This document shows, one piece after another, positions 1 to 64,000 of a stretch of DNA of 64,000 bases. The translations under genes and the position numbers were made by a program. Source of the stretch: Blastomonas fulva (GTDB lineage Bacteria; Pseudomonadota; Alphaproteobacteria; Sphingomonadales; Sphingomonadaceae); NCBI RefSeq assembly GCF_003431825.1, contig NZ_CP020083.1, positions 3,696,501 to 3,760,500 of the forward strand. The letters run 5' to 3'. Below the pieces are notes generated by a model that ran no database searches, had not been told where the DNA came from, and saw only the letters and a list, made by a program, of their open reading frames with translations. Numbering within the stretch: the first letter of the stretch is position 1; each line of letters starts with the position of its first letter.

Positions 1-1392
1 GATGCCGCGCGCGCGCTGCTCGCCGCCGAGGTGCCGCCCGAGCAAGTCGTATGGCGGCAGGCGGGCGAGAGCGCCTCGCTGTTTTCCGACGACGCGCCGC
101 TGGTGCCCGGGCGCACGGTCGCCCTGCCCCGCGCGCTGGTGACCACGCTCGACCGCGTGATCTGCCACCGCGATGCCAATGTGCCAACGCGGCTCTACAC
201 CATCGCCTGGCGCGCCTTGGGCGACCGGCGGCTGCTCGAACGGCGCACCGACAACGACGTCGACTGGCTGGCCAAGTCCGACAAGGCGATCCGCCGCGAC
301 CTGCACAAGATGCACGCGTTCGTCCGCTTCCGCAGGCTGGGCGGCGAGGATGCCGAACGCGAATCCTTCGTCGCCTGGTTCGAGCCCGAACACCGGATCG
401 TGCGGCTGGCGGCACCTTTCTTCCGCAAGCGCTTCTACGGCATGGACTGGGCGATCCTGACGCCCGACGCGCGCGCGATCTGGCAGGACGAGACGCTCAG
501 TTTCGGCCCCGGCGGCACCCGCGACGAGGTGCCCGATTCCGACGTGGTGGAGGAGCAGTGGCGGATGTATTACGGTTCGATCTTCAACCCCGCGCGGGTC
601 AAGATTGCCGCGATGCGCGCCGAGATGCCCAAAAAATACTGGCACAACCTTCCCGAGGCGCAGGATATCGGCCCGCTGCTGGCGGGCGCGGGGGCGCGGG
701 TCGAGCGGATGCGCGAGACTGCGGTCCAGCTCGCCAATCCGCGCAGCGACAAATGGCGCGTGCGGGGGGAGATGGAGGCTCCGATAGCGGGCGAAACAGC
801 GACCCTCGAGGAGCTGGCGCGCAGCCTGCAGACATGCACCCGCTGCCCGATCCACTGCAATGCCACCCAGGCGGTCCCGGGCGAAGGCAAAGCAGGCGCG
901 CGCATCATGCTGGTGGGCGAACAGCCGGGCGACCGAGAGGATCTGGAAGGCCGCCCTTTCGTCGGCCCGGCAGGCCAGCTGCTCGACGAGGCGCTGGCGG
1001 AAGCGGGGCTCGACCGCGCGCAGCTCTACATCACCAACGCGGTCAAGCACTTCAAGTTTGAGCCGCGCGGCAAGCGCCGGTTGCACCAGAACCCTTCCAC
1101 CGGCGAGATCGACATCTGCCGCTGGTGGCTCGATCAGGAGCGCGCGCTGGTCAGGCCCGACATCATCGTCTCGCTGGGTGGCAGCGCGCTGCGCGGGCTC
1201 ACCGGCAAGAGCGCCAGCATCGCCTCGGTGCGCGGCAAGCCGATGACCCTGGAAGGCGGCGAAAGGCTGGTGGCGACGGTGCATCCCTCCTTCCTGCTGC
1301 GCCTGCCCGACCGCCAGCGCGCCGCGGCCGAACGCGCCGCCTTCATCGCCGATCTGGCAGCCGCGCGGAAGCTTGCGCTGAATGCAACCTGA
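1..1392 (+). CDS. UdgX-family uracil-DNA glycosylase with N-terminal DUF4130 domain (5' truncated)
   Basis: The reading frame is open to base 1, so the gene begins upstream of the window; a GTG at 31 is only an internal codon. The visible 463 residues hold a DUF4130-type region in the first half and a family-4-like uracil-DNA glycosylase domain in the second half. Diagnostic motifs are GEQPGDREDLEGRPFVGPAG near the start of the glycosylase domain and KRRLHQ (histidine codon at 1084-1086). In UdgX enzymes the histidine of the equivalent KRRIH loop forms a covalent bond with the excised uracil site. Four cysteines of the CxRCP type (CTRCPIHC) fit the iron-sulfur cluster. The usual partner, a radical-SAM DNA-repair-like protein, would lie upstream and is not visible. 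The assignment is strong; the physiological role of the fusion is inferred. Confidence 0.9.
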   Translation, partial: DAARALLAAEVPPEQVVWRQAGESASLFSDDAPLVPGRTVALPRALVTTLDRVICHRDANVPTRLYTIAWRALGDRRLLERRTDNDVDWLAKSDKAIRRDLHKMHAFVRFRRLGGEDAERESFVAWFEPEHRIVRLAAPFFRKRFYGMDWAILTPDARAIWQDETLSFGPGGTRDEVPDSDVVEEQWRMYYGSIFNPARVKIAAMRAEMPKKYWHNLPEAQDIGPLLAGAGARVERMRETAVQLANPRSDKWRVRGEMEAPIAGETATLEELARSLQTCTRCPIHCNATQAVPGEGKAGARIMLVGEQPGDREDLEGRPFVGPAGQLLDEALAEAGLDRAQLYITNAVKHFKFEPRGKRRLHQNPSTGEIDICRWWLDQERALVRPDIIVSLGGSALRGLTGKSASIASVRGKPMTLEGGERLVATVHPSFLLRLPDRQRAAAERAAFIADLAAARKLALNAT

Positions 1393-1416
1393 TCGGGATC
1401 GCCGCGTAGGAGTGGG

Positions 1417-2112
1417 ATGTTTATTCCTTGCAGCAATACCGATCATCCGCTGGCGCAACGGTTTCGCGCATTTATCAAGCAACCCGAATTCCCCTGTGTC
1501 GGCGCCAAGTCGGCTCTGGGCAAAGGGCAGATGCGGATCATCGTCGGGCGCGATCTGCGTTCCGGCTGGGACGATCTGCGCATCCTGCCCTCGCTGATGG
1601 CCATTGCGCAGGATTATGCGCGCGACCCCGTGCCGTTCCAGTCGCTGGCGGTGCTGTTCGAGGAGGACGCAGGTCTGAACGAAGAGCAGTTCGAACAGCA
1701 TCTGTGGCAGCGGGTGCAATCGCTGACCGACAAGGACGCATGGCTCGGACAGGAGGCCGATCCGCGTGTGAGCTCGGACCCCGATGATCCGCATTTCTCG
1801 CTCAGCTTTGGCGGTGAGGCGTTTTTCGTCGTCGGGCTGCACCCGCATGCCAGCCGCCCCGCACGGCGCTTCGAGCGTCCGGCGCTGATCTTCAACCTGC
1901 ACGACCAGTTCGAGCAATTGCGCGCCAATGGGCTTTACGACAAGATGCGCGGCACGATCATCGCGCGCGACATCGCGCTTGCGGGCGATGCCAACCCGAT
2001 GCTGGCGGTGCATGGAACGGTCTCTGAAGCCCGGCAATATAGCGGCCGCCAAGTCGACCAGAGTTGGAAATGCCCGATGAGCCAGCGCAAGGTTGCCGAT
2101 CATGCCCTCTGA
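1417..2112 (+). CDS. YqcI/YcgG family protein (GntA-like, putative heme-dependent N-hydroxylase)
   Basis: The 231-residue protein matches the YqcI/YcgG family by its N-terminal FPCVGAKSALGKGQ segment, the central LHPHASRPARRF motif and the FNLHDQFEQLR stretch. One family member, GntA of the cyanobacterial guanitoxin pathway, N-hydroxylates a guanidine group; most others have no known substrate. Nothing here suggests guanitoxin synthesis, because no other gnt genes are nearby. AGGAG lies at 1408-1412, rather close to the ATG. The 3' end overlaps the DUF1989 gene by 11 bases, so the two are probably translated together. The family call is good; the enzyme activity is inferred from the family only. 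Confidence 0.75.
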   Translation: MFIPCSNTDHPLAQRFRAFIKQPEFPCVGAKSALGKGQMRIIVGRDLRSGWDDLRILPSLMAIAQDYARDPVPFQSLAVLFEEDAGLNEEQFEQHLWQRVQSLTDKDAWLGQEADPRVSSDPDDPHFSLSFGGEAFFVVGLHPHASRPARRFERPALIFNLHDQFEQLRANGLYDKMRGTIIARDIALAGDANPMLAVHGTVSEARQYSGRQVDQSWKCPMSQRKVADHAL

Positions 2113-2698
2113 TCCCCGCAGCGAAATCCCGCCGCGCTCGGGAACCGCGTTCGAGCTGCGCAAGGGCCAGACACTGACCGTCATCGATGTGCGCGGCGAG
2201 CAGGTGGCTGATCTGCTGGCGTTCGACCGGGAGGACATTCACGAGGTCATCTCCTCGGGCCGCACGCTGGATTACGCCAGCCGAATATACCTCACCACCG
2301 GCGATCTGCTCTATTCCAACCGCAGCAACGTGATGCTGGAGATCGTCGCCGATGATGTCGGCCGCCACGATTTCCTGCTGACTCCGTGCTCGAAGGATAC
2401 CTTCCGGATCATCTATGGCGACACCGATCCGCACCGCGGCTGCTTCGGCAATCTCGCCGCTGCTCTGGAGCCTTATGGCGTGACCGAGGACATGATCCCG
2501 GTGGCATTCAACTGCTTCATGAACGTGCCGGTCGATGGCACCACCGGCGAACTCCGGGTCGATCCGCCGCTGAGCAAGGCGGGCGATACCGTGACCTTCG
2601 TCGCGCACCGCGATCTGATCATCGGCCTCACCGCCTGTTCGGCGCTGCAATCGAACAACGGCTCGTTCAAGCCGATCGCCTACGAGATCAGCGGCTAG
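2102..2698 (+). CDS. DUF1989 / urea carboxylase-associated family protein
   Basis: The 198-residue protein carries the DUF1989 pattern: a beta-rich start ending in DVRGEQVADLLAF, the RSNVMLEIVADDVGRHDFLLTPCSKDT segment (shown here in part), and a conserved NCFMNVPV motif. DUF1989 proteins are found next to urea carboxylase or aminomethyltransferase-like genes and are thought to act on small nitrogen compounds. The ATG at 2102 was preferred over the in-frame TTG at 2093 because AAGG at 2088-2092 is well placed. The gene overlaps the YqcI/YcgG gene by 11 bases, so a shared nitrogen substrate is likely. Its TAG stop overlaps the stop codon of the convergent methyltransferase. Confidence 0.8.
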   Translation: MPSDPRSEIPPRSGTAFELRKGQTLTVIDVRGEQVADLLAFDREDIHEVISSGRTLDYASRIYLTTGDLLYSNRSNVMLEIVADDVGRHDFLLTPCSKDTFRIIYGDTDPHRGCFGNLAAALEPYGVTEDMIPVAFNCFMNVPVDGTTGELRVDPPLSKAGDTVTFVAHRDLIIGLTACSALQSNNGSFKPIAYEISG

Positions 2699-3573
2699 AG
2701 CTTTCGGGCGGCCAGGTAGAACCAGTCGCCCATCCCCAGCTTCGGCCCCGCCCACGCGAGCGGCGCGAACGCCAGCGCATAGGCCAGCCGTTTGGGGCTG
2801 CGCCTCAGCGTGCTCATGCTGCCGAAGGTATAGGCAAGGTCGATGCAGGTATGCTGCGTCCCAAGACAGGCAAATCCGCGCTGCTCGAGCATCACTGTCA
2901 GCGTGCGCACCGAGAACTGGTAGAGATGCCAGGGCGGCTCGGGATGCGGCCAGTGGCCCAGCACCCCCGCCAGCGGCTGCGAGGCCCTCGGGAACAGCCC
3001 ATCGATGTTCGGGGTCGAGAGGATGAACAGCCCGCCGGGCTTGAGCAGCCGGTGTGCCGCCGCGATATCAGCTGCCGGATCGCGGACATGCTCGATCACG
3101 TCGAACATCGTCAGCAGATCGAAGCTTTCGGGCGCGGCATCGACCGCATGGATATCCCCGTCGGTCACCTGCAGGCCGAAATGGTCGCGCGCGAATTGGG
3201 CCGAGGCGGCGGAAAACTCCGCGCCTTCGGCCCTGAAGCCCGCAGATTTGGCCTTGTCCAGAAAAAGCCCTGTCGAACAGCCGATATCGATCAGCCGTCC
3301 GCCCGAGGCCCAGCGCCGGGTGAACACCAGATGCTCACCCGCCACGCCCGCCATGCGCGCAAAGGCCGGACTGTCGGGATCGTGCAGTTCGGTGTGATAA
3401 TCCGCTTCGCCCTGATACATCGCGGCAAGCTCGGTGGGCTCGGGCGGATCGGCGATATAGGCCAAGCCGCAGTTCGAGCATTCGACCAAGGTATAGCGCC
3501 CCAGGCTGGCGAGCAGGCGGGGTCCGGTCGATCCGCAATGATTGCATACGGCCTGCGGCCAGGACTGCGCCAT
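2695..3573 (-). CDS. Class I SAM-dependent methyltransferase with N-terminal zinc ribbon
   Basis: This 292-residue protein opens with a CxxC...CxxC zinc-ribbon-like segment (CNHCGS, then CSNCGLAY) and continues into a Rossmann methyltransferase domain with the glycine motif LIDIGCSTGLFLDKA and the acidic motif LLTMFDVIEHVRDP. This architecture is common in methyltransferases of surface-polysaccharide and secondary-metabolite clusters. The start was set at 3573, where AAAGGAAC lies about 7 bases upstream. It is divergent from the GNAT gene at 3753, and the two may share control. The acceptor cannot be deduced. The family assignment is firm. Confidence 0.85.
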   Translation of the reverse strand: MAQSWPQAVCNHCGSTGPRLLASLGRYTLVECSNCGLAYIADPPEPTELAAMYQGEADYHTELHDPDSPAFARMAGVAGEHLVFTRRWASGGRLIDIGCSTGLFLDKAKSAGFRAEGAEFSAASAQFARDHFGLQVTDGDIHAVDAAPESFDLLTMFDVIEHVRDPAADIAAAHRLLKPGGLFILSTPNIDGLFPRASQPLAGVLGHWPHPEPPWHLYQFSVRTLTVMLEQRGFACLGTQHTCIDLAYTFGSMSTLRRSPKRLAYALAFAPLAWAGPKLGMGDWFYLAARKL

Positions 3574-3752
3574 GTCAGGTTCCTTTTGACGGCTTGTGTC
3601 GATGTCGAGGTCGCAACTCGCCCAAGGGGATATCGCGCGACGGTGAACAACGGGTAAACCTGTTTCGCGCACCATTGGGTTCAAGCGATCTTAACCGTCC
3701 TTGTCTAGACCGGCGCGCATCGCTTCACCCACGTTCGGAAACCATCGCTCGC

Positions 3753-4667
3753 ATGCAACCCGTTGCCACCCAGGTCCGCTTTCTGCTCGGCGACCGCCCG
3801 ATCCTTGCGGCGCGCCGGATGCTGGTGCCGATCGGCTATGGGCTGGATGCCATCCTGCGCAATGCGCCCCTGCCCGCAGCGCCGTTGCCGTCCGATGCCG
3901 ATGGCTATCGGCTGCAATCGGTCCCGGTCGCGCGGATTGCGCAACTGGACCGCGACTTTGCCGGGCTGGTCGCCTCGCAGCCGCAGCTTTACGCGCGGCA
4001 TTATATCGACATGGCGCCGGGCCATGACGGCTATATGGCGCAGTTCTCGTCCAAGACGCGCGCGACGCTCAAGCGCAAGATGCGCAAGCTGGCCGATGCC
4101 GGCGGGGGCGAACTGGATATCCGCAGCTATCACCGACCCGATCAGCTCGATGCCTTTTTCGACGCCGCGCTGCCGCTGTCGCAGCAGACCTACCAGGCGC
4201 GGCTGCTCGATGCCGGACTGCCAGGGGATGATGGCTTCCGCGCCGAGGCACACAGGCTCGCGCGAGCGGACAATCTGCGCGCCTATGTGCTGTTCCTGCA
4301 AGGCCGGGCTGCTGCCTATCTGTATCTGCCGGTCGCCGATGATGTGCTGATCTACGCCTATCTCGGCTATGATCAGGCGTGCGCGCAGCTTTCACCCGGC
4401 ACCGTTCTGCAGATGCACGCGCTCGAGCAGCTGTTTGCCGAGCAGCGCTTTCGCTATTTCGATTTCACCGAGGGCGATGGCGCGCACAAGGCGCTGTTCG
4501 GCACCCATCAGGTGCAGTGCGCGACGCTGTTCCTGCTCAAGTCCACGCTCGCCAACCGCGCCCTGCTCGCGGGACAACAGCGCTTCAACGCCGCGGTCGA
4601 GGGCACCGGCGCGTGGCTAGACCGGATCGGCGCCAAGGCCAGGATCCGCAAGCTTTTGCGCGGCTGA
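3753..4667 (+). CDS. GNAT-fold N-acetyltransferase (BioF2/FemAB-like)
   Basis: The 304-residue protein has the C-terminal half typical of BioF2-like/FemAB-like acyltransferases: SKTRATLKRKMRKL, an arginine/lysine-rich helix, followed by the strand-turn region AAYLYLPVADDVLIYAYLGYD, the helix GTVLQMHALEQLF, and FDFTEGDGAHKALFG. Proteins of this type are common in exopolysaccharide loci and transfer acyl or aminoacyl groups to sugars or peptides. The ATG at 3753 was chosen because upstream in-frame sequence looks non-coding. It is divergent from a methyltransferase and convergent with a polysaccharide deacetylase, which supports a cell-surface glycan role. The substrate is unknown. Confidence 0.75.
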   Translation: MQPVATQVRFLLGDRPILAARRMLVPIGYGLDAILRNAPLPAAPLPSDADGYRLQSVPVARIAQLDRDFAGLVASQPQLYARHYIDMAPGHDGYMAQFSSKTRATLKRKMRKLADAGGGELDIRSYHRPDQLDAFFDAALPLSQQTYQARLLDAGLPGDDGFRAEAHRLARADNLRAYVLFLQGRAAAYLYLPVADDVLIYAYLGYDQACAQLSPGTVLQMHALEQLFAEQRFRYFDFTEGDGAHKALFGTHQVQCATLFLLKSTLANRALLAGQQRFNAAVEGTGAWLDRIGAKARIRKLLRG

Positions 4668-4694
4668 CGAACAGCCAGGGCGCTGCAACTTCGC

Positions 4695-5714
4695 CTAGAC
4701 GGCAGCGAGTGACTCGAACACCGCGAATTCGTTGAGGAAGAAGGTCGACAGGATCCCCGCTTCATAGCGGATGCGGCTGACCGCCTGCTCGCCGTAGCGC
4801 AGCGCGGTGCGTACCAGATTGGCGGGCAAGGTGGTGATCGACTTGCGACTGCGAGGCTCCAGCGCGTCGAAGCCGATCGGCTCGAGCCGCTGGTGGTCGG
4901 CGATGTTGCGGCACATCGCATCGAATCGCCGCACGACGATGGGATTGGCGCGGGTGCGATCGCGGCTGAGCAGTTCGAAGCTGTGGCTGACGATGGTGAA
5001 GCACGGCCAGCCGTCTTCGGCAGCATGGGTCAGCGCATCGCGCATTTCCCAGGCGGAGAGCGCGCACAATTGCACCGAGCGGATGCTGCCCGGGCGATCC
5101 TGGATGACACTCACCGGGATGATGCCGACCCCCAGATGCTCGCTGAACGGCGGCGTCGCCGGTGGCAGGTCGATATCGCATTCGCCAGAGAGGAACGAGG
5201 GGTTGAAGCTGCTGTCGTAGCGCACCCCGATCGCGCTCAGCGCGCGCAGGGTGTCGTCATTGGCGCCAAAATTGCCCGCGCGAAACGCGGTCGGTTTTGG
5301 CGCTCCGGCCATGATCAGTAAGGCGCGCGCCTGTTCGAGCAAACGGATCTGGTCGTCGAGCGGGAAATCGGCGATGTTGCGTCCGCGCAGATGCGCATGT
5401 TCGTGATCGCGGGCAAATTCCAGCCATTCGGTGTGGATGTGCAGCTGCACCTCGTGCCCGCGCTTGAGGATCGGCTCGACGATCCGCGCGATCACCCCGG
5501 GGCCATAGACCAATGCGGGCATCGGATCGACGAAGAACACTCCGGTCAGCCCTGCAGCCTCCAGCCGGTCCATCTGGTAGAAGATGCCGAATTCGCCATC
5601 GCGGCACTTGCCGGCGATCGAGCTGTCGAAATTGTCCTGCGCGCTCGCGCCCTCCTGGAAGAGCTTGAGCGACAATTCGGTATCGACGGTGAACTGAACC
5701 TTGGTGACCATCAT
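4695..5714 (-). CDS. Polysaccharide deacetylase family protein
   Basis: The 339-residue protein shows the NodB-type layout: an early acidic motif FTVDTELS, the metal-binding motif HEVQLHIHTEW (H-x3-H type spacing around the HIH core), and FRAGNFGANDDTLRALSAIGVRYDSSF, here quoted by its FRAGNFGAN core. These domains remove N- or O-acetyl groups from glycans in a metal-dependent manner. No signal peptide is evident, so it may act in the cytoplasm on a precursor. It is convergent with the GNAT gene; together with the methyltransferase it suggests a small glycan-modification set. Two ATG codons are adjacent at 5714 and 5711. Confidence 0.8.
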   Translation of the reverse strand: MMVTKVQFTVDTELSLKLFQEGASAQDNFDSSIAGKCRDGEFGIFYQMDRLEAAGLTGVFFVDPMPALVYGPGVIARIVEPILKRGHEVQLHIHTEWLEFARDHEHAHLRGRNIADFPLDDQIRLLEQARALLIMAGAPKPTAFRAGNFGANDDTLRALSAIGVRYDSSFNPSFLSGECDIDLPPATPPFSEHLGVGIIPVSVIQDRPGSIRSVQLCALSAWEMRDALTHAAEDGWPCFTIVSHSFELLSRDRTRANPIVVRRFDAMCRNIADHQRLEPIGFDALEPRSRKSITTLPANLVRTALRYGEQAVSRIRYEAGILSTFFLNEFAVFESLAAV

Positions 5715-7122
<1,408 letters not shown>

Positions 7123-7123
<1 letters not shown>

Positions 7124-7731
7124 TGGCGGCCTCCGGTCTTCTGATCGGACTTTTCGCGCTGGCGGCGATGCAAGATGCGCCGCCAGCCGAAAACCCCTAC
7201 CCTGCGCGAGAGGTTCTCTCCGCGTTTGCGACCGCCTGTTCGGGTATCGAAAACATGGCCGTCGCCAAGGCATCGGTGCTCGCCGCAGGCTGGCAGCCGG
7301 TGCCTGCCGATGACACCGGAGCGCTGATGGCACTGGTCGCCTTCGGCAAGGCGAAGCTCGCCGAGAGCGATCCCGACATGCAGCTCATCGAAGGCGGCGA
7401 ATACCGCATGACCGTCGCCGGGCGCGAGCTGGGCGTCGTGCTGTCGGGCGTCGATCTGGAAAAGATCCGCTCGCAGGGCTGCCGCGTCTATGATTTCACC
7501 GCCGCCAGCGCCATATCACCGGAGGATCTGGAAGGCTGGGCCGCGCGTAAGCCCAACGACACCCAGACGCCCGAGGGCGGGATCATCAAGCATGTGTGGA
7601 ACCCGGGGCTGAAACCCGGCCACATGGAAATGGAAATCAGCTTCGTGCCACAAGGCGCACTCGCCGCCGCCAACATTCCCCTATCCGGCCTCGTCTTCAC
7701 GGCCACTGCAATGGAGTTTCTGAAACCATGA
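7123..7731 (+). CDS. Hypothetical protein coupled between mdh and sucD
   Basis: This 202-residue protein has no family that I recognise. It starts with a short hydrophobic segment ([14 protein letters not shown]) that could be a signal peptide or membrane anchor, followed by a soluble mixed alpha/beta chain with a single conserved-looking cysteine ([10 protein letters not shown]). The start at 7123 overlaps the mdh stop (TGATG) and its own stop overlaps the sucD start (ATGA). The gene is therefore fully embedded in the TCA operon. This is where many alphaproteobacteria carry sucC, but the sequence shows no ATP-grasp features and is only half as long. Its function is unknown. Confidence 0.8.
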
Positions 7732-8615
7732 GCATTCTCGTCAACAAGCACACCAAGGTGATCACGCAGGGCATGACCGGCGCCACCGGCACCTTCCACA
7801 CCGAACAGGCGCTGGCTTATGGCACCCAGATGGTCGGCGGAGTGACGCCGGGCAAGGGCGGAACCACGCATATCGGCCTGCCCAACTACAACACCGTGGC
7901 TGAAGCGAAGGCCGCCACCGGCGCGACCGCAAGCTGCATCTATGTTCCGCCGCCGTTCGCCGCGGATTCGATCCTGGAAGCGATCGATGCCGAAATGGAA
8001 CTGATCGTCGCGATCACCGAAGGCATTCCGGTGCTCGACATGGTGCGCGTCAAGCGCGCTCTGGTCGGCAGCAAGTCGCGCCTCATCGGCCCCAACTGCC
8101 CCGGCGTGCTGACCCCCAACGAGTGCAAGATCGGCATCATGCCCGGCAGCATCTTCAAGAAGGGCTCGGTCGGCGTCGTCTCGCGCTCGGGCACTTTGAC
8201 CTATGAAGCCGTACACCAGACCACCGCAGTCGGCCTCGGCCAGACCACGGCTGTCGGCATCGGCGGCGATCCGGTCAACGGCACCAACTTCATCGACGTG
8301 CTCGAACTGTTCATGGCCGACGACGAGACCACCTCGATCATCATGATCGGAGAAATCGGCGGCAGCGCCGAAGAAGAAGCCGCGCAGTTCATCAAGGACG
8401 AAGCCAAGCGCGGCCGCAAGAAGCCGATGGTCGGCTTCATCGCAGGCCGCACCGCGCCTCCGGGCCGCCGCATGGGCCATGCAGGGGCCATCGTTTCGGG
8501 CGGCGAAGGCGGCGCGGACGACAAGATCGCGGCGATGGAAGACGCCGGCATCCGCGTCTCCCCCTCGCCCTCGCTGCTCGGCCAGACGCTGGCGGAGCTA
8601 CTGGAAACGGTGTGA
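7728..8615 (+). CDS. sucD: Succinyl-CoA synthetase (succinate-CoA ligase), alpha subunit
   Basis: The 295-residue protein has the alpha-subunit layout: an N-terminal CoA-binding Rossmann domain ([29 protein letters not shown]) and a C-terminal ligase domain containing [10 protein letters not shown] with the histidine that is phosphorylated during catalysis. It works as a heterodimer or heterotetramer with SucC to convert succinyl-CoA to succinate with nucleotide phosphorylation. The ATG overlaps the stop of the preceding gene. No sucC is present in this window, so the beta subunit must be encoded elsewhere. The segment after the stop leads into the inverted-repeat element at 8643. Confidence 0.96.
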
Positions 8616-8645
8616 TTTTGGCTACCCTCTCATCCGAAAGTCGGT

Positions 8646-8693
8646 CCCCTGCGCAGGCAGGGGGCCATCTCCTGACTGATCGGGATTGAGCGG
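8646..8693 (+). repeat. Left copy of 48-bp palindromic repeat flanking the GIY-YIG gene
   Basis: This copy begins with CCCCTGCGCAGGCAGGGG, which can fold into a hairpin, and ends with GATCGGGATTGAGCGG. The second direct copy lies at 9011-9057 just after the gene and differs by a few substitutions and a 1-2 base gap. A third, inverted partial copy is at 9082-9111. The short size and palindromic core resemble REP-type elements. Confidence 0.7.
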
Positions 8694-8704
8694 GGGGTGC
8701 GGTC

Positions 8705-8995
8705 ATGCGCGAGGGCTATGTCTACATCATGGCCAACCGCAGGAAAGGCACCTTGTATATCGGAGTGACCAACGATCTCGTCCGCAGGGCGGACGAACAT
8801 CGCAACGGGCAGATCGATGGCTTCACCAAGAGGCACGGCTGCACCAGGCTGGGCTGGTTCGAAGCATTCGAAGACCTGCACGAGGCCAGGCTGGTCGAGG
8901 CGCAGATGAAGAAATGGAAGCGGGCATGGAAAGTCCGCGTGATTGAAGAGTTGAACAAGGACTGGGACGACCTGTGGTGGCAACTTGGTCTCTAG
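8705..8995 (+). CDS. GIY-YIG nuclease family protein
   Basis: The 96-residue protein is a stand-alone GIY-YIG domain of the UPF0213/COG2827 type. Its signature is GYVYIMAN followed by LYIGVTNDLVRR, with the conserved arginine at the end, then HRNGQIDGFTKRHGCTRLGW and a C-terminal glutamate-rich helix (EARLVEAQMKKWKR). GIY-YIG domains cleave DNA in homing, repair and restriction enzymes, but the cellular role of these small stand-alone proteins is mostly unknown. The gene is flanked on both sides by related palindromic repeats and interrupts the sucD-sucA spacing, which points to arrival as a cassette. Confidence 0.9.
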   Translation: MREGYVYIMANRRKGTLYIGVTNDLVRRADEHRNGQIDGFTKRHGCTRLGWFEAFEDLHEARLVEAQMKKWKRAWKVRVIEELNKDWDDLWWQLGL

Positions 8996-9010
8996 CCAGA
9001 CCAATACGAT

Positions 9011-9057
9011 CGCCTGCGCAGGCAGGGCCCATCTCCGGGCGGATCGGGATTGAACGG
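9011..9057 (+). repeat. Right direct copy of the repeat flanking the GIY-YIG gene
   Basis: The copy reads CGCCTGCGCAGGCAGGG at its start and GGATCGGGATTGAACGG at its end, in the same orientation as 8646-8693. It starts about 15 bases after the GIY-YIG stop codon. The inverted copy at 9082-9111 follows about 25 bases later and ends about 28 bases before the sucA start. Confidence 0.65.
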
Positions 9058-9139
9058 CCGGAGCATCGAACGGCCAGCTTAGGAGATGGCCCCCTGCCTT
9101 CGCAGGGGACCGTGTTCGGCGATTAAGTGGATAGAACGT

Positions 9140-11965
9140 ATGACCTACGACGCAAACGATTATGATCCCGCCGAGGGCCCCCAGGCGGGGCCGAGCTGGC
9201 AGCTGAGCAACTGGCCGCTGGGCGATGGCGATGACCTGACCGCAGCGCTCGACCCGATGCAGATGCAGGTTGCGGTCAAGGCCGCGATCCGCAGCGCGTC
9301 GGCAGGCGCGGGCCAGCCGGTGGACGAGGCCGCGATCGCGCGCGCCGCAGACCGCTCGATCCGCGCCATGATGCTGATCCGCACCTACCGGGTGCGCGGC
9401 CATCTGGCAGCGGATCTTGATCCGCTGGGGCTGTCGCAGCAGGATATCCCGGCTGACCTGACCCCCGAATATCACGGATTCACTGCGGCCGAGATGGACG
9501 AGAAGGTGTTCCTGGGCGGCACCATGGGTTTTGAAAGCGCCACCGTGCGCCAGCTCATCGATACCCTGCGCGCCAACTACTGCGGCAAGGTCGGCCTTGA
9601 ATACATGCACATCTCGGACGTGGAGGAGCGTCGCTTCTTCCAGGACCGGATGGAAGGCGTCGACAAGGTCATCGAATTTACCGAGAACGGCAAGAAGGCC
9701 ATTCTGTCCAAGGTGATCGAAGCCGAAACGTTCGAGAACTTCCTCGGCAAGAAATACGTCGGCACCAAGCGCTTCGGGCTTGATGGCGGCGAATCGATGA
9801 TCCCTGCGCTCGAGGCGGTGATCAAGTACGGCGGCCAGCTTGGCCTCAAGGAAATCGTCTACGGCATGCCGCATCGCGGCCGCCTCAACGTGCTCGCCAA
9901 CGTGATGGCAAAGCCCTATCGCGTGATCTTCCACGAGTTTTCGGGCGGTTCGTCCAACCCCGACGACGTCGCAGGCTCGGGCGACGTGAAGTACCACCTT
10001 GGCACCAGCACCGATCGCGAATTCGACGGCATCAGCGTCCATATGTCGCTGGTCCCCAACCCCTCGCATCTCGAGGCGGTGGATCCTGTCGTGCTGGGCA
10101 AGGTTCGCGCGCAGCAGGTCAACCGCGACGATCTGGCCGATCACAGCCAGGTGCTGCCCGTGCTGCTGCACGGAGATGCTGCGTTTGCCGGTCAGGGCAT
10201 CGTGTGGGAATGCCTCGGGTTCTCGGGCATCCGCGGCTACAACACCGGCGGCTGCATCCACTTCATCGTCAACAACCAGATCGGCTTCACGACCAGCCCG
10301 CAATTCGCGCGCTCCTCGCCTTACCCCTCCGATGTCGCCAAGGGCGTTCAGGCGCCGATCCTGCACGTTAACGGCGATGATCCCGAAGCTGTTACCTTTG
10401 CCTGCAAGATGGCCATCGATTTCCGCCAGCAATTCCACCGCGATGTCGTCATCGACATGTGGTGCTACCGCCGGTTTGGCCATAACGAAGGCGACGAGCC
10501 CAGCTTCACCCAGCCCCAGATGTACGCCAAGATCCGCCAGCATCCGCGCGTCAGCAAGATCTATGGCGATCGCCTGATCGACCAGGGCGTGGTGACGCAG
10601 GACTGGATCGACGGCACGGCCACGGCGTTTTCGGACAATCTCGAAGTCGAGTTCGAGGCGGGCAAGACCTACAAGGCGAACCAGGCCGACTGGTTTGCCG
10701 GACGCTGGTCTGGCCTGCACGCGCCTGCCGACCCCGAATATGCGCGCCGCAATGTCGAAACGGGCATCGACCGCAAGCTGCTCGAGAGCCTGGGCCGCAC
10801 GCTGACCACGATCCCCGAAGGCCATGAGGTTCACAAGACCCTGCGCCGCGTGATTGATGCCAAGCGCGACATGTTCGACAAGGGCGAAGGCTTCGACTGG
10901 GCGACCGGCGAAGCGCTGGCGTTCGGGTCGTTGGTGTCGGAAGGCTATGCCGTGCGTCTGTCGGGCCAGGATTCGGGTCGCGGCACGTTCAGCCACCGCC
11001 ATGCGGTGTGGATCGACCAGAACACTGGCGGCCGCTATCTTCCTCTGGAACAGGTTCCGCACGGCCGGTTCGAGGTGCTCGACAGCCCCTTGTCCGAATA
11101 TGGCGTGCTGGGCTTCGAGTACGGCTATGCGATGGCCGACCCGAAGACGCTGGTGCTGTGGGAAGCGCAGTTCGGCGATTTCGCCAACGGCGCGCAGATC
11201 ATGATCGACCAGTTCATCGCCAGTGGCGAGGCCAAGTGGCTGCGCGCCAACGGTCTGGTGATGCTGCTGCCGCACGGCATGGAAGGCCAGGGGCCCGAGC
11301 ACAGCTCGGCACGCCTAGAACGCTTCCTGCAGCTGTGTGCAGGCGACAACATGCAGGTGTGCAACATTACCACGCCGGCCAACTACTTCCATGTGCTGCG
11401 CCGGCAGATGCACCGCCCGTTCCGCAAGCCGCTGATCATCATGACGCCCAAATCGCTGCTGCGACACAAGATGGCGGTATCGAAGACCAACGACTTCTGC
11501 GGCAACAGCCACTTCATGCGCATCCTGTCCGATCCGGCCCAGCCGGAGGACAAGGACGTCAAGCGGCTGGTGCTGTGTTCGGGCAAGGTCGCGTTCGACC
11601 TGATGGAAGCGCGCGATGCGGCGGGCGACAAGCACACCGCGATCATCCGGCTGGAACAGCTCTACCCCTTCCCCGGCGAGCCGCTGACCATCCGCCTGAA
11701 GCGCATGGTCAATCTGGAAGAGGTGGTCTGGGCGCAGGAAGAGGCGCGCAACAACGGCGCGTGGTTCTTCGTCGAGCCGTTCATCGAGGAATGCCTGGCC
11801 GATGCCGGGGTCGCCCCCAAGCGTCCTCGCTACGCAGGCCGGATCGCGGCGGCATCGCCCGCCACCGGTCTTGCCAAGCGGCACCAGGCCGAACAGGGCG
11901 CGCTGATCGCAGACGCGCTTGGCCATGATGTCCGCGATGAGATCCGTCGTCAGCGCAAGAGCTGA
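9140..11965 (+). CDS. sucA: 2-oxoglutarate dehydrogenase E1 component
   Basis: The 941-residue thiamine-diphosphate enzyme decarboxylates 2-oxoglutarate and transfers the succinyl group to the lipoyl domain of SucB. Visible features are the N-terminal RTYRVRGHLAADLDPLG segment, the thiamine-binding region HGDAAFAGQG followed by NNQIGFTTSP, and the C-terminal transketolase-like half with EYGVLGFEYGYA. Length is typical. The ATG at 9140 was chosen because it gives the usual E1 N-terminus; the frame continues upstream only into the repeat element. It is the first gene of the sucA-sucB-lpd segment. Its leader now contains the right end of the GIY-YIG cassette. Confidence 0.96.
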   Translation: MTYDANDYDPAEGPQAGPSWQLSNWPLGDGDDLTAALDPMQMQVAVKAAIRSASAGAGQPVDEAAIARAADRSIRAMMLIRTYRVRGHLAADLDPLGLSQQDIPADLTPEYHGFTAAEMDEKVFLGGTMGFESATVRQLIDTLRANYCGKVGLEYMHISDVEERRFFQDRMEGVDKVIEFTENGKKAILSKVIEAETFENFLGKKYVGTKRFGLDGGESMIPALEAVIKYGGQLGLKEIVYGMPHRGRLNVLANVMAKPYRVIFHEFSGGSSNPDDVAGSGDVKYHLGTSTDREFDGISVHMSLVPNPSHLEAVDPVVLGKVRAQQVNRDDLADHSQVLPVLLHGDAAFAGQGIVWECLGFSGIRGYNTGGCIHFIVNNQIGFTTSPQFARSSPYPSDVAKGVQAPILHVNGDDPEAVTFACKMAIDFRQQFHRDVVIDMWCYRRFGHNEGDEPSFTQPQMYAKIRQHPRVSKIYGDRLIDQGVVTQDWIDGTATAFSDNLEVEFEAGKTYKANQADWFAGRWSGLHAPADPEYARRNVETGIDRKLLESLGRTLTTIPEGHEVHKTLRRVIDAKRDMFDKGEGFDWATGEALAFGSLVSEGYAVRLSGQDSGRGTFSHRHAVWIDQNTGGRYLPLEQVPHGRFEVLDSPLSEYGVLGFEYGYAMADPKTLVLWEAQFGDFANGAQIMIDQFIASGEAKWLRANGLVMLLPHGMEGQGPEHSSARLERFLQLCAGDNMQVCNITTPANYFHVLRRQMHRPFRKPLIIMTPKSLLRHKMAVSKTNDFCGNSHFMRILSDPAQPEDKDVKRLVLCSGKVAFDLMEARDAAGDKHTAIIRLEQLYPFPGEPLTIRLKRMVNLEEVVWAQEEARNNGAWFFVEPFIEECLADAGVAPKRPRYAGRIAAASPATGLAKRHQAEQGALIADALGHDVRDEIRRQRKS

Positions 11966-12030
11966 CTACCCGCAAGAATATGAAGTTGTTTCCGCGAGTT
12001 GAAGCGGACAAAGACGAAGGTTTGTGAACC

Positions 12031-13296
12031 ATGAGCATCGAAGTCAAAGTCCCCGTTCTGGGTGAATCGATCAGCGAAGCCACCATCGGCGAGTGGCTGA
12101 AGAAGCCCGGCGATGCGGTCGCCGCCGATGAGGCGATCGCGAGCCTGGAAACCGACAAGGTCGCGGTCGAAGTCCCCGCGCCGTCGGCAGGCGTGATGGG
12201 CCAGCAGATGTATGCCGCTGGCGACACCGTTCAGGTCGGCGCGCTGCTGGCGATGATCGAGGCGGCTGGAAGCGCCGCCGCAGCGTCGCCGCCCGCGACG
12301 CCTGCTCCGGCCCCTGCCGCCGCCCCTGCCCCTGCCCCCGCCGCTGCAAAGGCCGATCCTGCGCCTGCCCCGTCGGTCAGCTCGGGCGAGCCGGTGAGCC
12401 TGTCGCCTGCGGTGCGCCGTCTGGTGCTCGAACATGGGCTTGACCCCACCGGCATCCGTGGAACCGGCAAGGATGGCCGTCTGACCAAGGAAGACGTGCT
12501 CGCTGCGGCTGAATCCGCCAAGGCTGCGCCTGCTCCCGCCGCAGCGCCCGCGCCTGTCGCTGCCAGCGCACCCACCGCCAGCGGCGCTGCCGGTCGCGAG
12601 ACCGAGCGCGTGCGCATGACCCGCATCCGCCAGACGATCGCCAAGCGCCTCAAGAGCGCGCAGGATACCGCTGCGATGCTGACCACGTTCAACGACGTGG
12701 ACATGACCGCCGTCATCGAGGCGCGCAACAAGTACAAGGACCTGTTCGAGAAGAAGCACGGCATCCGCCTGGGCTTCATGGGCTTCTTCGCCAAGGCCGC
12801 GTGCCTTGCGCTCAAGGATGTCCCGTCGGTCAACGCGCAGATCGAGGGCGACGAGATCGTCTATCACAACTACGCCGACATCTCGGTCGCGGTAAGCGCG
12901 CCCAACGGCCTGGTCGTGCCGGTGATCCGCAATGCCGAAACGCTGTCGTTTGCCGGCATCGAAAAGACCATCGCCGACTTCGGCAAGCGCGCCAAGGACG
13001 GCACGCTCAAGATGGACGAGATGATGGGCGGCACCTTCACCATCTCGAACGGCGGCGTGTTCGGTTCGCTGATGTCGACCCCGATCATCAACCCTTCGCA
13101 GAGCGCAGTGCTCGGCCTTCACCGCATCGACCAGCGCCCGGTGGTGATGCCCAATGGCGAGATCAAGGCGCGCCCGATGATGTATCTGGCCCTGTCCTAC
13201 GACCACCGTCTGATCGATGGCCGTGAGGCGGTGACCTTCCTGGTGCGTATCAAGGAAGCGATCGAGGATCCGACGCGGTTGCTTATCGATCTTTGA
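12031..13296 (+). CDS. sucB: 2-oxoglutarate dehydrogenase E2 component (dihydrolipoyl succinyltransferase)
   Basis: The 421-residue protein has one N-terminal lipoyl domain with the modified lysine in [11 protein letters not shown] (Lys43), a long Ala/Pro-rich flexible linker, a peripheral-subunit-binding domain ([15 protein letters not shown]...[13 protein letters not shown]), a second Ala/Pro linker, and the catalytic acyltransferase domain ending in the YDHRLIDG motif with the active-site histidine. It forms the core of the 2-oxoglutarate dehydrogenase complex. It follows sucA after 65 bases and precedes lpd, from which it is separated by a REP-like element. Confidence 0.96.
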
Positions 13297-13337
13297 TAGC
13301 GTGTCCGGCGTGGGCGGGAAGCTGCAATTCCTTCTTG

Positions 13338-13418
13338 CGTCACCCCCGCGCAGGCGGGGGTCCCGCTTTTTCTCTCCGGCATCGCAAGGCGGGCTTGCCG
13401 CGTTCGCGGGAATGACGG
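13338..13418 (+). repeat. REP-like palindromic repeat, copy 1 (between sucB and lpd)
   Basis: The element starts with CGTCACCCCC, has a GC palindrome (CCCCCGCGCAGGCGGGGG), then TCCCGCTTTTT, a short variable middle, and ends with CGCGTTCGCGGGAATGACGG. Two other copies occur in this window at 26916-26998 and 46892-46974. This copy is the most diverged in its middle part. It lies in the 176-base sucB-lpd gap, where its hairpins could alter mRNA stability. Confidence 0.85.
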
Positions 13419-13472
13419 GGATGGAATTGCAAACGTAGCCCGGTTAAATCCGGCGCACGATGGAGTTTGAAA

Positions 13473-14870
<1,398 letters not shown>

Positions 14871-14893
14871 CGGCCTTTGCAGGCCGACACGGC

Positions 14894-14922
14894 GGACGCG
14901 TCATCGTACTGGTGACGCGTCC
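14894..14922. terminator. Hairpin between convergent lpd and lysR genes
   Basis: GGACGCGTCA at 14894-14903 pairs perfectly with TGACGCGTCC at 14913-14922 around a 9-base loop. The stem overlaps the last codons of the LysR-type gene, whose stop is at 14901. No clear T-tract follows on either strand, so a bidirectional terminator role is plausible but unproven. Confidence 0.45.
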
Positions 14923-15806
14923 TCGCCCGTCAGCGGCGCGATCCGCCGCGCGACATCGTCCAGCCAGCCGATGAACGCATCCACCCGCGCGAGCTTGCGC
15001 ATGTCGCGGTGCACCACCAGCCAGAAACTGCGGTGGATCGCGACCCGATCCGCCAGCACCCGCTCCAGCCGCACGTTCTGCTCGCCCATGAAGCACGGCA
15101 GGATCCCCACCCCGGCGCCCGACGCGATCAGGCTGTGCTGAACGTTGATGCTCGAGCTGGTCAGCACCGGCTCAAGGCCTGGGCCGATTTCGTCGAGATA
15201 GCGCAGTTCGTCGGCATAGATGAAATCGGGGATATAGCCGATCAGCGGGTGGCGACGCAGGTCGTCGACGCTGGCGATCGGTCCGGCGGCGGCGATGTAA
15301 TCGCGGCCGGCATAGACCCCCAATTGATAGTCCACCAGCTTGCGCACCTTCAACGGCCCCGCGGTCGGGCGTGACAGCATGATCGCCAGATCCGCCTCGC
15401 GCTTGGACGGGTTCAGAAAGCCGTTGGTGGCCACCAGCTCGATGCGGATCGCGGGGTGAAGGCGGTGAAACTCGGCCAGGTTGTGGCTGATCACCCAGGC
15501 GGCAAAGCCTTCCGCCACGCTCACCCTTATGGTGCCGGCAAACACCGTCTGCTCGCCGGTCAGCTCGGTGCGCGCATCCACCAGCGCCTGCTCGGCGCCT
15601 TCGGCATAATGCAGCAGCTTGCGCCCGTGCTCGGTGAGCGCAATGCCCTTGCCGCTTGCCTCGAACAGCGTGGACTGCAGGTCGCCAGACAGCCGCGCCA
15701 GCCGCCGCGCGACGGTGGTGGGGTCGATCTCCAGCCGCCGTGCGGCTTCCGCCACCGATCCGGCGCGCGCCAGCATCAGGAAAATGCGCAGATCATCCCA
15801 GTTCAT
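14901..15806 (-). CDS. LysR family transcriptional regulator
   Basis: The 301-residue protein has an N-terminal winged helix-turn-helix (MNWDDLRIFLMLARAGSVAEAARRL, quoted by its DLRIFLMLARAGSV core) and a C-terminal periplasmic-binding-like effector domain. Length is normal for the family. It is divergent from mmsA, the classical arrangement in which a LysR protein controls the neighbouring operon. The intergenic region carries a GCAATTGATTGC inverted repeat that could be part of its operator. Its effector is unknown; an intermediate of valine or propionate breakdown would fit the context. Confidence 0.88.
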   Translation of the reverse strand: MNWDDLRIFLMLARAGSVAEAARRLEIDPTTVARRLARLSGDLQSTLFEASGKGIALTEHGRKLLHYAEGAEQALVDARTELTGEQTVFAGTIRVSVAEGFAAWVISHNLAEFHRLHPAIRIELVATNGFLNPSKREADLAIMLSRPTAGPLKVRKLVDYQLGVYAGRDYIAAAGPIASVDDLRRHPLIGYIPDFIYADELRYLDEIGPGLEPVLTSSSINVQHSLIASGAGVGILPCFMGEQNVRLERVLADRVAIHRSFWLVVHRDMRKLARVDAFIGWLDDVARRIAPLTGEDASPVR

Positions 15807-15875
15807 AAGCCATGCCGTGTCATGCGAACCCTCTTGTGGCCATTGTATTTATGCAGCCCGCTGTGACGTTTTTAC

Positions 15876-15887
15876 GCAATTGATTGC
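15876..15887. promoter_or_regulatory. Inverted repeat in the lysR-mmsA divergent promoter region
   Basis: GCAATTGATTGC is a perfect 5-bp inverted repeat with a 2-base spacer, located roughly midway between the divergent starts at 15806 and 15945. LysR proteins bind T-N11-A sites with short interrupted dyads, so it is a candidate part of an operator. The position supports this; the sequence alone does not prove it. Confidence 0.4.
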
Positions 15888-15944
15888 ATGAATGCCAGAG
15901 GCTATTGCGCTGTCCAAGCGACAAGCACCTACAGGAGAGCGACC

Positions 15945-17444
15945 ATGCGCACCGTCACCCACCGTCTGGCCACCGGCGTTTCTGCCCCCGCCAGCCCCCG
16001 CCAGTCCGACATCTTCGATCCCAACAGCGGCTCGGTGCAGGCCAGGGTCGATCTGGGTGACAAGGCGGTGCTCGACGCCGCGGTCGATGCCGCGCTCGCC
16101 GCGCAACCCGCCTGGGCCGCAACCAACCCGCAGCGCCGCTCGCGCGTGATGTTCAACTTCAAGGCGCTGGTCGAAGCCAATATCGATGAACTCGCAGCCC
16201 TGCTGTCGAGCGAGCACGGCAAGGTCCATGCTGATGCCAAGGGCGATATCCAGCGCGGTCTGGAAGTCATCGAATTCTGCTGCGGCATCCCGCACGCCTC
16301 CAAGGGCGAATACACCCATGGCGCGGGCCCGGGCATCGACGTATATTCGATGCGTCTGCCGATCGGCATCGGCGCCGGCATCACCCCGTTCAACTTCCCC
16401 GCGATGATCCCGATGTGGATGTTCGGCCCCGCGATTGCCACCGGGAACGCCTTCATCCTCAAGCCTAGCGAGCGTGACCCCTCGGTACCGGTGCGTCTTG
16501 CCGAACTGATGAGCGAAGCTGGCCTGCCCGATGGCATTTTGCAGGTGGTGCATGGCGACAAGGAAATGGTCGACGCGATCCTCGATCACCCGGCCATCGC
16601 GGGCGTGTCATTCGTCGGATCGTCCGATGTCGCGCATTACCTCTACCAGCGCGGTGTTGCTGCCGGAAAGCGCGTGCAGGCAATGGGGGGCGCGAAGAAC
16701 CATGGCATCGTCATGCCCGATGCCGATCTCGACCAGGTGGTCAAGGATCTCGCAGGCGCGGCCTTCGGTTCAGCAGGCGAACGCTGCATGGCGCTTCCGG
16801 TGGTCGTCCCCGTGGGCGACGAGACCGCTGACCGCTTGCGCGCCAAGCTGATCCCCGCGATCGAAAAGCTGCGCCTCGGCGTGTCGTCCGATCCCGATGC
16901 CGATTACGGACCCGTCGTCACCGCCGCGCACAAGGCCAAGGTCGAAGGCTGGATCCAGACCTGCATCGATGAAGGCGGCGAGTTGGTCGTCGATGGACGC
17001 GGCTTCACGCTTCAGGGGCATGAGAACGGCTTCTTCGTCGGCCCGACATTGTTCGACCATGTCACCACCGAAATGAGCAGCTACAAGGAAGAGATCTTCG
17101 GCCCCGTGCTCCAGATCGTCCGCGCCGCCGATTTCGAGGAGGCCGTCGCGCTCCCCAGCAAGCACCAGTACGGCAACGGCGTCGCGATCTTCACCCGCAA
17201 CGGCCACGCCGCACGCGAGTTCGCGGCTCGCGTGAATGTCGGCATGGTCGGCATCAACGTGCCGATCCCTGTGCCCGTCGCCTACCACACGTTCGGCGGC
17301 TGGAAGCGCAGCGCGTTCGGCGACACCAACCAGCACGGCATGGAAGGCGTGAAGTTCTGGACCAAGGTCAAGACGATCACCTCGCGCTGGCCCGATGGCG
17401 CGGTCGACGGCGGCAATGCCTTCGTCATCCCGACGATGGGTTGA
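15945..17444 (+). CDS. mmsA: CoA-acylating methylmalonate-semialdehyde dehydrogenase
   Basis: The 499-residue aldehyde dehydrogenase converts methylmalonate semialdehyde (or malonate semialdehyde) plus CoA to propionyl-CoA (or acetyl-CoA) in valine catabolism. Family features are the GITPFNFPAMIPMWM segment, the NAD-site region SFVGSSDVAHY, and the catalytic cysteine in GSAGERCMALP, which is characteristic of MmsA-type rather than general aldehyde dehydrogenases. The start at 15945 follows AGGAGAG at 15933-15939; the frame is open further upstream but through promoter sequence. It leads an operon with a VOC gene and mmsB. Confidence 0.95.
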   Translation: MRTVTHRLATGVSAPASPRQSDIFDPNSGSVQARVDLGDKAVLDAAVDAALAAQPAWAATNPQRRSRVMFNFKALVEANIDELAALLSSEHGKVHADAKGDIQRGLEVIEFCCGIPHASKGEYTHGAGPGIDVYSMRLPIGIGAGITPFNFPAMIPMWMFGPAIATGNAFILKPSERDPSVPVRLAELMSEAGLPDGILQVVHGDKEMVDAILDHPAIAGVSFVGSSDVAHYLYQRGVAAGKRVQAMGGAKNHGIVMPDADLDQVVKDLAGAAFGSAGERCMALPVVVPVGDETADRLRAKLIPAIEKLRLGVSSDPDADYGPVVTAAHKAKVEGWIQTCIDEGGELVVDGRGFTLQGHENGFFVGPTLFDHVTTEMSSYKEEIFGPVLQIVRAADFEEAVALPSKHQYGNGVAIFTRNGHAAREFAARVNVGMVGINVPIPVPVAYHTFGGWKRSAFGDTNQHGMEGVKFWTKVKTITSRWPDGAVDGGNAFVIPTMG

Positions 17445-17460
17445 ATGAGGGGCTAAACGC

Positions 17461-17871
17461 GTGCGGCTTGCGTACACCGCCTATCTGGTCCGGGAATATG
17501 ACGAAGCCATCTCCTGGTTCGTCGATGCGTTGGACTGGACACTGCTCGAAGACAGCGATCTGGGCGGCGGCAAGCGCTGGGTCCGGGTGGGTGGACGCGA
17601 CGGCGGCGAACTGCTGCTGGCGCGCGCCACCTCGCCCGAGCAGACCGCAGCTATCGGCAAGGAAGCGGGCGGACGCGTCGCGTTCTTCGTGCACACCCGC
17701 GCCTTCGACCGCGATTATGCACGGATGCTCGCGGCAGGCGTTAAGTTTGCCGAGACTCCGCGCAAGGAAGCCTATGGCCGGGTGGTGGTTTTTGCAGACC
17801 TGTATGGCAACAGGTGGGATTTGATCGAAGCGCGCATTAACGCGGTTTCGGACAACGGAGAGACAGCATGA
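17461..17871 (+). CDS. VOC (glyoxalase/bleomycin-resistance) superfamily protein
   Basis: The 136-residue protein begins at a GTG 16 bases after mmsA. It has the VOC beta-alpha-beta-beta-beta pattern: LAYTAYLVREYDEAISWFVDALDW (quoted by its YDEAISWFVDAL core) at the N-terminus and FADLYGNRWDLIE near the C-terminus, where the glutamate is a usual metal ligand. It overlaps the mmsB start by four bases (ATGA), so it belongs to the mms operon. A glyoxalase-like or epimerase-like role in branched-chain catabolism is possible, but the substrate is unknown. Confidence 0.8.
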   Translation: MRLAYTAYLVREYDEAISWFVDALDWTLLEDSDLGGGKRWVRVGGRDGGELLLARATSPEQTAAIGKEAGGRVAFFVHTRAFDRDYARMLAAGVKFAETPRKEAYGRVVVFADLYGNRWDLIEARINAVSDNGETA

Positions 17872-18743
17872 CGACGATCGGATTTATCGGCCTGGGCAAT
17901 ATGGGCGGCGGCATGGCGGCGAACCTCGCCAAGGCCGGGCACAAGGTCATCGCATTCGATCTTTCGGGCGAGGCGCTGGCGCGCGCGGGCGCAGCGGGCT
18001 GCCATCCCGTGTCCGATCCGGTGCAGGCGGTCAGCGATGCCGATGTCATCGTCACCATGCTGCCTGCAGGCAAGCATGTCGCATCGGTCTATAACGACAC
18101 CGTGTTCGGCGCGGCCAAGCGCGGCACGCTGCTGATCGATTGCTCGACCATCGACGTCGACACCGCGCGGCAGGTCGCAGCAGCCGCCAAGGAGCGCGGG
18201 CTCGAGGCGGTCGATGCGCCGGTTTCGGGCGGAATCGCGGCGGCCAATGGCGGCACTTTGACCTTCATGGTCGGCGGCAGCTCGGGCGGTTTCTCGGGCG
18301 CAGCACCAATCCTTTCGGACATGGGCAAGGCGGTGATCCACGCAGGCGACAATGGCGCAGGCCAGGCCGCGAAGATCTGCAACAACATGCTGCTGGGTGC
18401 GACGATGGCCGCGACCTGCGAGACCTTTGCGCTGGCCAAGAAGCTGGGGCTCGATCTGCAGACCTTCTACGACATCTCGTCGAAGGCCTCGGGGCAAAGC
18501 TGGTCGATGACGAGCTATTGCCCCGTGCCCGGCGTCGGCCCCGCCAGTCCGGCGGACAACGGCTATGCGGGTGGCTTTGCCGCCGCGCTGATGCTCAAGG
18601 ACATGCGGCTTGCGCTCGAGGCGGCCAAGGCCAATGGCGCGCAGGTGCCGATGGGCGAGCGCGCCGAGGCGATCTACGCCGCGTTCGTGGAAGCCGACGC
18701 GCAGGGGCTCGATTTCTCGGCGATCATCACCGCGCTGGAATAA
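17868..18743 (+). CDS. mmsB: 3-hydroxyisobutyrate dehydrogenase
   Basis: The 291-residue NAD-dependent enzyme oxidises 3-hydroxyisobutyrate to methylmalonate semialdehyde, the substrate of MmsA. Features are the N-terminal GLGNMGGGMAANLAKAGH Rossmann motif, the substrate-binding VDAPVSGGIAAANGG segment and the catalytic lysine in GAGQAAKICNNM. Length is normal. It overlaps the VOC gene by four bases and closes the operon. Confidence 0.94.
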   Translation: MTTIGFIGLGNMGGGMAANLAKAGHKVIAFDLSGEALARAGAAGCHPVSDPVQAVSDADVIVTMLPAGKHVASVYNDTVFGAAKRGTLLIDCSTIDVDTARQVAAAAKERGLEAVDAPVSGGIAAANGGTLTFMVGGSSGGFSGAAPILSDMGKAVIHAGDNGAGQAAKICNNMLLGATMAATCETFALAKKLGLDLQTFYDISSKASGQSWSMTSYCPVPGVGPASPADNGYAGGFAAALMLKDMRLALEAAKANGAQVPMGERAEAIYAAFVEADAQGLDFSAIITALE

Positions 18744-18833
18744 GGCCGCGGCGCGGATTGCTCCTGCCCCCACGGGCGAATGACAGAAGGCCGCCCCTTT
18801 AGTTCGCCCCCCTCTCCCCCTATATCCGCAGCC

Positions 18834-21242
18834 ATGGCGCTGCCCCAAATCATCACCGACTGGTTCGGGCAGCGCGGTTGGGCACCCCGGCGGCATCAGA
18901 TGGAGATGCTGGAGCAGGCAGACGCAGGACGCCACGCGCTGCTGGTCGCCTCGACCGGTGCGGGCAAGACGCTCGCGGGGTTCCTGCCCACGCTCGCCGA
19001 TTTCACCGACGGCCAAAGCCATGACGGGCTGCACACGCTCTACATCTCGCCGCTGAAGGCGCTGGCGCACGACGTGCAGCGCAATCTGCTGACCCCGGTG
19101 ACCGAGATGGGGCTGCCCATCACCATCGAGACCCGCAGCGGCGACACGCCATCGGACCGCAAGGCGCGCCAGCGCGCGCGTCCGCCGCATATCCTGCTGA
19201 CCACACCCGAATCGCTCAGCCTGTTGCTGTCCTACCCCGAGAGCTTCGAAATGTTTGCAGGGTTGAAGACCGTGATCGTCGACGAGGTTCACGCCTTCGC
19301 CACCGGCAAGCGCGGCGACCTGCTCAACCTCTCGCTCGCGCGGCTGCAGGCGATCGCGCCCAAATTGCGTCGGGTTGCGCTGTCGGCGACGGTCGCCGAT
19401 GCCGACGCCTATCGCGCGTGGCTCGCGCCATATGGCGATATCGATACCGTAGCCCTGGTCGAGGGCGAGCCCGGCGCGGAGCCTGACCTGTCGATCCTTA
19501 TTACCGATGATCGCGTTCCCTGGGCGGGGCACAGCGGCAACTATGCCGTGCCGCAGGTGCTCGAGGAAATCGCGCGAAACAAGACCACGCTTGTCTTCTG
19601 CAACACGCGCTTCCTCGCCGAGTTCATCTTTCAGAAGCTCTGGGAACTCAACGAGGCGCATCTGCCGATCGGCATCCACCACGGCTCGCTGTCGGTCGAG
19701 GCGCGGCGCAAGGTCGAAGGCGCGATGGCGCGCGGCGAATTGCGCGCACTGGTCGCCACCGCCAGCCTCGATCTGGGGGTCGACTGGGGCAATGTCGATT
19801 GCGTGATCCAGATGGGCGCGCCCAAGGGATCGTCGCGATTGCTGCAGCGGATCGGCCGCGCCAACCACCGGCTCGACTGCCCCAGCCGCGCGATCCTGGT
19901 CCCCGGCAACCGCTTCGAATATTTGGAAGCCCAGGCGGCCTTCGATGCGGTCACCGAAGGCCAGCGCGATGGCGAAAGCTTCCGCCCCGGCGGGCTCGAC
20001 GTGCTCGCGCAGTTCATCATGGGCGCAGCCTGCGCCGGGCCGTTCCACGAGGATGCTCTACTCGACGAGGTGCAGTCCGCCCTGCCCTATAGCGGCATCG
20101 ACCGCGCCGCGTTTCAGCGGGTGCTCGGCTTTGTCGAGAACGGCGGCTATTCGCTCAAGGCCTATGACAAGTTCAAGCGGCTGGTGCGGCTGGCCGATGG
20201 CACATGGCGGCTCGCGCATCCCAAATTTGCCGCGCAATATCGCCTGAATGCGGGCATCATCGTCGACACCCCGATGCTCGAGGTGCGCTTCAAGAACGGG
20301 CGTTCGCTGGGCAAGGTCGAGGAGAATTTCGCCGCGCAGCTCGCGCCTGGCGACACCTTCGTGTTCGCAGGCATGGGGCTCGAGGTCGAGCGGATCAAGG
20401 ACATGGACCTGCTGGTCAAGGCGTCGGCCAAGGCCTCGCAGATCCCCAGCTACAACGGCGCGCGGATGCCGCTGACCACGCATCTGTCGCAGCGCGTGCG
20501 CGGCTTCCTGACCGACCGCGCGAGCTGGCCGCGCTTCCCCGATGACGTACGCGAGTGGCTCGAGATGCAGGATTGGCGCTCGGCGATGCCCGAGCCCGAT
20601 CAGCTGCTGGTCGAGACCTTCCCGCACCACGGGCGCCATTACATGGTCTGCTACCCGTTCGAGGGATGGAACGCGCACCAGTCGCTGGGCATGCTGCTCA
20701 CCCGGCGGATGGAGGATCGCGGGCTGCAGCCTATGGGCTTTGTCGCCAACGATTATGCGCTTGCGGTGTGGGGCCTCAAGCCGATCAGCGATCCCGGCGC
20801 CTTGCTGTCGGCGGATATCCTCACCGACGAGTTCACCGACTGGGTGCAGAACAGTTACCTGCTCAAGCGCGCCTTTCGCGAGGTCGCGGTGATCAGCGGG
20901 CTGGTCGAGCGCCAGCATCCGGGCAAGAAGAAGTCCGGGCGGCAGGTCACCTTCTCGACCGACCTGATCTACGATGTGCTGCGCAAGTACGAGCCCGACC
21001 ATGTGCTGCTCGAGGCCGCCTGGGCCGATGCGCGCGCGCGGATGACCGATGTCGGGCGGCTGGGCGATCTGCTCGACCGCGCGGCAGGCACGATGCTGCA
21101 TATCGATCTCGAACGCGTAAGCCCGCTCGCGGTGCCGGTGCTGGTGATGATCGGGCGCGAGAGCGTGGCGCAAGGATCGACCGACGATGCGCTGCTGACC
21201 GAGGCCGAGAGCCTTGCCGCCACCGCGATGCGCGGCGATTGA
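18834..21242 (+). CDS. Lhr-type DEXH-box helicase (ligase-associated DNA damage response family)
   Basis: The 802-residue superfamily-2 helicase shows Walker A ASTGAGKT, the DEVH box (VIVDEVHAF), LSATVADAD, and the C-terminal RecA-like motifs LGVDWGNVDCVIQMG and QRIGRANH, followed by the Lhr-specific winged-helix and C-terminal region. Length fits the ligase-associated Lhr subfamily (about 800 residues) rather than full-length Lhr. In many bacteria this gene sits with an ATP-dependent DNA ligase and an exonuclease, but neither is adjacent here. The ATG at 18834 was chosen; the frame extends 18 codons upstream without a ribosome binding site. Confidence 0.9.
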   Translation: MALPQIITDWFGQRGWAPRRHQMEMLEQADAGRHALLVASTGAGKTLAGFLPTLADFTDGQSHDGLHTLYISPLKALAHDVQRNLLTPVTEMGLPITIETRSGDTPSDRKARQRARPPHILLTTPESLSLLLSYPESFEMFAGLKTVIVDEVHAFATGKRGDLLNLSLARLQAIAPKLRRVALSATVADADAYRAWLAPYGDIDTVALVEGEPGAEPDLSILITDDRVPWAGHSGNYAVPQVLEEIARNKTTLVFCNTRFLAEFIFQKLWELNEAHLPIGIHHGSLSVEARRKVEGAMARGELRALVATASLDLGVDWGNVDCVIQMGAPKGSSRLLQRIGRANHRLDCPSRAILVPGNRFEYLEAQAAFDAVTEGQRDGESFRPGGLDVLAQFIMGAACAGPFHEDALLDEVQSALPYSGIDRAAFQRVLGFVENGGYSLKAYDKFKRLVRLADGTWRLAHPKFAAQYRLNAGIIVDTPMLEVRFKNGRSLGKVEENFAAQLAPGDTFVFAGMGLEVERIKDMDLLVKASAKASQIPSYNGARMPLTTHLSQRVRGFLTDRASWPRFPDDVREWLEMQDWRSAMPEPDQLLVETFPHHGRHYMVCYPFEGWNAHQSLGMLLTRRMEDRGLQPMGFVANDYALAVWGLKPISDPGALLSADILTDEFTDWVQNSYLLKRAFREVAVISGLVERQHPGKKKSGRQVTFSTDLIYDVLRKYEPDHVLLEAAWADARARMTDVGRLGDLLDRAAGTMLHIDLERVSPLAVPVLVMIGRESVAQGSTDDALLTEAESLAATAMRGD

Positions 21243-21317
21243 TTGCGGGCGGTCACCGCTGGTGGTAATCTCATGCCAGTGCCCGGCCTGAAACGGGCGC
21301 GGGAGAGGATCGCAGCC

Positions 21318-22319
21318 ATGACCTTACGCCCCCTGCCCGGTGCGCTGGCCCTTGCCTTCGCGCTGTGCGCATCCGCTGCGGCAGCCCAATCGAGCCCGGC
21401 GCCATCGGTCCCCGCTGCTCCGGGTGTCGCCAATGCCACTGTGGGCGCGCTGGAGGGTAATGCCGTGAGTGCGGGCGCCGAGGTGGTCAGCATCGCACAG
21501 GACCGTGCCGATCGCATGACCGTGCCGGTAAGCATCGATGGCCGCGGCCCGTTCTCCTTCCTGATCGATACCGGGTCCGAACGCACCGTCGTCTCGCGCG
21601 ACATTGCAGGCGAGCTGATGCTCAAGTTCGCCGAGATCGCCCGGCTAGTCAGCATCGCGGGCAGCAAGATGGTGGAGACGGTCTATGTCCCCGACCTGAC
21701 GCTGGGTCGGCAGAATTACGGCGAGGTGGTCGCGCCGATCCTGGAGGCGCATCACATCGGTGCGGATGGCATCCTGGGGCTGGACGGCCTGCAGGACCAG
21801 CGCATCCTCTTCGATTTCACCACCAACGCGATCAGCATAGAAGATGTCCGCAAGCGCGCCGTATCCAGCGACTTCGAGATCATCGTCACCGCGCGCCGCC
21901 GTTCGGGCCAGCTGATCTTCACCGATGCTACCCTGGGGGGCAAAAGGATCAGCGTGGTGATCGACACCGGCGCGGAGTCCAACATCGGCAATCTTGCGCT
22001 GCTGCGGCGGCTGGGCAGCGGCAAGAAGCTGACCCAGGAACAGGGCAGCCTGGTCTCGGTCACCGGCCAGTCGGTGACCGTCAACTCGGGGCTGGCGAAC
22101 GATTTCCGGATCGGGCGCGCGCAGTTCGAATTTGTGCCGATCGTGTTCGCCGATTCGCAGGCCTTTGCCGAGCTGGGTCTGGACAAGACTCCCGCGCTGC
22201 TGCTGGGCATGGGTACGCTGCGGCTGTTCAGCCGGATGATGATCGATTTCAAGCAGCGCCGCGTGCTGTTCGACATGCCTTCCAACGCCCGGCGCAGGCC
22301 CGACAGGGCCCCGATCTAG
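21318..22319 (+). CDS. Secreted retropepsin-like aspartic protease with two DTG motifs
   Basis: The 333-residue protein has a signal peptide (residues 1-23, ending ASAAAAQS) and two aspartic-protease motifs in one chain, FLIDTGSERTVV (Asp84) and VVIDTGAESNIG (Asp216). Single-domain retropepsin-like proteins dimerise to form one active site; two motifs in one chain allow a pepsin-like intramolecular pair. Downstream of each motif are glycine-hydrophobic segments such as GILGLDGL and LLLGMGTL, which match the family's ILG motif. The start follows GAGAGG at 21303-21308. Proteolysis is likely but the substrate is unknown. Confidence 0.85.
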   Translation: MTLRPLPGALALAFALCASAAAAQSSPAPSVPAAPGVANATVGALEGNAVSAGAEVVSIAQDRADRMTVPVSIDGRGPFSFLIDTGSERTVVSRDIAGELMLKFAEIARLVSIAGSKMVETVYVPDLTLGRQNYGEVVAPILEAHHIGADGILGLDGLQDQRILFDFTTNAISIEDVRKRAVSSDFEIIVTARRRSGQLIFTDATLGGKRISVVIDTGAESNIGNLALLRRLGSGKKLTQEQGSLVSVTGQSVTVNSGLANDFRIGRAQFEFVPIVFADSQAFAELGLDKTPALLLGMGTLRLFSRMMIDFKQRRVLFDMPSNARRRPDRAPI

Positions 22320-22326
22320 CGCGCGT

Positions 22327-22953
22327 TTAGCACCAGTCGGGACGGCCGTTGCCGTACCACACCGCCAGCCCTTCATCGACCAGCGCGCCGCCCACGCTGG
22401 CTCCTGCGCGTGTCACGACAAACAGCGCCCGGCCATAGCGGTCCTGCGCCCTCGCCCCGGGTTCGAGCGTGAACGGCCCTGCGTTTAGCAACTCGACCAT
22501 CCGCTGCGTCGCCAGCCTGCCGCGCTCGAGCTCTGCAGGGCAGCGCGGCGAGGACACCTCGGGCGTATCGATATCGGCGATGCGGATCTTCTGCCCGCGC
22601 AGCCAGATGGTGTCGCCATCGACCACGCAGGTGACCCGCGCGCCACCGCCGCAGATGCCGAACCGGACCGAGACCGTGTCGGGCCGGGCGTTGACGATCG
22701 GCGCGCCTGCAAACTGCGCCACCTGTTCGGGCGCATCCTCCTGCACCTCCAGCAGATGGCGTTGCTCGCGCGATTGCGCCCAGGGGTCGGGTGTTTCAGG
22801 CTGGATGGCGGGGGCTATCCCACTCTCCTCCACCGGCACCAGCCAGGCGTTGAGGTTCCAGCCTGCCAGCGCCGCCAACAGCAGCGCGAGCACGAAGATG
22901 CGGGCATGGCCCTGGTCTGCGCTGGGCGATATTCTGGGGGTTGATCTGGCCAC
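22327..22953 (-). CDS. Membrane-anchored thermonuclease (SNase-like) family protein
   Basis: The 208-residue protein has an N-terminal hydrophobic helix (IFVLALLLAALAGWNLNAWL), a linker, and a staphylococcal-nuclease-like fold with CVVDGDTIWL, IRIADIDTPEVSSPRC and the C-terminal RAQDRYGRALFVV motif. The DGDT, D-x-D-TPE and RYGR elements match the calcium-binding and catalytic residues of the family. It is likely exported and membrane-tethered. It is convergent with the protease gene with 7 bases between stops. Its role, perhaps nucleotide scavenging, is inferred. Confidence 0.87.
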   Translation of the reverse strand: MARSTPRISPSADQGHARIFVLALLLAALAGWNLNAWLVPVEESGIAPAIQPETPDPWAQSREQRHLLEVQEDAPEQVAQFAGAPIVNARPDTVSVRFGICGGGARVTCVVDGDTIWLRGQKIRIADIDTPEVSSPRCPAELERGRLATQRMVELLNAGPFTLEPGARAQDRYGRALFVVTRAGASVGGALVDEGLAVWYGNGRPDWC

Positions 22954-23001
22954 ACGGCATGATCGCTCCGGGGGGTTAACGGTTCCCTAGCCCGACGCAA
23001 T

Positions 23002-23862
23002 TCAGTCGTGGAAAACCACGGTCTTGCTGCCGTTGACCAGCACCCGGTCCTCCAGATGGAACCGCACCGCGCGCGAGAGCACGCGACGCTCTATGTCGCG
23101 TCCCTTGCGCACCAGATCGTCGGGGGTGTCGCTGTGGCTGATGTTCTCGACGTCCTGATGGATGATCGGGCCTTCATCGAGATCGCCGGTGACATAATGC
23201 GCGGTGGCGCCGATGATCTTCACCCCCCGCTCCCACGCCTGGTGATAGGGCTTGGCTCCCTTGAAGCCGGGGAGGAAGCTGTGGTGGATGTTGATGCAGC
23301 GCCCCGACAGATACCGGGCCATCTCGTCCGAGAGGATCTGCATATAGCGCGCCAGCACCACCAGTTCGGTGTCGGTCTGCTCGATGATCGCGCGGATCGC
23401 GCCTTCCTGCGCGGGCTTGGTCGCCGCGGTCACGGGCAGATGGTGATAGGGAATATCCCCGATCATCGTGTGGCTGATCGCTTCGCGCGGATGATTGGAG
23501 ACGATTCCCGTCACCGCCATGTTGAGCTCGCCGATGCGCGAACGATACAGAAGGTCTCCCAGGCAGTGATCGAACTTCGACACCAGCAGCAGAACCCTTC
23601 GCGGCTGCGCCATGTCGCGGATCGACCATTCCATGCCATGCCGCGCGGCGACCTCGGCAAAGGCGGCGCGAAACGCCTCGATCGACCCGGCACCTGAAAG
23701 CAGCTCGAAGCTAACCCGCATGAAGAACCGGTCTTCGATGCGGTCGTTATACTGCTGCGATTCCAGAATATTGGCGTGGTTGCCGGCCAGGAACCCGGCG
23801 ACTGCGGCGACAATTCCGGGCTGGTCGGCGCAGGACAGGGTCAGGCTGTAGCTGTCGGGCAT
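23002..23862 (-). CDS. purU: Formyltetrahydrofolate deformylase
   Basis: The 286-residue enzyme hydrolyses 10-formyltetrahydrofolate to formate and tetrahydrofolate, balancing one-carbon pools. It has an N-terminal ACT domain ([20 protein letters not shown]) and a C-terminal formyltransferase-like domain with the catalytic asparagine-histidine pair in [15 protein letters not shown] and the aspartate in [12 protein letters not shown]. Length and order match PurU and not PurN. No neighbouring one-carbon genes are seen. Confidence 0.95.
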
Positions 23863-23940
23863 GAAGGGTCCTGTGCTTTGAGGAAGGGAGAGAATGCGGA
23901 AACGGATGCGAGGTGGGAACGCACGCAGCGGCGGTAACGG

Positions 23941-24303
23941 CTATTTGCCAACAAACAGGAAACCCACCCCTGCCATGATACAGCCAAAGGCCGCAAGATG
24001 CCGCCAGCTGAGCGCCTCGCCCAGCACCGCGACCATGAACACGCCGAACACGGTCAGCGCGAGCGCCTCCTGCACGATCTTGAGCTGACCCGGCGTCCAG
24101 CCATGCGCAAAGCCTATGCGGTTGGCGGGAACCGCAAAACAGTATTCGACCAGCGCAATACCCCAGCTGATCGCGATCACCCAGAAGATCGGGCGTGCCG
24201 CCGCGGCCTCTGTCCCGCCCCTGAGGTGCCAGTACCAAGCGGTGGTCATGAAGATGTTCGATATGGCAAGCAGCAGCACGGTGGGCGCGATCTGGGTGGG
24301 CAT
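23941..24303 (-). CDS. DMT family small membrane protein (DUF486 type)
   Basis: The 120-residue protein consists of four hydrophobic segments: TVLLLAISNIFMTTAWYWHL, WVIAISWGIALVEYCFAV, ALALTVFGVFMVAVLGEAL and LAAFGCIMAGVGFLFVGK. The conserved NIFMTTAWYWHL and GEALSWRHLAAF motifs identify the DUF486/DMT family. Four-helix DMT proteins usually work as dimers; the substrate is unknown. Confidence 0.85.
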   Translation of the reverse strand: MPTQIAPTVLLLAISNIFMTTAWYWHLRGGTEAAAARPIFWVIAISWGIALVEYCFAVPANRIGFAHGWTPGQLKIVQEALALTVFGVFMVAVLGEALSWRHLAAFGCIMAGVGFLFVGK

Positions 24304-24473
24304 GGCGGGCTTTCATTTCACGGCGGAGCTGGTGTTGGTGCATGACCCACGAGCCCGCGAGAGGTAAAGAGAAGATAAATCTGTCGTCAACGTCCTCTTA
24401 ACCCTTGCTGCCAAGGGGCGCTTAACCAGCAATGCGCACATCTTGTTGAACTTCAGCGCCAAAGGGGGTCAGC

Positions 24474-24731
24474 ATGTCGCCAGACAGTGTGTTCATTTCA
24501 TTCCTCTCCATCTCGCTCGCCTCGGTTTTCCTCGCGTTGCTGATCGGCACGCGCGGCGACCAGATCCGCAAGGTCGCAATGGCGCTGACCGAGGAAAGCG
24601 GCGGGCTGACGCGACGGCGCCAGTCGCGCATCGCCGCGGTCGAGCGCAAGACCGCGATCGCCGACGAGGCGATGCAGGCGCGGGCACGCGGCGAGCGGTT
24701 CGTGCCCCCGCGCAACTACCGGACGAGCTGA
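24474..24731 (+). CDS. Small membrane protein of unknown function
   Basis: The 85-residue protein has one N-terminal membrane helix (VFISFLSISLASVFLALLIG) and a basic cytoplasmic tail with predicted helices rich in Arg, Ala and Glu. I recognise no family. The start is well supported by AAAGGGGG at 24461-24468, which favours a real gene. It is divergent from the DMT gene and convergent with the PAS-domain gene. The leader has two TTAACC motifs separated by an inverted repeat (CCCTTG / CAAGGG, 24402-24417). Confidence 0.65.
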   Translation: MSPDSVFISFLSISLASVFLALLIGTRGDQIRKVAMALTEESGGLTRRRQSRIAAVERKTAIADEAMQARARGERFVPPRNYRTS

Positions 24732-24740
24732 GCTGGATCC

Positions 24741-25247
24741 TCAGTCCTGTCCCACCGGCCCGGATGTCAGATCGATGATGAAGCCGATCACGCCGATCGT
24801 GGTGCCATCGCGGCCATAGCGGCAGGTTCCGCGCGACATCACCTCGCGCACTTCTCCGGCATCGGTGATGATGCGCGCACGAAAATCATAGTCCTCGCCA
24901 TGGTCGAGCGAGCGCTGGACGGCATCGGCGACCTTCAACCGGTCGTCGGGGTGGTAATAGCAGATCGCCTCCTGCAGGCCGGGCTGGCCGCGCCGCCGGT
25001 CACGCTGGTGGATGGCGAACACCTCGTCCGACCAGTGCAGCGACGTTTCCGACCGTTCGAACTGCCAGTTGCCGATCCGGCCGACGCTGAGCGCCAGATC
25101 GAGCGACAGCGTCACCCGGTTGCGGTCGCGCTGCAGCGCCAGGTTTTCGCGCAGCACCTTGCGCAGACGGCGCAGCAGCTCGAGCGCCGCCAACGTGGCG
25201 ACCAGCGCGCAAATCCATGGCAGATGTTCGATCAGGCCAGGCGACAT
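24741..25247 (-). CDS. Membrane-anchored PAS domain protein
   Basis: The 168-residue protein has one N-terminal hydrophobic helix (PWICALVATLAALELL), a short coiled-coil-like stretch (RRLRKVLRENLALQRDRNRV) and a single PAS fold with GRIGNWQFE, LHWSDEVFAIHQRD, YYHPDDR and GVIGFIIDLT motifs. There is no kinase, cyclase or other output domain. It may be a scaffold or a partner of a separate signalling protein. The final residues nearly reach the stop of the convergent small membrane gene. Confidence 0.8.
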   Translation of the reverse strand: MSPGLIEHLPWICALVATLAALELLRRLRKVLRENLALQRDRNRVTLSLDLALSVGRIGNWQFERSETSLHWSDEVFAIHQRDRRRGQPGLQEAICYYHPDDRLKVADAVQRSLDHGEDYDFRARIITDAGEVREVMSRGTCRYGRDGTTIGVIGFIIDLTSGPVGQD

Positions 25248-25265
25248 GGCTCGTGTCTTTCCGGA

Positions 25266-25817
25266 TCAGGATCCGTCAACGGCGGCTTTGTGCGCCCGGG
25301 CATTTTCGACATAATGCGCCACGCCGATCCGCATTCCGGCGATGGCAGGCTCGGGCAGATCGCGCATGAACTGCGCCGGGCGCCCGCCCCAGAGCTGCCC
25401 ACCGGGCATCGACTTGCCAGGGGTGAGCATCGCGCCCGCCGCCAGCATGGCATCGCCGCCGATGCGGCAGCCGTCCATCACGATCGACCCCAGGCCGACG
25501 AACGCGCGATCCTCTAGCACGCAGCCGTGGATCATCGCCATATGACCGATCAGCACATCCTCGCCGATCAGCGTCGGAAAGCCTTCGGGCTGACCGGGCC
25601 GCGGGCTGTCGCAATGGATGACGGTACCGTCCTGCACATTGGTCCGCGCGCCGATGACGATGCGGTTGACGTCGGCGCGGATCACGCAGTTGTACCAGAT
25701 GCTGGCATCGGGGCCGATCTCGACATCGCCGATGATCCGGCATCCCGGCGCGATGAACGCGCTGTCGTGGATCCGCGGGGTTTTGCCGTGCAGGCTGATG
25801 ATGGAAACGTCGTGCAT
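25266..25817 (-). CDS. Gamma carbonic anhydrase-like protein (left-handed beta-helix)
   Basis: The 183-residue protein has hexapeptide repeats throughout and matches the YrdA/PaaY gamma-class family: GPDASIWYNCVIRADVNRIVIG, quoted by its core IWYNCVIRADVNRI, then GTVIHCDS, LIGHMAMIHGCVLED and GLGSIVMDG. The histidines in VIHCD and GHMAMIHGC correspond to the zinc ligands of the family. It may hydrate CO2 or act as an acyl-chain hydrolase-like accessory. It starts 4 bases after the hemB stop, with its ribosome binding site inside hemB. Confidence 0.88.
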   Translation of the reverse strand: MHDVSIISLHGKTPRIHDSAFIAPGCRIIGDVEIGPDASIWYNCVIRADVNRIVIGARTNVQDGTVIHCDSPRPGQPEGFPTLIGEDVLIGHMAMIHGCVLEDRAFVGLGSIVMDGCRIGGDAMLAAGAMLTPGKSMPGGQLWGGRPAQFMRDLPEPAIAGMRIGVAHYVENARAHKAAVDGS

Positions 25818-25821
25818 GCCC

Positions 25822-26835
25822 TCAACCCTTCGCCAGCAGTCTGGCCGCGTGGAGCGCATGATAGGTCAATATCCCGCTGCACCCTGCGCGGCGGAAGGCA
25901 AGCAGGCTTTCGAGCACCACCGCATCGCGGTCGCCCGCGCCAGCGGCTGCCATTGCCTCGATCATCGCATATTCGCCCGAGACCATATAGGCATAGGTCG
26001 GCAGCCCGAAGGTCTGCTTCACGCGTGCCGCGATATCGAGATACGGGAGCCCCGGCTTGACCATAACGCTGTCAGCGCCCTCTGCGATGTCCATCGCCAC
26101 CTCGCGCAGCGCCTCGTCGCCGTTGGCCGGATCCATCTGATAGCTTTTCTTGTCGCCCTTGAGCAGCCCAGACGAGCCCACCGCGTCGCGGAACGGGCCG
26201 TAGAACGCGCTGGCGTATTTGGCGGCATAGCTCATGATCTGGACGTTGTGATGGCCGTGCGCCTCGAGCGCGGCGCGGATTTCGCCGATGCGTCCATCCA
26301 TCATGTCCGATGGCGCAATGATGTCCGCGCCTGCCGCCGCCTGGTTGAGTGCCTGGCCGACCAGCACTTTGACCGTGGCATCGTTGAGCACATAGCCTTC
26401 CTCATCGACCAGACCGTCCTGGCCGTGCGCGGTATAGGGATCGAGCGCGACATCGGTGAGCACGCCGATGCGGTCGCCAAGCTCGGCCTTGATCGCGCGG
26501 ATCGCGCGGCACATCAGATTGTCGGGGTTGAGCGCTTCGGCGCCGTCCTGGCTGCGGCGTTCGGGTTGGGTGTTAGGGAACAGAGCGATGCACGCGATCC
26601 CCGCCTCGGCCGCTTCCTTCGCGCGCTCCACAATGCCATCGACCGACCAGCGCGAGACGCCGGGCAGCGAGGCGATCGGCTCCTCGACCCCTTCGCCCTC
26701 GGTCACAAACAAAGGCCAGATCAGATTGGCGGGCGACAGGCTGGTCTCGCGGACCATGTCGCGGCTCCATCGCGTAGAACGCGTGCGGCGCAGGCGGGTG
26801 GCGGGATAGGCGGTGGTGGGAGGGCTGTGCGTCAT
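25822..26835 (-). CDS. hemB: Delta-aminolevulinic acid dehydratase (porphobilinogen synthase)
   Basis: The 337-residue enzyme condenses two aminolevulinates to porphobilinogen in heme synthesis. The two active-site lysines are in SYAAKYASAFYGPFRDAV and SVMVKPGLPYLD. At the metal site the sequence is DVALDPYTAHGQDG, with aspartates where zinc enzymes have three cysteines, so this belongs to the magnesium-dependent group common in alphaproteobacteria. Length is normal. It probably forms an operon with the gamma carbonic anhydrase gene. A REP-like element lies upstream at 26916-26998. Confidence 0.96.
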   Translation of the reverse strand: MTHSPPTTAYPATRLRRTRSTRWSRDMVRETSLSPANLIWPLFVTEGEGVEEPIASLPGVSRWSVDGIVERAKEAAEAGIACIALFPNTQPERRSQDGAEALNPDNLMCRAIRAIKAELGDRIGVLTDVALDPYTAHGQDGLVDEEGYVLNDATVKVLVGQALNQAAAGADIIAPSDMMDGRIGEIRAALEAHGHHNVQIMSYAAKYASAFYGPFRDAVGSSGLLKGDKKSYQMDPANGDEALREVAMDIAEGADSVMVKPGLPYLDIAARVKQTFGLPTYAYMVSGEYAMIEAMAAAGAGDRDAVVLESLLAFRRAGCSGILTYHALHAARLLAKG

Positions 26836-26915
26836 GCCAATGCTCTAGCGGGTGGGTGCGTGAAGGGGAAGGTGTGTTGCGGGTCGTGGAAGCACACTGC
26901 GCAGACAAAGTTCTT

Positions 26916-26998
26916 CGTCACCCCCACGGAGGCGGGGGTCCCGCTACCAGCACTGCCCGAGCGCAACAGCGGGATTCCCGCGTTCGCGGGAATGACGG
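26916..26998 (+). repeat. REP-like palindromic repeat, copy 2 (between hemB and histidine kinase)
   Basis: Same plan as the copies at 13338 and 46892: CGTCACCCCC, palindrome with GGCGGGGGTCCCGCT, a variable middle of about 25 bases, then GCGGGATTCCCGCGTTCGCG and the end GGGAATGACGG. It lies between the hemB start and the kinase stop, 18 bases from the latter, where it may also serve as a transcription end for the kinase mRNA. Confidence 0.88.
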
Positions 26999-27015
26999 AG
27001 TTTAGACGCTAAACC

Positions 27016-28437
27016 TCAGCCCACCGGCAGCGTCAACACTGCGCGAAGGCCTTCGATCGCGCCGCCTGGGCCGCGGCGGTTCTGCACGGTCAGCGAGCCG
27101 CCATGCTGGTGCGCGACCGCGCGCGCGAGTGTCAGCCCCAGCCCCGTGCCGCCGGTTGCCATGTTGCGCGAGGCTTCCAGCCGGGTGAAGGGCTCGAACA
27201 TCCGCTCGATCTGATCGTCGGCGATCCCCGGGCCATCATCGTCGATGGTGATTGCCACGCTCGACGTCTGCCGCGCGATGCTGATCCGCGCGCGTGACCC
27301 GTAACGCACCGCATTGCCGATGACGTTGCGCAGCGCGCGGCGGATCCAGGTGAGTTGCAGCGGCGCGACGATGCGTTCGCACTCGGCCAGCTCCACGTCC
27401 TGCCCCAGATCGCGGTACTCGTCGGCGATCATCTCGACCAGCGCGACCAGATTGACCGGCTCGGGCGCCTCGCCGGTGCGTCCGATCCGCGCCAGCGACA
27501 AGATGTCGTCGAGCGTGCGGGTGATATCATCGATGCTGGCGACCATGCGTGAGCGCTGGCGGTCATCGGGCACCGATTCGACCCGCACCCGAAGCGCTGC
27601 GAGCGGCGTCTTGAGATCATGCCCGATCGCGCCCAGCATCACGTCCTTCTCGTTGAGCATCGCGGAAATCCGCGCGCTCATCGCGTTGAACGAGCGGGTG
27701 AGATCGGCAAGGTCGCTGGGCCCCGAAGGCTCAATCGGCTGGGCCTGCTGGGTCTGCTCGAACTGCGCCACGCCATCGCGCAGCGCGCCCATAGAGCGCG
27801 CGATACGGCGGGTCAGCCACACCAGGGGCACCAGCATCACCAGATACAGCACCACGGTCTGCGCGATGATGGTCACGCCGATTCGATTCGACGCCTCGGC
27901 CACCGGAACGCGCACGCTGAGCCACTGGCCGTCGGGACGCTCGATCGCGATCACCGCGAGCTGGCGGATGCGTTCGTCATCGCGCCCGCCGATTTCCGCC
28001 GCCAGCCGGTCCATGCGGCGCGGCCGGGGCGGTGCGGGCATGGCTGCAGCCCGGATATCGCGATAATTGACTCCATAGCTCGGCAGGATGGCGTTCAACC
28101 GCTGTTCGATCTTGGGCATCGCCTGCATCGCAGGCGTGATCGGGCTGACCGGATCGAGCGCAGTGCGCCGCATCCTGAGGCCGGGCGCGCGGCCCATCCG
28201 GCCGAGCCGCTGCTCGCGCAACGGCCTGCCTTGCTCCAGCCGGTCGGTCGAAGCGATCAGCCGCACCGCCGCTTCCGCCGCGACCCGGTCCATCGCCTGA
28301 TCGCGCTGCGCCCGCACCAGCAGTACCGCGTTGAGCAGCTGCCCCACCAGCAGCGCTAGCGCGATGGTCAGCAGCAGGCGGCCGGCAAGGCTGGACGGCC
28401 ACAACCGCTTGAAACTGGGCCGCTTGAGCATATTCAT
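27016..28437 (-). CDS. Sensor histidine kinase (EnvZ-like)
   Basis: The 473-residue protein has two membrane helices (LLLTIALALLVGQLLNAVLL and a second at about residues 185-205, VVLYLVMLVPLVWL) enclosing a periplasmic region of about 150 residues. A HAMP region follows, then the phospho-acceptor motif GHDLKTPLAALR (His273), the N-box RNVIGNAVRYGS, and DDGPGIADDQ plus GGTGLGLTLA of the ATPase domain. It overlaps the upstream response regulator by four bases (ATGA). The GHDLKTPL motif is of the EnvZ/OmpR kinase type. The stimulus is unknown. Confidence 0.92.
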   Translation of the reverse strand: MNMLKRPSFKRLWPSSLAGRLLLTIALALLVGQLLNAVLLVRAQRDQAMDRVAAEAAVRLIASTDRLEQGRPLREQRLGRMGRAPGLRMRRTALDPVSPITPAMQAMPKIEQRLNAILPSYGVNYRDIRAAAMPAPPRPRRMDRLAAEIGGRDDERIRQLAVIAIERPDGQWLSVRVPVAEASNRIGVTIIAQTVVLYLVMLVPLVWLTRRIARSMGALRDGVAQFEQTQQAQPIEPSGPSDLADLTRSFNAMSARISAMLNEKDVMLGAIGHDLKTPLAALRVRVESVPDDRQRSRMVASIDDITRTLDDILSLARIGRTGEAPEPVNLVALVEMIADEYRDLGQDVELAECERIVAPLQLTWIRRALRNVIGNAVRYGSRARISIARQTSSVAITIDDDGPGIADDQIERMFEPFTRLEASRNMATGGTGLGLTLARAVAHQHGGSLTVQNRRGPGGAIEGLRAVLTLPVG

Positions 28438-29168
28438 GGCGTATCGGGGGTCGCCAGACGGCGGACCTTGGCGGCGAGCGTATAGCCGCCACCCCACACG
28501 GTCTTGATCAGCCGCGGGGTGCGGTTGTCGGCCTCGACCTTCTTGCGCAGGCGGCTGATCTGGTTGTCGATCGCGCGATCGAACAGGTGCGCCTCGCGGC
28601 CATGCGCAAGATCGAGCAGCTGGTCGCGGTTGAGCACGTGCCCGGCGTGCTCGCAGAACACCTGCAACAGCTTGAACTCGGCGGTGGAGATGGGCACCAG
28701 CGCGCCATCGGGATCGGTCAGGCGGCGCTTGACGGTGTCGAGCCGCCAGCCGTCGAATTCGAACCCCTGGACCTCGTCCTCGGGTGTCTGCGGGACGCGC
28801 GCGGCGCGGCGCAGAACGGTCTTGATGCGTGCCACCAGCTCGCGCGGATCGAACGGCTTGACGACATAATCGTCGGCACCGATCTCCAGCCCGATGATGC
28901 GGTCCATCGCCTCGCCCTTGGCGGTGATCAGGATCACCGGGATTTCGGATTGCGCCGCGACATGGCGGCACAGGCTGAGGCCATCCTCGCCAGGCATCAT
29001 GATGTCGAGCAGCAAGATGGCAAAGCGCTGGTCGCGCATCAGCGTGCGCGCCTTGGCGGCATCGCCAGCCTCGGTCACGGCAAAGCCCTGCCCCACCAGA
29101 TATTCGGCGAGCGGTTCGCGCAAGCTGGGCTCGTCGTCGACGAGCAGGATGTGGGGCAAGTCATTCAT
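28434..29168 (-). CDS. OmpR family response regulator
   Basis: The 244-residue protein has an N-terminal receiver with the acidic pocket VDDE, phospho-acceptor Asp55 in LLLDIMMPGEDG, and the conserved lysine in DYVVKPFDPREL. The C-terminal winged-helix domain ends with the typical recognition region FDRAIDNQISRLRKKVE and TVWGGGYTLA. It is the first gene of the two-component operon; the kinase start overlaps its stop. The divergent arrangement is absent; the EF-hand gene upstream is on the same strand and ends about 100 bases before this start. Confidence 0.94.
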   Translation of the reverse strand: MNDLPHILLVDDEPSLREPLAEYLVGQGFAVTEAGDAAKARTLMRDQRFAILLLDIMMPGEDGLSLCRHVAAQSEIPVILITAKGEAMDRIIGLEIGADDYVVKPFDPRELVARIKTVLRRAARVPQTPEDEVQGFEFDGWRLDTVKRRLTDPDGALVPISTAEFKLLQVFCEHAGHVLNRDQLLDLAHGREAHLFDRAIDNQISRLRKKVEADNRTPRLIKTVWGGGYTLAAKVRRLATPDTP

Positions 29169-29268
29169 GGTGGATCAGCATGTGCCGGTTACGAGGATCA
29201 ATGGCAACCGGCCCCAGTGCAGCGGGGAACCTGCACCGGAGCCGGAAGATCGTCAAAGGCTGGAAAAA

Positions 29269-29889
29269 TCAGCCCGCCGGCTTGGCGCGCTTTTCCTGCC
29301 AGCGCTGCTTCATCGCTTCGCGCGCAGCATCGCGCTCGGCCTTGGTCACCTGGCCGTCGTTGTTGGTGTCCTGGCGCTTGAACCGCTCCAGCGCACCGGC
29401 CTCGAACTCGGCCATAGTGATCGCGCCATCCTTGTTGGTGTCGAGACGCATCATGCGAGCATGGCCGCCACCATGGCCGCCGCGCATGCCCTTGCCGGGA
29501 CCACCGCGCCACTTGCCACCCTGGCGAGCGCCGGGCTCGCCCTTGCCGGCTTCGGCGCGCATGCTCATGCGTTCGGCGCGTTTCGTCTCGCGGGCTTCGC
29601 GCGCTACGGTCATTTCGGCCAGGCTGACTTCGCCGCTGCCATCGGTGTCGAGCTTCTTGAAGCGCTCGGCCTGACGCGCTTCGCGATCGGCCTTGTCGAT
29701 CCTGCCGTCCTTGTTGACGTCCATCCGGGCGAACATCGTCTGCGCCTGGGTGCGGACCTCGGCCTGGGTGATCACGCCGTCCTGATTGGCATCGGGGCCG
29801 CGCATCTTGCCACCGGCGGGCTGCGCGACAGCCATGCTGGCGGTGAGCATCGCGGCCAGCGCGGCACCTGCGATAAGGGTCTTCTTCAT
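29269..29889 (-). CDS. Secreted EF-hand protein with five calcium-binding loops
   Basis: The 206-residue protein has a signal peptide (residues 1-22) and five canonical EF-hand loops beginning at about residues 33, 57, 81, 150 and 174, for example DANQDGVITQAE, DVNKDGRIDKAD and DTNNDGQVTKAE. Loops three and four are separated by a basic, Gly-rich linker (about residues 105-145) with repeated Gly-Gly-His and Arg-Gly segments. AAGGAA precedes the start. It may sense or buffer calcium in the periplasm. It lies just upstream of an OmpR/EnvZ-like pair on the same strand, so regulation or partnership is possible. Confidence 0.87.
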   Translation of the reverse strand: MKKTLIAGAALAAMLTASMAVAQPAGGKMRGPDANQDGVITQAEVRTQAQTMFARMDVNKDGRIDKADREARQAERFKKLDTDGSGEVSLAEMTVAREARETKRAERMSMRAEAGKGEPGARQGGKWRGGPGKGMRGGHGGGHARMMRLDTNKDGAITMAEFEAGALERFKRQDTNNDGQVTKAERDAAREAMKQRWQEKRAKPAG

Positions 29890-30153
29890 GGGATATTCCT
29901 TCATGTTCAATTCCTGAGGGGGAGGAAGCCGCCCCAACCGGTGCAAAGGGGGGGATGAGGCCAGGACGACTTCCTTGAGACCCGTTCTAGAGGCGCATTG
30001 TCGCACAGCTTTGCCGGATCGGGCACAAAAGTGTCGCAAAGTGTATCAGCCGGCACGCCCCGTTCATCCGGCCGCAAGCTGATCGCGGCTTTTCGCTGCA
30101 ATGCAGCAACGCCCCGCTTGGCTAATGCGCTGCGGGCTGGTAGGCGCGCGTGC

Positions 30154-32019
30154 ATGCTCGCAATGAACAACATCACCGTCCGGCTGGGTGGCCGCACGAT
30201 CCTCGACGGCGCAACCGCAGCCATTCCCCCCGGCGGCCGCATCGGCCTGATCGGGCGCAACGGCGCGGGCAAGTCCACGCTGATGAAGGTGATGATCGGC
30301 GAGCTCGAGCCCGATGACGGCGAGATCGAGATGCCGCGCCTCGCCAAACTTGGCTATATCGCGCAGGAAGCGCCGCACGGAGCGATGACCCCGCTCGATA
30401 CCGTGCTCGCCGCGGATGTGGAGCGCACGAGCCTGCTCGAAGAGGCCGAGACCTGCACCGATCCCGACCGACTGGGCGATGTCCACGAACGGCTGCTCGC
30501 TATCGACGCCTACAGCGCCCCGTCGCGCGCCGCGATCATCCTCACCGGGCTGGGCTTCGACGACGAGATGCAGAACCGCCCGCTCGACAGCTTTTCGGGC
30601 GGCTGGAAGATGCGGGTTGCACTGGGCGCCTTGCTGTTCTCGCAGCCCGACGTGCTGCTGCTCGACGAGCCCTCGAACCACCTCGACCTTGAAGCGACCT
30701 TGTGGCTCGAGAACTTCCTCAAGGCGTACCCCGCGACCCTGATCGTGATCAGCCATGAACGCGATCTGCTCAACAACGTGGTCGACCACATCCTGCATCT
30801 GCAGGGCGGGAAGGTGACGCTGTATCCCGGCGGCTATGACAGCTTCGAGCGCCAGCGCGCCGAACGCGCCGCGCAGCTCGCCGCCGCCAAGGCCTCGCAG
30901 GACGCCCAGCGCGCCAAATTGCAGGACTATGTCGCGCGCAACAGCGCCCGCGCCTCGACCGCCAAGCAGGCGCAGTCGCGTGCCAAGATGCTCGCCAAGA
31001 TGCAGCCGATCACCGCGCTGATGGAAGATCCGAGCCTGTCGTTCGATTTCCCCAGCCCGTCCGAGCTCAAGCCCCCGCTGATCACGCTCGATCTGGCAGC
31101 GGTCGGTTATGCTGAGGACAATCCCATCCTGCGGCGGCTCAATCTGCGCATCGATCCCGATGACCGGATCGCGCTGCTGGGCCGCAACGGCAACGGCAAG
31201 ACCACGCTCGCCCGCCTGCTCGCCGCGCAGCTTCCCGCGCTCGAAGGCGCGATGGAAACCGCGGGCAAGATGCAGATCGGCTATTTCACCCAGTATCAGG
31301 TCGAGGAGCTCGAGGCCGACAGCACCCCGCTCGAGCAGATGACTCGCGCGATGAAGGGCAAGACGCCTGCTGCCGTGCGCGCGCAATTGGGCCGCTTCGG
31401 ATTTTCGGGCAACCGCGCGATGTCGAGCGTCGGCACCCTGTCGGGCGGCGAGCGCGCAAGGCTGGCGCTCGCGCTGATCACCCGCGATGCTCCGCACCTG
31501 CTGATCCTCGACGAGCCGACCAACCACTTGGACGTCGATGCGCGCGAGGCTTTGGTGCAGGCGCTCAACGAATATGACGGCGCGGTGATCCTGATCAGCC
31601 ATGACCGTCACATGGTCGAACTGACCGCCGACCGGCTGGTGCTGGTCGATGCAGGCACCGCGACCGAGTACAACGGCTCGATGCGCGACTACATGGACTT
31701 CGTGCTGGGCATCAACCAGCCCAAGGGCGATCCCAAGCCCAAGATGTCCAAGAAGGACAAGAAGGCCGACGCCTTCCACCGCGACCAGATCCGCAAGATG
31801 GAGAATAAGGTCAAGACAGCGGAAAAGGCCGTGGCCGAGCTGCAGGCGCAGTGTTCGGACATCGACCGCGCGATGTTCGATCCGTCTTCCGCCAAGCCCG
31901 AACACGCCAAGCTGACGATGAGCGAACTGGCGCGGCAACGCACACGGCTGGGCGAACTGCTCGCCGAGGCAGAAGCTGCCTGGCTGGAATGCAACGAGAA
32001 GCTCGAAGCCCTGAATTGA
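30154..32019 (+). CDS. ABC-F family ATP-binding protein
   Basis: The 621-residue protein has two ATP-binding cassettes in tandem and no membrane segments. The first has Walker A GRNGAGKST, signature SGGWKMRVALGALL and LLLDEPSNHLD; the second has GRNGNGKTT, LSGGERARLALAL and LLILDEPTNHLD. Between them lies the ABC-F linker with the arm-like ARASTAKQAQSRAKML segment; the C-terminus has a coiled coil (KMENKVKTAEKAVAELQAQ). ABC-F proteins act on the ribosome to aid translation or resist antibiotics; this architecture is closest to the general YheS/Uup-like housekeeping types. ATG codons at 30154 and 30163 are both possible. Confidence 0.92.
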   Translation: MLAMNNITVRLGGRTILDGATAAIPPGGRIGLIGRNGAGKSTLMKVMIGELEPDDGEIEMPRLAKLGYIAQEAPHGAMTPLDTVLAADVERTSLLEEAETCTDPDRLGDVHERLLAIDAYSAPSRAAIILTGLGFDDEMQNRPLDSFSGGWKMRVALGALLFSQPDVLLLDEPSNHLDLEATLWLENFLKAYPATLIVISHERDLLNNVVDHILHLQGGKVTLYPGGYDSFERQRAERAAQLAAAKASQDAQRAKLQDYVARNSARASTAKQAQSRAKMLAKMQPITALMEDPSLSFDFPSPSELKPPLITLDLAAVGYAEDNPILRRLNLRIDPDDRIALLGRNGNGKTTLARLLAAQLPALEGAMETAGKMQIGYFTQYQVEELEADSTPLEQMTRAMKGKTPAAVRAQLGRFGFSGNRAMSSVGTLSGGERARLALALITRDAPHLLILDEPTNHLDVDAREALVQALNEYDGAVILISHDRHMVELTADRLVLVDAGTATEYNGSMRDYMDFVLGINQPKGDPKPKMSKKDKKADAFHRDQIRKMENKVKTAEKAVAELQAQCSDIDRAMFDPSSAKPEHAKLTMSELARQRTRLGELLAEAEAAWLECNEKLEALN

Positions 32020-32043
32020 CGCTTGCTGGCGCCCTTGGGATGG

Positions 32044-32061
32044 TTTAACTGATCGGTTAAA
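32044..32061. promoter_or_regulatory. Operator-like palindrome upstream of the thiolase gene
   Basis: TTTAACTGATCGGTTAAA is an 18-bp palindrome with a single mismatched pair, located 27 bases before the thiolase ATG. Its position suggests binding of a dimeric regulator, for example a TetR or FadR-like repressor of acyl-CoA metabolism, but no such gene is adjacent. Confidence 0.45.
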
Positions 32062-32087
32062 TCAACCAGACCCGAGAGGATACCAGC

Positions 32088-33335
32088 ATGGCCGACGCCT
32101 ATATCATCGACGCTGTCCGCACCCCGCGCGGGGTCGGAAAGCCCGGCAAGGGTGCGCTGTCGCACCTGCACCCGCAGGATCTGGCCGCGACCGTGCTCAA
32201 GGCGATCAAGGATCGCAACCACCTCGATACCGCGACCGTGGACGATGTCATCTGGTCGACCTCGACCCAGAAGGGCAAGCAGGGCGGCGACCTTGGCCGC
32301 ATGTCCGCGCTCGCAGCAGGCTATGATGTCAAGGCCAGCGGCATGACGCTGGACCGCTTCTGCGGCGGCGGCATCACCTCAGTGAACCTCGCGACCGCAG
32401 CGGTGATGTCAGGCATGGAAGATTGCGTGATCGCAGGCGGCACCGAGATGATGAGCTACACCCAGACCGTGGGCGCTGCCGAAGCCAATGCCGGGATGCC
32501 GCCGCCGCTGATGGGATCGCACAACCCCGCGCTCGACGAACTGCACCCGCAGTCGCACCAGGGCGTGTGCGGCGATGCAATCGCATCGATGGAAGGCATT
32601 TCACGCGAGGCATTGGATGCGTTGGCCCTGGTCAGCCAGCAGCGCGCTGCGCGCGCCATCGCCGAGGGCCGGTTCGACAAGTCGGTAGTCCCGGTGTATA
32701 ACCCGGACGGCAGCATCGCGCTCGACCGCGAGGAGTTCCCCCGCCCCGACACCACCGCCGAAAGCCTTGCCGCATTGAAGCCCGCCTTTGCCGGCATGGC
32801 CGATTTCGAGATCGGCGGCACCACCTTCCGCAAGCAGATCAACCGGCGCTATCCCGATCTCACCATCGAGCATATGCACCATGCGGGCAACAGCTCGGGC
32901 GTGGTCGATGGCGCCGCTGCCGTGCTGATCACCTCGAAGGATTATGCCGACAAGCACGGGCTCAAGCCCCGCGCGCGGATCGTCACCTATGTCAACATGG
33001 GCGATGACCCGACGCTGATGCTCAACGCGCCCGTCCCCGCCGCGAAAAAGGCGCTGGAGCGCGCAGGCCTGTCCAAGGACGACATCGACGTGTGGGAAAT
33101 CAACGAGGCATTTTCGGTGGTCGCCGAAAAGTTCATCCGCGATCTCGATCTCGACCGCGAGAAGGTCAACATCAACGGCGGCGCGATGGCCTTGGGCCAC
33201 CCGATCGGTGCGACCGGATCGATGCTGATCGGCACCGCACTCGATGAGCTCGAGCGCTCGGGCGGTCGCTATGGCCTGATCACGATGTGCGCCGCGGGCG
33301 GCATGGCGCCTGCGATCATCATCGAACGCATCTGA
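32088..33335 (+). CDS. Acetyl-CoA C-acetyltransferase (thiolase)
   Basis: The 415-residue enzyme is a thiolase that condenses or cleaves acyl-CoA. The nucleophilic cysteine is in LDRFCGGGITSVNLA, the histidine in NEAFSVVAEKF is the usual asparagine-glutamate-alanine-phenylalanine motif, GGAMALGHPIGATGS carries the catalytic histidine, and the second cysteine is in ITMCAAGGMAPA. Slightly longer than PhaA (about 393), it fits the broad thiolase-II group; polyhydroxybutyrate synthesis or fatty-acid breakdown are both possible. It stands alone and is preceded by a palindrome at 32044. Confidence 0.9.
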   Translation: MADAYIIDAVRTPRGVGKPGKGALSHLHPQDLAATVLKAIKDRNHLDTATVDDVIWSTSTQKGKQGGDLGRMSALAAGYDVKASGMTLDRFCGGGITSVNLATAAVMSGMEDCVIAGGTEMMSYTQTVGAAEANAGMPPPLMGSHNPALDELHPQSHQGVCGDAIASMEGISREALDALALVSQQRAARAIAEGRFDKSVVPVYNPDGSIALDREEFPRPDTTAESLAALKPAFAGMADFEIGGTTFRKQINRRYPDLTIEHMHHAGNSSGVVDGAAAVLITSKDYADKHGLKPRARIVTYVNMGDDPTLMLNAPVPAAKKALERAGLSKDDIDVWEINEAFSVVAEKFIRDLDLDREKVNINGGAMALGHPIGATGSMLIGTALDELERSGGRYGLITMCAAGGMAPAIIIERI

Positions 33336-33362
33336 ACCGAACCACGGCCCGGTGAGCGCGCT

Positions 33363-33725
33363 TTACACGAGCGCGTTCACCGCCGCCATGAACGGGCCGA
33401 TCGAAACCGGCTTTGAGACATAACCCTCCGCCCCGGCGGCGCGGATGCGGTCCTCGTCCCCCTTGCCCGCATAAGCGGTGACCGCCATGATCGGGATGAG
33501 GCGCAGGTCGCGATCGGCCTTGATCGCCTCGATCAGCTCCAGCCCGCTGATGTGCGGCAGCTGGATGTCCATGATGATCAGCCCGGGCACGAACTGGCGC
33601 GCGCGCTCCATCACCTCGCGGCCATCGGCCAGTCCCTCGACGGCAAAGCCGTGCGCGGTGAGGAGATCGCAGAAAAGTTTGCGATTAAGGTCGTTATCCT
33701 CGACAACCAGCACTCTTTTTGCCAC
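33363..33725 (-). CDS. divK: Single-domain response regulator DivK
   Basis: The 120-residue protein is a lone receiver domain with no output. Its acidic pocket is VVEDND, the phospho-acceptor is Asp53 in IIMDIQLPHISGLE, and the conserved lysine is in YVSKPVS. The sequence VLVVEDNDLNRKLFCDLL and its length agree with DivK, which sets polarity and cell-cycle timing in alphaproteobacteria through the DivJ/PleC kinases. The DUF3572 gene is divergent, an arrangement often seen in this class. Confidence 0.9.
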   Translation of the reverse strand: MAKRVLVVEDNDLNRKLFCDLLTAHGFAVEGLADGREVMERARQFVPGLIIMDIQLPHISGLELIEAIKADRDLRLIPIMAVTAYAGKGDEDRIRAAGAEGYVSKPVSIGPFMAAVNALV

Positions 33726-33800
33726 TGAACCGCTTATCCAAATTGCCGGTGCATTGGGCGCCGGACGTTATTCACCAGAACGCGGATGTAGGCCAAAGCC

Positions 33801-34103
33801 GTGACCGATACAATCAGGCCAGATACCCCGTCAGACAGGGGCGCTCCCCATGATCCGGCCACCATGGCGCTGCTGGCGCTGTCGTGGCTGCTCGGCGATG
33901 GCGAGCGCGCCGAAAGGCTGCTCTCGCTCACCGGAATGACCGTGGACGACCTGCGCGCCGGCGCTTCCAGCCCCCGCATCCTGGCGGAATTCATCCGCTA
34001 TCTGGAAGGGCATGAGGCGGATCTGATCGCCGCTGCCGATGCCATCGGCGCGAGCCCCGCGGCCCTGGTCAATGCCCGCATCCAGCTGGAACGCCAGACT
34101 TGA
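33801..34103 (+). CDS. DUF3572 family protein
   Basis: The 100-residue protein begins at a GTG and matches DUF3572 through ALLALSWLLGDGERAERLLSLTGM (core LSWLLGDGERAERLL) and ILAEFIRYLEGHEADLIAAAD. The family is small, helical and restricted mainly to alphaproteobacteria; its function is unknown. It is divergent from divK, with 75 bases between the starts, which suggests joint regulation and a possible link to the cell cycle. It is followed closely by a HAD hydrolase gene. Confidence 0.85.
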   Translation: MTDTIRPDTPSDRGAPHDPATMALLALSWLLGDGERAERLLSLTGMTVDDLRAGASSPRILAEFIRYLEGHEADLIAAADAIGASPAALVNARIQLERQT

Positions 34104-34120
34104 AACCGAACGGACCCGAC

Positions 34121-34792
34121 ATGACCCCCTCTCCCAAGGCACCCCGCCCGCTGCTGATCACCGATTGCGACGAGGTGCTGCTGTATATGGTCGCGCCGTT
34201 CCGCGACTGGCTGGACGAGGCGCACGATATCGAGTTCGACATGTCCGGCGGCGATTTTGCCAAGGCACTGGTCGATCGCAAGACCCGCGAGGCGGTGAAG
34301 CCCGGCGACATCTGGCCGCTGCTCAACGCCTTCTTCGACACCGAAATGCACCGCCAGATGCCGATTCCCGGCGCGGTCGAGGCATTGAAGGCGATCGGCG
34401 AGCATGCCGACATCGTGGTGCTGACCAACCTCAACGATCACCGCCAGCAATCGCGCAGCGAGCAGCTTGCGCGCTTCGGGCTGCATCACCGCGTCGTGTG
34501 CAACCAGGGACCCAAGGGCGAACCGCTCAAGCGCATCGTCGACGAGCACGCGCCTTCGGTCGCGATCTTTGTCGACGACCTGCCGCAGCATCACGAATCG
34601 GCCGCCGAGCACGCGCCCGAGGTCTGGCGGCTGCATATGGTCGGCGAGACCGCGCTGGCGCCGCACATCGTCTGCGCGGCGACTGCGGGCCATGCGCATG
34701 CGCGGATCGACAGCTGGACCGCCGCGCTCGACTGGGTGATGGAACGCATCGCGCTGGGTGTGCCCGCCCCCGGCATCGAGGCTGCGGCTTGA
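34121..34792 (+). CDS. HAD superfamily hydrolase
   Basis: The 223-residue protein has an N-terminal catalytic-type motif LLITDCDEVLLY, a helical cap region, motif II VVLTNLN, and an acidic motif IFVDDLPQHHESA. These fit a HAD-fold phosphatase. The ATG at 34121 was chosen; a TTG at 34100 gives seven extra residues. It sits between DUF3572 and the RidA gene on the same strand. The substrate is unknown. Confidence 0.8.
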   Translation: MTPSPKAPRPLLITDCDEVLLYMVAPFRDWLDEAHDIEFDMSGGDFAKALVDRKTREAVKPGDIWPLLNAFFDTEMHRQMPIPGAVEALKAIGEHADIVVLTNLNDHRQQSRSEQLARFGLHHRVVCNQGPKGEPLKRIVDEHAPSVAIFVDDLPQHHESAAEHAPEVWRLHMVGETALAPHIVCAATAGHAHARIDSWTAALDWVMERIALGVPAPGIEAAA

Positions 34793-34823
34793 CGCTGGCC
34801 AGCACATTGGAGAATACGAGCAT

Positions 34824-35291
34824 ATGACTGACAGCATTGAACAAAAGCTCGCCGAACTGGGTCTCGAACTGCCCCAGCCCGCCGCTCCCGTCGCCTCCTA
34901 TGTCCCCGCCGTGGAAGTAGGCGGCATGCTCTACATCTCGGGCCAGCTGCCGTTCATCGACGGCAAGGTCGTCACCGGACGGCTGGGCGAGAATGTCTCG
35001 CTCGAGGCCGGAGAGGCTGCCGCGCGCGCCTGCGGCATCATGCTGATCGCGCAGATGAAGGCGGCTCTGGGCTCGCTCGACCGGGTCGAGCGGATCGTCA
35101 AGCTCGGCGCCTTCATCGCCAGCACGCCCGAGTTCAACGCCCAGCCCAAGGTCGCCAATGGCGCATCGGACCTGATGGTCCAGGTGTTCGGCGCGGCGGG
35201 CCAGCATGCGCGCAGCGCCGTCGGCGTTCCCGTCCTGCCCCTGGGCGCCGCCGTGGAGATCGATGCCATTGTCGCCGTTCGGCCTGCTTGA
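34824..35291 (+). CDS. RidA family protein (YjgF/YER057c/UK114)
   Basis: The 155-residue protein has the RidA fold with GGMLYISGQLPFIDGKVV, GSLDRVERIVKLGAFIAS and the C-terminal SAVGVPVLPLGAAVEIDAIV. RidA proteins hydrolyse reactive enamine/imine intermediates. The arginine usual in the catalytic R-(S/T)-(A/T)-V motif is present as HARSAVGV. The preceding GGAG at 34809-34812 supports this start. It overlaps the GDPD gene by 29 bases if the latter starts at 35263. Confidence 0.9.
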   Translation: MTDSIEQKLAELGLELPQPAAPVASYVPAVEVGGMLYISGQLPFIDGKVVTGRLGENVSLEAGEAAARACGIMLIAQMKAALGSLDRVERIVKLGAFIASTPEFNAQPKVANGASDLMVQVFGAAGQHARSAVGVPVLPLGAAVEIDAIVAVRPA

Positions 35292-36063
35292 CGGCTGGCT
35301 GGCGCCGCCGCCCGAACCCCGCCGCATCGCCTGGCTGGGAGAGCAGCCCTACGCCCATCGCGGTCTGCATGACGGCATGTGGCAGGGCCCTGTGCTCGAA
35401 AACGGCCTGCCCGCGTTCACCGCGGCGATCGCCGCCGGCCATGGCATCGAATGCGATGTCCAGCGCAGCATCGACAACCGCGCGGTGGTATTCCACGACT
35501 TTTCACTGAGCCGGCTGACGCTGGCTCAGGGCCGAGTCGATGGCAAGACCGCCGCCGAGCTCACGCAGATCCGGCTGATGGGCCAGAATGGCGCGATCGC
35601 AGAACTCGGCGCGGTTCTGGGCGTGGTGCGCGGGCGCGCGCCGATCCTGATCGAGATCAAGACCGAGACCGACCATGTTGCGCCCCTGTGCCTTGCGGTG
35701 CGCCGCGCGCTCGAAGGCTATGGCGGCAAGGCGGCGATCATGAGCTTCCACCCCGCGGTCTCGGCCTGGTTCCGGCGGCAGGCGCCGCACATCGTGCGCG
35801 GGCTGGTGATGACCGAGGAAGGCTCGCACGGCTGGAAGGGCACGATGCGCCGCCACCTTGATCTTTGGCAGGCCAAGCCCGATTTCCTCGCTTATGACAT
35901 TCGCGATCTTCCCAGCGGCTTTGCCGCAGCCCAGCGCGCCCGTGGCCTGCCCGTGCTGACCTGGACGGTACGCACCGACGAACAGCACGCCATCGCCGCC
36001 GACCACGCTGATGCGCCGATCTACGAACGCGCCCTGGCGCCGGACCCTTCCCCGCACGCATGA
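35263..36063 (+). CDS. Glycerophosphodiester phosphodiesterase family protein
   Basis: The 266-residue protein matches GDPD enzymes, which release glycerol-3-phosphate from deacylated phospholipids. Motifs are YAHRGLHDG, ENGLPAF, ECDVQRSIDNRAVVFHDFSLSRLT (quoted by its core AVVFHDFSLSRLT), and IEIKTETD, carrying the metal and catalytic residues. No signal peptide is seen. The start at 35263 overlaps the RidA gene. Its stop overlaps the start of the following acyltransferase gene by four bases (ATGA), so RidA, GDPD and acyltransferase are likely one transcript. Confidence 0.9.
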   Translation: MPLSPFGLLDGWLAPPPEPRRIAWLGEQPYAHRGLHDGMWQGPVLENGLPAFTAAIAAGHGIECDVQRSIDNRAVVFHDFSLSRLTLAQGRVDGKTAAELTQIRLMGQNGAIAELGAVLGVVRGRAPILIEIKTETDHVAPLCLAVRRALEGYGGKAAIMSFHPAVSAWFRRQAPHIVRGLVMTEEGSHGWKGTMRRHLDLWQAKPDFLAYDIRDLPSGFAAAQRARGLPVLTWTVRTDEQHAIAADHADAPIYERALAPDPSPHA

Positions 36064-37208
36064 GCGAAAAGGCGATCACCGCCGAGGTCGGCCGCAGCAT
36101 CGCCGCGCTGGATGCGGGTCAATGGGATGCGCTGGCGGGCCCGGACAACCCGTTCGTTTCCCACGCCTTTCTCAGCCTGCTCGAAGCTTCGGGCAGCGTC
36201 GGCCGCGGCACCGGCTGGACCCCTGCACCGATCACCATCAAGGGCGAAGACGGCAGGCTGGTCGCGGCGCTGCCCGCCTATCTCAAGAGCCACAGCCAGG
36301 GCGAATATGTCTTCGACCACAATTGGGCGCATGCGTGGGAGAATGCCGGGGGAAGCTATTACCCCAAGTTGCAGATTTCCGTCCCGTTCACGCCCGCGAC
36401 CGGCCCGCGCATCCTGCTGGCCGATCCGGTGTGGTCGCTGCCGATCCTGACCGCCGCGCAGAACCTTGCCGAACAGAACAACCTGTCTTCGGTCCACGCG
36501 ACCTTTATCGAGCCCGCCCAACTGCCGCTGTTCGAGCAGGCCGGATGGCTGCTGCGCGCCGACACCCAGTTTCACTGGCACGACGAGAATTATGGCGATT
36601 TCCAGGGCTTTCTGGGCTCGCTGACCTCACGCAAGCGCAAGGATCTGCGCAAGGAGCGCGCCAAGGCGCAGGAGGGCGTCGAGATCGTCCACCTCACCGG
36701 GGACATGATCACCGAAGCGCATTGGGACGCGTTCTGGATCTTCTACCAGGACACCGGCGCGCGCAAATGGGGCCAGCCTTATCTCACCCGCGAGGCCTTC
36801 AGCCTGATGGGGCAAACGATGGCCGACCGCATCCTGCTGATCCTCGCGCTGTACGAAGGCCGCCCGATCGCAGGCGCGCTCAACTTCATCGGCAGCGACA
36901 CGCTCTATGGCCGTTATTGGGGCTGCACGGTGGACAAGCCGTTCCTGCATTTCGAGCTCTGCTACTACCAGGCGATCGACGCGGCGCTGGCGCGCGGCCT
37001 CTCACGGGTTGAGGCTGGCGCGCAGGGCGGGCACAAGATGGCGCGCGGCTATGCGCCCGAGATCACATGGTCGGCGCACTATATCCCCGATCCCGGCTTC
37101 CGCCGCGCGGTGGGCGATTTCCTCAAGCGCGAGCGCGCAGCTGTGCAGGCCGACCGCGAAATGCTGACCGAGATGCTGCCGTTCAAGCGTGGTCCATCTG
37201 CGGCTTGA
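36060..37208 (+). CDS. GNAT/FemAB-like acyltransferase (COG3146, DUF482)
   Basis: The 382-residue protein fits the peptidoglycan-style GNAT family (DUF482): DNPFVSHAFLSLLEASGSVG near the N-terminus, LPAYLKSHSQGEYVFDHNWA (core YLKSHSQGEYVFDHNW), SLTSRKRKDLRKERAKA, the catalytic-type FYQDTGARKWGQPYL, and the C-terminal EAGAQGGHKMARGYAP. These proteins are predicted N-acyltransferases; the acceptor is not known. It is coupled to the GDPD gene by an ATGA overlap. Confidence 0.85.
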   Translation: MSEKAITAEVGRSIAALDAGQWDALAGPDNPFVSHAFLSLLEASGSVGRGTGWTPAPITIKGEDGRLVAALPAYLKSHSQGEYVFDHNWAHAWENAGGSYYPKLQISVPFTPATGPRILLADPVWSLPILTAAQNLAEQNNLSSVHATFIEPAQLPLFEQAGWLLRADTQFHWHDENYGDFQGFLGSLTSRKRKDLRKERAKAQEGVEIVHLTGDMITEAHWDAFWIFYQDTGARKWGQPYLTREAFSLMGQTMADRILLILALYEGRPIAGALNFIGSDTLYGRYWGCTVDKPFLHFELCYYQAIDAALARGLSRVEAGAQGGHKMARGYAPEITWSAHYIPDPGFRRAVGDFLKRERAAVQADREMLTEMLPFKRGPSAA

Positions 37209-37280
37209 CGCACGCGCGTGCCCGGCGCACGCTGGCGTATCTGCAACCAGCTGATCTACCAGCAGAAAGCCCCACACCTT

Positions 37281-39332
37281 ATGCGCACAATTCGATATGC
37301 CGCCCTGCTGCTTGCGTTCGCCAGCCCCACTGCCCTGCTCGCCCAAGCCGCGCCCGACAGCCGACTGACCGGCCAGGACCTGTTTTCGCTCGAGGTCGCC
37401 GCCGATCCGCAGATCGCGCCCGATGGCAGTGCAATCGCCTTCGTCCGGCGCGCCAACGACATCATGTCGGACAAGGCTGTCTCGTCGATCTGGCTGGTCA
37501 ACACCGCGAGCGGCGAGATGACCCCGGTCGCCGCTGGCCCCGGCGGGCACAGCCAGCCGCGCTGGTCGCCCGATGGCAAGCGTCTTGCCTATGTCTCGAC
37601 CGCCGAGGGCGGCGCGCCGCAACTCTACGTCCGCTGGATGGCGAGCGGAGAGGCGGTGCGGATCACGGGACTTCCCGAAAGCCCCGGCAATATCGCCTGG
37701 TCGCCCGATGGCACGCAGATCGCCTACACCCTGTTCGTGGCTGCCGAAGGGCCCAGGCTGGGAAAGGCGCCCGACAAGCCCGAGGGCGCGACCTGGGCCG
37801 CGCGGCTGGAAACTTATGACATGCTCGCCTATCGCGCCGATGGCGCGGGCTATATCAAGCCCGGGTTCGACAAGATCTTCGTCGTTCCCGCCACCGGCGG
37901 CGCGCCGCGCCAATTGAGCTTCGGCGAGTATCACGACGGCGGCGGGCTGACCTGGAGCAAGGACGGCAGCACGCTCTACTTCTCGGGCAACCGCTCGCCC
38001 AACTGGGAAAGCGATCCGGTCGATGCGGAGATCTACGCGCTGGATATCGCCAGCGGCACGATCGCAGCGCTCACCGATCGCGACGGTCCGGACGCATCGC
38101 CGGTGGTCTCCCCAGATGGCAGCAAAATTGCCTATCTGGGGTTCGACGACAAGTTGCTCGGCTATCACAACGCGCAGGCCTATGTGATGAACCGCGATGG
38201 CTCGGGCAAGCGCGCGGTCGCACCCTCGCTCGATCGCAGCATCGATACGCTCGTCTGGGCGCCCGACGGCCAGGCGCTGATCGCGCAATATGACGACCAT
38301 GGCGAGACTTTGGTCGCACGCATCGGGATGGACGGATCGGTGCGCGAGATCGTGCGTGGCCTGACTGGCCCGTCGCTCGACCGGCCCTATTCGGGCGGAT
38401 CGTTCAGCGTCGCGAAGTCCGGCGCGATTGCCTATTCGGGTGGCAATGCCACCAAACCTGCCGATGTCATGCTGGCGAGCGGCGGCAAGACCCGGTCGCT
38501 CACCCGGTTCAACAGCACGCTGATGGCGAGCAAGCGTCTGGGCGACGTCCGCAAGGTGACCACCGCATCGACCTTTGACGGCCGCGAGATCGAAGGCTGG
38601 CTGACGCTTCCCCCGGGGCATGTGCCGGGAACGCGGGTACCGCTGGTGCTCGAAATCCATGGCGGGCCGTTCTCCGCTTATGGCCCGCATTTCTCCACAG
38701 ACAACCAGCTCTATGCCGCATCGGGCTATGCCGTCCTCTCGGTCAACCCGCGTGGATCAACCAGTTACGGCGCAGAGTTCGCAAACCTCATCCACCATGC
38801 CTATCCCGGCAATGATTATGACGATCTGATCGCGATGGTCGACAAGGCGATTGCCGATGGCGTGGCTGATCCCGATCAATTGTTCGTCACCGGCGGATCG
38901 GGCGGCGGGGTGCTGACCAGCTGGATCGTCGGCAAGACCGACCGCTTCAAGGCGGCGGCGACGCAGAAGCCGGTGATCAACTGGACCAGCCAGGCGCTGA
39001 CCGCCGATGGGCCTGCGTTCTTTGCGAAATACTGGTTCGGCAAGATGCCGTGGGAGGATCAGGCAAGCTATTGGGCGCGCTCGCCCTTGTCGCTCGTCGC
39101 CAATGTGAAGACGCCGACGCTGGTGGTGGTCGGCAGCGAGGATTACCGCACCCCGGTGAGCGAGTCCGAGCAATACTACACCGCGCTCAAGCTGGTCGGC
39201 GTTCCGACAGCTCTGGTCAAGGTTCCGGGCGCCAGCCATGGCGGCATCGCGGCGCGGCCATCGCAAAGCGCGGCCAAGGCCTCGGCGATCATCGCCTGGT
39301 TCGAACGCTACCGCAAACCGGCAGCGCAATAG
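37281..39332 (+). CDS. Secreted S9 family prolyl oligopeptidase-like peptidase
   Basis: The 683-residue protein has a signal peptide (ending ALLAQAA) and a beta-propeller made of WD-like repeats (for example PDGSAIAFVRR, SPDGKRLAYVST, SPDGTQIAYT), followed by an alpha/beta-hydrolase domain. The serine is in FVTGGSGGGVLTSW, the aspartate in VVGSEDYRTP, and the histidine in PGASHGGIAA. It is a dipeptidyl/acylaminoacyl peptidase type and acts in the periplasm on short peptides. The ATG at 37281 was chosen as the first one that gives a signal peptide. Confidence 0.93.
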   Translation: MRTIRYAALLLAFASPTALLAQAAPDSRLTGQDLFSLEVAADPQIAPDGSAIAFVRRANDIMSDKAVSSIWLVNTASGEMTPVAAGPGGHSQPRWSPDGKRLAYVSTAEGGAPQLYVRWMASGEAVRITGLPESPGNIAWSPDGTQIAYTLFVAAEGPRLGKAPDKPEGATWAARLETYDMLAYRADGAGYIKPGFDKIFVVPATGGAPRQLSFGEYHDGGGLTWSKDGSTLYFSGNRSPNWESDPVDAEIYALDIASGTIAALTDRDGPDASPVVSPDGSKIAYLGFDDKLLGYHNAQAYVMNRDGSGKRAVAPSLDRSIDTLVWAPDGQALIAQYDDHGETLVARIGMDGSVREIVRGLTGPSLDRPYSGGSFSVAKSGAIAYSGGNATKPADVMLASGGKTRSLTRFNSTLMASKRLGDVRKVTTASTFDGREIEGWLTLPPGHVPGTRVPLVLEIHGGPFSAYGPHFSTDNQLYAASGYAVLSVNPRGSTSYGAEFANLIHHAYPGNDYDDLIAMVDKAIADGVADPDQLFVTGGSGGGVLTSWIVGKTDRFKAAATQKPVINWTSQALTADGPAFFAKYWFGKMPWEDQASYWARSPLSLVANVKTPTLVVVGSEDYRTPVSESEQYYTALKLVGVPTALVKVPGASHGGIAARPSQSAAKASAIIAWFERYRKPAAQ

Positions 39333-39333
39333 G

Positions 39334-39630
39334 TCAGGCGGCGCGCGCTGCGATCTGCTGGAGCCAGGCGCGGGCTTCGCGCTGGGCTTCGGCGATCTGC
39401 CGTGCGGTCATTTCCTCGGAGATTTCCGCGCGGCACAATTGGCTTTCCTCATGCCCCTTCACGGCGGCGAGGTTGAACCATTTGTGCGCCTCGATCAGAT
39501 CGACATTGACGCCGTGTCCCCCGGTGGAAAATGCCACCCCGAGATCGAAATAGGCGTTGATGTCGCCGCGCGCGGCGGCGGCCAGCTTGCTCTCGATCAG
39601 AAACGTCGCGGACTTCAGACTGTTAGCCAT
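39334..39630 (-). CDS. Small SEL1-like repeat protein
   Basis: The 98-residue protein contains one to two TPR-like SEL1 repeats (AYFDLGVAFSTG...DLIEAHKWFNLAAVKGHEES) and a C-terminal helix EAQREARAWLQQIAA. Such proteins act in protein-protein interactions. GAGGGG lies upstream of the ATG at 39630. It is convergent with the S9 peptidase gene and downstream of panC on the same strand. No specific role can be given. Confidence 0.75.
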   Translation of the reverse strand: MANSLKSATFLIESKLAAAARGDINAYFDLGVAFSTGGHGVNVDLIEAHKWFNLAAVKGHEESQLCRAEISEEMTARQIAEAQREARAWLQQIAARAA

Positions 39631-39736
39631 CTCACATGCCCCTCTTTGCATGGCCGGTTGATCCGACAGGGGCGAGAGTGGGAAAATGTGGTGAAGAAAA
39701 GGTTAATCCGGCAGATACCATGCCAGAAGTTTTACA

Positions 39737-40582
39737 TTACCTTGCGTTTACGGGCATATTATCGATGAGCCGAGTGCTGCCGATACGCGCTGCGACCAGC
39801 AGGCGCGCGGGTCGATCGGCGATCTCCATCGGCTGGAGCGTCGCCGCATCGGCCAGGGTAACATAATCGACGCTGGCAAATCCGGCGGCGAGCAGCGCCT
39901 GTTCGATCCCGCGCGTCGCTTCACCCACCGGGCCGCCCGCCTCGATCACCGCGATCCCCGCCTGCATCGCGCGCGGCAGCATCGCGGCTGCCGCGCGCTG
40001 TTCGGATGTCAGATACGCGTTGCGCGACGACAGCGCGAGCCCGTCGGCATCACGAACCGTCGGCACGCCGATGATGTCGAGCCCGAAATTGAGATCGCGC
40101 GCCATCGTGCGGATCACGGCCAGCTGCTGGTAATCCTTCTCGCCGAACAGCGCCATGTCGGGCTGGACCTGATTGAACAGCTTGGCGACGATGGTGGCGA
40201 CGCCATCGAAGTGGCCCGGCCGGGCCGCGCCGCACAGGCCATCGCTGACCCCCGCCACGCTGACATTGGTGGCAAAGCCGGCCGGGTAGACCTGATCGAC
40301 ATCGGGTGCCCACAGGATCGCGACGCCAGCCTCGCTCAGCATCGCGGCATCGGCCTCTTCCTGCCGGGGATAGGCATCAAGATCCTCGTTCGCGCCGAAC
40401 TGCATGGGGTTGACGAAGATCGAGGCGACCACATGGTCGGCCCGCTGTTTCGCCTCGCGCATCAGTTGCATGTGCCCTGCGTGCAGCGCGCCCATGGTGG
40501 GCACCAGAGCCACCTCTCCGCCCTGCCGCCGAAGCAGCGAAACCGCTGACCGCAACCTGTCTACCCGACGTATGATTTGCAC
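39737..40582 (-). CDS. panC: Pantothenate synthetase
   Basis: The 281-residue enzyme condenses pantoate and beta-alanine with ATP. It shows the nucleotide-binding [14 protein letters not shown] (HIGH-like), [19 protein letters not shown], the GEKDYQQ motif and SSRNAYLT. The GTG at 40582 was chosen because GGAGG (minus strand, 40597-40593) lies 10 bases upstream and because PanC proteins usually begin a few residues before the conserved QIIR motif; an ATG at 40615 is also in frame. It is divergent from mipZ. Confidence 0.94.
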
Positions 40583-40694
40583 CTTGGTAAAGCCTCCGAT
40601 AGGGAACTGCCGCATGGGGTACGGGTCGTGCCCGCACGTGATTCACTAGGCAGCACTGGCACATTCGTCGTCCTGCTGGAAGGGGCTGAAAACC

Positions 40695-41513
40695 ATGGAC
40701 ATGATGACGCGCAAGGCGTCCCCGCACCATATCGTATTTGCCAATGAAAAGGGCGGCACCGGCAAATCGACCAGCGCGGTGCATGTCGCAGTGGCGCTTT
40801 CGTATCTGGGTTTCCGGGTCGGCGCGATCGATCTCGATCCGCGCCAGCGCACGCTGCATCGCTATCTGGAAAACCGCGTCGCCACGCAGCAGCGCCGCAG
40901 CATCACCCTGCCCACCCCCAATTTCGAGGTGTTCCAGGACGACACTCAGGCGCGGCTGGAGCAGATGGTCACCAAGATGAGCCAGGAATGCGACTTTCTG
41001 GTCTATGACACCCCCGGCCGCGACGACAAGTTCGCGCGCTTCGTCGCCACCCGCGCCGACACGCTGGTCACCCCGCTTAACGACAGCTTCGTCGATTTCG
41101 ACCTGATCGGCCAGGTGGACCCCGAAAACTTCAAGGTCCGCCGCCTGAGCTTCTATGCCGAGCTGATCTGGGAAGCGCGCAAGGCGCGCGCCAAGACCGA
41201 CGGGATCGAGATCGACTGGGTGGTGCTGCGCAACCGCACCCAGCAGACCGACGCGCGCAACAAGCGCAGGCTCGATGCGGCGCTGGCCGAACTCTCCAAG
41301 CGCGTCGGCTTCCGCTATGTGCAGGGCCTGTCCGAACGCGTGGTCTATCGCGAGCTGTTCCCCTCAGGGCTCACCCTGCTCGACAAGGGCCATCTGGCGG
41401 ATCTGGGCACCAGCCACATCATCGCGCGGCAGGAACTGCGCGAGATGGTCTCCGCGCTCAACTTGCCCGGCGTCGGCAGCCGCGCCGCCGAACGCCAGCC
41501 ACAATTGCTCTGA
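40695..41513 (+). CDS. mipZ: Cell division site-positioning ATPase MipZ
   Basis: The 272-residue ParA-like ATPase has a deviant Walker A NEKGGTGKST, the RQRT motif in AIDLDPRQRTLHRYLENR (core IDLDPRQRTLHRY), switch DTPGRDD, TPLNDSFVDFDLIGQVDP, WVVLRNR and RVVYRELFPSGLTLLD. These sequence blocks match Caulobacter MipZ, which binds ParB at the origin, forms a bipolar gradient and inhibits FtsZ assembly away from mid-cell. It is divergent from panC with 112 bases between the starts, a neighbourhood known from other alphaproteobacteria. Confidence 0.93.
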   Translation: MDMMTRKASPHHIVFANEKGGTGKSTSAVHVAVALSYLGFRVGAIDLDPRQRTLHRYLENRVATQQRRSITLPTPNFEVFQDDTQARLEQMVTKMSQECDFLVYDTPGRDDKFARFVATRADTLVTPLNDSFVDFDLIGQVDPENFKVRRLSFYAELIWEARKARAKTDGIEIDWVVLRNRTQQTDARNKRRLDAALAELSKRVGFRYVQGLSERVVYRELFPSGLTLLDKGHLADLGTSHIIARQELREMVSALNLPGVGSRAAERQPQLL

Positions 41514-42854
41514 TCAGGGTGCCTTCGGCATCAGCTTGAGCGTCATCGCGGTCATCGCCTCGGCGGCGGTCGCGATGACGGTATCGGCTTCGGGCGCCCA
41601 GAACGGGCTGTGCAGCGAAGGCATCTCGATGCCCTCCTTCTTGGCCTTGGTGTATTCGGCGACCGGCACCCCGCCCACCCAGAAGATCAGGCTGGTGATG
41701 TTGTCCGGGTCCGCGCGGTAGAAGCGGCTGAAATCCTCGCCCCCCATCGACGGCGGTACCTGCGCCACGCGCTGATCGCCAAACCGCGCCTTTAGCATCG
41801 CGGCGGTTTCGCGGGTGAAATCGGGGCTGTTGTAGACCGCAGGGGTGAAGGTGTCGCTCATCGTCACCACCGGCATCCTGTCCTCGGGCACGCCTGCCGC
41901 AATCGCCTCGCCCTTGGCGATGCGCTTGATGCCTTCGAGGATCTTGGCCCGGGTTTCGTCCGAATAGCTGCGCACGGTGAGCAGCAGCGTCGCCTCGTCC
42001 GAGATGATGTTGTGCTTGGCGCCAGCCTGGAAGCTGCCGACGGTGACCACCGCGGCGTCCTGCGGGTCGAGCTCGCGGCTGATGAGCGTCTGCAGCGTGG
42101 TGACGATGCGCGCGCCCAGCACGATCGGGTCCTTGGTCGACTGCGGATAGGCCCCGTGCCCGCCCAGCCCCTTCACCTTGATATCGACGCTGTCGACATT
42201 GGCGAGCGCAAAGCCCGGGGTGTAACCGATGAACCCGGCGGGCGCCTGCGCGGCATCATGGAAGCCGAGCACATATTTGGGTTTGGGAAAGCGCGTGAAC
42301 AGACCGTCTTCCAGCATCGCCACCGCGCCCGATCCGATCTCCTCGGCCGGCTGCAGGATCATGACCAGCGTGCCCGACCATTCCGCCTTGCGCTTGACCA
42401 GCTGCCGCGCGGTGGCGACCCAGCCGGTCATGTGCGTGTCATGCCCGCAGGCGTGCATCACCCCGGTCTCGATCCCCGCCGGGCTCATCGCGCGCACCTT
42501 GCTGGCGTAAGCGAGGCCGGTCTGCTCGACCACCGGCAGCCCGTCCATGTCAGCGCGCAGCATCACCACCGGCCCGGGGCCGTTCTTCATCACCGCGACC
42601 ACCCCGGTCTTGCCGACACCTTCGGTGACCTCGAAGCCCAGTTTGCGCGCCTCTGCGGCGAGCTTCCTGGCGGTCTTCACCTCCTGGAAGCTGAGCTCGG
42701 GATTGGCGTGCAGATCGCGGTAGAGGTCCATCAGGCCCGGCATGTCCGCGGCGATATCGGCGCGGATCGTGTCCTGCGCCTGCGCGGGCATCGCAACCGC
42801 GAGCGCCAGAGTGGATGCGGCAAGCGCGCGCGCGAACATCGATGCGACCGGCAT
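41514..42854 (-). CDS. Secreted M20 family amidohydrolase/peptidase
   Basis: The 446-residue protein has a signal peptide (VASMFARALAASTLALAVAM) and an M20D-like metallohydrolase domain. Metal ligands are in HACGHDTHM, the glutamate pair in LQPAEEIGSG, and further histidines in GFHDA and the C-terminal SLHSPFW. A dimerisation-lid region GLGGHGAYPQSTKDP interrupts the catalytic domain. GGGGAGA upstream supports the start at 42854. It abuts the mipZ stop directly in the palindrome TGATCA. It likely hydrolyses amino-acid or acyl amides in the periplasm. Confidence 0.9.
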   Translation of the reverse strand: MPVASMFARALAASTLALAVAMPAQAQDTIRADIAADMPGLMDLYRDLHANPELSFQEVKTARKLAAEARKLGFEVTEGVGKTGVVAVMKNGPGPVVMLRADMDGLPVVEQTGLAYASKVRAMSPAGIETGVMHACGHDTHMTGWVATARQLVKRKAEWSGTLVMILQPAEEIGSGAVAMLEDGLFTRFPKPKYVLGFHDAAQAPAGFIGYTPGFALANVDSVDIKVKGLGGHGAYPQSTKDPIVLGARIVTTLQTLISRELDPQDAAVVTVGSFQAGAKHNIISDEATLLLTVRSYSDETRAKILEGIKRIAKGEAIAAGVPEDRMPVVTMSDTFTPAVYNSPDFTRETAAMLKARFGDQRVAQVPPSMGGEDFSRFYRADPDNITSLIFWVGGVPVAEYTKAKKEGIEMPSLHSPFWAPEADTVIATAAEAMTAMTLKLMPKAP

Positions 42855-42924
42855 AAGTGTCTCCCCAGACATATGTTTGGCCAGGAAGCTAGCGGCTTGG
42901 ATCTGCCATGTCAGTCAAAAACGC

Positions 42925-43377
42925 TCAGCCGATCTTGCGCGCCATCAGCACGCCGACTGTCATCATCACCATGCCGCCGATGCGCAGCGCGGTGAGCGGA
43001 CTGCGCGGCACCCCGAACAGGCCGAAGTGATCAATCAGGGCGGCGGCGACGATCTGCCCCAGCAGCACCAGGAACACCGCGTTGCCGATGCCGAAGCGCG
43101 GTCCGATCCAGGTGATCGACAGCACATAGAACGCAACGAATGCACCGCTGAAGAACAGGTGCGGCGGCGCGGCGCGGACCTTGGCCAGATCGGGCAGGCC
43201 GACAACAGCGGATGCCGCCGCCGCGATGAACAGCGCCGACAGGAACAGGATGACCGATGCCGCCGCCGGGTTCGCCAGCCTGACGCCGAGCTGGCTGTTC
43301 AGCGCAGCCATCACCGGAATCCCGATCCCGGTCAGCAGCATGATCATCGAATAGCTCAGAGCGGTTCCGCTTGGCAT
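42925..43377 (-). CDS. DMT family transporter (DUF606/YdcZ type)
   Basis: The 150-residue protein contains about five hydrophobic segments, for example MIMLLTGIGIPVMAALNS, SVILFLSALFIAAAASAV and GAFVAFYVLSITWIG. The GIPVMAALNSQLG and FGIGNAVFLVLLGQ motifs fit DUF606. It lies in a minus-strand run with the DUF4893 gene. Substrate unknown. Confidence 0.82.
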   Translation of the reverse strand: MPSGTALSYSMIMLLTGIGIPVMAALNSQLGVRLANPAAASVILFLSALFIAAAASAVVGLPDLAKVRAAPPHLFFSGAFVAFYVLSITWIGPRFGIGNAVFLVLLGQIVAAALIDHFGLFGVPRSPLTALRIGGMVMMTVGVLMARKIG

Positions 43378-43382
43378 GGGCG

Positions 43383-43973
43383 TTACCTCATCGGACGCAG
43401 ATCGATGATGTCGAGCGTCGATTCATAATAGGGGTTGGGAAAGACGATCCGCCAGCGGTCCTTGCCGATCCGCTCGACGGTTCCGGCCATGTCGCGTTCC
43501 TTGTCCTGGCCATAAGGCACCAGCGTCTCGTCGTCGCCCAGCATCAGCGAGCCGAGGAACACGCCGCTGCGCTTGCCATCTGCGTGGATGAACCCCACCG
43601 GACGCTGCGATCCGGTGAGCTTGACGAACTGCCGCGTCGCGCCGCTGCCGTATATCGCGCAGGCAAAATCGGGATAGGCGATGAACGCCAGATACTTGCC
43701 GCCCAGCTTGTGCGTCGCACACAGATATTTGCCCTCGGGCGGCAGCGGGTTTTCCAGGCGCTTCTTGGGGTCGTACAGCAATGCTGCCTTGGCCAGATCG
43801 CCTGCAAATTCCGAAGCCTGCACCTCGGCGAGTGCAGCGGCGAATGCCGAATCGCGCTGTCGGAGCCGCTCGGCGTCGGCGGGAGTGATGATGTCCTGCC
43901 AGCGCTGCGCGTGCGCGGGCGAACCAAGCGCCAACGCGGCCAGTGCCAGCCCTGCTGCAAACCTCAAAGCCAT
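43383..43973 (-). CDS. DUF4893 family periplasmic protein
   Basis: The 196-residue protein starts with a signal peptide (MALRFAAGLALAALALG...AHAQ) and matches DUF4893 in WQDIITPADAERLRQRD, KYLCATHKLGG and RPVGFIHADGKRSGVFLGSL (core GFIHADGKRSGVFLG). The C-terminus has strand-rich segments such as VERIGKDRWRIVFPNPYYES. The family is exported and of unknown function. It is close to the DMT gene (6 bases), so the two are likely co-transcribed. Confidence 0.85.
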   Translation of the reverse strand: MALRFAAGLALAALALGSPAHAQRWQDIITPADAERLRQRDSAFAAALAEVQASEFAGDLAKAALLYDPKKRLENPLPPEGKYLCATHKLGGKYLAFIAYPDFACAIYGSGATRQFVKLTGSQRPVGFIHADGKRSGVFLGSLMLGDDETLVPYGQDKERDMAGTVERIGKDRWRIVFPNPYYESTLDIIDLRPMR

Positions 43974-44012
43974 GCTCTCTCTCCCCTTGTTTCCTGGGCC
44001 CCGGCGGCCCGG

Positions 44013-45167
44013 TCAGCCGTGCGGGGCGAGGTCGAACGCCGCAGTCTTGCCGTCCATGATGTTCTGCGCGAGCAGGTCGCCGCGCTTCATCACCGCCTGC
44101 ACCGCCTCGATCCCCTGCTCCCAGTGCATGTCCATGGTGCCGCGCGAAAACTCGAAGTCGCGCATCCCGCTTTCCCAGCGCTGCACATTGTAGATCAGGT
44201 GAACGATGTTGACTGCATTGTCCTCGACCAGCGCGCGGACGCGCTCGACATTGGGATCGCTGCACATATCGGGCGGCAGCATCGCCAGCACCTTGCGCAG
44301 CGCCTCGTGCTCCTTGCGCAGCTTGAGATAGTAATCGGTCACCTGCCGGGTGCGGCTGGAATAGCGGATATCCTTCTCGCGGCTCATCACATCGGCAAAC
44401 TTGGTGGGCAGTTCGCCGCGCGCGGGAAACAGGTCGATCTGGAAGGCGAGCATGTCGCTGGTCTGGTTGTCGAGCACATAGGCGAGCGGCGTGTTGCTCA
44501 CCAGGCCGCCGTCCCAGTAATGCTTGCCGTTGATTTCCACCGGCGCAAAGCCCGGCGGCAACGCGCCCGATGCCATGATGTGCCGCGCATCGATTGTCTG
44601 CGGACCATGCGGGTCCTTGGTGTCGAAATAATAGAAATTGCCCGATTCCACGTTCACCGCGCCCACCGAGAAGCGCACTGGCCCGTTGTTCAGCCGATCC
44701 CAGTCGACAAAGCGGTTGAGCGTCTCGATCATCGGGGTGGTATCATACATGCTGACCGCAGCAGGCGTTCCCGGCCAGGCGAAGGTGGGCGGCAGCATGT
44801 GCGGGCGGAAGAAGCCCGGCACGCCGACGGTCGCGGCCATCGCGGCGCCCGCATAGTGGTTCATCTCGCGCCAGTAATCGGCATCGCCCAGCATGAAGTC
44901 GAACGTGCCCGAGGTTACCAGCTCCCAGAACTCACGCAGCCGGGTGCAGGCGAGATGCGGCTCGTTGCCCGCGATGATCGCCGCGTTGATCGCACCGATC
45001 GATATGCCTGCGACCCAGTCGATTCGTACATTCTGCCGCACCAGCTCGCTGAACACGCCGGCCTGATACGATCCCAGCGCACCCCCGCCCTGCAGCACCA
45101 GCGCGACGGTTTCAGGCAGCGGAACGGCTGCGGACTGGGTATCCAGCGCATCTTGAGTGCCGGGCAT
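44013..45167 (-). CDS. Patatin-like phospholipase family protein
   Basis: The 384-residue protein has the patatin oxyanion motif LVLQGGGALGSYQAGV, the nucleophile elbow GISIGAIN (Ser in G-x-S-x-G) and the catalytic aspartate in YWDGGLVSNTPL. Length and the C-terminal region (DUF3734-like, with VNIVHLIYNVQRWE) place it with PhbD-like or RssA-like patatins. No signal peptide is seen. It likely hydrolyses lipid or polyester substrates in the cytoplasm. Confidence 0.9.
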   Translation of the reverse strand: MPGTQDALDTQSAAVPLPETVALVLQGGGALGSYQAGVFSELVRQNVRIDWVAGISIGAINAAIIAGNEPHLACTRLREFWELVTSGTFDFMLGDADYWREMNHYAGAAMAATVGVPGFFRPHMLPPTFAWPGTPAAVSMYDTTPMIETLNRFVDWDRLNNGPVRFSVGAVNVESGNFYYFDTKDPHGPQTIDARHIMASGALPPGFAPVEINGKHYWDGGLVSNTPLAYVLDNQTSDMLAFQIDLFPARGELPTKFADVMSREKDIRYSSRTRQVTDYYLKLRKEHEALRKVLAMLPPDMCSDPNVERVRALVEDNAVNIVHLIYNVQRWESGMRDFEFSRGTMDMHWEQGIEAVQAVMKRGDLLAQNIMDGKTAAFDLAPHG

Positions 45168-45321
45168 AGAAGGTCCTTATCTGGTGGCGTGCGTCCACGC
45201 GCTTTGACGCCAACCCTATGCCGCAGCGCACCATAACGCAATTGGCGTGAAAAAACGGTGCTGCCAAATCGGCGCGCGCGGCGTACCATTGCGCACCAGC
45301 AGGACAGGAACCGCCAACGCC

Positions 45322-46212
45322 ATGAAGCTCGACGACTATCGCACCTCCGACAATATCTCCGACCAGCGCGGCGGCGGCGGCGGGGGTGGCCCGCGCTTTC
45401 CCATCGGCGGCGGCAAGATGGGCATCGGCACCATCCTGATCCTGGGGATCGCGGCGCTGGTGTTCGGAATCAACCCGATGGAGCTGATGCAGGGCGGCGG
45501 CATGACTGGCGGCGCGCCGGTGCAGACGCAGGGCCCTGGAGCGGCTGGAGGCCAGAGCGCAGACCAGAGTTGCGCGGTCGATGAAAAGAGCAAGTTCAGT
45601 TGCCAGGTGCTCGCCAGCACCGAGGACACCTGGGGCGCGCTGTTCAAGGAGCAGGGGCAGACCTATCAGCCCGCCACCCTCACCTTCTACGACCGCAACG
45701 GCCAGTCCGGCTGCGGCGCGGCGCAAAGCGCGATGGGGCCGTTCTATTGCCCCGCCGACAACGGCATCTATCTCGACACCAGCTTCTTCGACGAGCTCGC
45801 CACCCGCTTCGGCGCGTCGGGCGATTTCGCGCAGGCCTATGTCATCGCGCACGAGGTCGGCCACCACATCCAGACGATCAGCGGCCGCTCCGATCAGGTC
45901 CGCCGCGCGCAACGCACCGCCAGCGAGGCACAGGGCAACGACCTGCAGGTGCGCATGGAGCTGGAGGCTGACTGCTATGCCGGGGTGTGGGCCGCGCGCA
46001 ACCGCGAGCGGATCGAGCCGGGCGATATCGAGGAAGGTCTGACCGCCGCCAACGCCATCGGCGACGATACGCTGCAAAAGGCCGCCGGACGCAGGCCGGT
46101 GCCCGAAAGCTTCACCCATGGCACGTCGGCACAGCGCATGGCGTGGCTGAAAAAGGGCCTGAGCACCGGGAATCCGGCGCAGTGCGACACGTTCAGCGCG
46201 GCACGGCTCTAG
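45322..46212 (+). CDS. Neutral zinc metallopeptidase (YpfJ family)
   Basis: The 296-residue protein has a short Gly-rich N-terminus, one membrane helix (MGIGTILILGIAALVFGINP), and a C-terminal domain with the zinc motif AHEVGHHIQ and the third ligand in MELEADCYAGVWA. This is the YpfJ/DUF2342-like neutral zinc metallopeptidase pattern. The start at 45322 was chosen as the ATG next to the KLDDYRTSDN family start. The protein is probably inner-membrane anchored with the protease domain outside. Confidence 0.9.
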   Translation: MKLDDYRTSDNISDQRGGGGGGGPRFPIGGGKMGIGTILILGIAALVFGINPMELMQGGGMTGGAPVQTQGPGAAGGQSADQSCAVDEKSKFSCQVLASTEDTWGALFKEQGQTYQPATLTFYDRNGQSGCGAAQSAMGPFYCPADNGIYLDTSFFDELATRFGASGDFAQAYVIAHEVGHHIQTISGRSDQVRRAQRTASEAQGNDLQVRMELEADCYAGVWAARNRERIEPGDIEEGLTAANAIGDDTLQKAAGRRPVPESFTHGTSAQRMAWLKKGLSTGNPAQCDTFSAARL

Positions 46213-46290
46213 AACGGTGCATCGTTTTGCAGGTCCGCGCGTATCCGCAACAAGGGCGTCCCGTTTGACGCCGACATGAGGGGAACAACC

Positions 46291-46818
46291 ATGCACCGCA
46301 CCGTGATCACGCTTGCCAGCCTTGCCTTTGTCGGCAGCGCCCTGCCTGCCAGTGCGCAGAACCCGGGCTCGAATGGCCCGCGCTCGACCGAACAGGTGGC
46401 AGAAGAGGTGGTGACCCAGCCGGTCGAGGATGTCGGGCTCGACAAGAAGGACATTCCGGAAAACCTGATCGCCATTCAGGACAAGCCCTATTCGCTGGTG
46501 GGCATCAAGACCTGCTCGCAGATACGCAGCGCGATCGGCGACATGGATGCGGTGCTGGGCGAGGATCTGGACGTGCCCTATGAAAAGACCCGCGACGACA
46601 AGCGCAAGGACACCGCAGGCAAGGTCGGCGGACTGATCGTCAACTCGATCATCCCCTTCCGCCGCGTGATCCGCGAGATTTCGGGCGCAGCAGCGCAGGA
46701 GCGCCGCTACAATGCCGCGGTCTATGCTGGCGTCGTCCGCCGAAGCTTCCTCAAGGGCGTCGGGCTGCAGCGCGGCTGCAAATACCCCTCCGCACCTGCG
46801 CCCGCGAGCATGAAGTAA
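46291..46818 (+). CDS. Hypothetical secreted protein
   Basis: The 175-residue protein has a signal peptide (residues 1-22, ending LPASAQ) and a soluble region with two cysteines (GIKTCSQIRSA and LQRGCKYPS) that may form a disulfide. The middle holds a small hydrophobic segment (VGGLIVNSIIPF) that could be a membrane helix. No family is recognised. GAGGGGAA lies 6-8 bases upstream of the ATG. It lies 78 bases after the zinc peptidase gene on the same strand. Confidence 0.7.
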   Translation: MHRTVITLASLAFVGSALPASAQNPGSNGPRSTEQVAEEVVTQPVEDVGLDKKDIPENLIAIQDKPYSLVGIKTCSQIRSAIGDMDAVLGEDLDVPYEKTRDDKRKDTAGKVGGLIVNSIIPFRRVIREISGAAAQERRYNAAVYAGVVRRSFLKGVGLQRGCKYPSAPAPASMK

Positions 46819-46891
46819 AAGTCCTCTTGAACAAACCCCGTTCTCCGGCGAAAGCCGTCGTCGTTACATTATAACGCTTTGGTCGATTCAG

Positions 46892-46974
46892 CCGTCATTC
46901 CCGCGAACGCGGGAATCCCGCTTTTCACAGAGGATGCTTCCAAAAGCGGGACCCCCGCTTTCGCGGGGGTGACG
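46892..46974 (-). repeat. REP-like palindromic repeat, copy 3 (inverted)
   Basis: This is the same element as 13338 and 26916, in inverted orientation. It reads CCGTCATTCCCGCGAACGC at the left and GCGGGGGTGACG at the right. Reverse-complemented, it agrees with the copy at 26916 in both ends and in the ATTCCCGCGTTCGCGGGAAT block. It fills most of the 211-base gap between the hypothetical gene and the oxidase gene. Confidence 0.88.
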
Positions 46975-47029
46975 AGAATACCTGTTGCAAGAGTGTCGGC
47001 AGTTGGGACTGGTTTTGGGGGCAACACAC

Positions 47030-48196
47030 ATGCAACGTTTTCCGGTCCGGCGGCTGGCCGATTGCCACACGGTCGACGATTTTCGTGACCTCGCGCGCCG
47101 CAAGCTGCCCTATCCGGTGTTCCATTACATCGATGGCGCCGCCGACGACGAGGGGACGCGGCGCCGCAACACGGCTGCGTACGAGGACTGCGACCTGATC
47201 CCCAACGTGCTGGCAGGCGTTGCCGATATCGACATGTCGACCACACTGATGGGGCGCAGGATCGACATGCCGCTGTTCCTCTCCCCCACCGCGCTGCAGC
47301 GACTGTTTCACTGGCGCGGCGAAAAGGCGGTCGGCGCGGCGGCGGAGAAGTTCAACACCTTCTTCGGCATCTCCTCGCTCGCGACGGTCAGCCTTGCCGA
47401 GATCGGCGACAGCATCTCCAGCCCCAAGCTGTTTCAGCTCTATGTTCACAAGGACAAGGGATTGAACGCCGCGCTGATCCAGGCGGCCAAGGCAGCGAAG
47501 TTCGATGCGCTGGCGCTGACCGTGGACACCATCGTCTCGGGCAAGCGCGAGCGGTGCCTGCACACCGGATTCACCTCTCCGCCCAAACTCACGCCCCGGT
47601 CGGCGCTGAGCTTTGCCACGCATCCGGGTTGGTCGCTCAACTACATGGGCCGCGAACGCTTTTCGCTGCCCAACCTCGAAAGCCATATCGCGGCGGGCAG
47701 CAATGCCGCGATTTCGGTCGCCGACTATTTCAACACCATGCTCGACCAGTCGATGGACTGGGCAATGGCCGAGGACATCCGCAAGGCCTGGGACGGCCCG
47801 TTCTGCCTCAAGGGGATCATGAGCGTCGAGGATGCGCGCCGCGCCGTGGCGATCGGCGCAACCGCGATCATGGTCTCCAACCATGGCGGGCGCCAGCTCG
47901 ACGGCAGCCGCGCGCCGTTCGACCAGCTTGCCGAGATTGTCGATGCGGTCGGCGACAGGATCGAGGTGATCTGCGACGGCGGCATTACCCGCGGCACGCA
48001 TGTGCTGAAGGCCTTGAGCGTCGGCGCGAAGGCGTGTTCGGGCGGTCGGCTGTATCTCTACGCGCTCGCCGCCGGCGGTCAGCGCGGGGTGGAGCGCACG
48101 CTTGCCAACCTGCGCGGAGAGATCGAACGCGGCATGAAGCTGATGGGGGTCACCCGGCTCGACCAGCTGACGCGGGACAACCTGCGCTGGCGGTAA
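47030..48196 (+). CDS. FMN-dependent alpha-hydroxy-acid oxidase/dehydrogenase (LldD-like)
   Basis: The 388-residue TIM-barrel flavoenzyme has LPYPVFHYIDGAADDEGTRRRN (core VFHYIDGAADDE), PTALQRLFHWRGEKAV, LALTVDT, the active-site lysine in CLKGIMSVEDA and the catalytic histidine in SNHGGRQLDG. These fit L-lactate dehydrogenase or a related 2-hydroxy-acid oxidase. The exact substrate (lactate, mandelate, glycolate) cannot be fixed. It is convergent with the gsp operon with 13 bases between stops. Confidence 0.9.
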   Translation: MQRFPVRRLADCHTVDDFRDLARRKLPYPVFHYIDGAADDEGTRRRNTAAYEDCDLIPNVLAGVADIDMSTTLMGRRIDMPLFLSPTALQRLFHWRGEKAVGAAAEKFNTFFGISSLATVSLAEIGDSISSPKLFQLYVHKDKGLNAALIQAAKAAKFDALALTVDTIVSGKRERCLHTGFTSPPKLTPRSALSFATHPGWSLNYMGRERFSLPNLESHIAAGSNAAISVADYFNTMLDQSMDWAMAEDIRKAWDGPFCLKGIMSVEDARRAVAIGATAIMVSNHGGRQLDGSRAPFDQLAEIVDAVGDRIEVICDGGITRGTHVLKALSVGAKACSGGRLYLYALAAGGQRGVERTLANLRGEIERGMKLMGVTRLDQLTRDNLRWR

Positions 48197-48209
48197 CCAG
48201 TTCGGCCAA

Positions 48210-48701
48210 CTAGCGGGGGCGGCCGACCTCTCCGGTGGCGCTGATGATGATCCGGTCGCTATTGGCGCCGCGCGACAGCACCACCTCCACTGGGGCGTTG
48301 GGAAGCCCGGTGCTGTCGAACCAGAAGCGCGCGCGCGAAGGGGCGGCGGCAGCAGCAGCATCGGTCCCAGGCGGCGCGGCGACATCCGCCGCCTCGCCCT
48401 CGATCCGCGCCACCGTCCCGGGCTTCCAGTCACGGTTGGCGAGCGTGCGCGCGTTCAGGGGCACCCATTGCCGGTCCTGCCGCGCATCGAAACCATAGCC
48501 CGACGGCGCGATCCACACAGCGATGGGCCGAGCGCTGACCACCGCCTCATCGCGCGCCGCCGCGACACGCGCCGCAAAGCGATCGGCGTCTTCGGAGAGC
48601 GCCGCGCTGTCGCCGGGCAACGACAGCACAACCGCGCCCGCGACCAGGCCGATGATGAACAGCACCACCATCAGCTCGATAAGGGTGAAGCCGTTCCTCA
48701 A
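48210..48701 (-). CDS. gspH: Type II secretion minor pseudopilin GspH
   Basis: The protein has the prepilin motif NGFTLIELMVVLFIIGLVAG with cleavage between Gly and Phe, followed by the GspH-type beta-rich body (PIAVWIAPSGYGFD, RFWFDSTGLPNAPVEVVL). If it starts at the TTG at 48701, it has only a three-residue leader (MRN) before Gly. The frame stays open upstream through the inserted repeat, where an ATG at 48785 would give a 32-residue leader. The TTG sits exactly at the end of the repeat element, with GGGGA a few bases upstream. It is the last visible gene of the operon. Confidence 0.78.
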   Translation of the reverse strand: MRNGFTLIELMVVLFIIGLVAGAVVLSLPGDSAALSEDADRFAARVAAARDEAVVSARPIAVWIAPSGYGFDARQDRQWVPLNARTLANRDWKPGTVARIEGEAADVAAPPGTDAAAAAAPSRARFWFDSTGLPNAPVEVVLSRGANSDRIIISATGEVGRPR

Positions 48702-48859
48702 ATCTTCCCCGAGCTTGTCTCGGGGAGGGGGACCGCCGACCAAAGGTCGGGGGTGGAGGGGTAGCGAGGCGCACATCGTTTTCATGGGCTCGATCCCGCT
48801 GCCCCTCCACCATTCGCTCCGCGAACGGTCCCCCTCCCCCAGCAAGCTGGGGGAGGATT
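48701..48859. repeat. Palindromic repeat element between gspG and gspH
   Basis: The 159-bp segment begins with AATCTTCCCCGAG and ends with CTGGGGGAGGATT, which are inverted copies of each other. It contains hairpins CCCCGAGcttgtCTCGGGG (48707-48725) and one around CCCCCAGCAAGCTGGGGG near the right end, and two further copies of the GGACCG and CCTCCACC type half-motifs in mirror arrangement. It fills the whole gspG-gspH gap. It belongs to a different family from the REP-like elements at 13338, 26916 and 46892. Confidence 0.75.
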
Positions 48860-48867
48860 TTAGGCGC

Positions 48868-49350
48868 TTAAGCCCCATCGGCGGTGATATCCGCATTCTC
48901 ATTCTCGCCGCCCGGCGCGCCATCGGCACCCAGCGAATAGAGGTCGAACGCACCGGTCGTGCCCGGGCTGATATACTGATAGGGGCGGCCCCAGGGGTCC
49001 TGCGGCAGCTTCTTGATATAGCCGCCGCTGCGATAGCGCCCCGGCTGCGCCAGCGTTGGCGGCGCGGTGACCAGCGCGTTCAGCCCCTCGGCAGATCCCG
49101 GATAGGCCAGGTTGTCGAGCCGGTACATTTCGAGAGCCTGGCTCAGCGTCGCGATGTCGCTGCGCGCCTTTTCGGTCATCGCGCGGTCCTGGCTGGGAAG
49201 CACGTTGATGACCACGATCGTCGCGAGCAGCCCGATGATGAAGATCACCACCATCAGCTCGACCAGAGTAAACCCGTTGGCACGCTTGCGCGCCTGGGGC
49301 GAAAGGCGCTTGAGCAGCGCGGATCGGAATTTCAGCATGTTGGTCCTCAT
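48868..49350 (-). CDS. gspG: Type II secretion major pseudopilin GspG
   Basis: The 160-residue protein has a prepilin leader of 26 residues ending in ANG, then FTLVELMVVIFIIGLLATI with the conserved Glu at mature position 5. The body contains the GspG signature YPGSAEGLNAL and PQDPWGRPYQYISPG, the calcium-loop region of the major pseudopilin. The ATG overlaps the gspF stop (ATGA). It forms the pseudopilus shaft. Confidence 0.95.
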   Translation of the reverse strand: MRTNMLKFRSALLKRLSPQARKRANGFTLVELMVVIFIIGLLATIVVINVLPSQDRAMTEKARSDIATLSQALEMYRLDNLAYPGSAEGLNALVTAPPTLAQPGRYRSGGYIKKLPQDPWGRPYQYISPGTTGAFDLYSLGADGAPGGENENADITADGA

Positions 49351-50552
49351 AAGCCAGTCAGGTTCTGAAGCTGCAGGATCGGCAGCAGGATCGACAGGAT
49401 GATCAGCGCGACCACCCCGCCCATGACCACGATGATAGCTGGTTCTAGCAGGGCCATCGCGGTGGAGGTGAAATTCTGGAACTCGCGTTCGAGATAATCG
49501 GCGGCGCGCTCGAGCATGGTATCGAGCTGGCCTGCGCTCTCGCCGCTGGCGACAAGATACACCAGCAGCGGCGGAAAGGTCCCCGCATTCCTGAGCGCGC
49601 CCGAAAGCGAGCCGCCCGAACGGATCGATTCGACCGCCTCCTCGAGCGCTTCGCGCAGCACCGCGTTGCGGACGGTGCGGGTGGTCAGCTTCATGCCTTC
49701 GAGCAGAGGCAGGCGGCTGTGCACCATGGTCGCCAGCGTCCGCGCCAGCCTTGCCGCGTTCATGTCGCGGATCAGCCGCCCGATCAGCGGCAGCTTGACC
49801 AGCATGCCATCGAAGCGGTATTTGAACGAAGCCACCTTCATGGCGCGCCAGAAGGCGACGCCTGCGAGCACCATCGCAATGGCCAGCGCCCACCACCAGT
49901 TGCTGAGAAAATCGGAGATGCCGATGACGATCCGCGTGATCAGCGGCAGCTGAGTAGAGGCATTGTCGAACTGTTCGACCACGCGCGGCACCACCGAGAT
50001 CATCAGCCCGGCCACCACGCCGAACGCGACCAGGGTCAGGATGATCGGATAAGCGAGCGCCGAGATGATCTTGCCGCGCACCTCGGCCTGCTGTTCGAGC
50101 AAGGCTGCGAGCCGCTCGGTAATCACCGGCAGCGAGCCCGAGCTTTCGCCCGCGCTGATCATCGCGCGGAACAAAGGCGGGAAGCTGCGCGGCTCGCGCG
50201 CCATCGCTTCGGCGAGCGACTGCCCTTCCATCACGCCCGCATGCACGTTGATCAGCACCTCGCGTGCATTGGCCTTTTCGGTCTGGCGGCTGATCGTGCG
50301 CAGCGCCTCTTCCAGGGGGCTGACGCTCATCAGCGACGACATCTGCCGGGTGAACAGGGTGAGCTGCTTGGCGCTCAATCGTGCGGTGCGCTGCGAGATC
50401 AGCGCCTTGCGCGGCGGCGCGGGGGTAACGGTGACGATGTGGAACGCCTTGCGGATCAGCGCCGCGCGCGCCTGCGCATCCGAAGGCGCGCTGATCCGCC
50501 CCTGTCGCTCGCGCCCGGCGGAATCGATCACCTTATAGGCAAAGTCAGCCAT
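49347..50552 (-). CDS. gspF: Type II secretion inner-membrane protein GspF
   Basis: The 401-residue protein has two GspF/PilC repeats, each ending in membrane helices: IILTLVAFGVVAGLMISVVP and IIVVMGGVVALIILSILLPI. The cytoplasmic motifs LTLFTRQMSSLMSVSPLEEAL and FPPLFRAMISAGESSG (also FPPLLVYLVASGESAG) are typical. It overlaps gspE by one base and gspG by four. It couples the GspE ATPase to the pseudopilus. Confidence 0.95.
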   Translation of the reverse strand: MADFAYKVIDSAGRERQGRISAPSDAQARAALIRKAFHIVTVTPAPPRKALISQRTARLSAKQLTLFTRQMSSLMSVSPLEEALRTISRQTEKANAREVLINVHAGVMEGQSLAEAMAREPRSFPPLFRAMISAGESSGSLPVITERLAALLEQQAEVRGKIISALAYPIILTLVAFGVVAGLMISVVPRVVEQFDNASTQLPLITRIVIGISDFLSNWWWALAIAMVLAGVAFWRAMKVASFKYRFDGMLVKLPLIGRLIRDMNAARLARTLATMVHSRLPLLEGMKLTTRTVRNAVLREALEEAVESIRSGGSLSGALRNAGTFPPLLVYLVASGESAGQLDTMLERAADYLEREFQNFTSTAMALLEPAIIVVMGGVVALIILSILLPILQLQNLTGL

Positions 50553-52141
50553 CAGGCTCTCAGCGGTTCGGGCACCGGCTCGGCCTCGCGCCGCGAAATG
50601 CGGATCGCCTCTTCCGCCGTGGTCTGGCCGGTGCGCACCAGTTCGCGCGCCGCCGAGCCCAGATTGGGCGCGTTGAGGAAGGCGTGCCGCGCGATGATGG
50701 CCTCGTCGCCGCCATCGTTGATCAGGCGGCGAATGGTTTCATCCACCCGCACCGCCTCGAACACGCCGATGCGGCCCTGGAAGCCGGTATGGTTGCACGA
50801 ATCGCAGCCGACCGGGCGATAGACCACGGTACCCTTGTCGAAGCCGAGCAAAGAGGCGAGCGAGCCATCGGCCTGCACCGGCTCGCGGCATTCGGGGCAC
50901 AGCCGCCGCACCAGCCGCTGCGCGACGACCGCGCGCAAGGTCGAGGCGAGCAGGAACGGCTCGATCTTCATGTCGCGCATCCGGGTGATCGCGCCGATCG
51001 CATCGTTGGTGTGGACGGTCGAGAGCACCAGATGCCCGGTCAGCGAGGCCTGCACCGCGATCTCGGCGGTTTCGTGATCGCGGATTTCGCCGATCATCAC
51101 CACATCGGGGTCCTGGCGCAGGATCGCGCGCAGCCCGGCGGCGAAGGTCAGCCCGACCTTGGGGTTCACCTGAGTCTGGCCGACACCCTCGATGGCGTAC
51201 TCGACCGGGTCCTCGACGGTCAGCATGTTGCGCGAGCCGTCGTTGAGCTGCTTGAGGCACGAATAGAGCGTGGTGGTCTTGCCCGATCCGGTGGGACCCG
51301 TAACCAGCACGATGCCATTGGGCTCGGACAGCGCCTCGGCAAGGATCTTGTGGGTGCGCGGGCTCATGCCCAGCAGCCCCAGATCCATATTGGCGTTTTC
51401 CTTGTCGAGCAAACGCAGCACCACGCGCTCGCCAGCCCGGCTGGGCAGCGTCGATACGCGCACGTCGAGCAGTTTGCCGCCAATCGTCAGCCCGATGCGG
51501 CCATCCTGCGGCACGCGGCGTTCGGCGATGTCCAATCGCGCCATCACCTTGATGCGGCTGACGATCACCGGCGCGACATTGGGCGGCATCCGCAGCTTTT
51601 CCTGCAGCACGCCATCCATCCGCATCCGGATCACGAGCCCGGTCTCATAGGGCTCGATGTGGATATCCGACACGCCCTGCCGCGCCGCCTCGGCGATGAC
51701 GCCGTTGATCAGCCGGATCGCAGGCGCATCGTCGGCGCTGTCGAGCAAATCCTCGGCACTGGGAAGGTCGCTCGCCAGCATCTCCAGATCGCTGCCATCG
51801 ATGTTCATCGAGCTTGCCATCGCCGCGGCATTGCCTTCGACCGCATAATGATCCGACAGATAGCGCTCGAACTGCGCCACCGGGGCGAGCTCGACATCGA
51901 ACGGCATCGCCAGATAGCGCCGCACCTCGAGCAAGGTGATCGGGTCCGCGCCCTCGCGCAGCGCGACCTTGAGCCGCCCGTCGGCCTCGCCCAGCATCAC
52001 CACGCCGTTGTCGCGGGCAAAACCATAGGGAATGTCGAGCATCATCCGCGCGAGGCTGCGCTCGGCGGCAAGCTCGAGCGGCGCGTCGGCGGCGGCTTCA
52101 TCGATCGTGCCGTCACCGGCTTCGCCCTTGCGGATCTTCAT
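50552..52141 (-). CDS. gspE: Type II secretion ATPase GspE
   Basis: The 529-residue cytoplasmic ATPase has an N-terminal domain that contacts GspL, Walker A GPTGSGKTT at about residues 282-290, the Asp box and Walker B region DPDVVMIGEIRD, the His box TGHLVLSTVHTND, and a tetracysteine zinc module (CPEC...CDSC). It drives pseudopilus assembly by ATP hydrolysis. Its stop and the gspF start share one base (TGATG), and its start overlaps the gspD stop by four bases. Confidence 0.96.
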   Translation of the reverse strand: MKIRKGEAGDGTIDEAAADAPLELAAERSLARMMLDIPYGFARDNGVVMLGEADGRLKVALREGADPITLLEVRRYLAMPFDVELAPVAQFERYLSDHYAVEGNAAAMASSMNIDGSDLEMLASDLPSAEDLLDSADDAPAIRLINGVIAEAARQGVSDIHIEPYETGLVIRMRMDGVLQEKLRMPPNVAPVIVSRIKVMARLDIAERRVPQDGRIGLTIGGKLLDVRVSTLPSRAGERVVLRLLDKENANMDLGLLGMSPRTHKILAEALSEPNGIVLVTGPTGSGKTTTLYSCLKQLNDGSRNMLTVEDPVEYAIEGVGQTQVNPKVGLTFAAGLRAILRQDPDVVMIGEIRDHETAEIAVQASLTGHLVLSTVHTNDAIGAITRMRDMKIEPFLLASTLRAVVAQRLVRRLCPECREPVQADGSLASLLGFDKGTVVYRPVGCDSCNHTGFQGRIGVFEAVRVDETIRRLINDGGDEAIIARHAFLNAPNLGSAARELVRTGQTTAEEAIRISRREAEPVPEPLRA

Positions 52142-54330
52142 GGCCGGTCTCCCCCCACCGGCGGCAGCTCGGCCTGGCCGGGCTGGCTGGCAGGCAGCGT
52201 GGTTGTGTCGAGCGGTCCGCTACCGGGCATCGGACGCGGCGCGATCAGCTGGTCATTCGGCCCCGGCGGCGCGGCGACCGGAATGTTCGCGCCCAGATAG
52301 TCGCGCACGATGGTGTCGAGCGAGGGTTCGACCTTGGGGTTGAACTCGATCTGCGCCGCGCGGACATAATTGTAGCGCCGCGCCGCAATCGCCTGCGCGT
52401 CCTCGGCTGTGCGCAGGATCGTCGGGCGGATGAACACCATCAGGTTGGTCTTGGTCCGCTCGCGGCCGCGCGACTTGAACAGCTCGCCGATGATCGGGAT
52501 GTCGCCGAGCAGCGGGATCTTCTGGATCGTGCGGCGCTCGTTGTCGTCGAGCAGACCGCCCAAAGCGATGATCTCGCGGTCCTTGACCGTGACCGTGGTC
52601 TTGACCTCGCGCTTGTTGATGATCAGCTCGTTGAAATCGTTGCTCACCGGCCCGACGATCGAGCTGACCTCCTGCCGTATGTCAAGCTTGACCTGGTTGC
52701 CCGCGTTGATCTGCGGCTTCACCTCGAGCTCGATGCCGACATTCTGCCGCTGGATGGTGCGGAAGGCGTTGTCGAAATTGTTCGACAGCGCCTCGCCGGT
52801 GCTGATCGGGATCTCCTGGCCGAACAGGATCGAGCCCTGCACATTGTCGTTCACGGTCAGCGATGGCGTCGACAGGATGTTGGACTCGCTGTCCTCCTGC
52901 ACCGCATTGATGATCGCGCCCAAGACCCGGTTGTTGCCGATATCGGCAGCAAAGCCGGTATAGCCGCCGCGCGCGCCCAAGATGCGGTTGGCAGCGTTCT
53001 GGCGCAGGAAATCGCCCACCGCGCTGTTGTTGCTGGTGGTCACGGTATCACCGTTGATCACCGTGGTGGTCTCATCCAGATCGTTGGCGAGAATGCCGCC
53101 CGCGATATCGAGGATGTTGGGCGCGACGTTGGAGAACGGGGTGACGAGGAACGGAATGTCCTTGCCGCCGATCAGGAACTGCACGCCGAGCTCGCGAGCG
53201 ACCCGGTCGGAGATCTCGACGATGATCGCCTCGACCAGCACCTGTTCCTGGCGGATATCGAGCTGGCGCACGAGCTCGGCGAGCGAGCGCTGGACATCGA
53301 CCGGTGCGGAGATGATCACCGCATTGGCACCTTCATACCGGGTGATGATCGCGGTGCCGCGTCCGTTCGAAAGCCCCACCGCGCCGCCGATCGGGGCGGA
53401 CGCCGCAGCCGGGGCTGCGCCATTGGCAGAGGGAGCCGCCGCAGGCGTCGCGGACATCGGCTGCAAACCGCCGCCGCCCTGCGCGCCGACCATCATTTGC
53501 AGCACCGGCACCAATTGCTCGGCATCGGCATAATCGAGCCAGATCACGCGGATCTCGCTGCCGTTCGCAGCGCGCGCATCGAGCTCCCTGGCGATCGCGG
53601 TCAGCCGCGCAACGGTGGGCGCATCGCCGCGCAGCGCGACCGAATTGCTCGAATCCACCGCGACGACCGACACCAGCGGCGCGCCGCCCCCGCCGCCTTC
53701 CGCGCCGCCGCCGGGCGCGGGCGCCAGCTGCTGCAGCGTCATCGCGATCTCGCGCGCGCCGGCATGGTTGAGCGTGATCACCTGGGTGGTCGCATTGTCG
53801 CGGTCGATCTGGCCGATCAGCGCGCGGATGCGGCGGATGTTGTCGGCATAATCGGCGACGACCAGGCTGTTGCCGCTGCGGTTGGCGGTGATCGATCCTT
53901 CGCGGCTGACAAGCGGACGCAGCGTCTCGACCGCGGTGGTCGCGTCGATCGCGCGCAGGCGGAAGACCTCGGTGACGAACTCGTTCTGCCCGCCGCGACT
54001 GCCCACCCGGCCCGGCGCAGACGCTGCGCCATCGGTCGGCTGGATGCGATAGGCGCCGTTGGCGGTCGGCACCGCGATCAGCCCGTTGGCGCGCAGCGTG
54101 GAGAGGAACACCTCGAAATACTCGCTGCGGCTCAAGGGTCGGTCGGTCACAACTGAAACCTTGCCCTGCACACGGCCATCGATGATGAACGTGCGCCCGG
54201 TCACCGTGGCCGCATCCTCGATAAAGGCGCGTACATCGGCATCGCGGACATTGAGGCTGTGCTGCGCGGCCAGAGGTGACGCGAACACGAGCGCGGCGCA
54301 AAGCGCCAGGGTTGAAATGTGTTTTTTCAT
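52138..54330 (-). CDS. gspD: Type II secretion outer-membrane secretin GspD
   Basis: The 730-residue protein has a signal peptide (HISTLALCAALVFASPLAAQ), N-terminal N0-N3 domains (for example LNVRDADVRAFIEDAA and VTEVFRLRAIDATTAVETLRPL, core FRLRAIDATTAVETL), a Gly/Ala/Pro-rich loop, and the C-terminal secretin domain with VPLLGDIPIIGELF-type motif (here IPLLGDIPIIGELF) and FIRPTIL. It forms the outer-membrane channel. The ATG at 54330 was chosen because it gives the signal peptide and overlaps the gspC stop (ATGA). Confidence 0.95.
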   Translation of the reverse strand: MKKHISTLALCAALVFASPLAAQHSLNVRDADVRAFIEDAATVTGRTFIIDGRVQGKVSVVTDRPLSRSEYFEVFLSTLRANGLIAVPTANGAYRIQPTDGAASAPGRVGSRGGQNEFVTEVFRLRAIDATTAVETLRPLVSREGSITANRSGNSLVVADYADNIRRIRALIGQIDRDNATTQVITLNHAGAREIAMTLQQLAPAPGGGAEGGGGGAPLVSVVAVDSSNSVALRGDAPTVARLTAIARELDARAANGSEIRVIWLDYADAEQLVPVLQMMVGAQGGGGLQPMSATPAAAPSANGAAPAAASAPIGGAVGLSNGRGTAIITRYEGANAVIISAPVDVQRSLAELVRQLDIRQEQVLVEAIIVEISDRVARELGVQFLIGGKDIPFLVTPFSNVAPNILDIAGGILANDLDETTTVINGDTVTTSNNSAVGDFLRQNAANRILGARGGYTGFAADIGNNRVLGAIINAVQEDSESNILSTPSLTVNDNVQGSILFGQEIPISTGEALSNNFDNAFRTIQRQNVGIELEVKPQINAGNQVKLDIRQEVSSIVGPVSNDFNELIINKREVKTTVTVKDREIIALGGLLDDNERRTIQKIPLLGDIPIIGELFKSRGRERTKTNLMVFIRPTILRTAEDAQAIAARRYNYVRAAQIEFNPKVEPSLDTIVRDYLGANIPVAAPPGPNDQLIAPRPMPGSGPLDTTTLPASQPGQAELPPVGGDRP

Positions 54331-55223
54331 GGTTCCGGTATGATCAGCGCAATGGGAAGGGTCTCGGTGCCGCGCTCGATGAGCAGCGACAGCCGGGCTC
54401 CGGGACGAAGCTGCCCTGCCAACGCCGCGCCATCCTGCGCGGAGCTGACCTTGCGGCCGTTGATTTCGGTGACGATATCGCCGGGCTTGAAGCCGGCCTG
54501 CGCGAACACCGCGCCATCGGCCTTGGGGGTGACGGCAAAACCGCTGACCCGCCCGTTCTCGGTGCGCGGGGCAAAGCCGATGCCCGCGGTGATCGCCTCT
54601 GCAGTGAGCGGCCCGGCCTGCGCCACAGGCAGCGCCTGCGCCGTTGTGGCTGGCGCCGCCGCAGTGTCGCCCACGGTATCGGCGGGAACCGACTGGTCGA
54701 TGAACAGGCTCTCGCGCAATCCGCCGCGTTCGAGCACGACATGATCGAACAGCACCTGCACCAGCTTGACGCCCGGTGCCACCTCCTCGCCCACGCCATA
54801 GCTGCGCTGGACGCCGTCCGACCCGGCGATGATCGCCGAACCGCCGCCCGAAGCCTCGTTCATCCGCAAACCGTAGAGCGTCAGATCGAGCGAGGTGACT
54901 GCCGCGCTGGCATCGCCCGCGGCCGCCGCGCGGTCGAACCCGTCGAAGCTCGCGAACAGCGCTGCGCGCGAAGGCGCGGACATCACCTTGGCGGTGCGCG
55001 CCTGCCAGTCGCCCAAAGGCGCGATCGGTGTGATGATGGTCCACATCAGCCGCGCGATCTGGATGACCAGCGCAAGGATCAGCAGCGCCCGCAGCCAGCC
55101 ATACAACCCCTTGGGCAGAAACCGCGCCAGACCACTGGCCGGGGCTGCAAATCTTGCCGACCGGAATCGGGAAAGAGAAGCACCAAGGCCTGTCTGCGCG
55201 CCGTGATGGGCCGCTGATGCCAC
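54327..55223 (-). CDS. gspC: Type II secretion protein GspC
   Basis: The 298-residue protein has an N-terminal cytoplasmic stub, one membrane helix (ALLILALVIQIARLMWTII), the homology region with FDGFDRAAAAGDASAAVTSLDLTLYGLRMNE (core DLTLYGLRMNEASGG), a Pro/Ala linker and a C-terminal PDZ domain (AVTPKADGAVFAQAGFKPGD, core FKPGDIVTEINGRKV). It connects the inner-membrane platform to GspD. It is the first gene of the operon; a PhoB-like repeat tract lies 60 bases upstream. Confidence 0.9.
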   Translation of the reverse strand: MASAAHHGAQTGLGASLSRFRSARFAAPASGLARFLPKGLYGWLRALLILALVIQIARLMWTIITPIAPLGDWQARTAKVMSAPSRAALFASFDGFDRAAAAGDASAAVTSLDLTLYGLRMNEASGGGSAIIAGSDGVQRSYGVGEEVAPGVKLVQVLFDHVVLERGGLRESLFIDQSVPADTVGDTAAAPATTAQALPVAQAGPLTAEAITAGIGFAPRTENGRVSGFAVTPKADGAVFAQAGFKPGDIVTEINGRKVSSAQDGAALAGQLRPGARLSLLIERGTETLPIALIIPEP

Positions 55224-55282
55224 GAATCACTCCCCGTTGCGGGCCGATCCCCTTGGCCCTGACACGCTGCTAGGCGCGGCGC

Positions 55283-55311
55283 ATGACGGTTGGATTACCA
55301 GTTTATGACAG
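55283..55311 (-). promoter_or_regulatory. Candidate PhoB box upstream of gspC
   Basis: Read on the minus strand, three 7-mers lie at an exact 11-bp period: CTGTCAT (55311-55305, all 7 positions match the consensus), TGGTAAT (4 of 7) and CCGTCAT (6 of 7, 55289-55283). The box ends 60 bases before the gspC ATG. The classical Pho box is two CTGTCAT-like units spaced by four bases. No other promoter for gspC was recognised. Confidence 0.6.
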
Positions 55312-55360
55312 ATATTTGAATGCAAATGCGCGCGTGATCGGCCTGAAACGCCAACGGCAA

Positions 55361-55384
55361 GGGGCAGCCCCTGCGGACTGCCCC
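55361..55384 (-). terminator. Hairpin after the TonB-dependent receptor gene
   Basis: GGGGCAG (55361-55367) pairs with CTGCCCC (55378-55384) around a 10-base loop, about 35 bases past the receptor stop on the minus strand. No good T-tract follows, so termination would be weak or Rho-assisted. It separates the receptor transcript from the gspC promoter region. Confidence 0.4.
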
Positions 55385-55418
55385 CCATCACGCATATCGT
55401 TTAGCCGCCTTGGACCGA

Positions 55419-58148
55419 TCAGAACTGCAGCGATGCGCTGATCGAGAAGGCCCGGCCGATGTCATAGGCGTTGTTGAGAATGGTCGAAGTGTTGAGCTGC
55501 TGGAACTCGACATAATCGGTTCCCAGCAGGTTGCGGGCCTCGAACTTGAGCTCGGCGACCTTGTTGAAGACCTTGAAGCCCTCGCGCCACACGAAGTCGA
55601 GCCGGGGACCGGTGTATTCGACGAAATCGGGCTGGCCCGCAGGACCGCGGTTGGTCACGCGGTTGCTGTTCCACGACAGCAGGATGGTCTGCTGCGACAG
55701 ACGTTCGCCGGTGCCTTCAAGCCCGACCTGCATGTTGGCGATATGATCGGACTGGCCGGTCAGCGCAAAGCCGCCGGTGCGGAAGATCGTCGAGGCGGCG
55801 ACCATGTTGCCGCTCAGCGGATCGGCGATCTGGTCCTGCGCGGTCACCTTCACATCCGAATTGGTGTAGGTGTAGTTGCCCGCGATCAGCAGACGGCGTT
55901 CCTCGAAGAAGGTGCCGCCCAGATCGATCAGATCGAAATATTTCACCAGCTCGATTTCCGCACCGTACAGCGTGGCGGTCGGCGCGTTGGCGAAGGTGGT
56001 GAAGAAGTTGTCGCCCTGACGGAAACCGAGGTTTTCGATCGGATCCTTGATGTCCTTGTAGAAGATCGCGGCGGTCACGCGCTCGTCACGCCCGAAGAAA
56101 TATTCGTAGCGCGCTTCGAGGTTGATCAGGCGGCTGTTCTTGAGGAACGGGTTGCCGAAGAAGGTGCGGTCGAATTCCAGATCGAGATACTGCTGCGGCG
56201 CGAGTTCGCGGAACTGCGGCCGGGCGATGGTCTTGGAGGCGGCAAAGCGCACCTGCATGTCCTCGGCCAGGTTCCAGGTCAGCGTCGCGGCAGGCAGAAA
56301 GTCATCCTTCTTGATGCTGGTCGCCACCAGATTGGCGCTGCCCAGGCCGAACAGATCGATCGGCAGCACGAACTGGGAGCCATCTTCATAGCGCACGCCA
56401 GCCTGAAGCTTGAGGGTGTCGGTGAACTTGGCTTCGAACTGCAGATAGCCTGCATGCACTTCCAGCCCGGCATCATAGGCTGCCGCGCCGTTGGTGCCCG
56501 AGGTTTCGACCAGACGGACATCGAAGGTGTAGACGTTGAAGTCCGACAGCAGGAAGTCGGGGCGCTGCTGCGAAACCGCAAACGGCAGCGGTCCCTGCCC
56601 GCTCAGGAAGCGGAAGTCGCGGCGGATCGAGGTGCGGTCGTTCTTGTAATAGGCATAGCCGGCCGAGAAGGTGATCGGAAAGCCGATGTCGGTGTCATAA
56701 GCGAGGTCGACATTGGCGCCGTAGACATTGTCGTCGAGATCGCTGAACGCGATGCGCGCGCCCTCGCCCGCCGACTGGAGATCGTTGACGAAGTCACCAG
56801 CGACCGCGTTGAAGGTATAGTCGAACGTCCGCTCATACGGGGCTTCGCGCTGCGAATTGGCGTAGCTGCCGCGGAAGTTGAGGCGGAAATCGTCGAACTT
56901 CATCTCGCCGACGAACTGGGTGTTCATCAGCTGGCGCTCGAACCAGTTGGTACGGCTGCGGTTGATCAACCGGGTGTCGGTGACGCGCGCGTCGATGCCT
57001 TCACGGATCGAGGCGTCCTTGAGCGTATCGCGGATGAAGACGTTGGTGAGCTTGAACTTGTGCTCGCCGACGTCCGCGGTGATGCCCAGCAGGCCGTTGA
57101 CGACGATGCGGTTCTCGGTGGTCAGGTAGCGGAAATCGATGTCGGGGTTGAGCGTATCGACGCCGTTCACCGGCACGATACCCTGCGAGATCTGCTGGAC
57201 GCCGCCGCGCGTACGCCAGGTGTTGTTGATGCCGGTCGCGCCGACGATGCCGATGTTGACATCGCCGATCAGAAAGCTGGTCGCGCCGCTGATCTGGCCC
57301 GAGAAATTGACCGGGATGTTGTTGTTGCGCTGGATCAGCGCAGTGTTGGCGTTGGCCAGGCTTGCGGTCAGGTCGCGCACTTCACCGGCGGTGAAATTGG
57401 CCCCCACGGAAATCGGATTGCCCGAGGCAAAGGCGTTGCGCAGGTTGCGCGGCAGGGTGCGCGCGCCATTGTCGAAGCCGGTGAAGTCGGTCGAGGAGCC
57501 GAAATAGGTATAGCCCACCTCGCCGGTGGTGATGGTGTCGCCGCCGGTGCCGACCTCGATCTTGAAGAACGGGTCGCGCGGAACCGACTTGGTGGTGAGG
57601 TTGATTGCGCCACCGCCGAATTCGCCCGGATAGTCCACCGAATAGCTCTTCTGGATGGTGGTCGAGGCGATGACGCTGGTCGGGAAGATGTCGAGCGGCA
57701 CGGTGCGGCGCAGCGGATCGGGCGAGGTCAGCGGCGATCCGTTCATCAGCGCGAGCGAATAGCGTTCACCCAGACCGCGAACGAACACGAAGCGGCCGCC
57801 GACGACGCTGAGGCCGGTCACGCGCTGCAGCGATCCGGCAATGTCGCCATCGGCGGTGCGCGCGATGTCGGCTTCGCTGAGGACCGAGAGCACCTCGGAG
57901 GTCGCTCGGATCGGGTTGGGGATGAAGCGACCGCGCACCACGATTTCACTGCTGCCGCCGCCTGCGCCGGGACCGGAGATTTCGATCTCTTCCTGGGCGG
58001 GCTCCTCGGCAGCCGGTTCCTCGGCAGCCGGCTGGGCGGCATCCTGGGTCGGCTGCGCGGGGGCTTCCTGGGCGAAGGCGGCCGGCGAAACCAAGCCTGA
58101 GCTGGCCATCAGCAATGCAGCGAATGAAAGCGGCGTCAATTTCGCCAT
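55419..58148 (-). CDS. TonB-dependent outer-membrane receptor
   Basis: The 909-residue protein has a signal peptide (residues 1-27), an acidic Ala/Pro-rich segment, a plug domain beginning about EIVVRGRFIPNP and containing the conserved LQRVTGLSVVGGRFVFVRGLGERY region (core VRGLGERYSLALMNG) and FPTSVIASTTIQKSYSVDYPGEFGGG (core DYPGEFGGGAINL), then a beta-barrel ending in SISASLQF with the C-terminal Phe. It transports a ligand across the outer membrane with TonB energy. TTGGAGGG precedes the start. It is downstream of a lipoprotein gene on the same strand, separated by a hairpin with a T-tract; the ligand is unknown. Confidence 0.93.
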   Translation of the reverse strand: MAKLTPLSFAALLMASSGLVSPAAFAQEAPAQPTQDAAQPAAEEPAAEEPAQEEIEISGPGAGGGSSEIVVRGRFIPNPIRATSEVLSVLSEADIARTADGDIAGSLQRVTGLSVVGGRFVFVRGLGERYSLALMNGSPLTSPDPLRRTVPLDIFPTSVIASTTIQKSYSVDYPGEFGGGAINLTTKSVPRDPFFKIEVGTGGDTITTGEVGYTYFGSSTDFTGFDNGARTLPRNLRNAFASGNPISVGANFTAGEVRDLTASLANANTALIQRNNNIPVNFSGQISGATSFLIGDVNIGIVGATGINNTWRTRGGVQQISQGIVPVNGVDTLNPDIDFRYLTTENRIVVNGLLGITADVGEHKFKLTNVFIRDTLKDASIREGIDARVTDTRLINRSRTNWFERQLMNTQFVGEMKFDDFRLNFRGSYANSQREAPYERTFDYTFNAVAGDFVNDLQSAGEGARIAFSDLDDNVYGANVDLAYDTDIGFPITFSAGYAYYKNDRTSIRRDFRFLSGQGPLPFAVSQQRPDFLLSDFNVYTFDVRLVETSGTNGAAAYDAGLEVHAGYLQFEAKFTDTLKLQAGVRYEDGSQFVLPIDLFGLGSANLVATSIKKDDFLPAATLTWNLAEDMQVRFAASKTIARPQFRELAPQQYLDLEFDRTFFGNPFLKNSRLINLEARYEYFFGRDERVTAAIFYKDIKDPIENLGFRQGDNFFTTFANAPTATLYGAEIELVKYFDLIDLGGTFFEERRLLIAGNYTYTNSDVKVTAQDQIADPLSGNMVAASTIFRTGGFALTGQSDHIANMQVGLEGTGERLSQQTILLSWNSNRVTNRGPAGQPDFVEYTGPRLDFVWREGFKVFNKVAELKFEARNLLGTDYVEFQQLNTSTILNNAYDIGRAFSISASLQF

Positions 58149-58169
58149 GAGTCCCTCCAAGAATTCATC

Positions 58170-58203
58170 AAAAAGGGGCGGCGGCGCTTTTCGCCGCCGC
58201 CCC
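58170..58203 (-). terminator. Rho-independent terminator between lipoprotein and receptor genes
   Basis: On the minus strand GGGGCGGCGGCG (58203-58192) and CGCCGCCGCCCC (58186-58175) form a perfect 12-bp stem with a 5-base AAAAG loop, followed by TTTTTG (58174-58169). The U-tract ends about 22 bases before the receptor ATG. It is a strong terminator that would reduce receptor expression from the upstream promoter, or act as an attenuator. Confidence 0.8.
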
Positions 58204-58225
58204 GAAACCGGTCAGCGGTTTACAA

Positions 58226-59770
58226 TCAGGTGGTCGGAATGGTCGGCACGGCGGTGCAAGCAGGCGTGCTGCTGTACAGGCCGCAGGTCCATCCCTGGAA
58301 CCGCGTGTCGGCAGCATCGCGCACCGCACCGATATAGGTGACCGAGTTGTAGAAGCTGTTGATCGCGGTCACGTTGAACACCGGACGCGCGGTTTCGTTG
58401 GCACCATTGATGAAGATGCCCGACAGCGTCGAGGTGCCGTTGGTGGTGTTGTTCGATCCAGCGGTGAACAGCGCCTGGATGGCGGCAACGGTCACGTTGC
58501 CATCATCGGTGAAGGCGTTGGGGCAGCTGAGGAACACCGATTCAAAGCGCGGCGGGCCGGCTTCATCGCCTGCAGCACCCGAAGCCTGCATGGTGATCGC
58601 GCTGTCAACGTCGAGGCACCAGCCGGGACCGCTGATCACGCTGTTGAACGCGGCAAAGTCCATGCCGCCGCGCAGCAGGATCGCCGCTTCGTCTGCGGTG
58701 GTCTGGGTGGAGACGAACGTGGCGTTCGACATCGACCACTTGGTGCGCGGCTCGGCGTTTTCGTTGCCGTTCGAATCGCCTTCGATCACGTGGTTGGCGC
58801 TGGCGGTCTGGATGCCGAGCAGGAACTGGTTGAAGCCCTGATAGCCCAGATCCATGTCGAAGGTGTCGTCGTCATTGCCCAGGCCGACGAGGTTGCGTCC
58901 GTTGACGCGTCCGCCGAACCATTCGATGCCATCGTCCGAGCTGTTGTAGACCTGCACGTTCTGGAAGAAGGTGCCCGAGCCCACGCCTGCCAGGGTGATG
59001 CCGTTGAGCTCGTTGCCCGGCTGGACCTCGAAGCCCGAATAGCGAACCTGGAAGAACGCGATGCGGCCCGAATTGTCGGTGGGCACCGCGCCGCCATAAT
59101 TGGCGTTGGTGCCTTCCACGACGCCCGAGCAATCGGTGCGGGTGCCGCCAGGGTTTGTCGGCGAACCGGTGGCGCAGTCGGAAAGCGGCGCACGGCCGAG
59201 GATCACGACACCGCCCCACAGGCCCTTGGAGTTGGCGGTGGCGGTGCCCACGACGTTGTCGCGTGCGGTGAAGATGATCGGCTGAGTCGCGGTGCCTTCG
59301 GCAAACAGCTGCGAGCCGCGGTTGACCAGCAGGAAGTCCGCGCCCGACGATCCGAAGAAGGTCACGCCCGGCTCGATGGTCAGGATGGCCGAGGTCCCGG
59401 CGCCACCTGCGGCACCGACATCGACGCCGACCTGTACGCGGCCCGAGAGCGAGTAGACAGTGCCGGCGCGGCGCGGGATCACCAGGTTGGTCGTGATCGT
59501 GCCCGAAAGCTGGCAGTTGCGGGCAACTGCGCCGCCACCCAGCGTGATGGTGCCGACATTTGCGGTGCCGTTGGGGCAGTCTGCAGCCGGACCGGTCGGG
59601 GTCGGCGTGGGGGTCGGAGTCGGCGTCGGGGCGGGCGCGGGTGCCGGTGTGGGAGCCGGAACAACGATGACGCCTTCGCCGGGCGATGCGACGTCATCTG
59701 CGCCGCAAGCGGTAACTACCAGGGCCGCGGCCGAAGCCATCAGGACCGAACGAACACGTGCATTGAGCAT
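58226..59770 (-). CDS. Predicted lipoprotein with right-handed beta-helix-like domain
   Basis: The 514-residue protein has a lipoprotein signal peptide ending VVTAC (Cys22), a Pro/Thr/Ala-rich low-complexity linker at about residues 37-60, and a long repeat-rich body with motifs such as ILTIEPGVTFFGSSGADFLLVNRGSQ (core GVTFFGSSGADFLLV), FQVRYSGFE, LNGITLAGVGSGTFFQNVQV (core TFFQNVQVYNSSDDGIEW) and a C-terminal region, consistent with a parallel beta-helix. Seven body cysteines may form disulfides. No enzymatic motif is seen. It is followed by a TonB-dependent receptor gene, so binding or presenting a substrate to it is likely. A PhoB-like tract lies upstream. Confidence 0.82.
   Translation of the reverse strand: MLNARVRSVLMASAAALVVTACGADDVASPGEGVIVVPAPTPAPAPAPTPTPTPTPTPTGPAADCPNGTANVGTITLGGGAVARNCQLSGTITTNLVIPRRAGTVYSLSGRVQVGVDVGAAGGAGTSAILTIEPGVTFFGSSGADFLLVNRGSQLFAEGTATQPIIFTARDNVVGTATANSKGLWGGVVILGRAPLSDCATGSPTNPGGTRTDCSGVVEGTNANYGGAVPTDNSGRIAFFQVRYSGFEVQPGNELNGITLAGVGSGTFFQNVQVYNSSDDGIEWFGGRVNGRNLVGLGNDDDTFDMDLGYQGFNQFLLGIQTASANHVIEGDSNGNENAEPRTKWSMSNATFVSTQTTADEAAILLRGGMDFAAFNSVISGPGWCLDVDSAITMQASGAAGDEAGPPRFESVFLSCPNAFTDDGNVTVAAIQALFTAGSNNTTNGTSTLSGIFINGANETARPVFNVTAINSFYNSVTYIGAVRDAADTRFQGWTCGLYSSTPACTAVPTIPTT
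59596..59662 (-). repeat. Low-complexity Pro/Thr/Ala-coding repeat in the lipoprotein gene
   Basis: On the plus strand the tract consists of repeated GTCGG/GTGGG-type hexamers such as GGCGTGGGGGTCGG. On the coding strand it encodes the alternating Pro-Thr and Pro-Ala linker between the lipidated N-terminus and the beta-helix body. Such tracts change length easily by slippage in multiples of six bases. Confidence 0.65.
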
Positions 59771-59907
59771 CTTTGAATCTCCGCAAATCAGGACAGATCA
59801 GTCTGTCGGCTTTTCTGGAACGAGGCGGAGATGAGCTGATTCCACCCCCTGGAACGCCGTTCGAGGGGGCAGATAGGCAGGCAAGATGAACCTGCGGCGC
59901 TATTTCA

Positions 59908-59936
59908 GTGACAATGGAGCGACAGGATTATGACGG
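59908..59936 (-). promoter_or_regulatory. Candidate PhoB box upstream of the beta-helix lipoprotein
   Basis: On the minus strand three 7-mers follow at an exact 11-bp period: CCGTCAT (59936-59930, 6 of 7 positions), CTGTCGC (59925-59919, 5 of 7) and TTGTCAC (59914-59908, 5 of 7). A further CTGTCAC at 59956-59950 is two bases out of phase. The box ends 138 bases before the lipoprotein start, which leaves room for a promoter and a long leader. Confidence 0.55.
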
Positions 59937-60136
59937 TTTGGAGTCTTATGTGACAGAACCGGGTCACGGGACAGATGCACCGACCTATCTACCTAATAAA
60001 TAAGGACTAATCCGAACGCCTGGGCGAGGCCTGCAGTTCAGCCAAGGCCTTGGCGAGCGCCGAATGAGTCGCCGCGCGCATGCGCATTGCGCGAATAAGG
60101 TGACTTAATTGCCACAACTGTCCCACAGCCGGACGC

Positions 60137-60169
60137 AAAAACGCCCGGTCGGAACAGGTCCGGCCGGGC
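60137..60169 (-). terminator. Rho-independent terminator of the TPR gene
   Basis: On the minus strand an 11-bp stem (GCCCGGCCGGA with TCCGACCGGGC, one mismatch) around a 5-base loop at 60169-60143 is followed by GTTTTTG. It begins about 29 bases after the TPR stop codon. Confidence 0.8.
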
Positions 60170-60197
60170 GCTGGTGATTTTCGATCGATCGGCGCGA

Positions 60198-60608
60198 TCA
60201 GCGGCTGGCATAGCCCTGATCGAGGCGGCGCATGGCGTGGCGCGCGGCAACGCGGCTGTCCATCACGCGCCCGTCCGACAGGATGATGTCGAACGATGCC
60301 GGGGCGTTGATCGCCGCCTGGTAATGCTGACGCGCCGAAGCAACATCGCCCATCTTGGCATAGGCCAGCCCCATGTTGATCAACCTTGCGGGATCGCGGC
60401 GGGCAGCCGGTGAAACCTGTTTCTCTGCGGCCTGCATCTGTTCCAGAGCGGCCGGGTAATTGCCCTGCAGCAGCGCGGCATAGCCCAGCGCGCCGGCATC
60501 ATAACCGATTTCATTCGCCGCCGCCCGGTTCTGCACAGGCTGGGCAAAGCCAGGCGCAGCCATACCGAGGGCGGCCAGGGCCGCGATTGCGATAACTTTG
60601 GTGTTCAT
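60198..60608 (-). CDS. Small secreted TPR-repeat protein
   Basis: The 136-residue protein has a signal peptide (residues 1-22, ending GFAQ) and about two tetratricopeptide repeats, with LGYAALLQGNYPAALEQMQAAE and MGLAYAKMGDVASARQHYQAA as typical helices. It likely acts in the periplasm as a binding module. It is divergent from phoD across a 210-base region rich in TGTCA motifs, so it may share phosphate-dependent control, but no well-phased box was found in its direction. It ends at a clear terminator. Confidence 0.78.
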   Translation of the reverse strand: MNTKVIAIAALAALGMAAPGFAQPVQNRAAANEIGYDAGALGYAALLQGNYPAALEQMQAAEKQVSPAARRDPARLINMGLAYAKMGDVASARQHYQAAINAPASFDIILSDGRVMDSRVAARHAMRRLDQGYASR

Positions 60609-60675
60609 GTCATCTGATCCTTTCTCAACGTGACAGGTCGAATGCTATGCCTATGTGACAGTCAATGCAACATCA

Positions 60676-60715
60676 TTGTCATATAAAAGACGTCCCGATG
60701 TCATATTTCTGTAAT
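60676..60715 (+). promoter_or_regulatory. Candidate PhoB box upstream of phoD
   Basis: Four 7-mers lie at an exact 11-bp period: TTGTCAT (60676-60682, 6 of 7 positions), AAGACGT (3 of 7), ATGTCAT (60698-60704, 6 of 7) and CTGTAAT (60709-60715, 6 of 7). The last two alone form a standard Pho box with a four-base spacer. It lies 103 bases before the phoD ATG. The stretch is AT-rich compared with its surroundings. Confidence 0.65.
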
Positions 60716-60818
60716 CTTCAAAATTTCACCCTATTGTCACACGCACGACACGGGACTTGACCATCAGACACGCGCGCTGTCCGATGCGCTGCCAAAACAC
60801 TCCGGAGAGGCCGTCCCC

Positions 60819-62465
60819 ATGACCATGACAATCGACCGCAGGCTGCTGATCAAGGCGGGCACCTTCGGGCTTGCCGCATTGTCCATTCCCGGTGCGGCGC
60901 AGGCGCTGTTTGCAGGGCGCGGCTTCACCCATGGCGTGGCGAGCGGCGAGCCTTCGGGCAATTCGGTGCTGCTGTGGACGCGCTATGTCGCGGACAGCGA
61001 TGCACGGCTGACCGCCGAGCTCTCCCCTACCCCCGATTTCGCCAGGCCTGTGGGCGGCGGGTCGGTAACTGCCAGCGCCGCGCGCGACCATATCGCCAAG
61101 CTCACCGTCACCGGGCTCAAGCCCGACAGCTGGTATTTCTATCGCTTCGTGGCGGCAGATGGCAGCACGTCACCGGTCGGCCGCACCCGCACGCTGCCGG
61201 TGGGCGAGGCCGCAGGCTTCAACATCGGCGTGTTTTCCTGCTCCAACCTGCCCTTTGGCTGGTTCAACGGCTATGCCCATGCCGCCGCGCGCAACGACCT
61301 GGATCTGGCGGTGCACACCGGCGACTATGTCTATGAATACGGCCTCGACGTGTACCCCACGCGCGGTCAGGCGCTCCCCGGGCGCAGCGTCCAGCCCGAT
61401 CACGAGATGGTGACGCTGGCCGATTACCGGCTGCGCTATGCCAGCTACCGGCTCGATGCCGATCTGCAGCGGCTGCACCAGGTGGTGCCGATGATCGCGA
61501 TGTGGGACGACCACGAGATCGCCAATGACAGCTATCGCGATGGCGCGCAGAACCATCAGAGCGACAGCGAAGGCGATTATGCGACCCGCCGCCGCATCGC
61601 CGAACAGGTCTATCGCGAGTGGATGCCGGTCGCAGATCTGGCGCCCGCCGACCCCTTGTGGACCAGCTACCAGATCGGCAACCTTGCCACGCTGATCCGC
61701 ACCGAAAGCCGCCTGTCGGGCCGAGACAAACCCGCCGAGCTCGCCGATGCGTTTGCCGGTGGCGGCGACATCGCTGCAGCACTGGCCAGGTTCCGCGACG
61801 AAAAATGGGTCGACCCTGCCCGCCGCATGCTGGGTGACGATCAGGCGCGCTGGCTGGGCGACCAGTTCAAGGCGTCCAAGGCGTCAGGTACCCGCTGGCA
61901 GGTGTGGGCGCAGCAATGCGTGATGGGATCGATGAAGCTGCCGCTCGAAACCGGCGACTGGGTGCCCAGGGACGCACCCGCGATCGTGCGCAGCCGATCG
62001 GCTGCGGGGCTTGCAGCGAGCAAGGCCGGCCTGCCGTTCAACATGGACGCATGGGATGGCTACCCCGTCCAGCGCGAGGCGCTGCTCCAGTCCGCGCAGG
62101 CCGCGGACGCCGATCTGGTCGTGCTGTCGGGCGACAGCCACAATGGCTGGGGCTTCGATCTGGATGCGGGCGGCAAGCCCGCCGGGGTCGAGTTTGCCGG
62201 TCATTCGATCAGCTCGCCGGGGTTCGAGGCCTATGCGCCGACGATTGCCCCCGCCGATGTCGCAGGCGCACTGGTGCGCGGCAATCCGCAGCTCAAATGG
62301 GCCGATACCAGCTCGCGCGGCTACATGACGCTGCAGCTGACCCAGCAAAGCGCCACCGCGCACTGGCACAAGCTGCGCACCATTCGCGAACGCAGCACCG
62401 ATCTGGCCGGAAGCAGCAGCCTTAGCGTCCTTCCCGGACGGCGGACGATCGCGATGCCCGGCTGA
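60819..62465 (+). CDS. phoD: PhoD-type alkaline phosphatase
   Basis: The 548-residue protein begins with a twin-arginine-like signal (DRRLLIKAG followed by a hydrophobic stretch), so export by the Tat pathway is likely. The PhoD N-terminal domain shows FTHGVASGEPSGNSVLLWTR, and the metallophosphatase domain shows VHTGDYVYEYG, MWDDHEIANDSY and LSGDSHNGWGF, the ligands for the iron and calcium centre of PhoD. It releases phosphate from phosphodiesters and monoesters. GGAGAGG precedes the ATG. A PhoB-like box upstream fits control by phosphate starvation. Neighbouring type II secretion genes could carry it across the outer membrane. Confidence 0.92.
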   Translation: MTMTIDRRLLIKAGTFGLAALSIPGAAQALFAGRGFTHGVASGEPSGNSVLLWTRYVADSDARLTAELSPTPDFARPVGGGSVTASAARDHIAKLTVTGLKPDSWYFYRFVAADGSTSPVGRTRTLPVGEAAGFNIGVFSCSNLPFGWFNGYAHAAARNDLDLAVHTGDYVYEYGLDVYPTRGQALPGRSVQPDHEMVTLADYRLRYASYRLDADLQRLHQVVPMIAMWDDHEIANDSYRDGAQNHQSDSEGDYATRRRIAEQVYREWMPVADLAPADPLWTSYQIGNLATLIRTESRLSGRDKPAELADAFAGGGDIAAALARFRDEKWVDPARRMLGDDQARWLGDQFKASKASGTRWQVWAQQCVMGSMKLPLETGDWVPRDAPAIVRSRSAAGLAASKAGLPFNMDAWDGYPVQREALLQSAQAADADLVVLSGDSHNGWGFDLDAGGKPAGVEFAGHSISSPGFEAYAPTIAPADVAGALVRGNPQLKWADTSSRGYMTLQLTQQSATAHWHKLRTIRERSTDLAGSSSLSVLPGRRTIAMPG

Positions 62466-62617
62466 TCGCGGCGGCGGGGGCGGCGCGGCCAGCTGGTACT
62501 GCAAAGCCGTTGGTCGACGCTGCCCTGCTGCCTGCCGAAAAGCTTTGCCCGCCTGTCGGACACGCCCTAGGCTGCCCGCATCGTCGCAGTCCGCCGTTCC
62601 GGCGCGGCATGGCGACC

Positions 62618-62632
62618 GCCCGCAATGCGGGC
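62618..62632. other. Short hairpin before the M13 peptidase gene
   Basis: GCCCGC (62618-62623) and GCGGGC (62627-62632) form a 6-bp stem around AAT, about 25 bases before the peptidase start. There is no T-tract. It may be part of a weak terminator for phoD or of the peptidase leader. Confidence 0.3.
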
Positions 62633-62657
62633 TCAACAGACCTTAGGGGAGCTACAT

Positions 62658-64000
62658 ATGGTAAAATCGATTCTGCTGGCATCGGCAGCGCTCATCGCGC
62701 TGGCGGCGGCACCTGTCAGCGCGCACGAAACCGATGGCAAGGGCCCGGAAATCGACCTGCTGATCGAAGGCGAAGCGTCCGCCGAAGCGCCGCTGGCCGG
62801 CACCCCCGATGCCGAGGGCATCACCACCACCGCACGTGATTACTGGGGCAACTGGGGCATCGACACCACCGTGATGAACCCGGCGGTCAAGCCCGGCGAT
62901 GACTTCTACGCCTATGTCAACGGCAAGTGGCTCGACAGCTTCGAAATGCCCGCCGATCGTACCCGCTATGGCGCGTTCACGCTGCTCGCCGAAAAGTCCG
63001 AGCAGCGCGTGCGCAAGATCATCGACGAGCTCGCCGCTACCAAGCCCGATCCGAAGACCGGCGCAGGCAAGGTTGCCGCTTTCTACAATTCCTATCTCGA
63101 TACCTCAGCGATCGACGCGGCGGGCCTTGCCCCTGCCCAGCCCTATCTCGACAAGATCAAGGCGGCCAAGACCCGCGAAGACCTTGCCAAATTGTTCGGC
63201 GCGCCCGGCTTCCGCAGCCCGGTGGCAGGCTTTGTCGATATCGATTCCAAGCAGACCGACACCTATATCTTCCAGGTCACCCAGGCGGGCCTGGGCCTGC
63301 CCGACCGCGACTATTATCTCGTCGACAGCGAGGCGAACCTGAAGATCCGCGCCGGATACATGCAGTATCTGACCTTCCTGATGGGCAAGGCAGGCTATGC
63401 CGATCCGGCAGCCACCGCGCAGACGGTCTATGATCTGGAAAAGCAGATCGCGACCGCGCATTGGGACCGCGCTGTCGGCCGCAACCGCAACCTTACCTAC
63501 AACAAGCTCACCAAGGCCGAGATGGTGGCATTGGGCGGCGGCTTCCCGGTCGAGACCTTCATGAAGGCGATCGGCGTCGACGGCCAGCAGGACTTCGTCG
63601 TCCGCCAGCTCACCCCGACCGCCGAGGAACTCGCCGCCGAAAAGCTGACCCCCGAACAGGCGGCGAAGCTCGGCAGCGGCATCGGCGGGCTGTTCACGCT
63701 CGCCAACACCGCGCCGATCGCGGCCTGGCAGGCCTGGCTTGCAGCCGGTTTCCTCTCGAGCAACGCCAGCGTGCTGCCCTCGGATATCGATGAGGCCAAT
63801 TTCGCATTCTACGGCAAGGTGCTGGGCGGCCAGCAGAAGCAGCGCGAGCGCTGGCAGCGGGGTGTCGCCGCGGTCGAAGGCACGATGGGCGAGATCGTCG
63901 GCAAGATCTATGCGGACCGCTATTTCCCCGCGGAAAACAAGGCCGCGATGGACGAGCTGGTCGGCAATCTGCGCAAGGCGATGGCGGCGAACCTCGACGA
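62658..64000 (+). CDS. M13 family metallopeptidase (neprilysin/PepO-like), 3' truncated
   Basis: The frame runs off the window end with 447 codons visible. A signal peptide (VKSILLASAALIALAAAPVSA) is followed by the M13 start MNPAVKPGDDFYAYVNGKWL, then the helical N-terminal domain (LPDRDYYL is a typical family motif in the AGLGLPDRDYYLV segment). The zinc motif HExxH lies beyond the window and could not be checked. AGGGGA at 62645-62650 supports the start. The enzyme would degrade peptides in the periplasm. Confidence 0.92.
   Translation, partial: MVKSILLASAALIALAAAPVSAHETDGKGPEIDLLIEGEASAEAPLAGTPDAEGITTTARDYWGNWGIDTTVMNPAVKPGDDFYAYVNGKWLDSFEMPADRTRYGAFTLLAEKSEQRVRKIIDELAATKPDPKTGAGKVAAFYNSYLDTSAIDAAGLAPAQPYLDKIKAAKTREDLAKLFGAPGFRSPVAGFVDIDSKQTDTYIFQVTQAGLGLPDRDYYLVDSEANLKIRAGYMQYLTFLMGKAGYADPAATAQTVYDLEKQIATAHWDRAVGRNRNLTYNKLTKAEMVALGGGFPVETFMKAIGVDGQQDFVVRQLTPTAEELAAEKLTPEQAAKLGSGIGGLFTLANTAPIAAWQAWLAAGFLSSNASVLPSDIDEANFAFYGKVLGGQQKQRERWQRGVAAVEGTMGEIVGKIYADRYFPAENKAAMDELVGNLRKAMAANLD

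Follow-up and report, generated by a model that had tools for sequence, protein, structure and literature searches.

A predicted PhoB-controlled locus of an ElpS-like lipoprotein, its TonB-dependent receptor, type II secretion genes and phoD in Blastomonas fulva

Does a Blastomonas fulva locus that holds a lipoprotein gene, a TonB-dependent receptor gene, part of a type II secretion system (T2SS) and a phosphatase gene answer to phosphate starvation through PhoB, and does it do so as one unit? We analyzed a 64-kb stretch of the chromosome (the window, whose positions are used throughout), in which a preliminary description had noted tracts of 7-mers close to CTGTCAT, spaced by 11 bp, upstream of gspC, the lipoprotein gene (elpS) and phoD, and had proposed that PhoB turns on all three as one nutrient-acquisition unit. 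The genes concerned are:

48210..48701, minus strand: gspH, last T2SS gene of the cluster (Pfam GspH, 43.1 bits; start uncertain)
48868..49350, minus strand: gspG, major pseudopilin (Pfam T2SSG, 133.3 bits)
49347..50552, minus strand: gspF (Pfam T2SSF, 193 bits)
50552..52141, minus strand: gspE, ATPase (Pfam T2SSE, 470.5 bits, and GSPE_N1E)
52138..54330, minus strand: gspD, secretin (Pfam Secretin, 161.6 bits, N0 domain)
54327..55223, minus strand: gspC (Pfam T2SSC, 84.8 bits, and PDZ)
55419..58160, minus strand: TonB-dependent receptor with Plug and TonB-barrel domains (Pfam), presumably paired with ElpS; no Pho box of its own
58226..59770, minus strand: elpS-like lipoprotein, with its lipobox (VTAC) at residues 19-22, a Pro/Thr linker and then a conserved domain
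60198..60608, minus strand: short TPR protein whose N-terminus resembles a signal peptide (Pfam TPR_1, TPR_2)
60819..62465, plus strand: phoD phosphatase (Pfam PhoD, 322.1 bits; PhoD_N, 89.6 bits)

The ElpS-like protein is 514 aa long with its lipobox cysteine at C22, and its gene lies directly upstream of the receptor gene, which is followed by gspC; in lipoprotein signal, size (about 50 kDa) and gene position it agrees with Caulobacter ElpS. A Pfam scan of ElpS gave no match, and hence no SusD domain, and a PDB sequence search brought up nothing credible (best E = 0.011); the precomputed domain PF28492 is found on the 120 ElpS homologues among the matches listed. ElpS-type proteins are widespread, with matches in 138 of the 199 genomes of the family, our own included. 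PhoD has a twin-arginine-like signal (DRRLLIKAG, read by eye) and did not reach the NCBIfam equivalog AlkPhosPhoDBac (227.8 of 1000 bits), and GspC, at 71.4 bits, is under the cut-off of 101.6 for TIGR01713. All T2SS genes from C to N are in the genome, at three chromosomal places: gspC-H here, and gspI-J-K and gspL-M-N elsewhere. Genes gspC to K, M and N are over their Pfam cut-offs; gspL was identified only by a profile of its relatives (5.6e-88), GspL_C scoring 23.4 bits, below its cut-off of 29.6. The same profile match refuted the loss of gspL that had been considered when Pfam T2SSL found nothing.

A simple pattern of two units with up to three mismatches proved too loose in this genome (217 matches vs. 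58 for the reversed control), so we trained a 29-bp PhoB-box matrix instead, solely on pstS upstream regions of related genomes (29 of 31 yielded a site). The matrix gives the pstS box of our own genome 28.4 bits. Across both strands of the window, 10 placements score at least 5.5 bits, all of them in the three intergenic regions of the locus, and the best site of each promoter is the tract already reported for gspC, elpS and phoD. The predicted Pho boxes are:

55283-55311, minus strand: box of the gspC-H cluster, three 7-bp units at 11-bp intervals (22.9 bits, the top of the window)
59908-59936, minus strand: box of elpS, presumably serving the receptor too (13.2 bits)
60089-60117, minus strand: second, weaker site upstream of elpS (10.3 bits)
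60676-60715, plus strand: phoD array 1, four units (10.4 bits)
60723-60762, plus strand: phoD array 2 (9.6 and 9.0 bits)

Read on the minus strand, the gspC box is CTGTCAT-AAAC-TGGTAAT-CCAA-CCGTCAT and the elpS box CCGTCAT-AATC-CTGTCGC-TCCA-TTGTCAC; phoD array 1, on the plus strand, is TTGTCAT-ATAA-AAGACGT-CCCG-ATGTCAT-ATTT-CTGTAAT. Unit starts are 11 bp apart in all three tracts, and each tract lies on the strand of its gene, exactly where the preliminary description had placed it. Background sequence of the same genome (380 kb, being 19 of 20 stretches; the 20th, which contains pstS, was excluded) held 7 sites of at least 8 bits, 3 of at least 10.4 and none of at least 13.2, and 20 copies of the window generated by a first-order Markov model held on average 1.5, 0.55 and 0.25 such sites, respectively, and none at 22.9 bits. 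Among 400 copies matched in composition to the three promoters (831 bp), 0.9% of strands had a site of at least 10.4 bits and 0.4% one of at least 13.2 bits. The gspC box is far beyond chance, the elpS box is strong considering its position, and the phoD box, taken alone, is the weakest of the three.

A site of at least 9 bits was present in 44/58 elpS loci and 10/15 gspC loci of other genera (the other 14 and 5 promoters had none), vs. 23/239 control promoters (Fisher P of about 2e-23 and 7e-7, respectively); over all gspC loci the count was 19/24. Such sites precede elpS in sense orientation in 53/69 loci and in antisense in 13/69, the antisense sites probably serving divergent neighbors. 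Sense-strand unit pairs at 11 bp occurred upstream of 45/69 elpS, 19/24 gspC and 0/67 receptor genes, and none of the 67 receptor upstream regions reached 9 bits; the receptor is probably transcribed by read-through from elpS. The independent training of the matrix, the 11/22-bp spacing control, the preference for one strand and conservation across genera together give good support to the prediction that PhoB controls elpS and the gspC cluster. For many genera, the box data predict that part of the T2SS would be switched on by phosphate hunger.

Is PhoB the protein that would bind these tracts? The genome encodes one PhoB (C1:1973567, 331.9 bits), and next to its gene lie one for PhoU and one for an ABC ATPase, apparently pstB; pstS itself is under the TIGR02136 cut-off, though it is boxed upstream. 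The PhoB model has 34 matches in the genome, two of them full-length (198.6 bits, in the window, and 189 bits), and such related regulators could share half-sites, so that another OmpR-family member, e.g., the regulator at 28434-29168 of the window, might bind instead. We regard this as very improbable: PhoB is the single protein over the model cut-off, and a matrix built solely from pstS promoters picks out, in relatives, promoters of phoB, PstS-type and T2SS genes. Among the 18 control promoters with at least 12 bits, 17 belong to PstS-type, PhoB, PhoB-like or T2SS-family genes and one to a glutathione transferase, these classes having been assigned by family scan or sequence cluster.

Array 1 of phoD has the lowest score of the three tracts: the 380 kb contain 3 sites as good, and Markov copies would give 0.55 in every 64 kb; outside the genus, 27 of 28 phoD upstream regions are below 9 bits and one is boxed; and in our own group phoD upstream scores range from 6.4 to 13.3 bits, with at least 9 in 4 of 7. 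These figures would suit a situation in which only the gspC and elpS boxes function, the phoD tract having arisen by chance or decayed. Against it stand the two arrays sharing one 210-bp region and their conservation: ATGTCATATTTCTGTAAT in array 1 and TTGTCACAC in array 2 are invariant in 8/8 Blastomonas-group sequences, i.e., 18 bp and 9 bp, respectively, where only 44% of all columns are invariant. The second array and this conservation strengthen the phoD box, and we judge a chance or decayed site unlikely. The phoD box looks genus-specific. The two distant PhoD-like genes found near elpS elsewhere score 12.5 and 8.2 bits, and in two other genera phoD lies behind gsp genes, boxless and presumably co-transcribed with them. 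The box data suggest that a phosphatase gene, on coming to lie beside elpS, was taken into the phosphate regulon.

How closely do the genes keep together? The receptor follows elpS in 67/69 loci overall and in 60/62 outside our own genus; the two loci without it (L076 and L126) come from genomes that have another copy of elpS. Locus L187, with no T2SS at the place sampled, was left out. Outside the genus, gspC is near elpS in 17/62 loci and a phoD match in 2/62, both distant (29-31% identity). With these counts, and with phoD mostly boxless, the proposal of "one nutrient-acquisition unit" was too strong, while its core, PhoB acting on elpS and the gspC cluster, holds as a prediction. The TPR gene is a conserved neighbor of elpS, which is new here: tblastn found it in 30/62 loci outside the genus, in 29 of them at most 1 kb upstream of elpS. 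A 2-oxoglutarate oxygenase gene adjoining gspI-J-K was considered as a partner of ElpS and rejected, being present in only 10/62 non-genus loci and having no sense box there.

Alternatively, ElpS and its receptor could form the phosphate unit, with the T2SS a general secretion machine placed beside them by history, as the 17/62 loci, the spread of our T2SS genes over three places and the expression of the Caulobacter T2SS in rich medium would allow; PMC2996285 reports its expression in rich and poor medium, with gspE and gspL rising 1.7-fold and CC0171 constitutive. In our own genome we found no Pho box at gspI-J-K or gspL-M-N, so that PhoB by itself would induce only part of the machine; a T2SS at three places with a box seen only at gspC is new here. 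However, gspC keeps its own box across genera, even where it diverges from elpS (L107, 16.7 bits), and GspC-family genes that the tblastn query missed are boxed as well (L116, 22.9 bits; L124, 15.4 bits, its protein being below the Pfam cut-off). On balance we think a merely historical placement of the T2SS rather improbable, if less so than the alternatives above.

The reading we favor, with considerable confidence, is that the locus is the Blastomonas version of the Caulobacter phosphate-starvation locus of ElpS, receptor and T2SS, and that PhoB would drive the elpS-receptor, gspC-H and phoD transcripts. Computed for it were the boxes and their conservation, the PhoB and pst/phoU genes, the gene order and the way ElpS and receptor are inherited together. 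Under phosphate shortage, PhoB would bind the tandem 11-bp repeats and turn on three putative transcripts: one of elpS and the receptor gene that follows it, one of gspC-H, and one of phoD, which in Blastomonas adjoins elpS and has boxes of its own. ElpS, lipid-anchored and probably on the cell surface, would form with its own TonB-dependent receptor a capture-and-uptake pair for what may be a phosphorus-containing compound; PhoD would leave the cytoplasm via Tat, perhaps also pass the T2SS, and free phosphate.

Comparison among relatives adds a second layer. Between species, the ElpS domain and the receptor appear to be replaced as a pair, with promoter, lipid anchor and T2SS retained; this is new here, and such joint, repeated replacement argues that the two act together. 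Also new is an atypical PhoB paralogue behind the receptor in 22 related loci; in many relatives it often has a Pho box of its own and lacks the Ser/Thr and Lys that a normal receiver carries. Tentatively, as something possible rather than probable when both parts are taken jointly, we suggest that ElpS domain and receptor act as a single interchangeable specificity cassette, for which DNA of other genera is substituted in situ (with breakpoints at the Pro/Thr linker that follows the lipid anchor and immediately ahead of the gspC box) under retention of the PhoB promoter, lipid anchor and T2SS, and that in many relatives the paralogue behind the pair adjusts the locus without ordinary phosphorylation. 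If the cassette reading is true, cells could change the captured compound, or the docking phage or bacteriocin, without altering regulation or export. The exchanged pairs supply natural matched and mismatched sets.

Several known systems bear on this locus. Searches of the literature turned up no paper that treats Pho boxes, TonB-dependent proteins and type II secretion together for Sphingo- taxa, and by title and start of abstract none beyond those cited here was judged to report this locus; PMC9123166 and PMC5590869 proved to be of no relevance to it. The Hxc T2SS of Pseudomonas aeruginosa is phosphate-regulated and exports a phosphatase; we know of no ElpS-receptor pair with it. SusCD-type pairs consist of a TonB-dependent channel and its cognate surface lipoprotein, inherited together. 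Ours, known from the genes, resembles them in joining such a channel with a putative surface lipoprotein and in co-inheritance, and differs in that ElpS, with no Pfam match, has no SusD domain.

PusCD pairs are a SusCD-type case (PMC8115612). In PUSIII and PUSIV of Flavobacterium johnsoniae, the authors of that paper report, low-phosphate lipoproteins FI and FII adjoin TonB-dependent transporters, as ElpS does here, and share 31-36% identity with the Caulobacter lipoprotein over 50-54% of the length; it is a different phylum, however, and FII lies beside phoBR (PMC8115612).

The closest system is that of Caulobacter crescentus, where the order is elpS (CC0170)-CC0171-gspC-N and ElpS is induced by phosphate starvation (PMC2996285), and where the T2SS belongs to the PhoB regulon (PMC11208175). 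The core arrangement of ElpS, receptor, T2SS and phosphate link is thus already published. The preliminary description was right about phosphate-dependent use of a T2SS for a secreted lipoprotein in Caulobacter, with two amendments: there the T2SS is required to release ElpS but not to display it at the surface (PMC2996285), and the combination with a putative beta-helix lipoprotein closely resembles the CC0170-CC0171-gsp arrangement already in print. That 2010 paper already names a similar gene order in Sphingomonas alaskensis, Xanthomonas campestris and Hyphomonas neptunium, and its statement on S. alaskensis, together with order, length and lipobox, suggests the relationship of our protein to Caulobacter ElpS. 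The two loci share the order lipoprotein, TonB receptor and gspC onward, the lipobox, the link to phosphate starvation and a T2SS in the PhoB regulon, the last two being predicted for Blastomonas. They differ in that Blastomonas has phoD and a TPR gene beside elpS, phoD with its own boxes, and only gspC-H at this place, with I-J-K and L-M-N elsewhere, and in that lipoprotein domain and receptor appear to have been exchanged jointly.

Pho boxes, predicted PhoB sites made of CTGTCAT-like 7-mers every 11 bp, were scored in bits with a 29-bp matrix of three units, which took its starting weights from the E. coli consensus and was trained on 31 pstS upstream regions with the three tracts under study kept out. 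The training set comprised our own gene and 30 with loci returned, from the 61 of 69 genomes having a match; none of the pstS matches reached the TIGR02136 cut-off, and a site was obtained from 29 of the 31 regions. The window (C1:3696501-3760500 of a 4.12-Mb genome) holds the following genes around the tracts:

62658-63998, reaching the window end, M13 family peptidase, behind phoD
60819-62465, plus strand, phoD, divergent from the TPR gene
60608-60198, minus strand, small TPR gene
59770-58226, minus strand, elpS (ElpS-like lipoprotein; five Blastomonas and Sphingomonas records contain proteins with 92-95% identity to it, which indicates a Blastomonas-like sphingomonad)
58160-55419, minus strand, TonB-dependent receptor
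55223-48210, minus strand, gspC, D, E, F, G, and H of the type II secretion system (T2SS)

The preliminary description had proposed tracts upstream of gspC (55283-55311), elpS (59908-59936), and phoD (60676-60715); all three are present, and each holds the top site of its region (22.9, 13.2, and 10.4 bits, respectively). All 10 placements of at least 5.5 bits in the 64-kb window fall within the three intergenic regions of the locus, and the M13 peptidase region has none. They include sites additional to those first listed, namely a second phoD array (60723-60762; 9.6 and 9.0 bits) and a second elpS site (60089-60117; 10.3 bits). Same-genome background of 380 kb contained seven sites at 8 bits, three at 10.4, and none at 13.2; Markov copies of the window averaged 1.5, 0.55, and 0.25 sites per 64 kb at these thresholds. 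Elsewhere in the window, an OmpR-family response regulator (28434-29168) scores 198.6 bits against the PhoB model, under its cut-off.

Of the family's 199 genomes, 138 gave an elpS match, our own included. From these matches we hand-picked 60 neighborhoods, of which 58 each represent a different other genus, and added nine loci, including one from Luteimonas and one from a genus already sampled (n = 69); the receptor adjoins elpS in 67. Sense sites of at least 9 bits occur at elpS in 53/69 loci, at gspC in 19/24, and at the receptor in 0/67 (antisense: 13/69, 0/24, and 0/67), and 1.06% of random windows from the same loci (n = 2923) reach this score. Unit pairs 11 bp apart are found on the sense strand in 45/69 elpS, 19/24 gspC, and 0/67 receptor promoters (antisense: 10, 0, and 1), with 22-bp pairs ranking next (sense: elpS 36, gspC 13). 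In the 58 other-genus loci alone, at least 9 bits is reached at elpS in 44 and at gspC in 10 of the 15 where tblastn found gspC, and at 23 of 239 control promoters of other genes, 18 of which reach at least 12 bits. Pfam assigned 10 of these 18 to two PstS-type binding proteins, two PhoB-like regulators, one glutathione transferase, two GspC (one under cut-off), one GspL, and one T2SSE-family ATPase, and one regulator was PhoB by NCBIfam; the remaining eight all belong to a cluster of PhoB-like regulators. Phosphate and T2SS genes thus make up most of the high-scoring controls. The phosphate link gains independent support from pstS-type genes located some 2 kb away from elpS in two genera (L109 in G059, and G067:C14:44288-45178) and another in the elpS locus L126. 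Outside our genus, good units at elpS also recur at 8, 9, 19, and 20 bp, as if two out-of-phase arrays were present; no such recurrence was seen in pstS or gspC promoters.

The expectation that the boxes would be conserved in relatives held across genera at elpS and gspC, but at phoD it appeared to hold only within the Blastomonas group. There, 18 bp of the first array and 9 bp of the second are invariant among eight sequences, with scores from 6.4 to 13.3 bits, whereas only 1 of 28 phoD matches with loci outside the genus has a 9-bit site (9.8 bits). Two distant PhoD-like genes (29-31% identity) close to elpS have sites of 12.5 and 8.2 bits. In 3 of 15 other-genus T2SS downstream regions (L186 and L201 from one genus, L192 from another), phoD lies 3′ of gspN on the same strand without a box of its own; the own-genus regions L190 and L191 have no phoD at that place. 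The simplest history would be that phoD once lay behind the T2SS genes and moved, in Blastomonas, beside elpS with its own boxes.

The ElpS conserved domain and the receptor appear to have been swapped jointly for other-genus sequence in L072, also in L103 and L214, and, as a weaker case, in L216. Compared with the window, the congeneric genome G157 (L072) has an identity of mostly 0.8-0.94 across phoD, the TPR gene, and the gsp genes but of about 0.6 across elpS and its neighboring receptor. One breakpoint is near 59600, where the Pro/Thr linker that follows the lipobox ends, and the other near 55310, immediately ahead of the gspC box; the promoter, signal peptide, lipid anchor, linker, and T2SS are kept. 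The ElpS and receptor of G157 are 63-70% identical to those of other genera (L208, L096, and L122) vs. 51-54% to congeners. L089 and L221 are nearest to both genes of L214, and L125 and L206 to both of L103, while the flanks of L214 and L103 are more similar to those of congeners (medians 69-72 and 83). In L216 the receptor is nearest L100, and ElpS is 45.8% identical to L100 vs. 45.2% to the congener. In genus g76 elpS and the receptor have partly different nearest relatives. For g8 and g30, the divergence of both genes exceeds that of their flanks, which may reflect fast joint evolution, since a congener remains nearest.

Among 33 within-genus pairs, 22 shared at least five other genes and were kept (11 dropped). 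Deficits against the flanks correlate between elpS and the receptor at r = 0.96 over these 22 pairs, which are not independent, and a deficit above 15 points affects both genes in seven pairs and one gene alone in two. For the 21 loci with all four genes, distance correlations were 0.75 for elpS-receptor, 0.42 for elpS-gspD, 0.35 for elpS-gspE, 0.62 for receptor-gspD, 0.60 for receptor-gspE, and 0.77 for gspD-gspE. elpS and the receptor behave as an inheritance unit separate from the T2SS; this is an argument that their products are partners, physically or functionally.

The T2SS itself is split: the window locus holds only gspC-H, with gspI-J-K found at C1:1947.7-1949.7 kb and gspL-M-N around C1:669.1-671.5 kb. 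No Pho box was seen at either of these two places. If PhoB drives the machine, it would thus drive only gspC to H, the remainder being supplied otherwise, which agrees with PMC2996285, where the Caulobacter T2SS is expressed in rich medium and rises 1.7-fold in poor medium. gspI, J, and K are inside the main cluster in 11 of 15 other-genus downstream regions (L188, L193-L200, L202, and L203) and absent from it in four (L186, L189, L192, and L201). A 2-oxoglutarate Fe(II) oxygenase gene adjoins gspI-J-K in our genome (L185:6956-7603; C1:1946956-1947603); of 62 elpS loci from outside the genus, 10 include such a gene.

By gene calls, an atypical PhoB-like regulator lies 3′ of the receptor on the opposite strand in 22 of 69 loci (e.g., L073:7978-8652), convergent and 4.0-6.3 kb behind the elpS start; the set excludes the normal regulator of L078 and the true PhoB of L104, as well as L099. 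Three of the proteins scored 138-146 bits against TIGR02154 (cut-off 296.2). The Ser/Thr switch position is Leu in all 22, the receiver Lys is found in none, both acidic-pair residues in three, and the phosphorylation Asp in 21; 12 of the genes have a Pho box of at least 12 bits. These genes may encode a PhoB paralogue that works independently of phosphorylation and is linked to the elpS-receptor pair. In the window, elpS has no such neighbor. Among 62 loci outside the genus, 29 have the TPR gene next to elpS or divergent from it. Six of the seven relatives fetched from our own group have a sense site of 11.3-19.1 bits at this gene; in the window it has no site of at least 0 bits. In 22 of those 62 loci, a gene of the VirB4/TrbE family (the one scanned matched Pfam CagE_TrbE_VirB) lies 2.0-2.5 kb upstream of elpS and divergent from it.

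The observed boxes and their conservation, the gene order, the joint exchange, and the presence of PhoB, PhoU, and pstS point to a locus that PhoB would induce. The elpS transcript would read through a 65-bp gap into the receptor gene, which has no box of its own, and the pair may take up a phosphorus compound. PhoD would leave via Tat (predicted signal DRRLLIKAG), possibly to be carried further by the T2SS. Our literature search, with most subscription journals outside it, returned no report of genus-specific phoD boxes, nor, with searches aimed at neither, of joint ElpS-receptor exchange or the PhoB paralogue. Already in print are the lipoprotein-receptor-T2SS order and phosphate induction of ElpS (PMC2996285) and PhoB control of the T2SS (PMC11208175). 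PMC2996285 also describes ElpS release in Caulobacter as requiring the T2SS, which surface display does not, and seemingly a secreted protease. In Flavobacterium, homologous lipoproteins likewise adjoin TonB transporters, according to PMC8115612.
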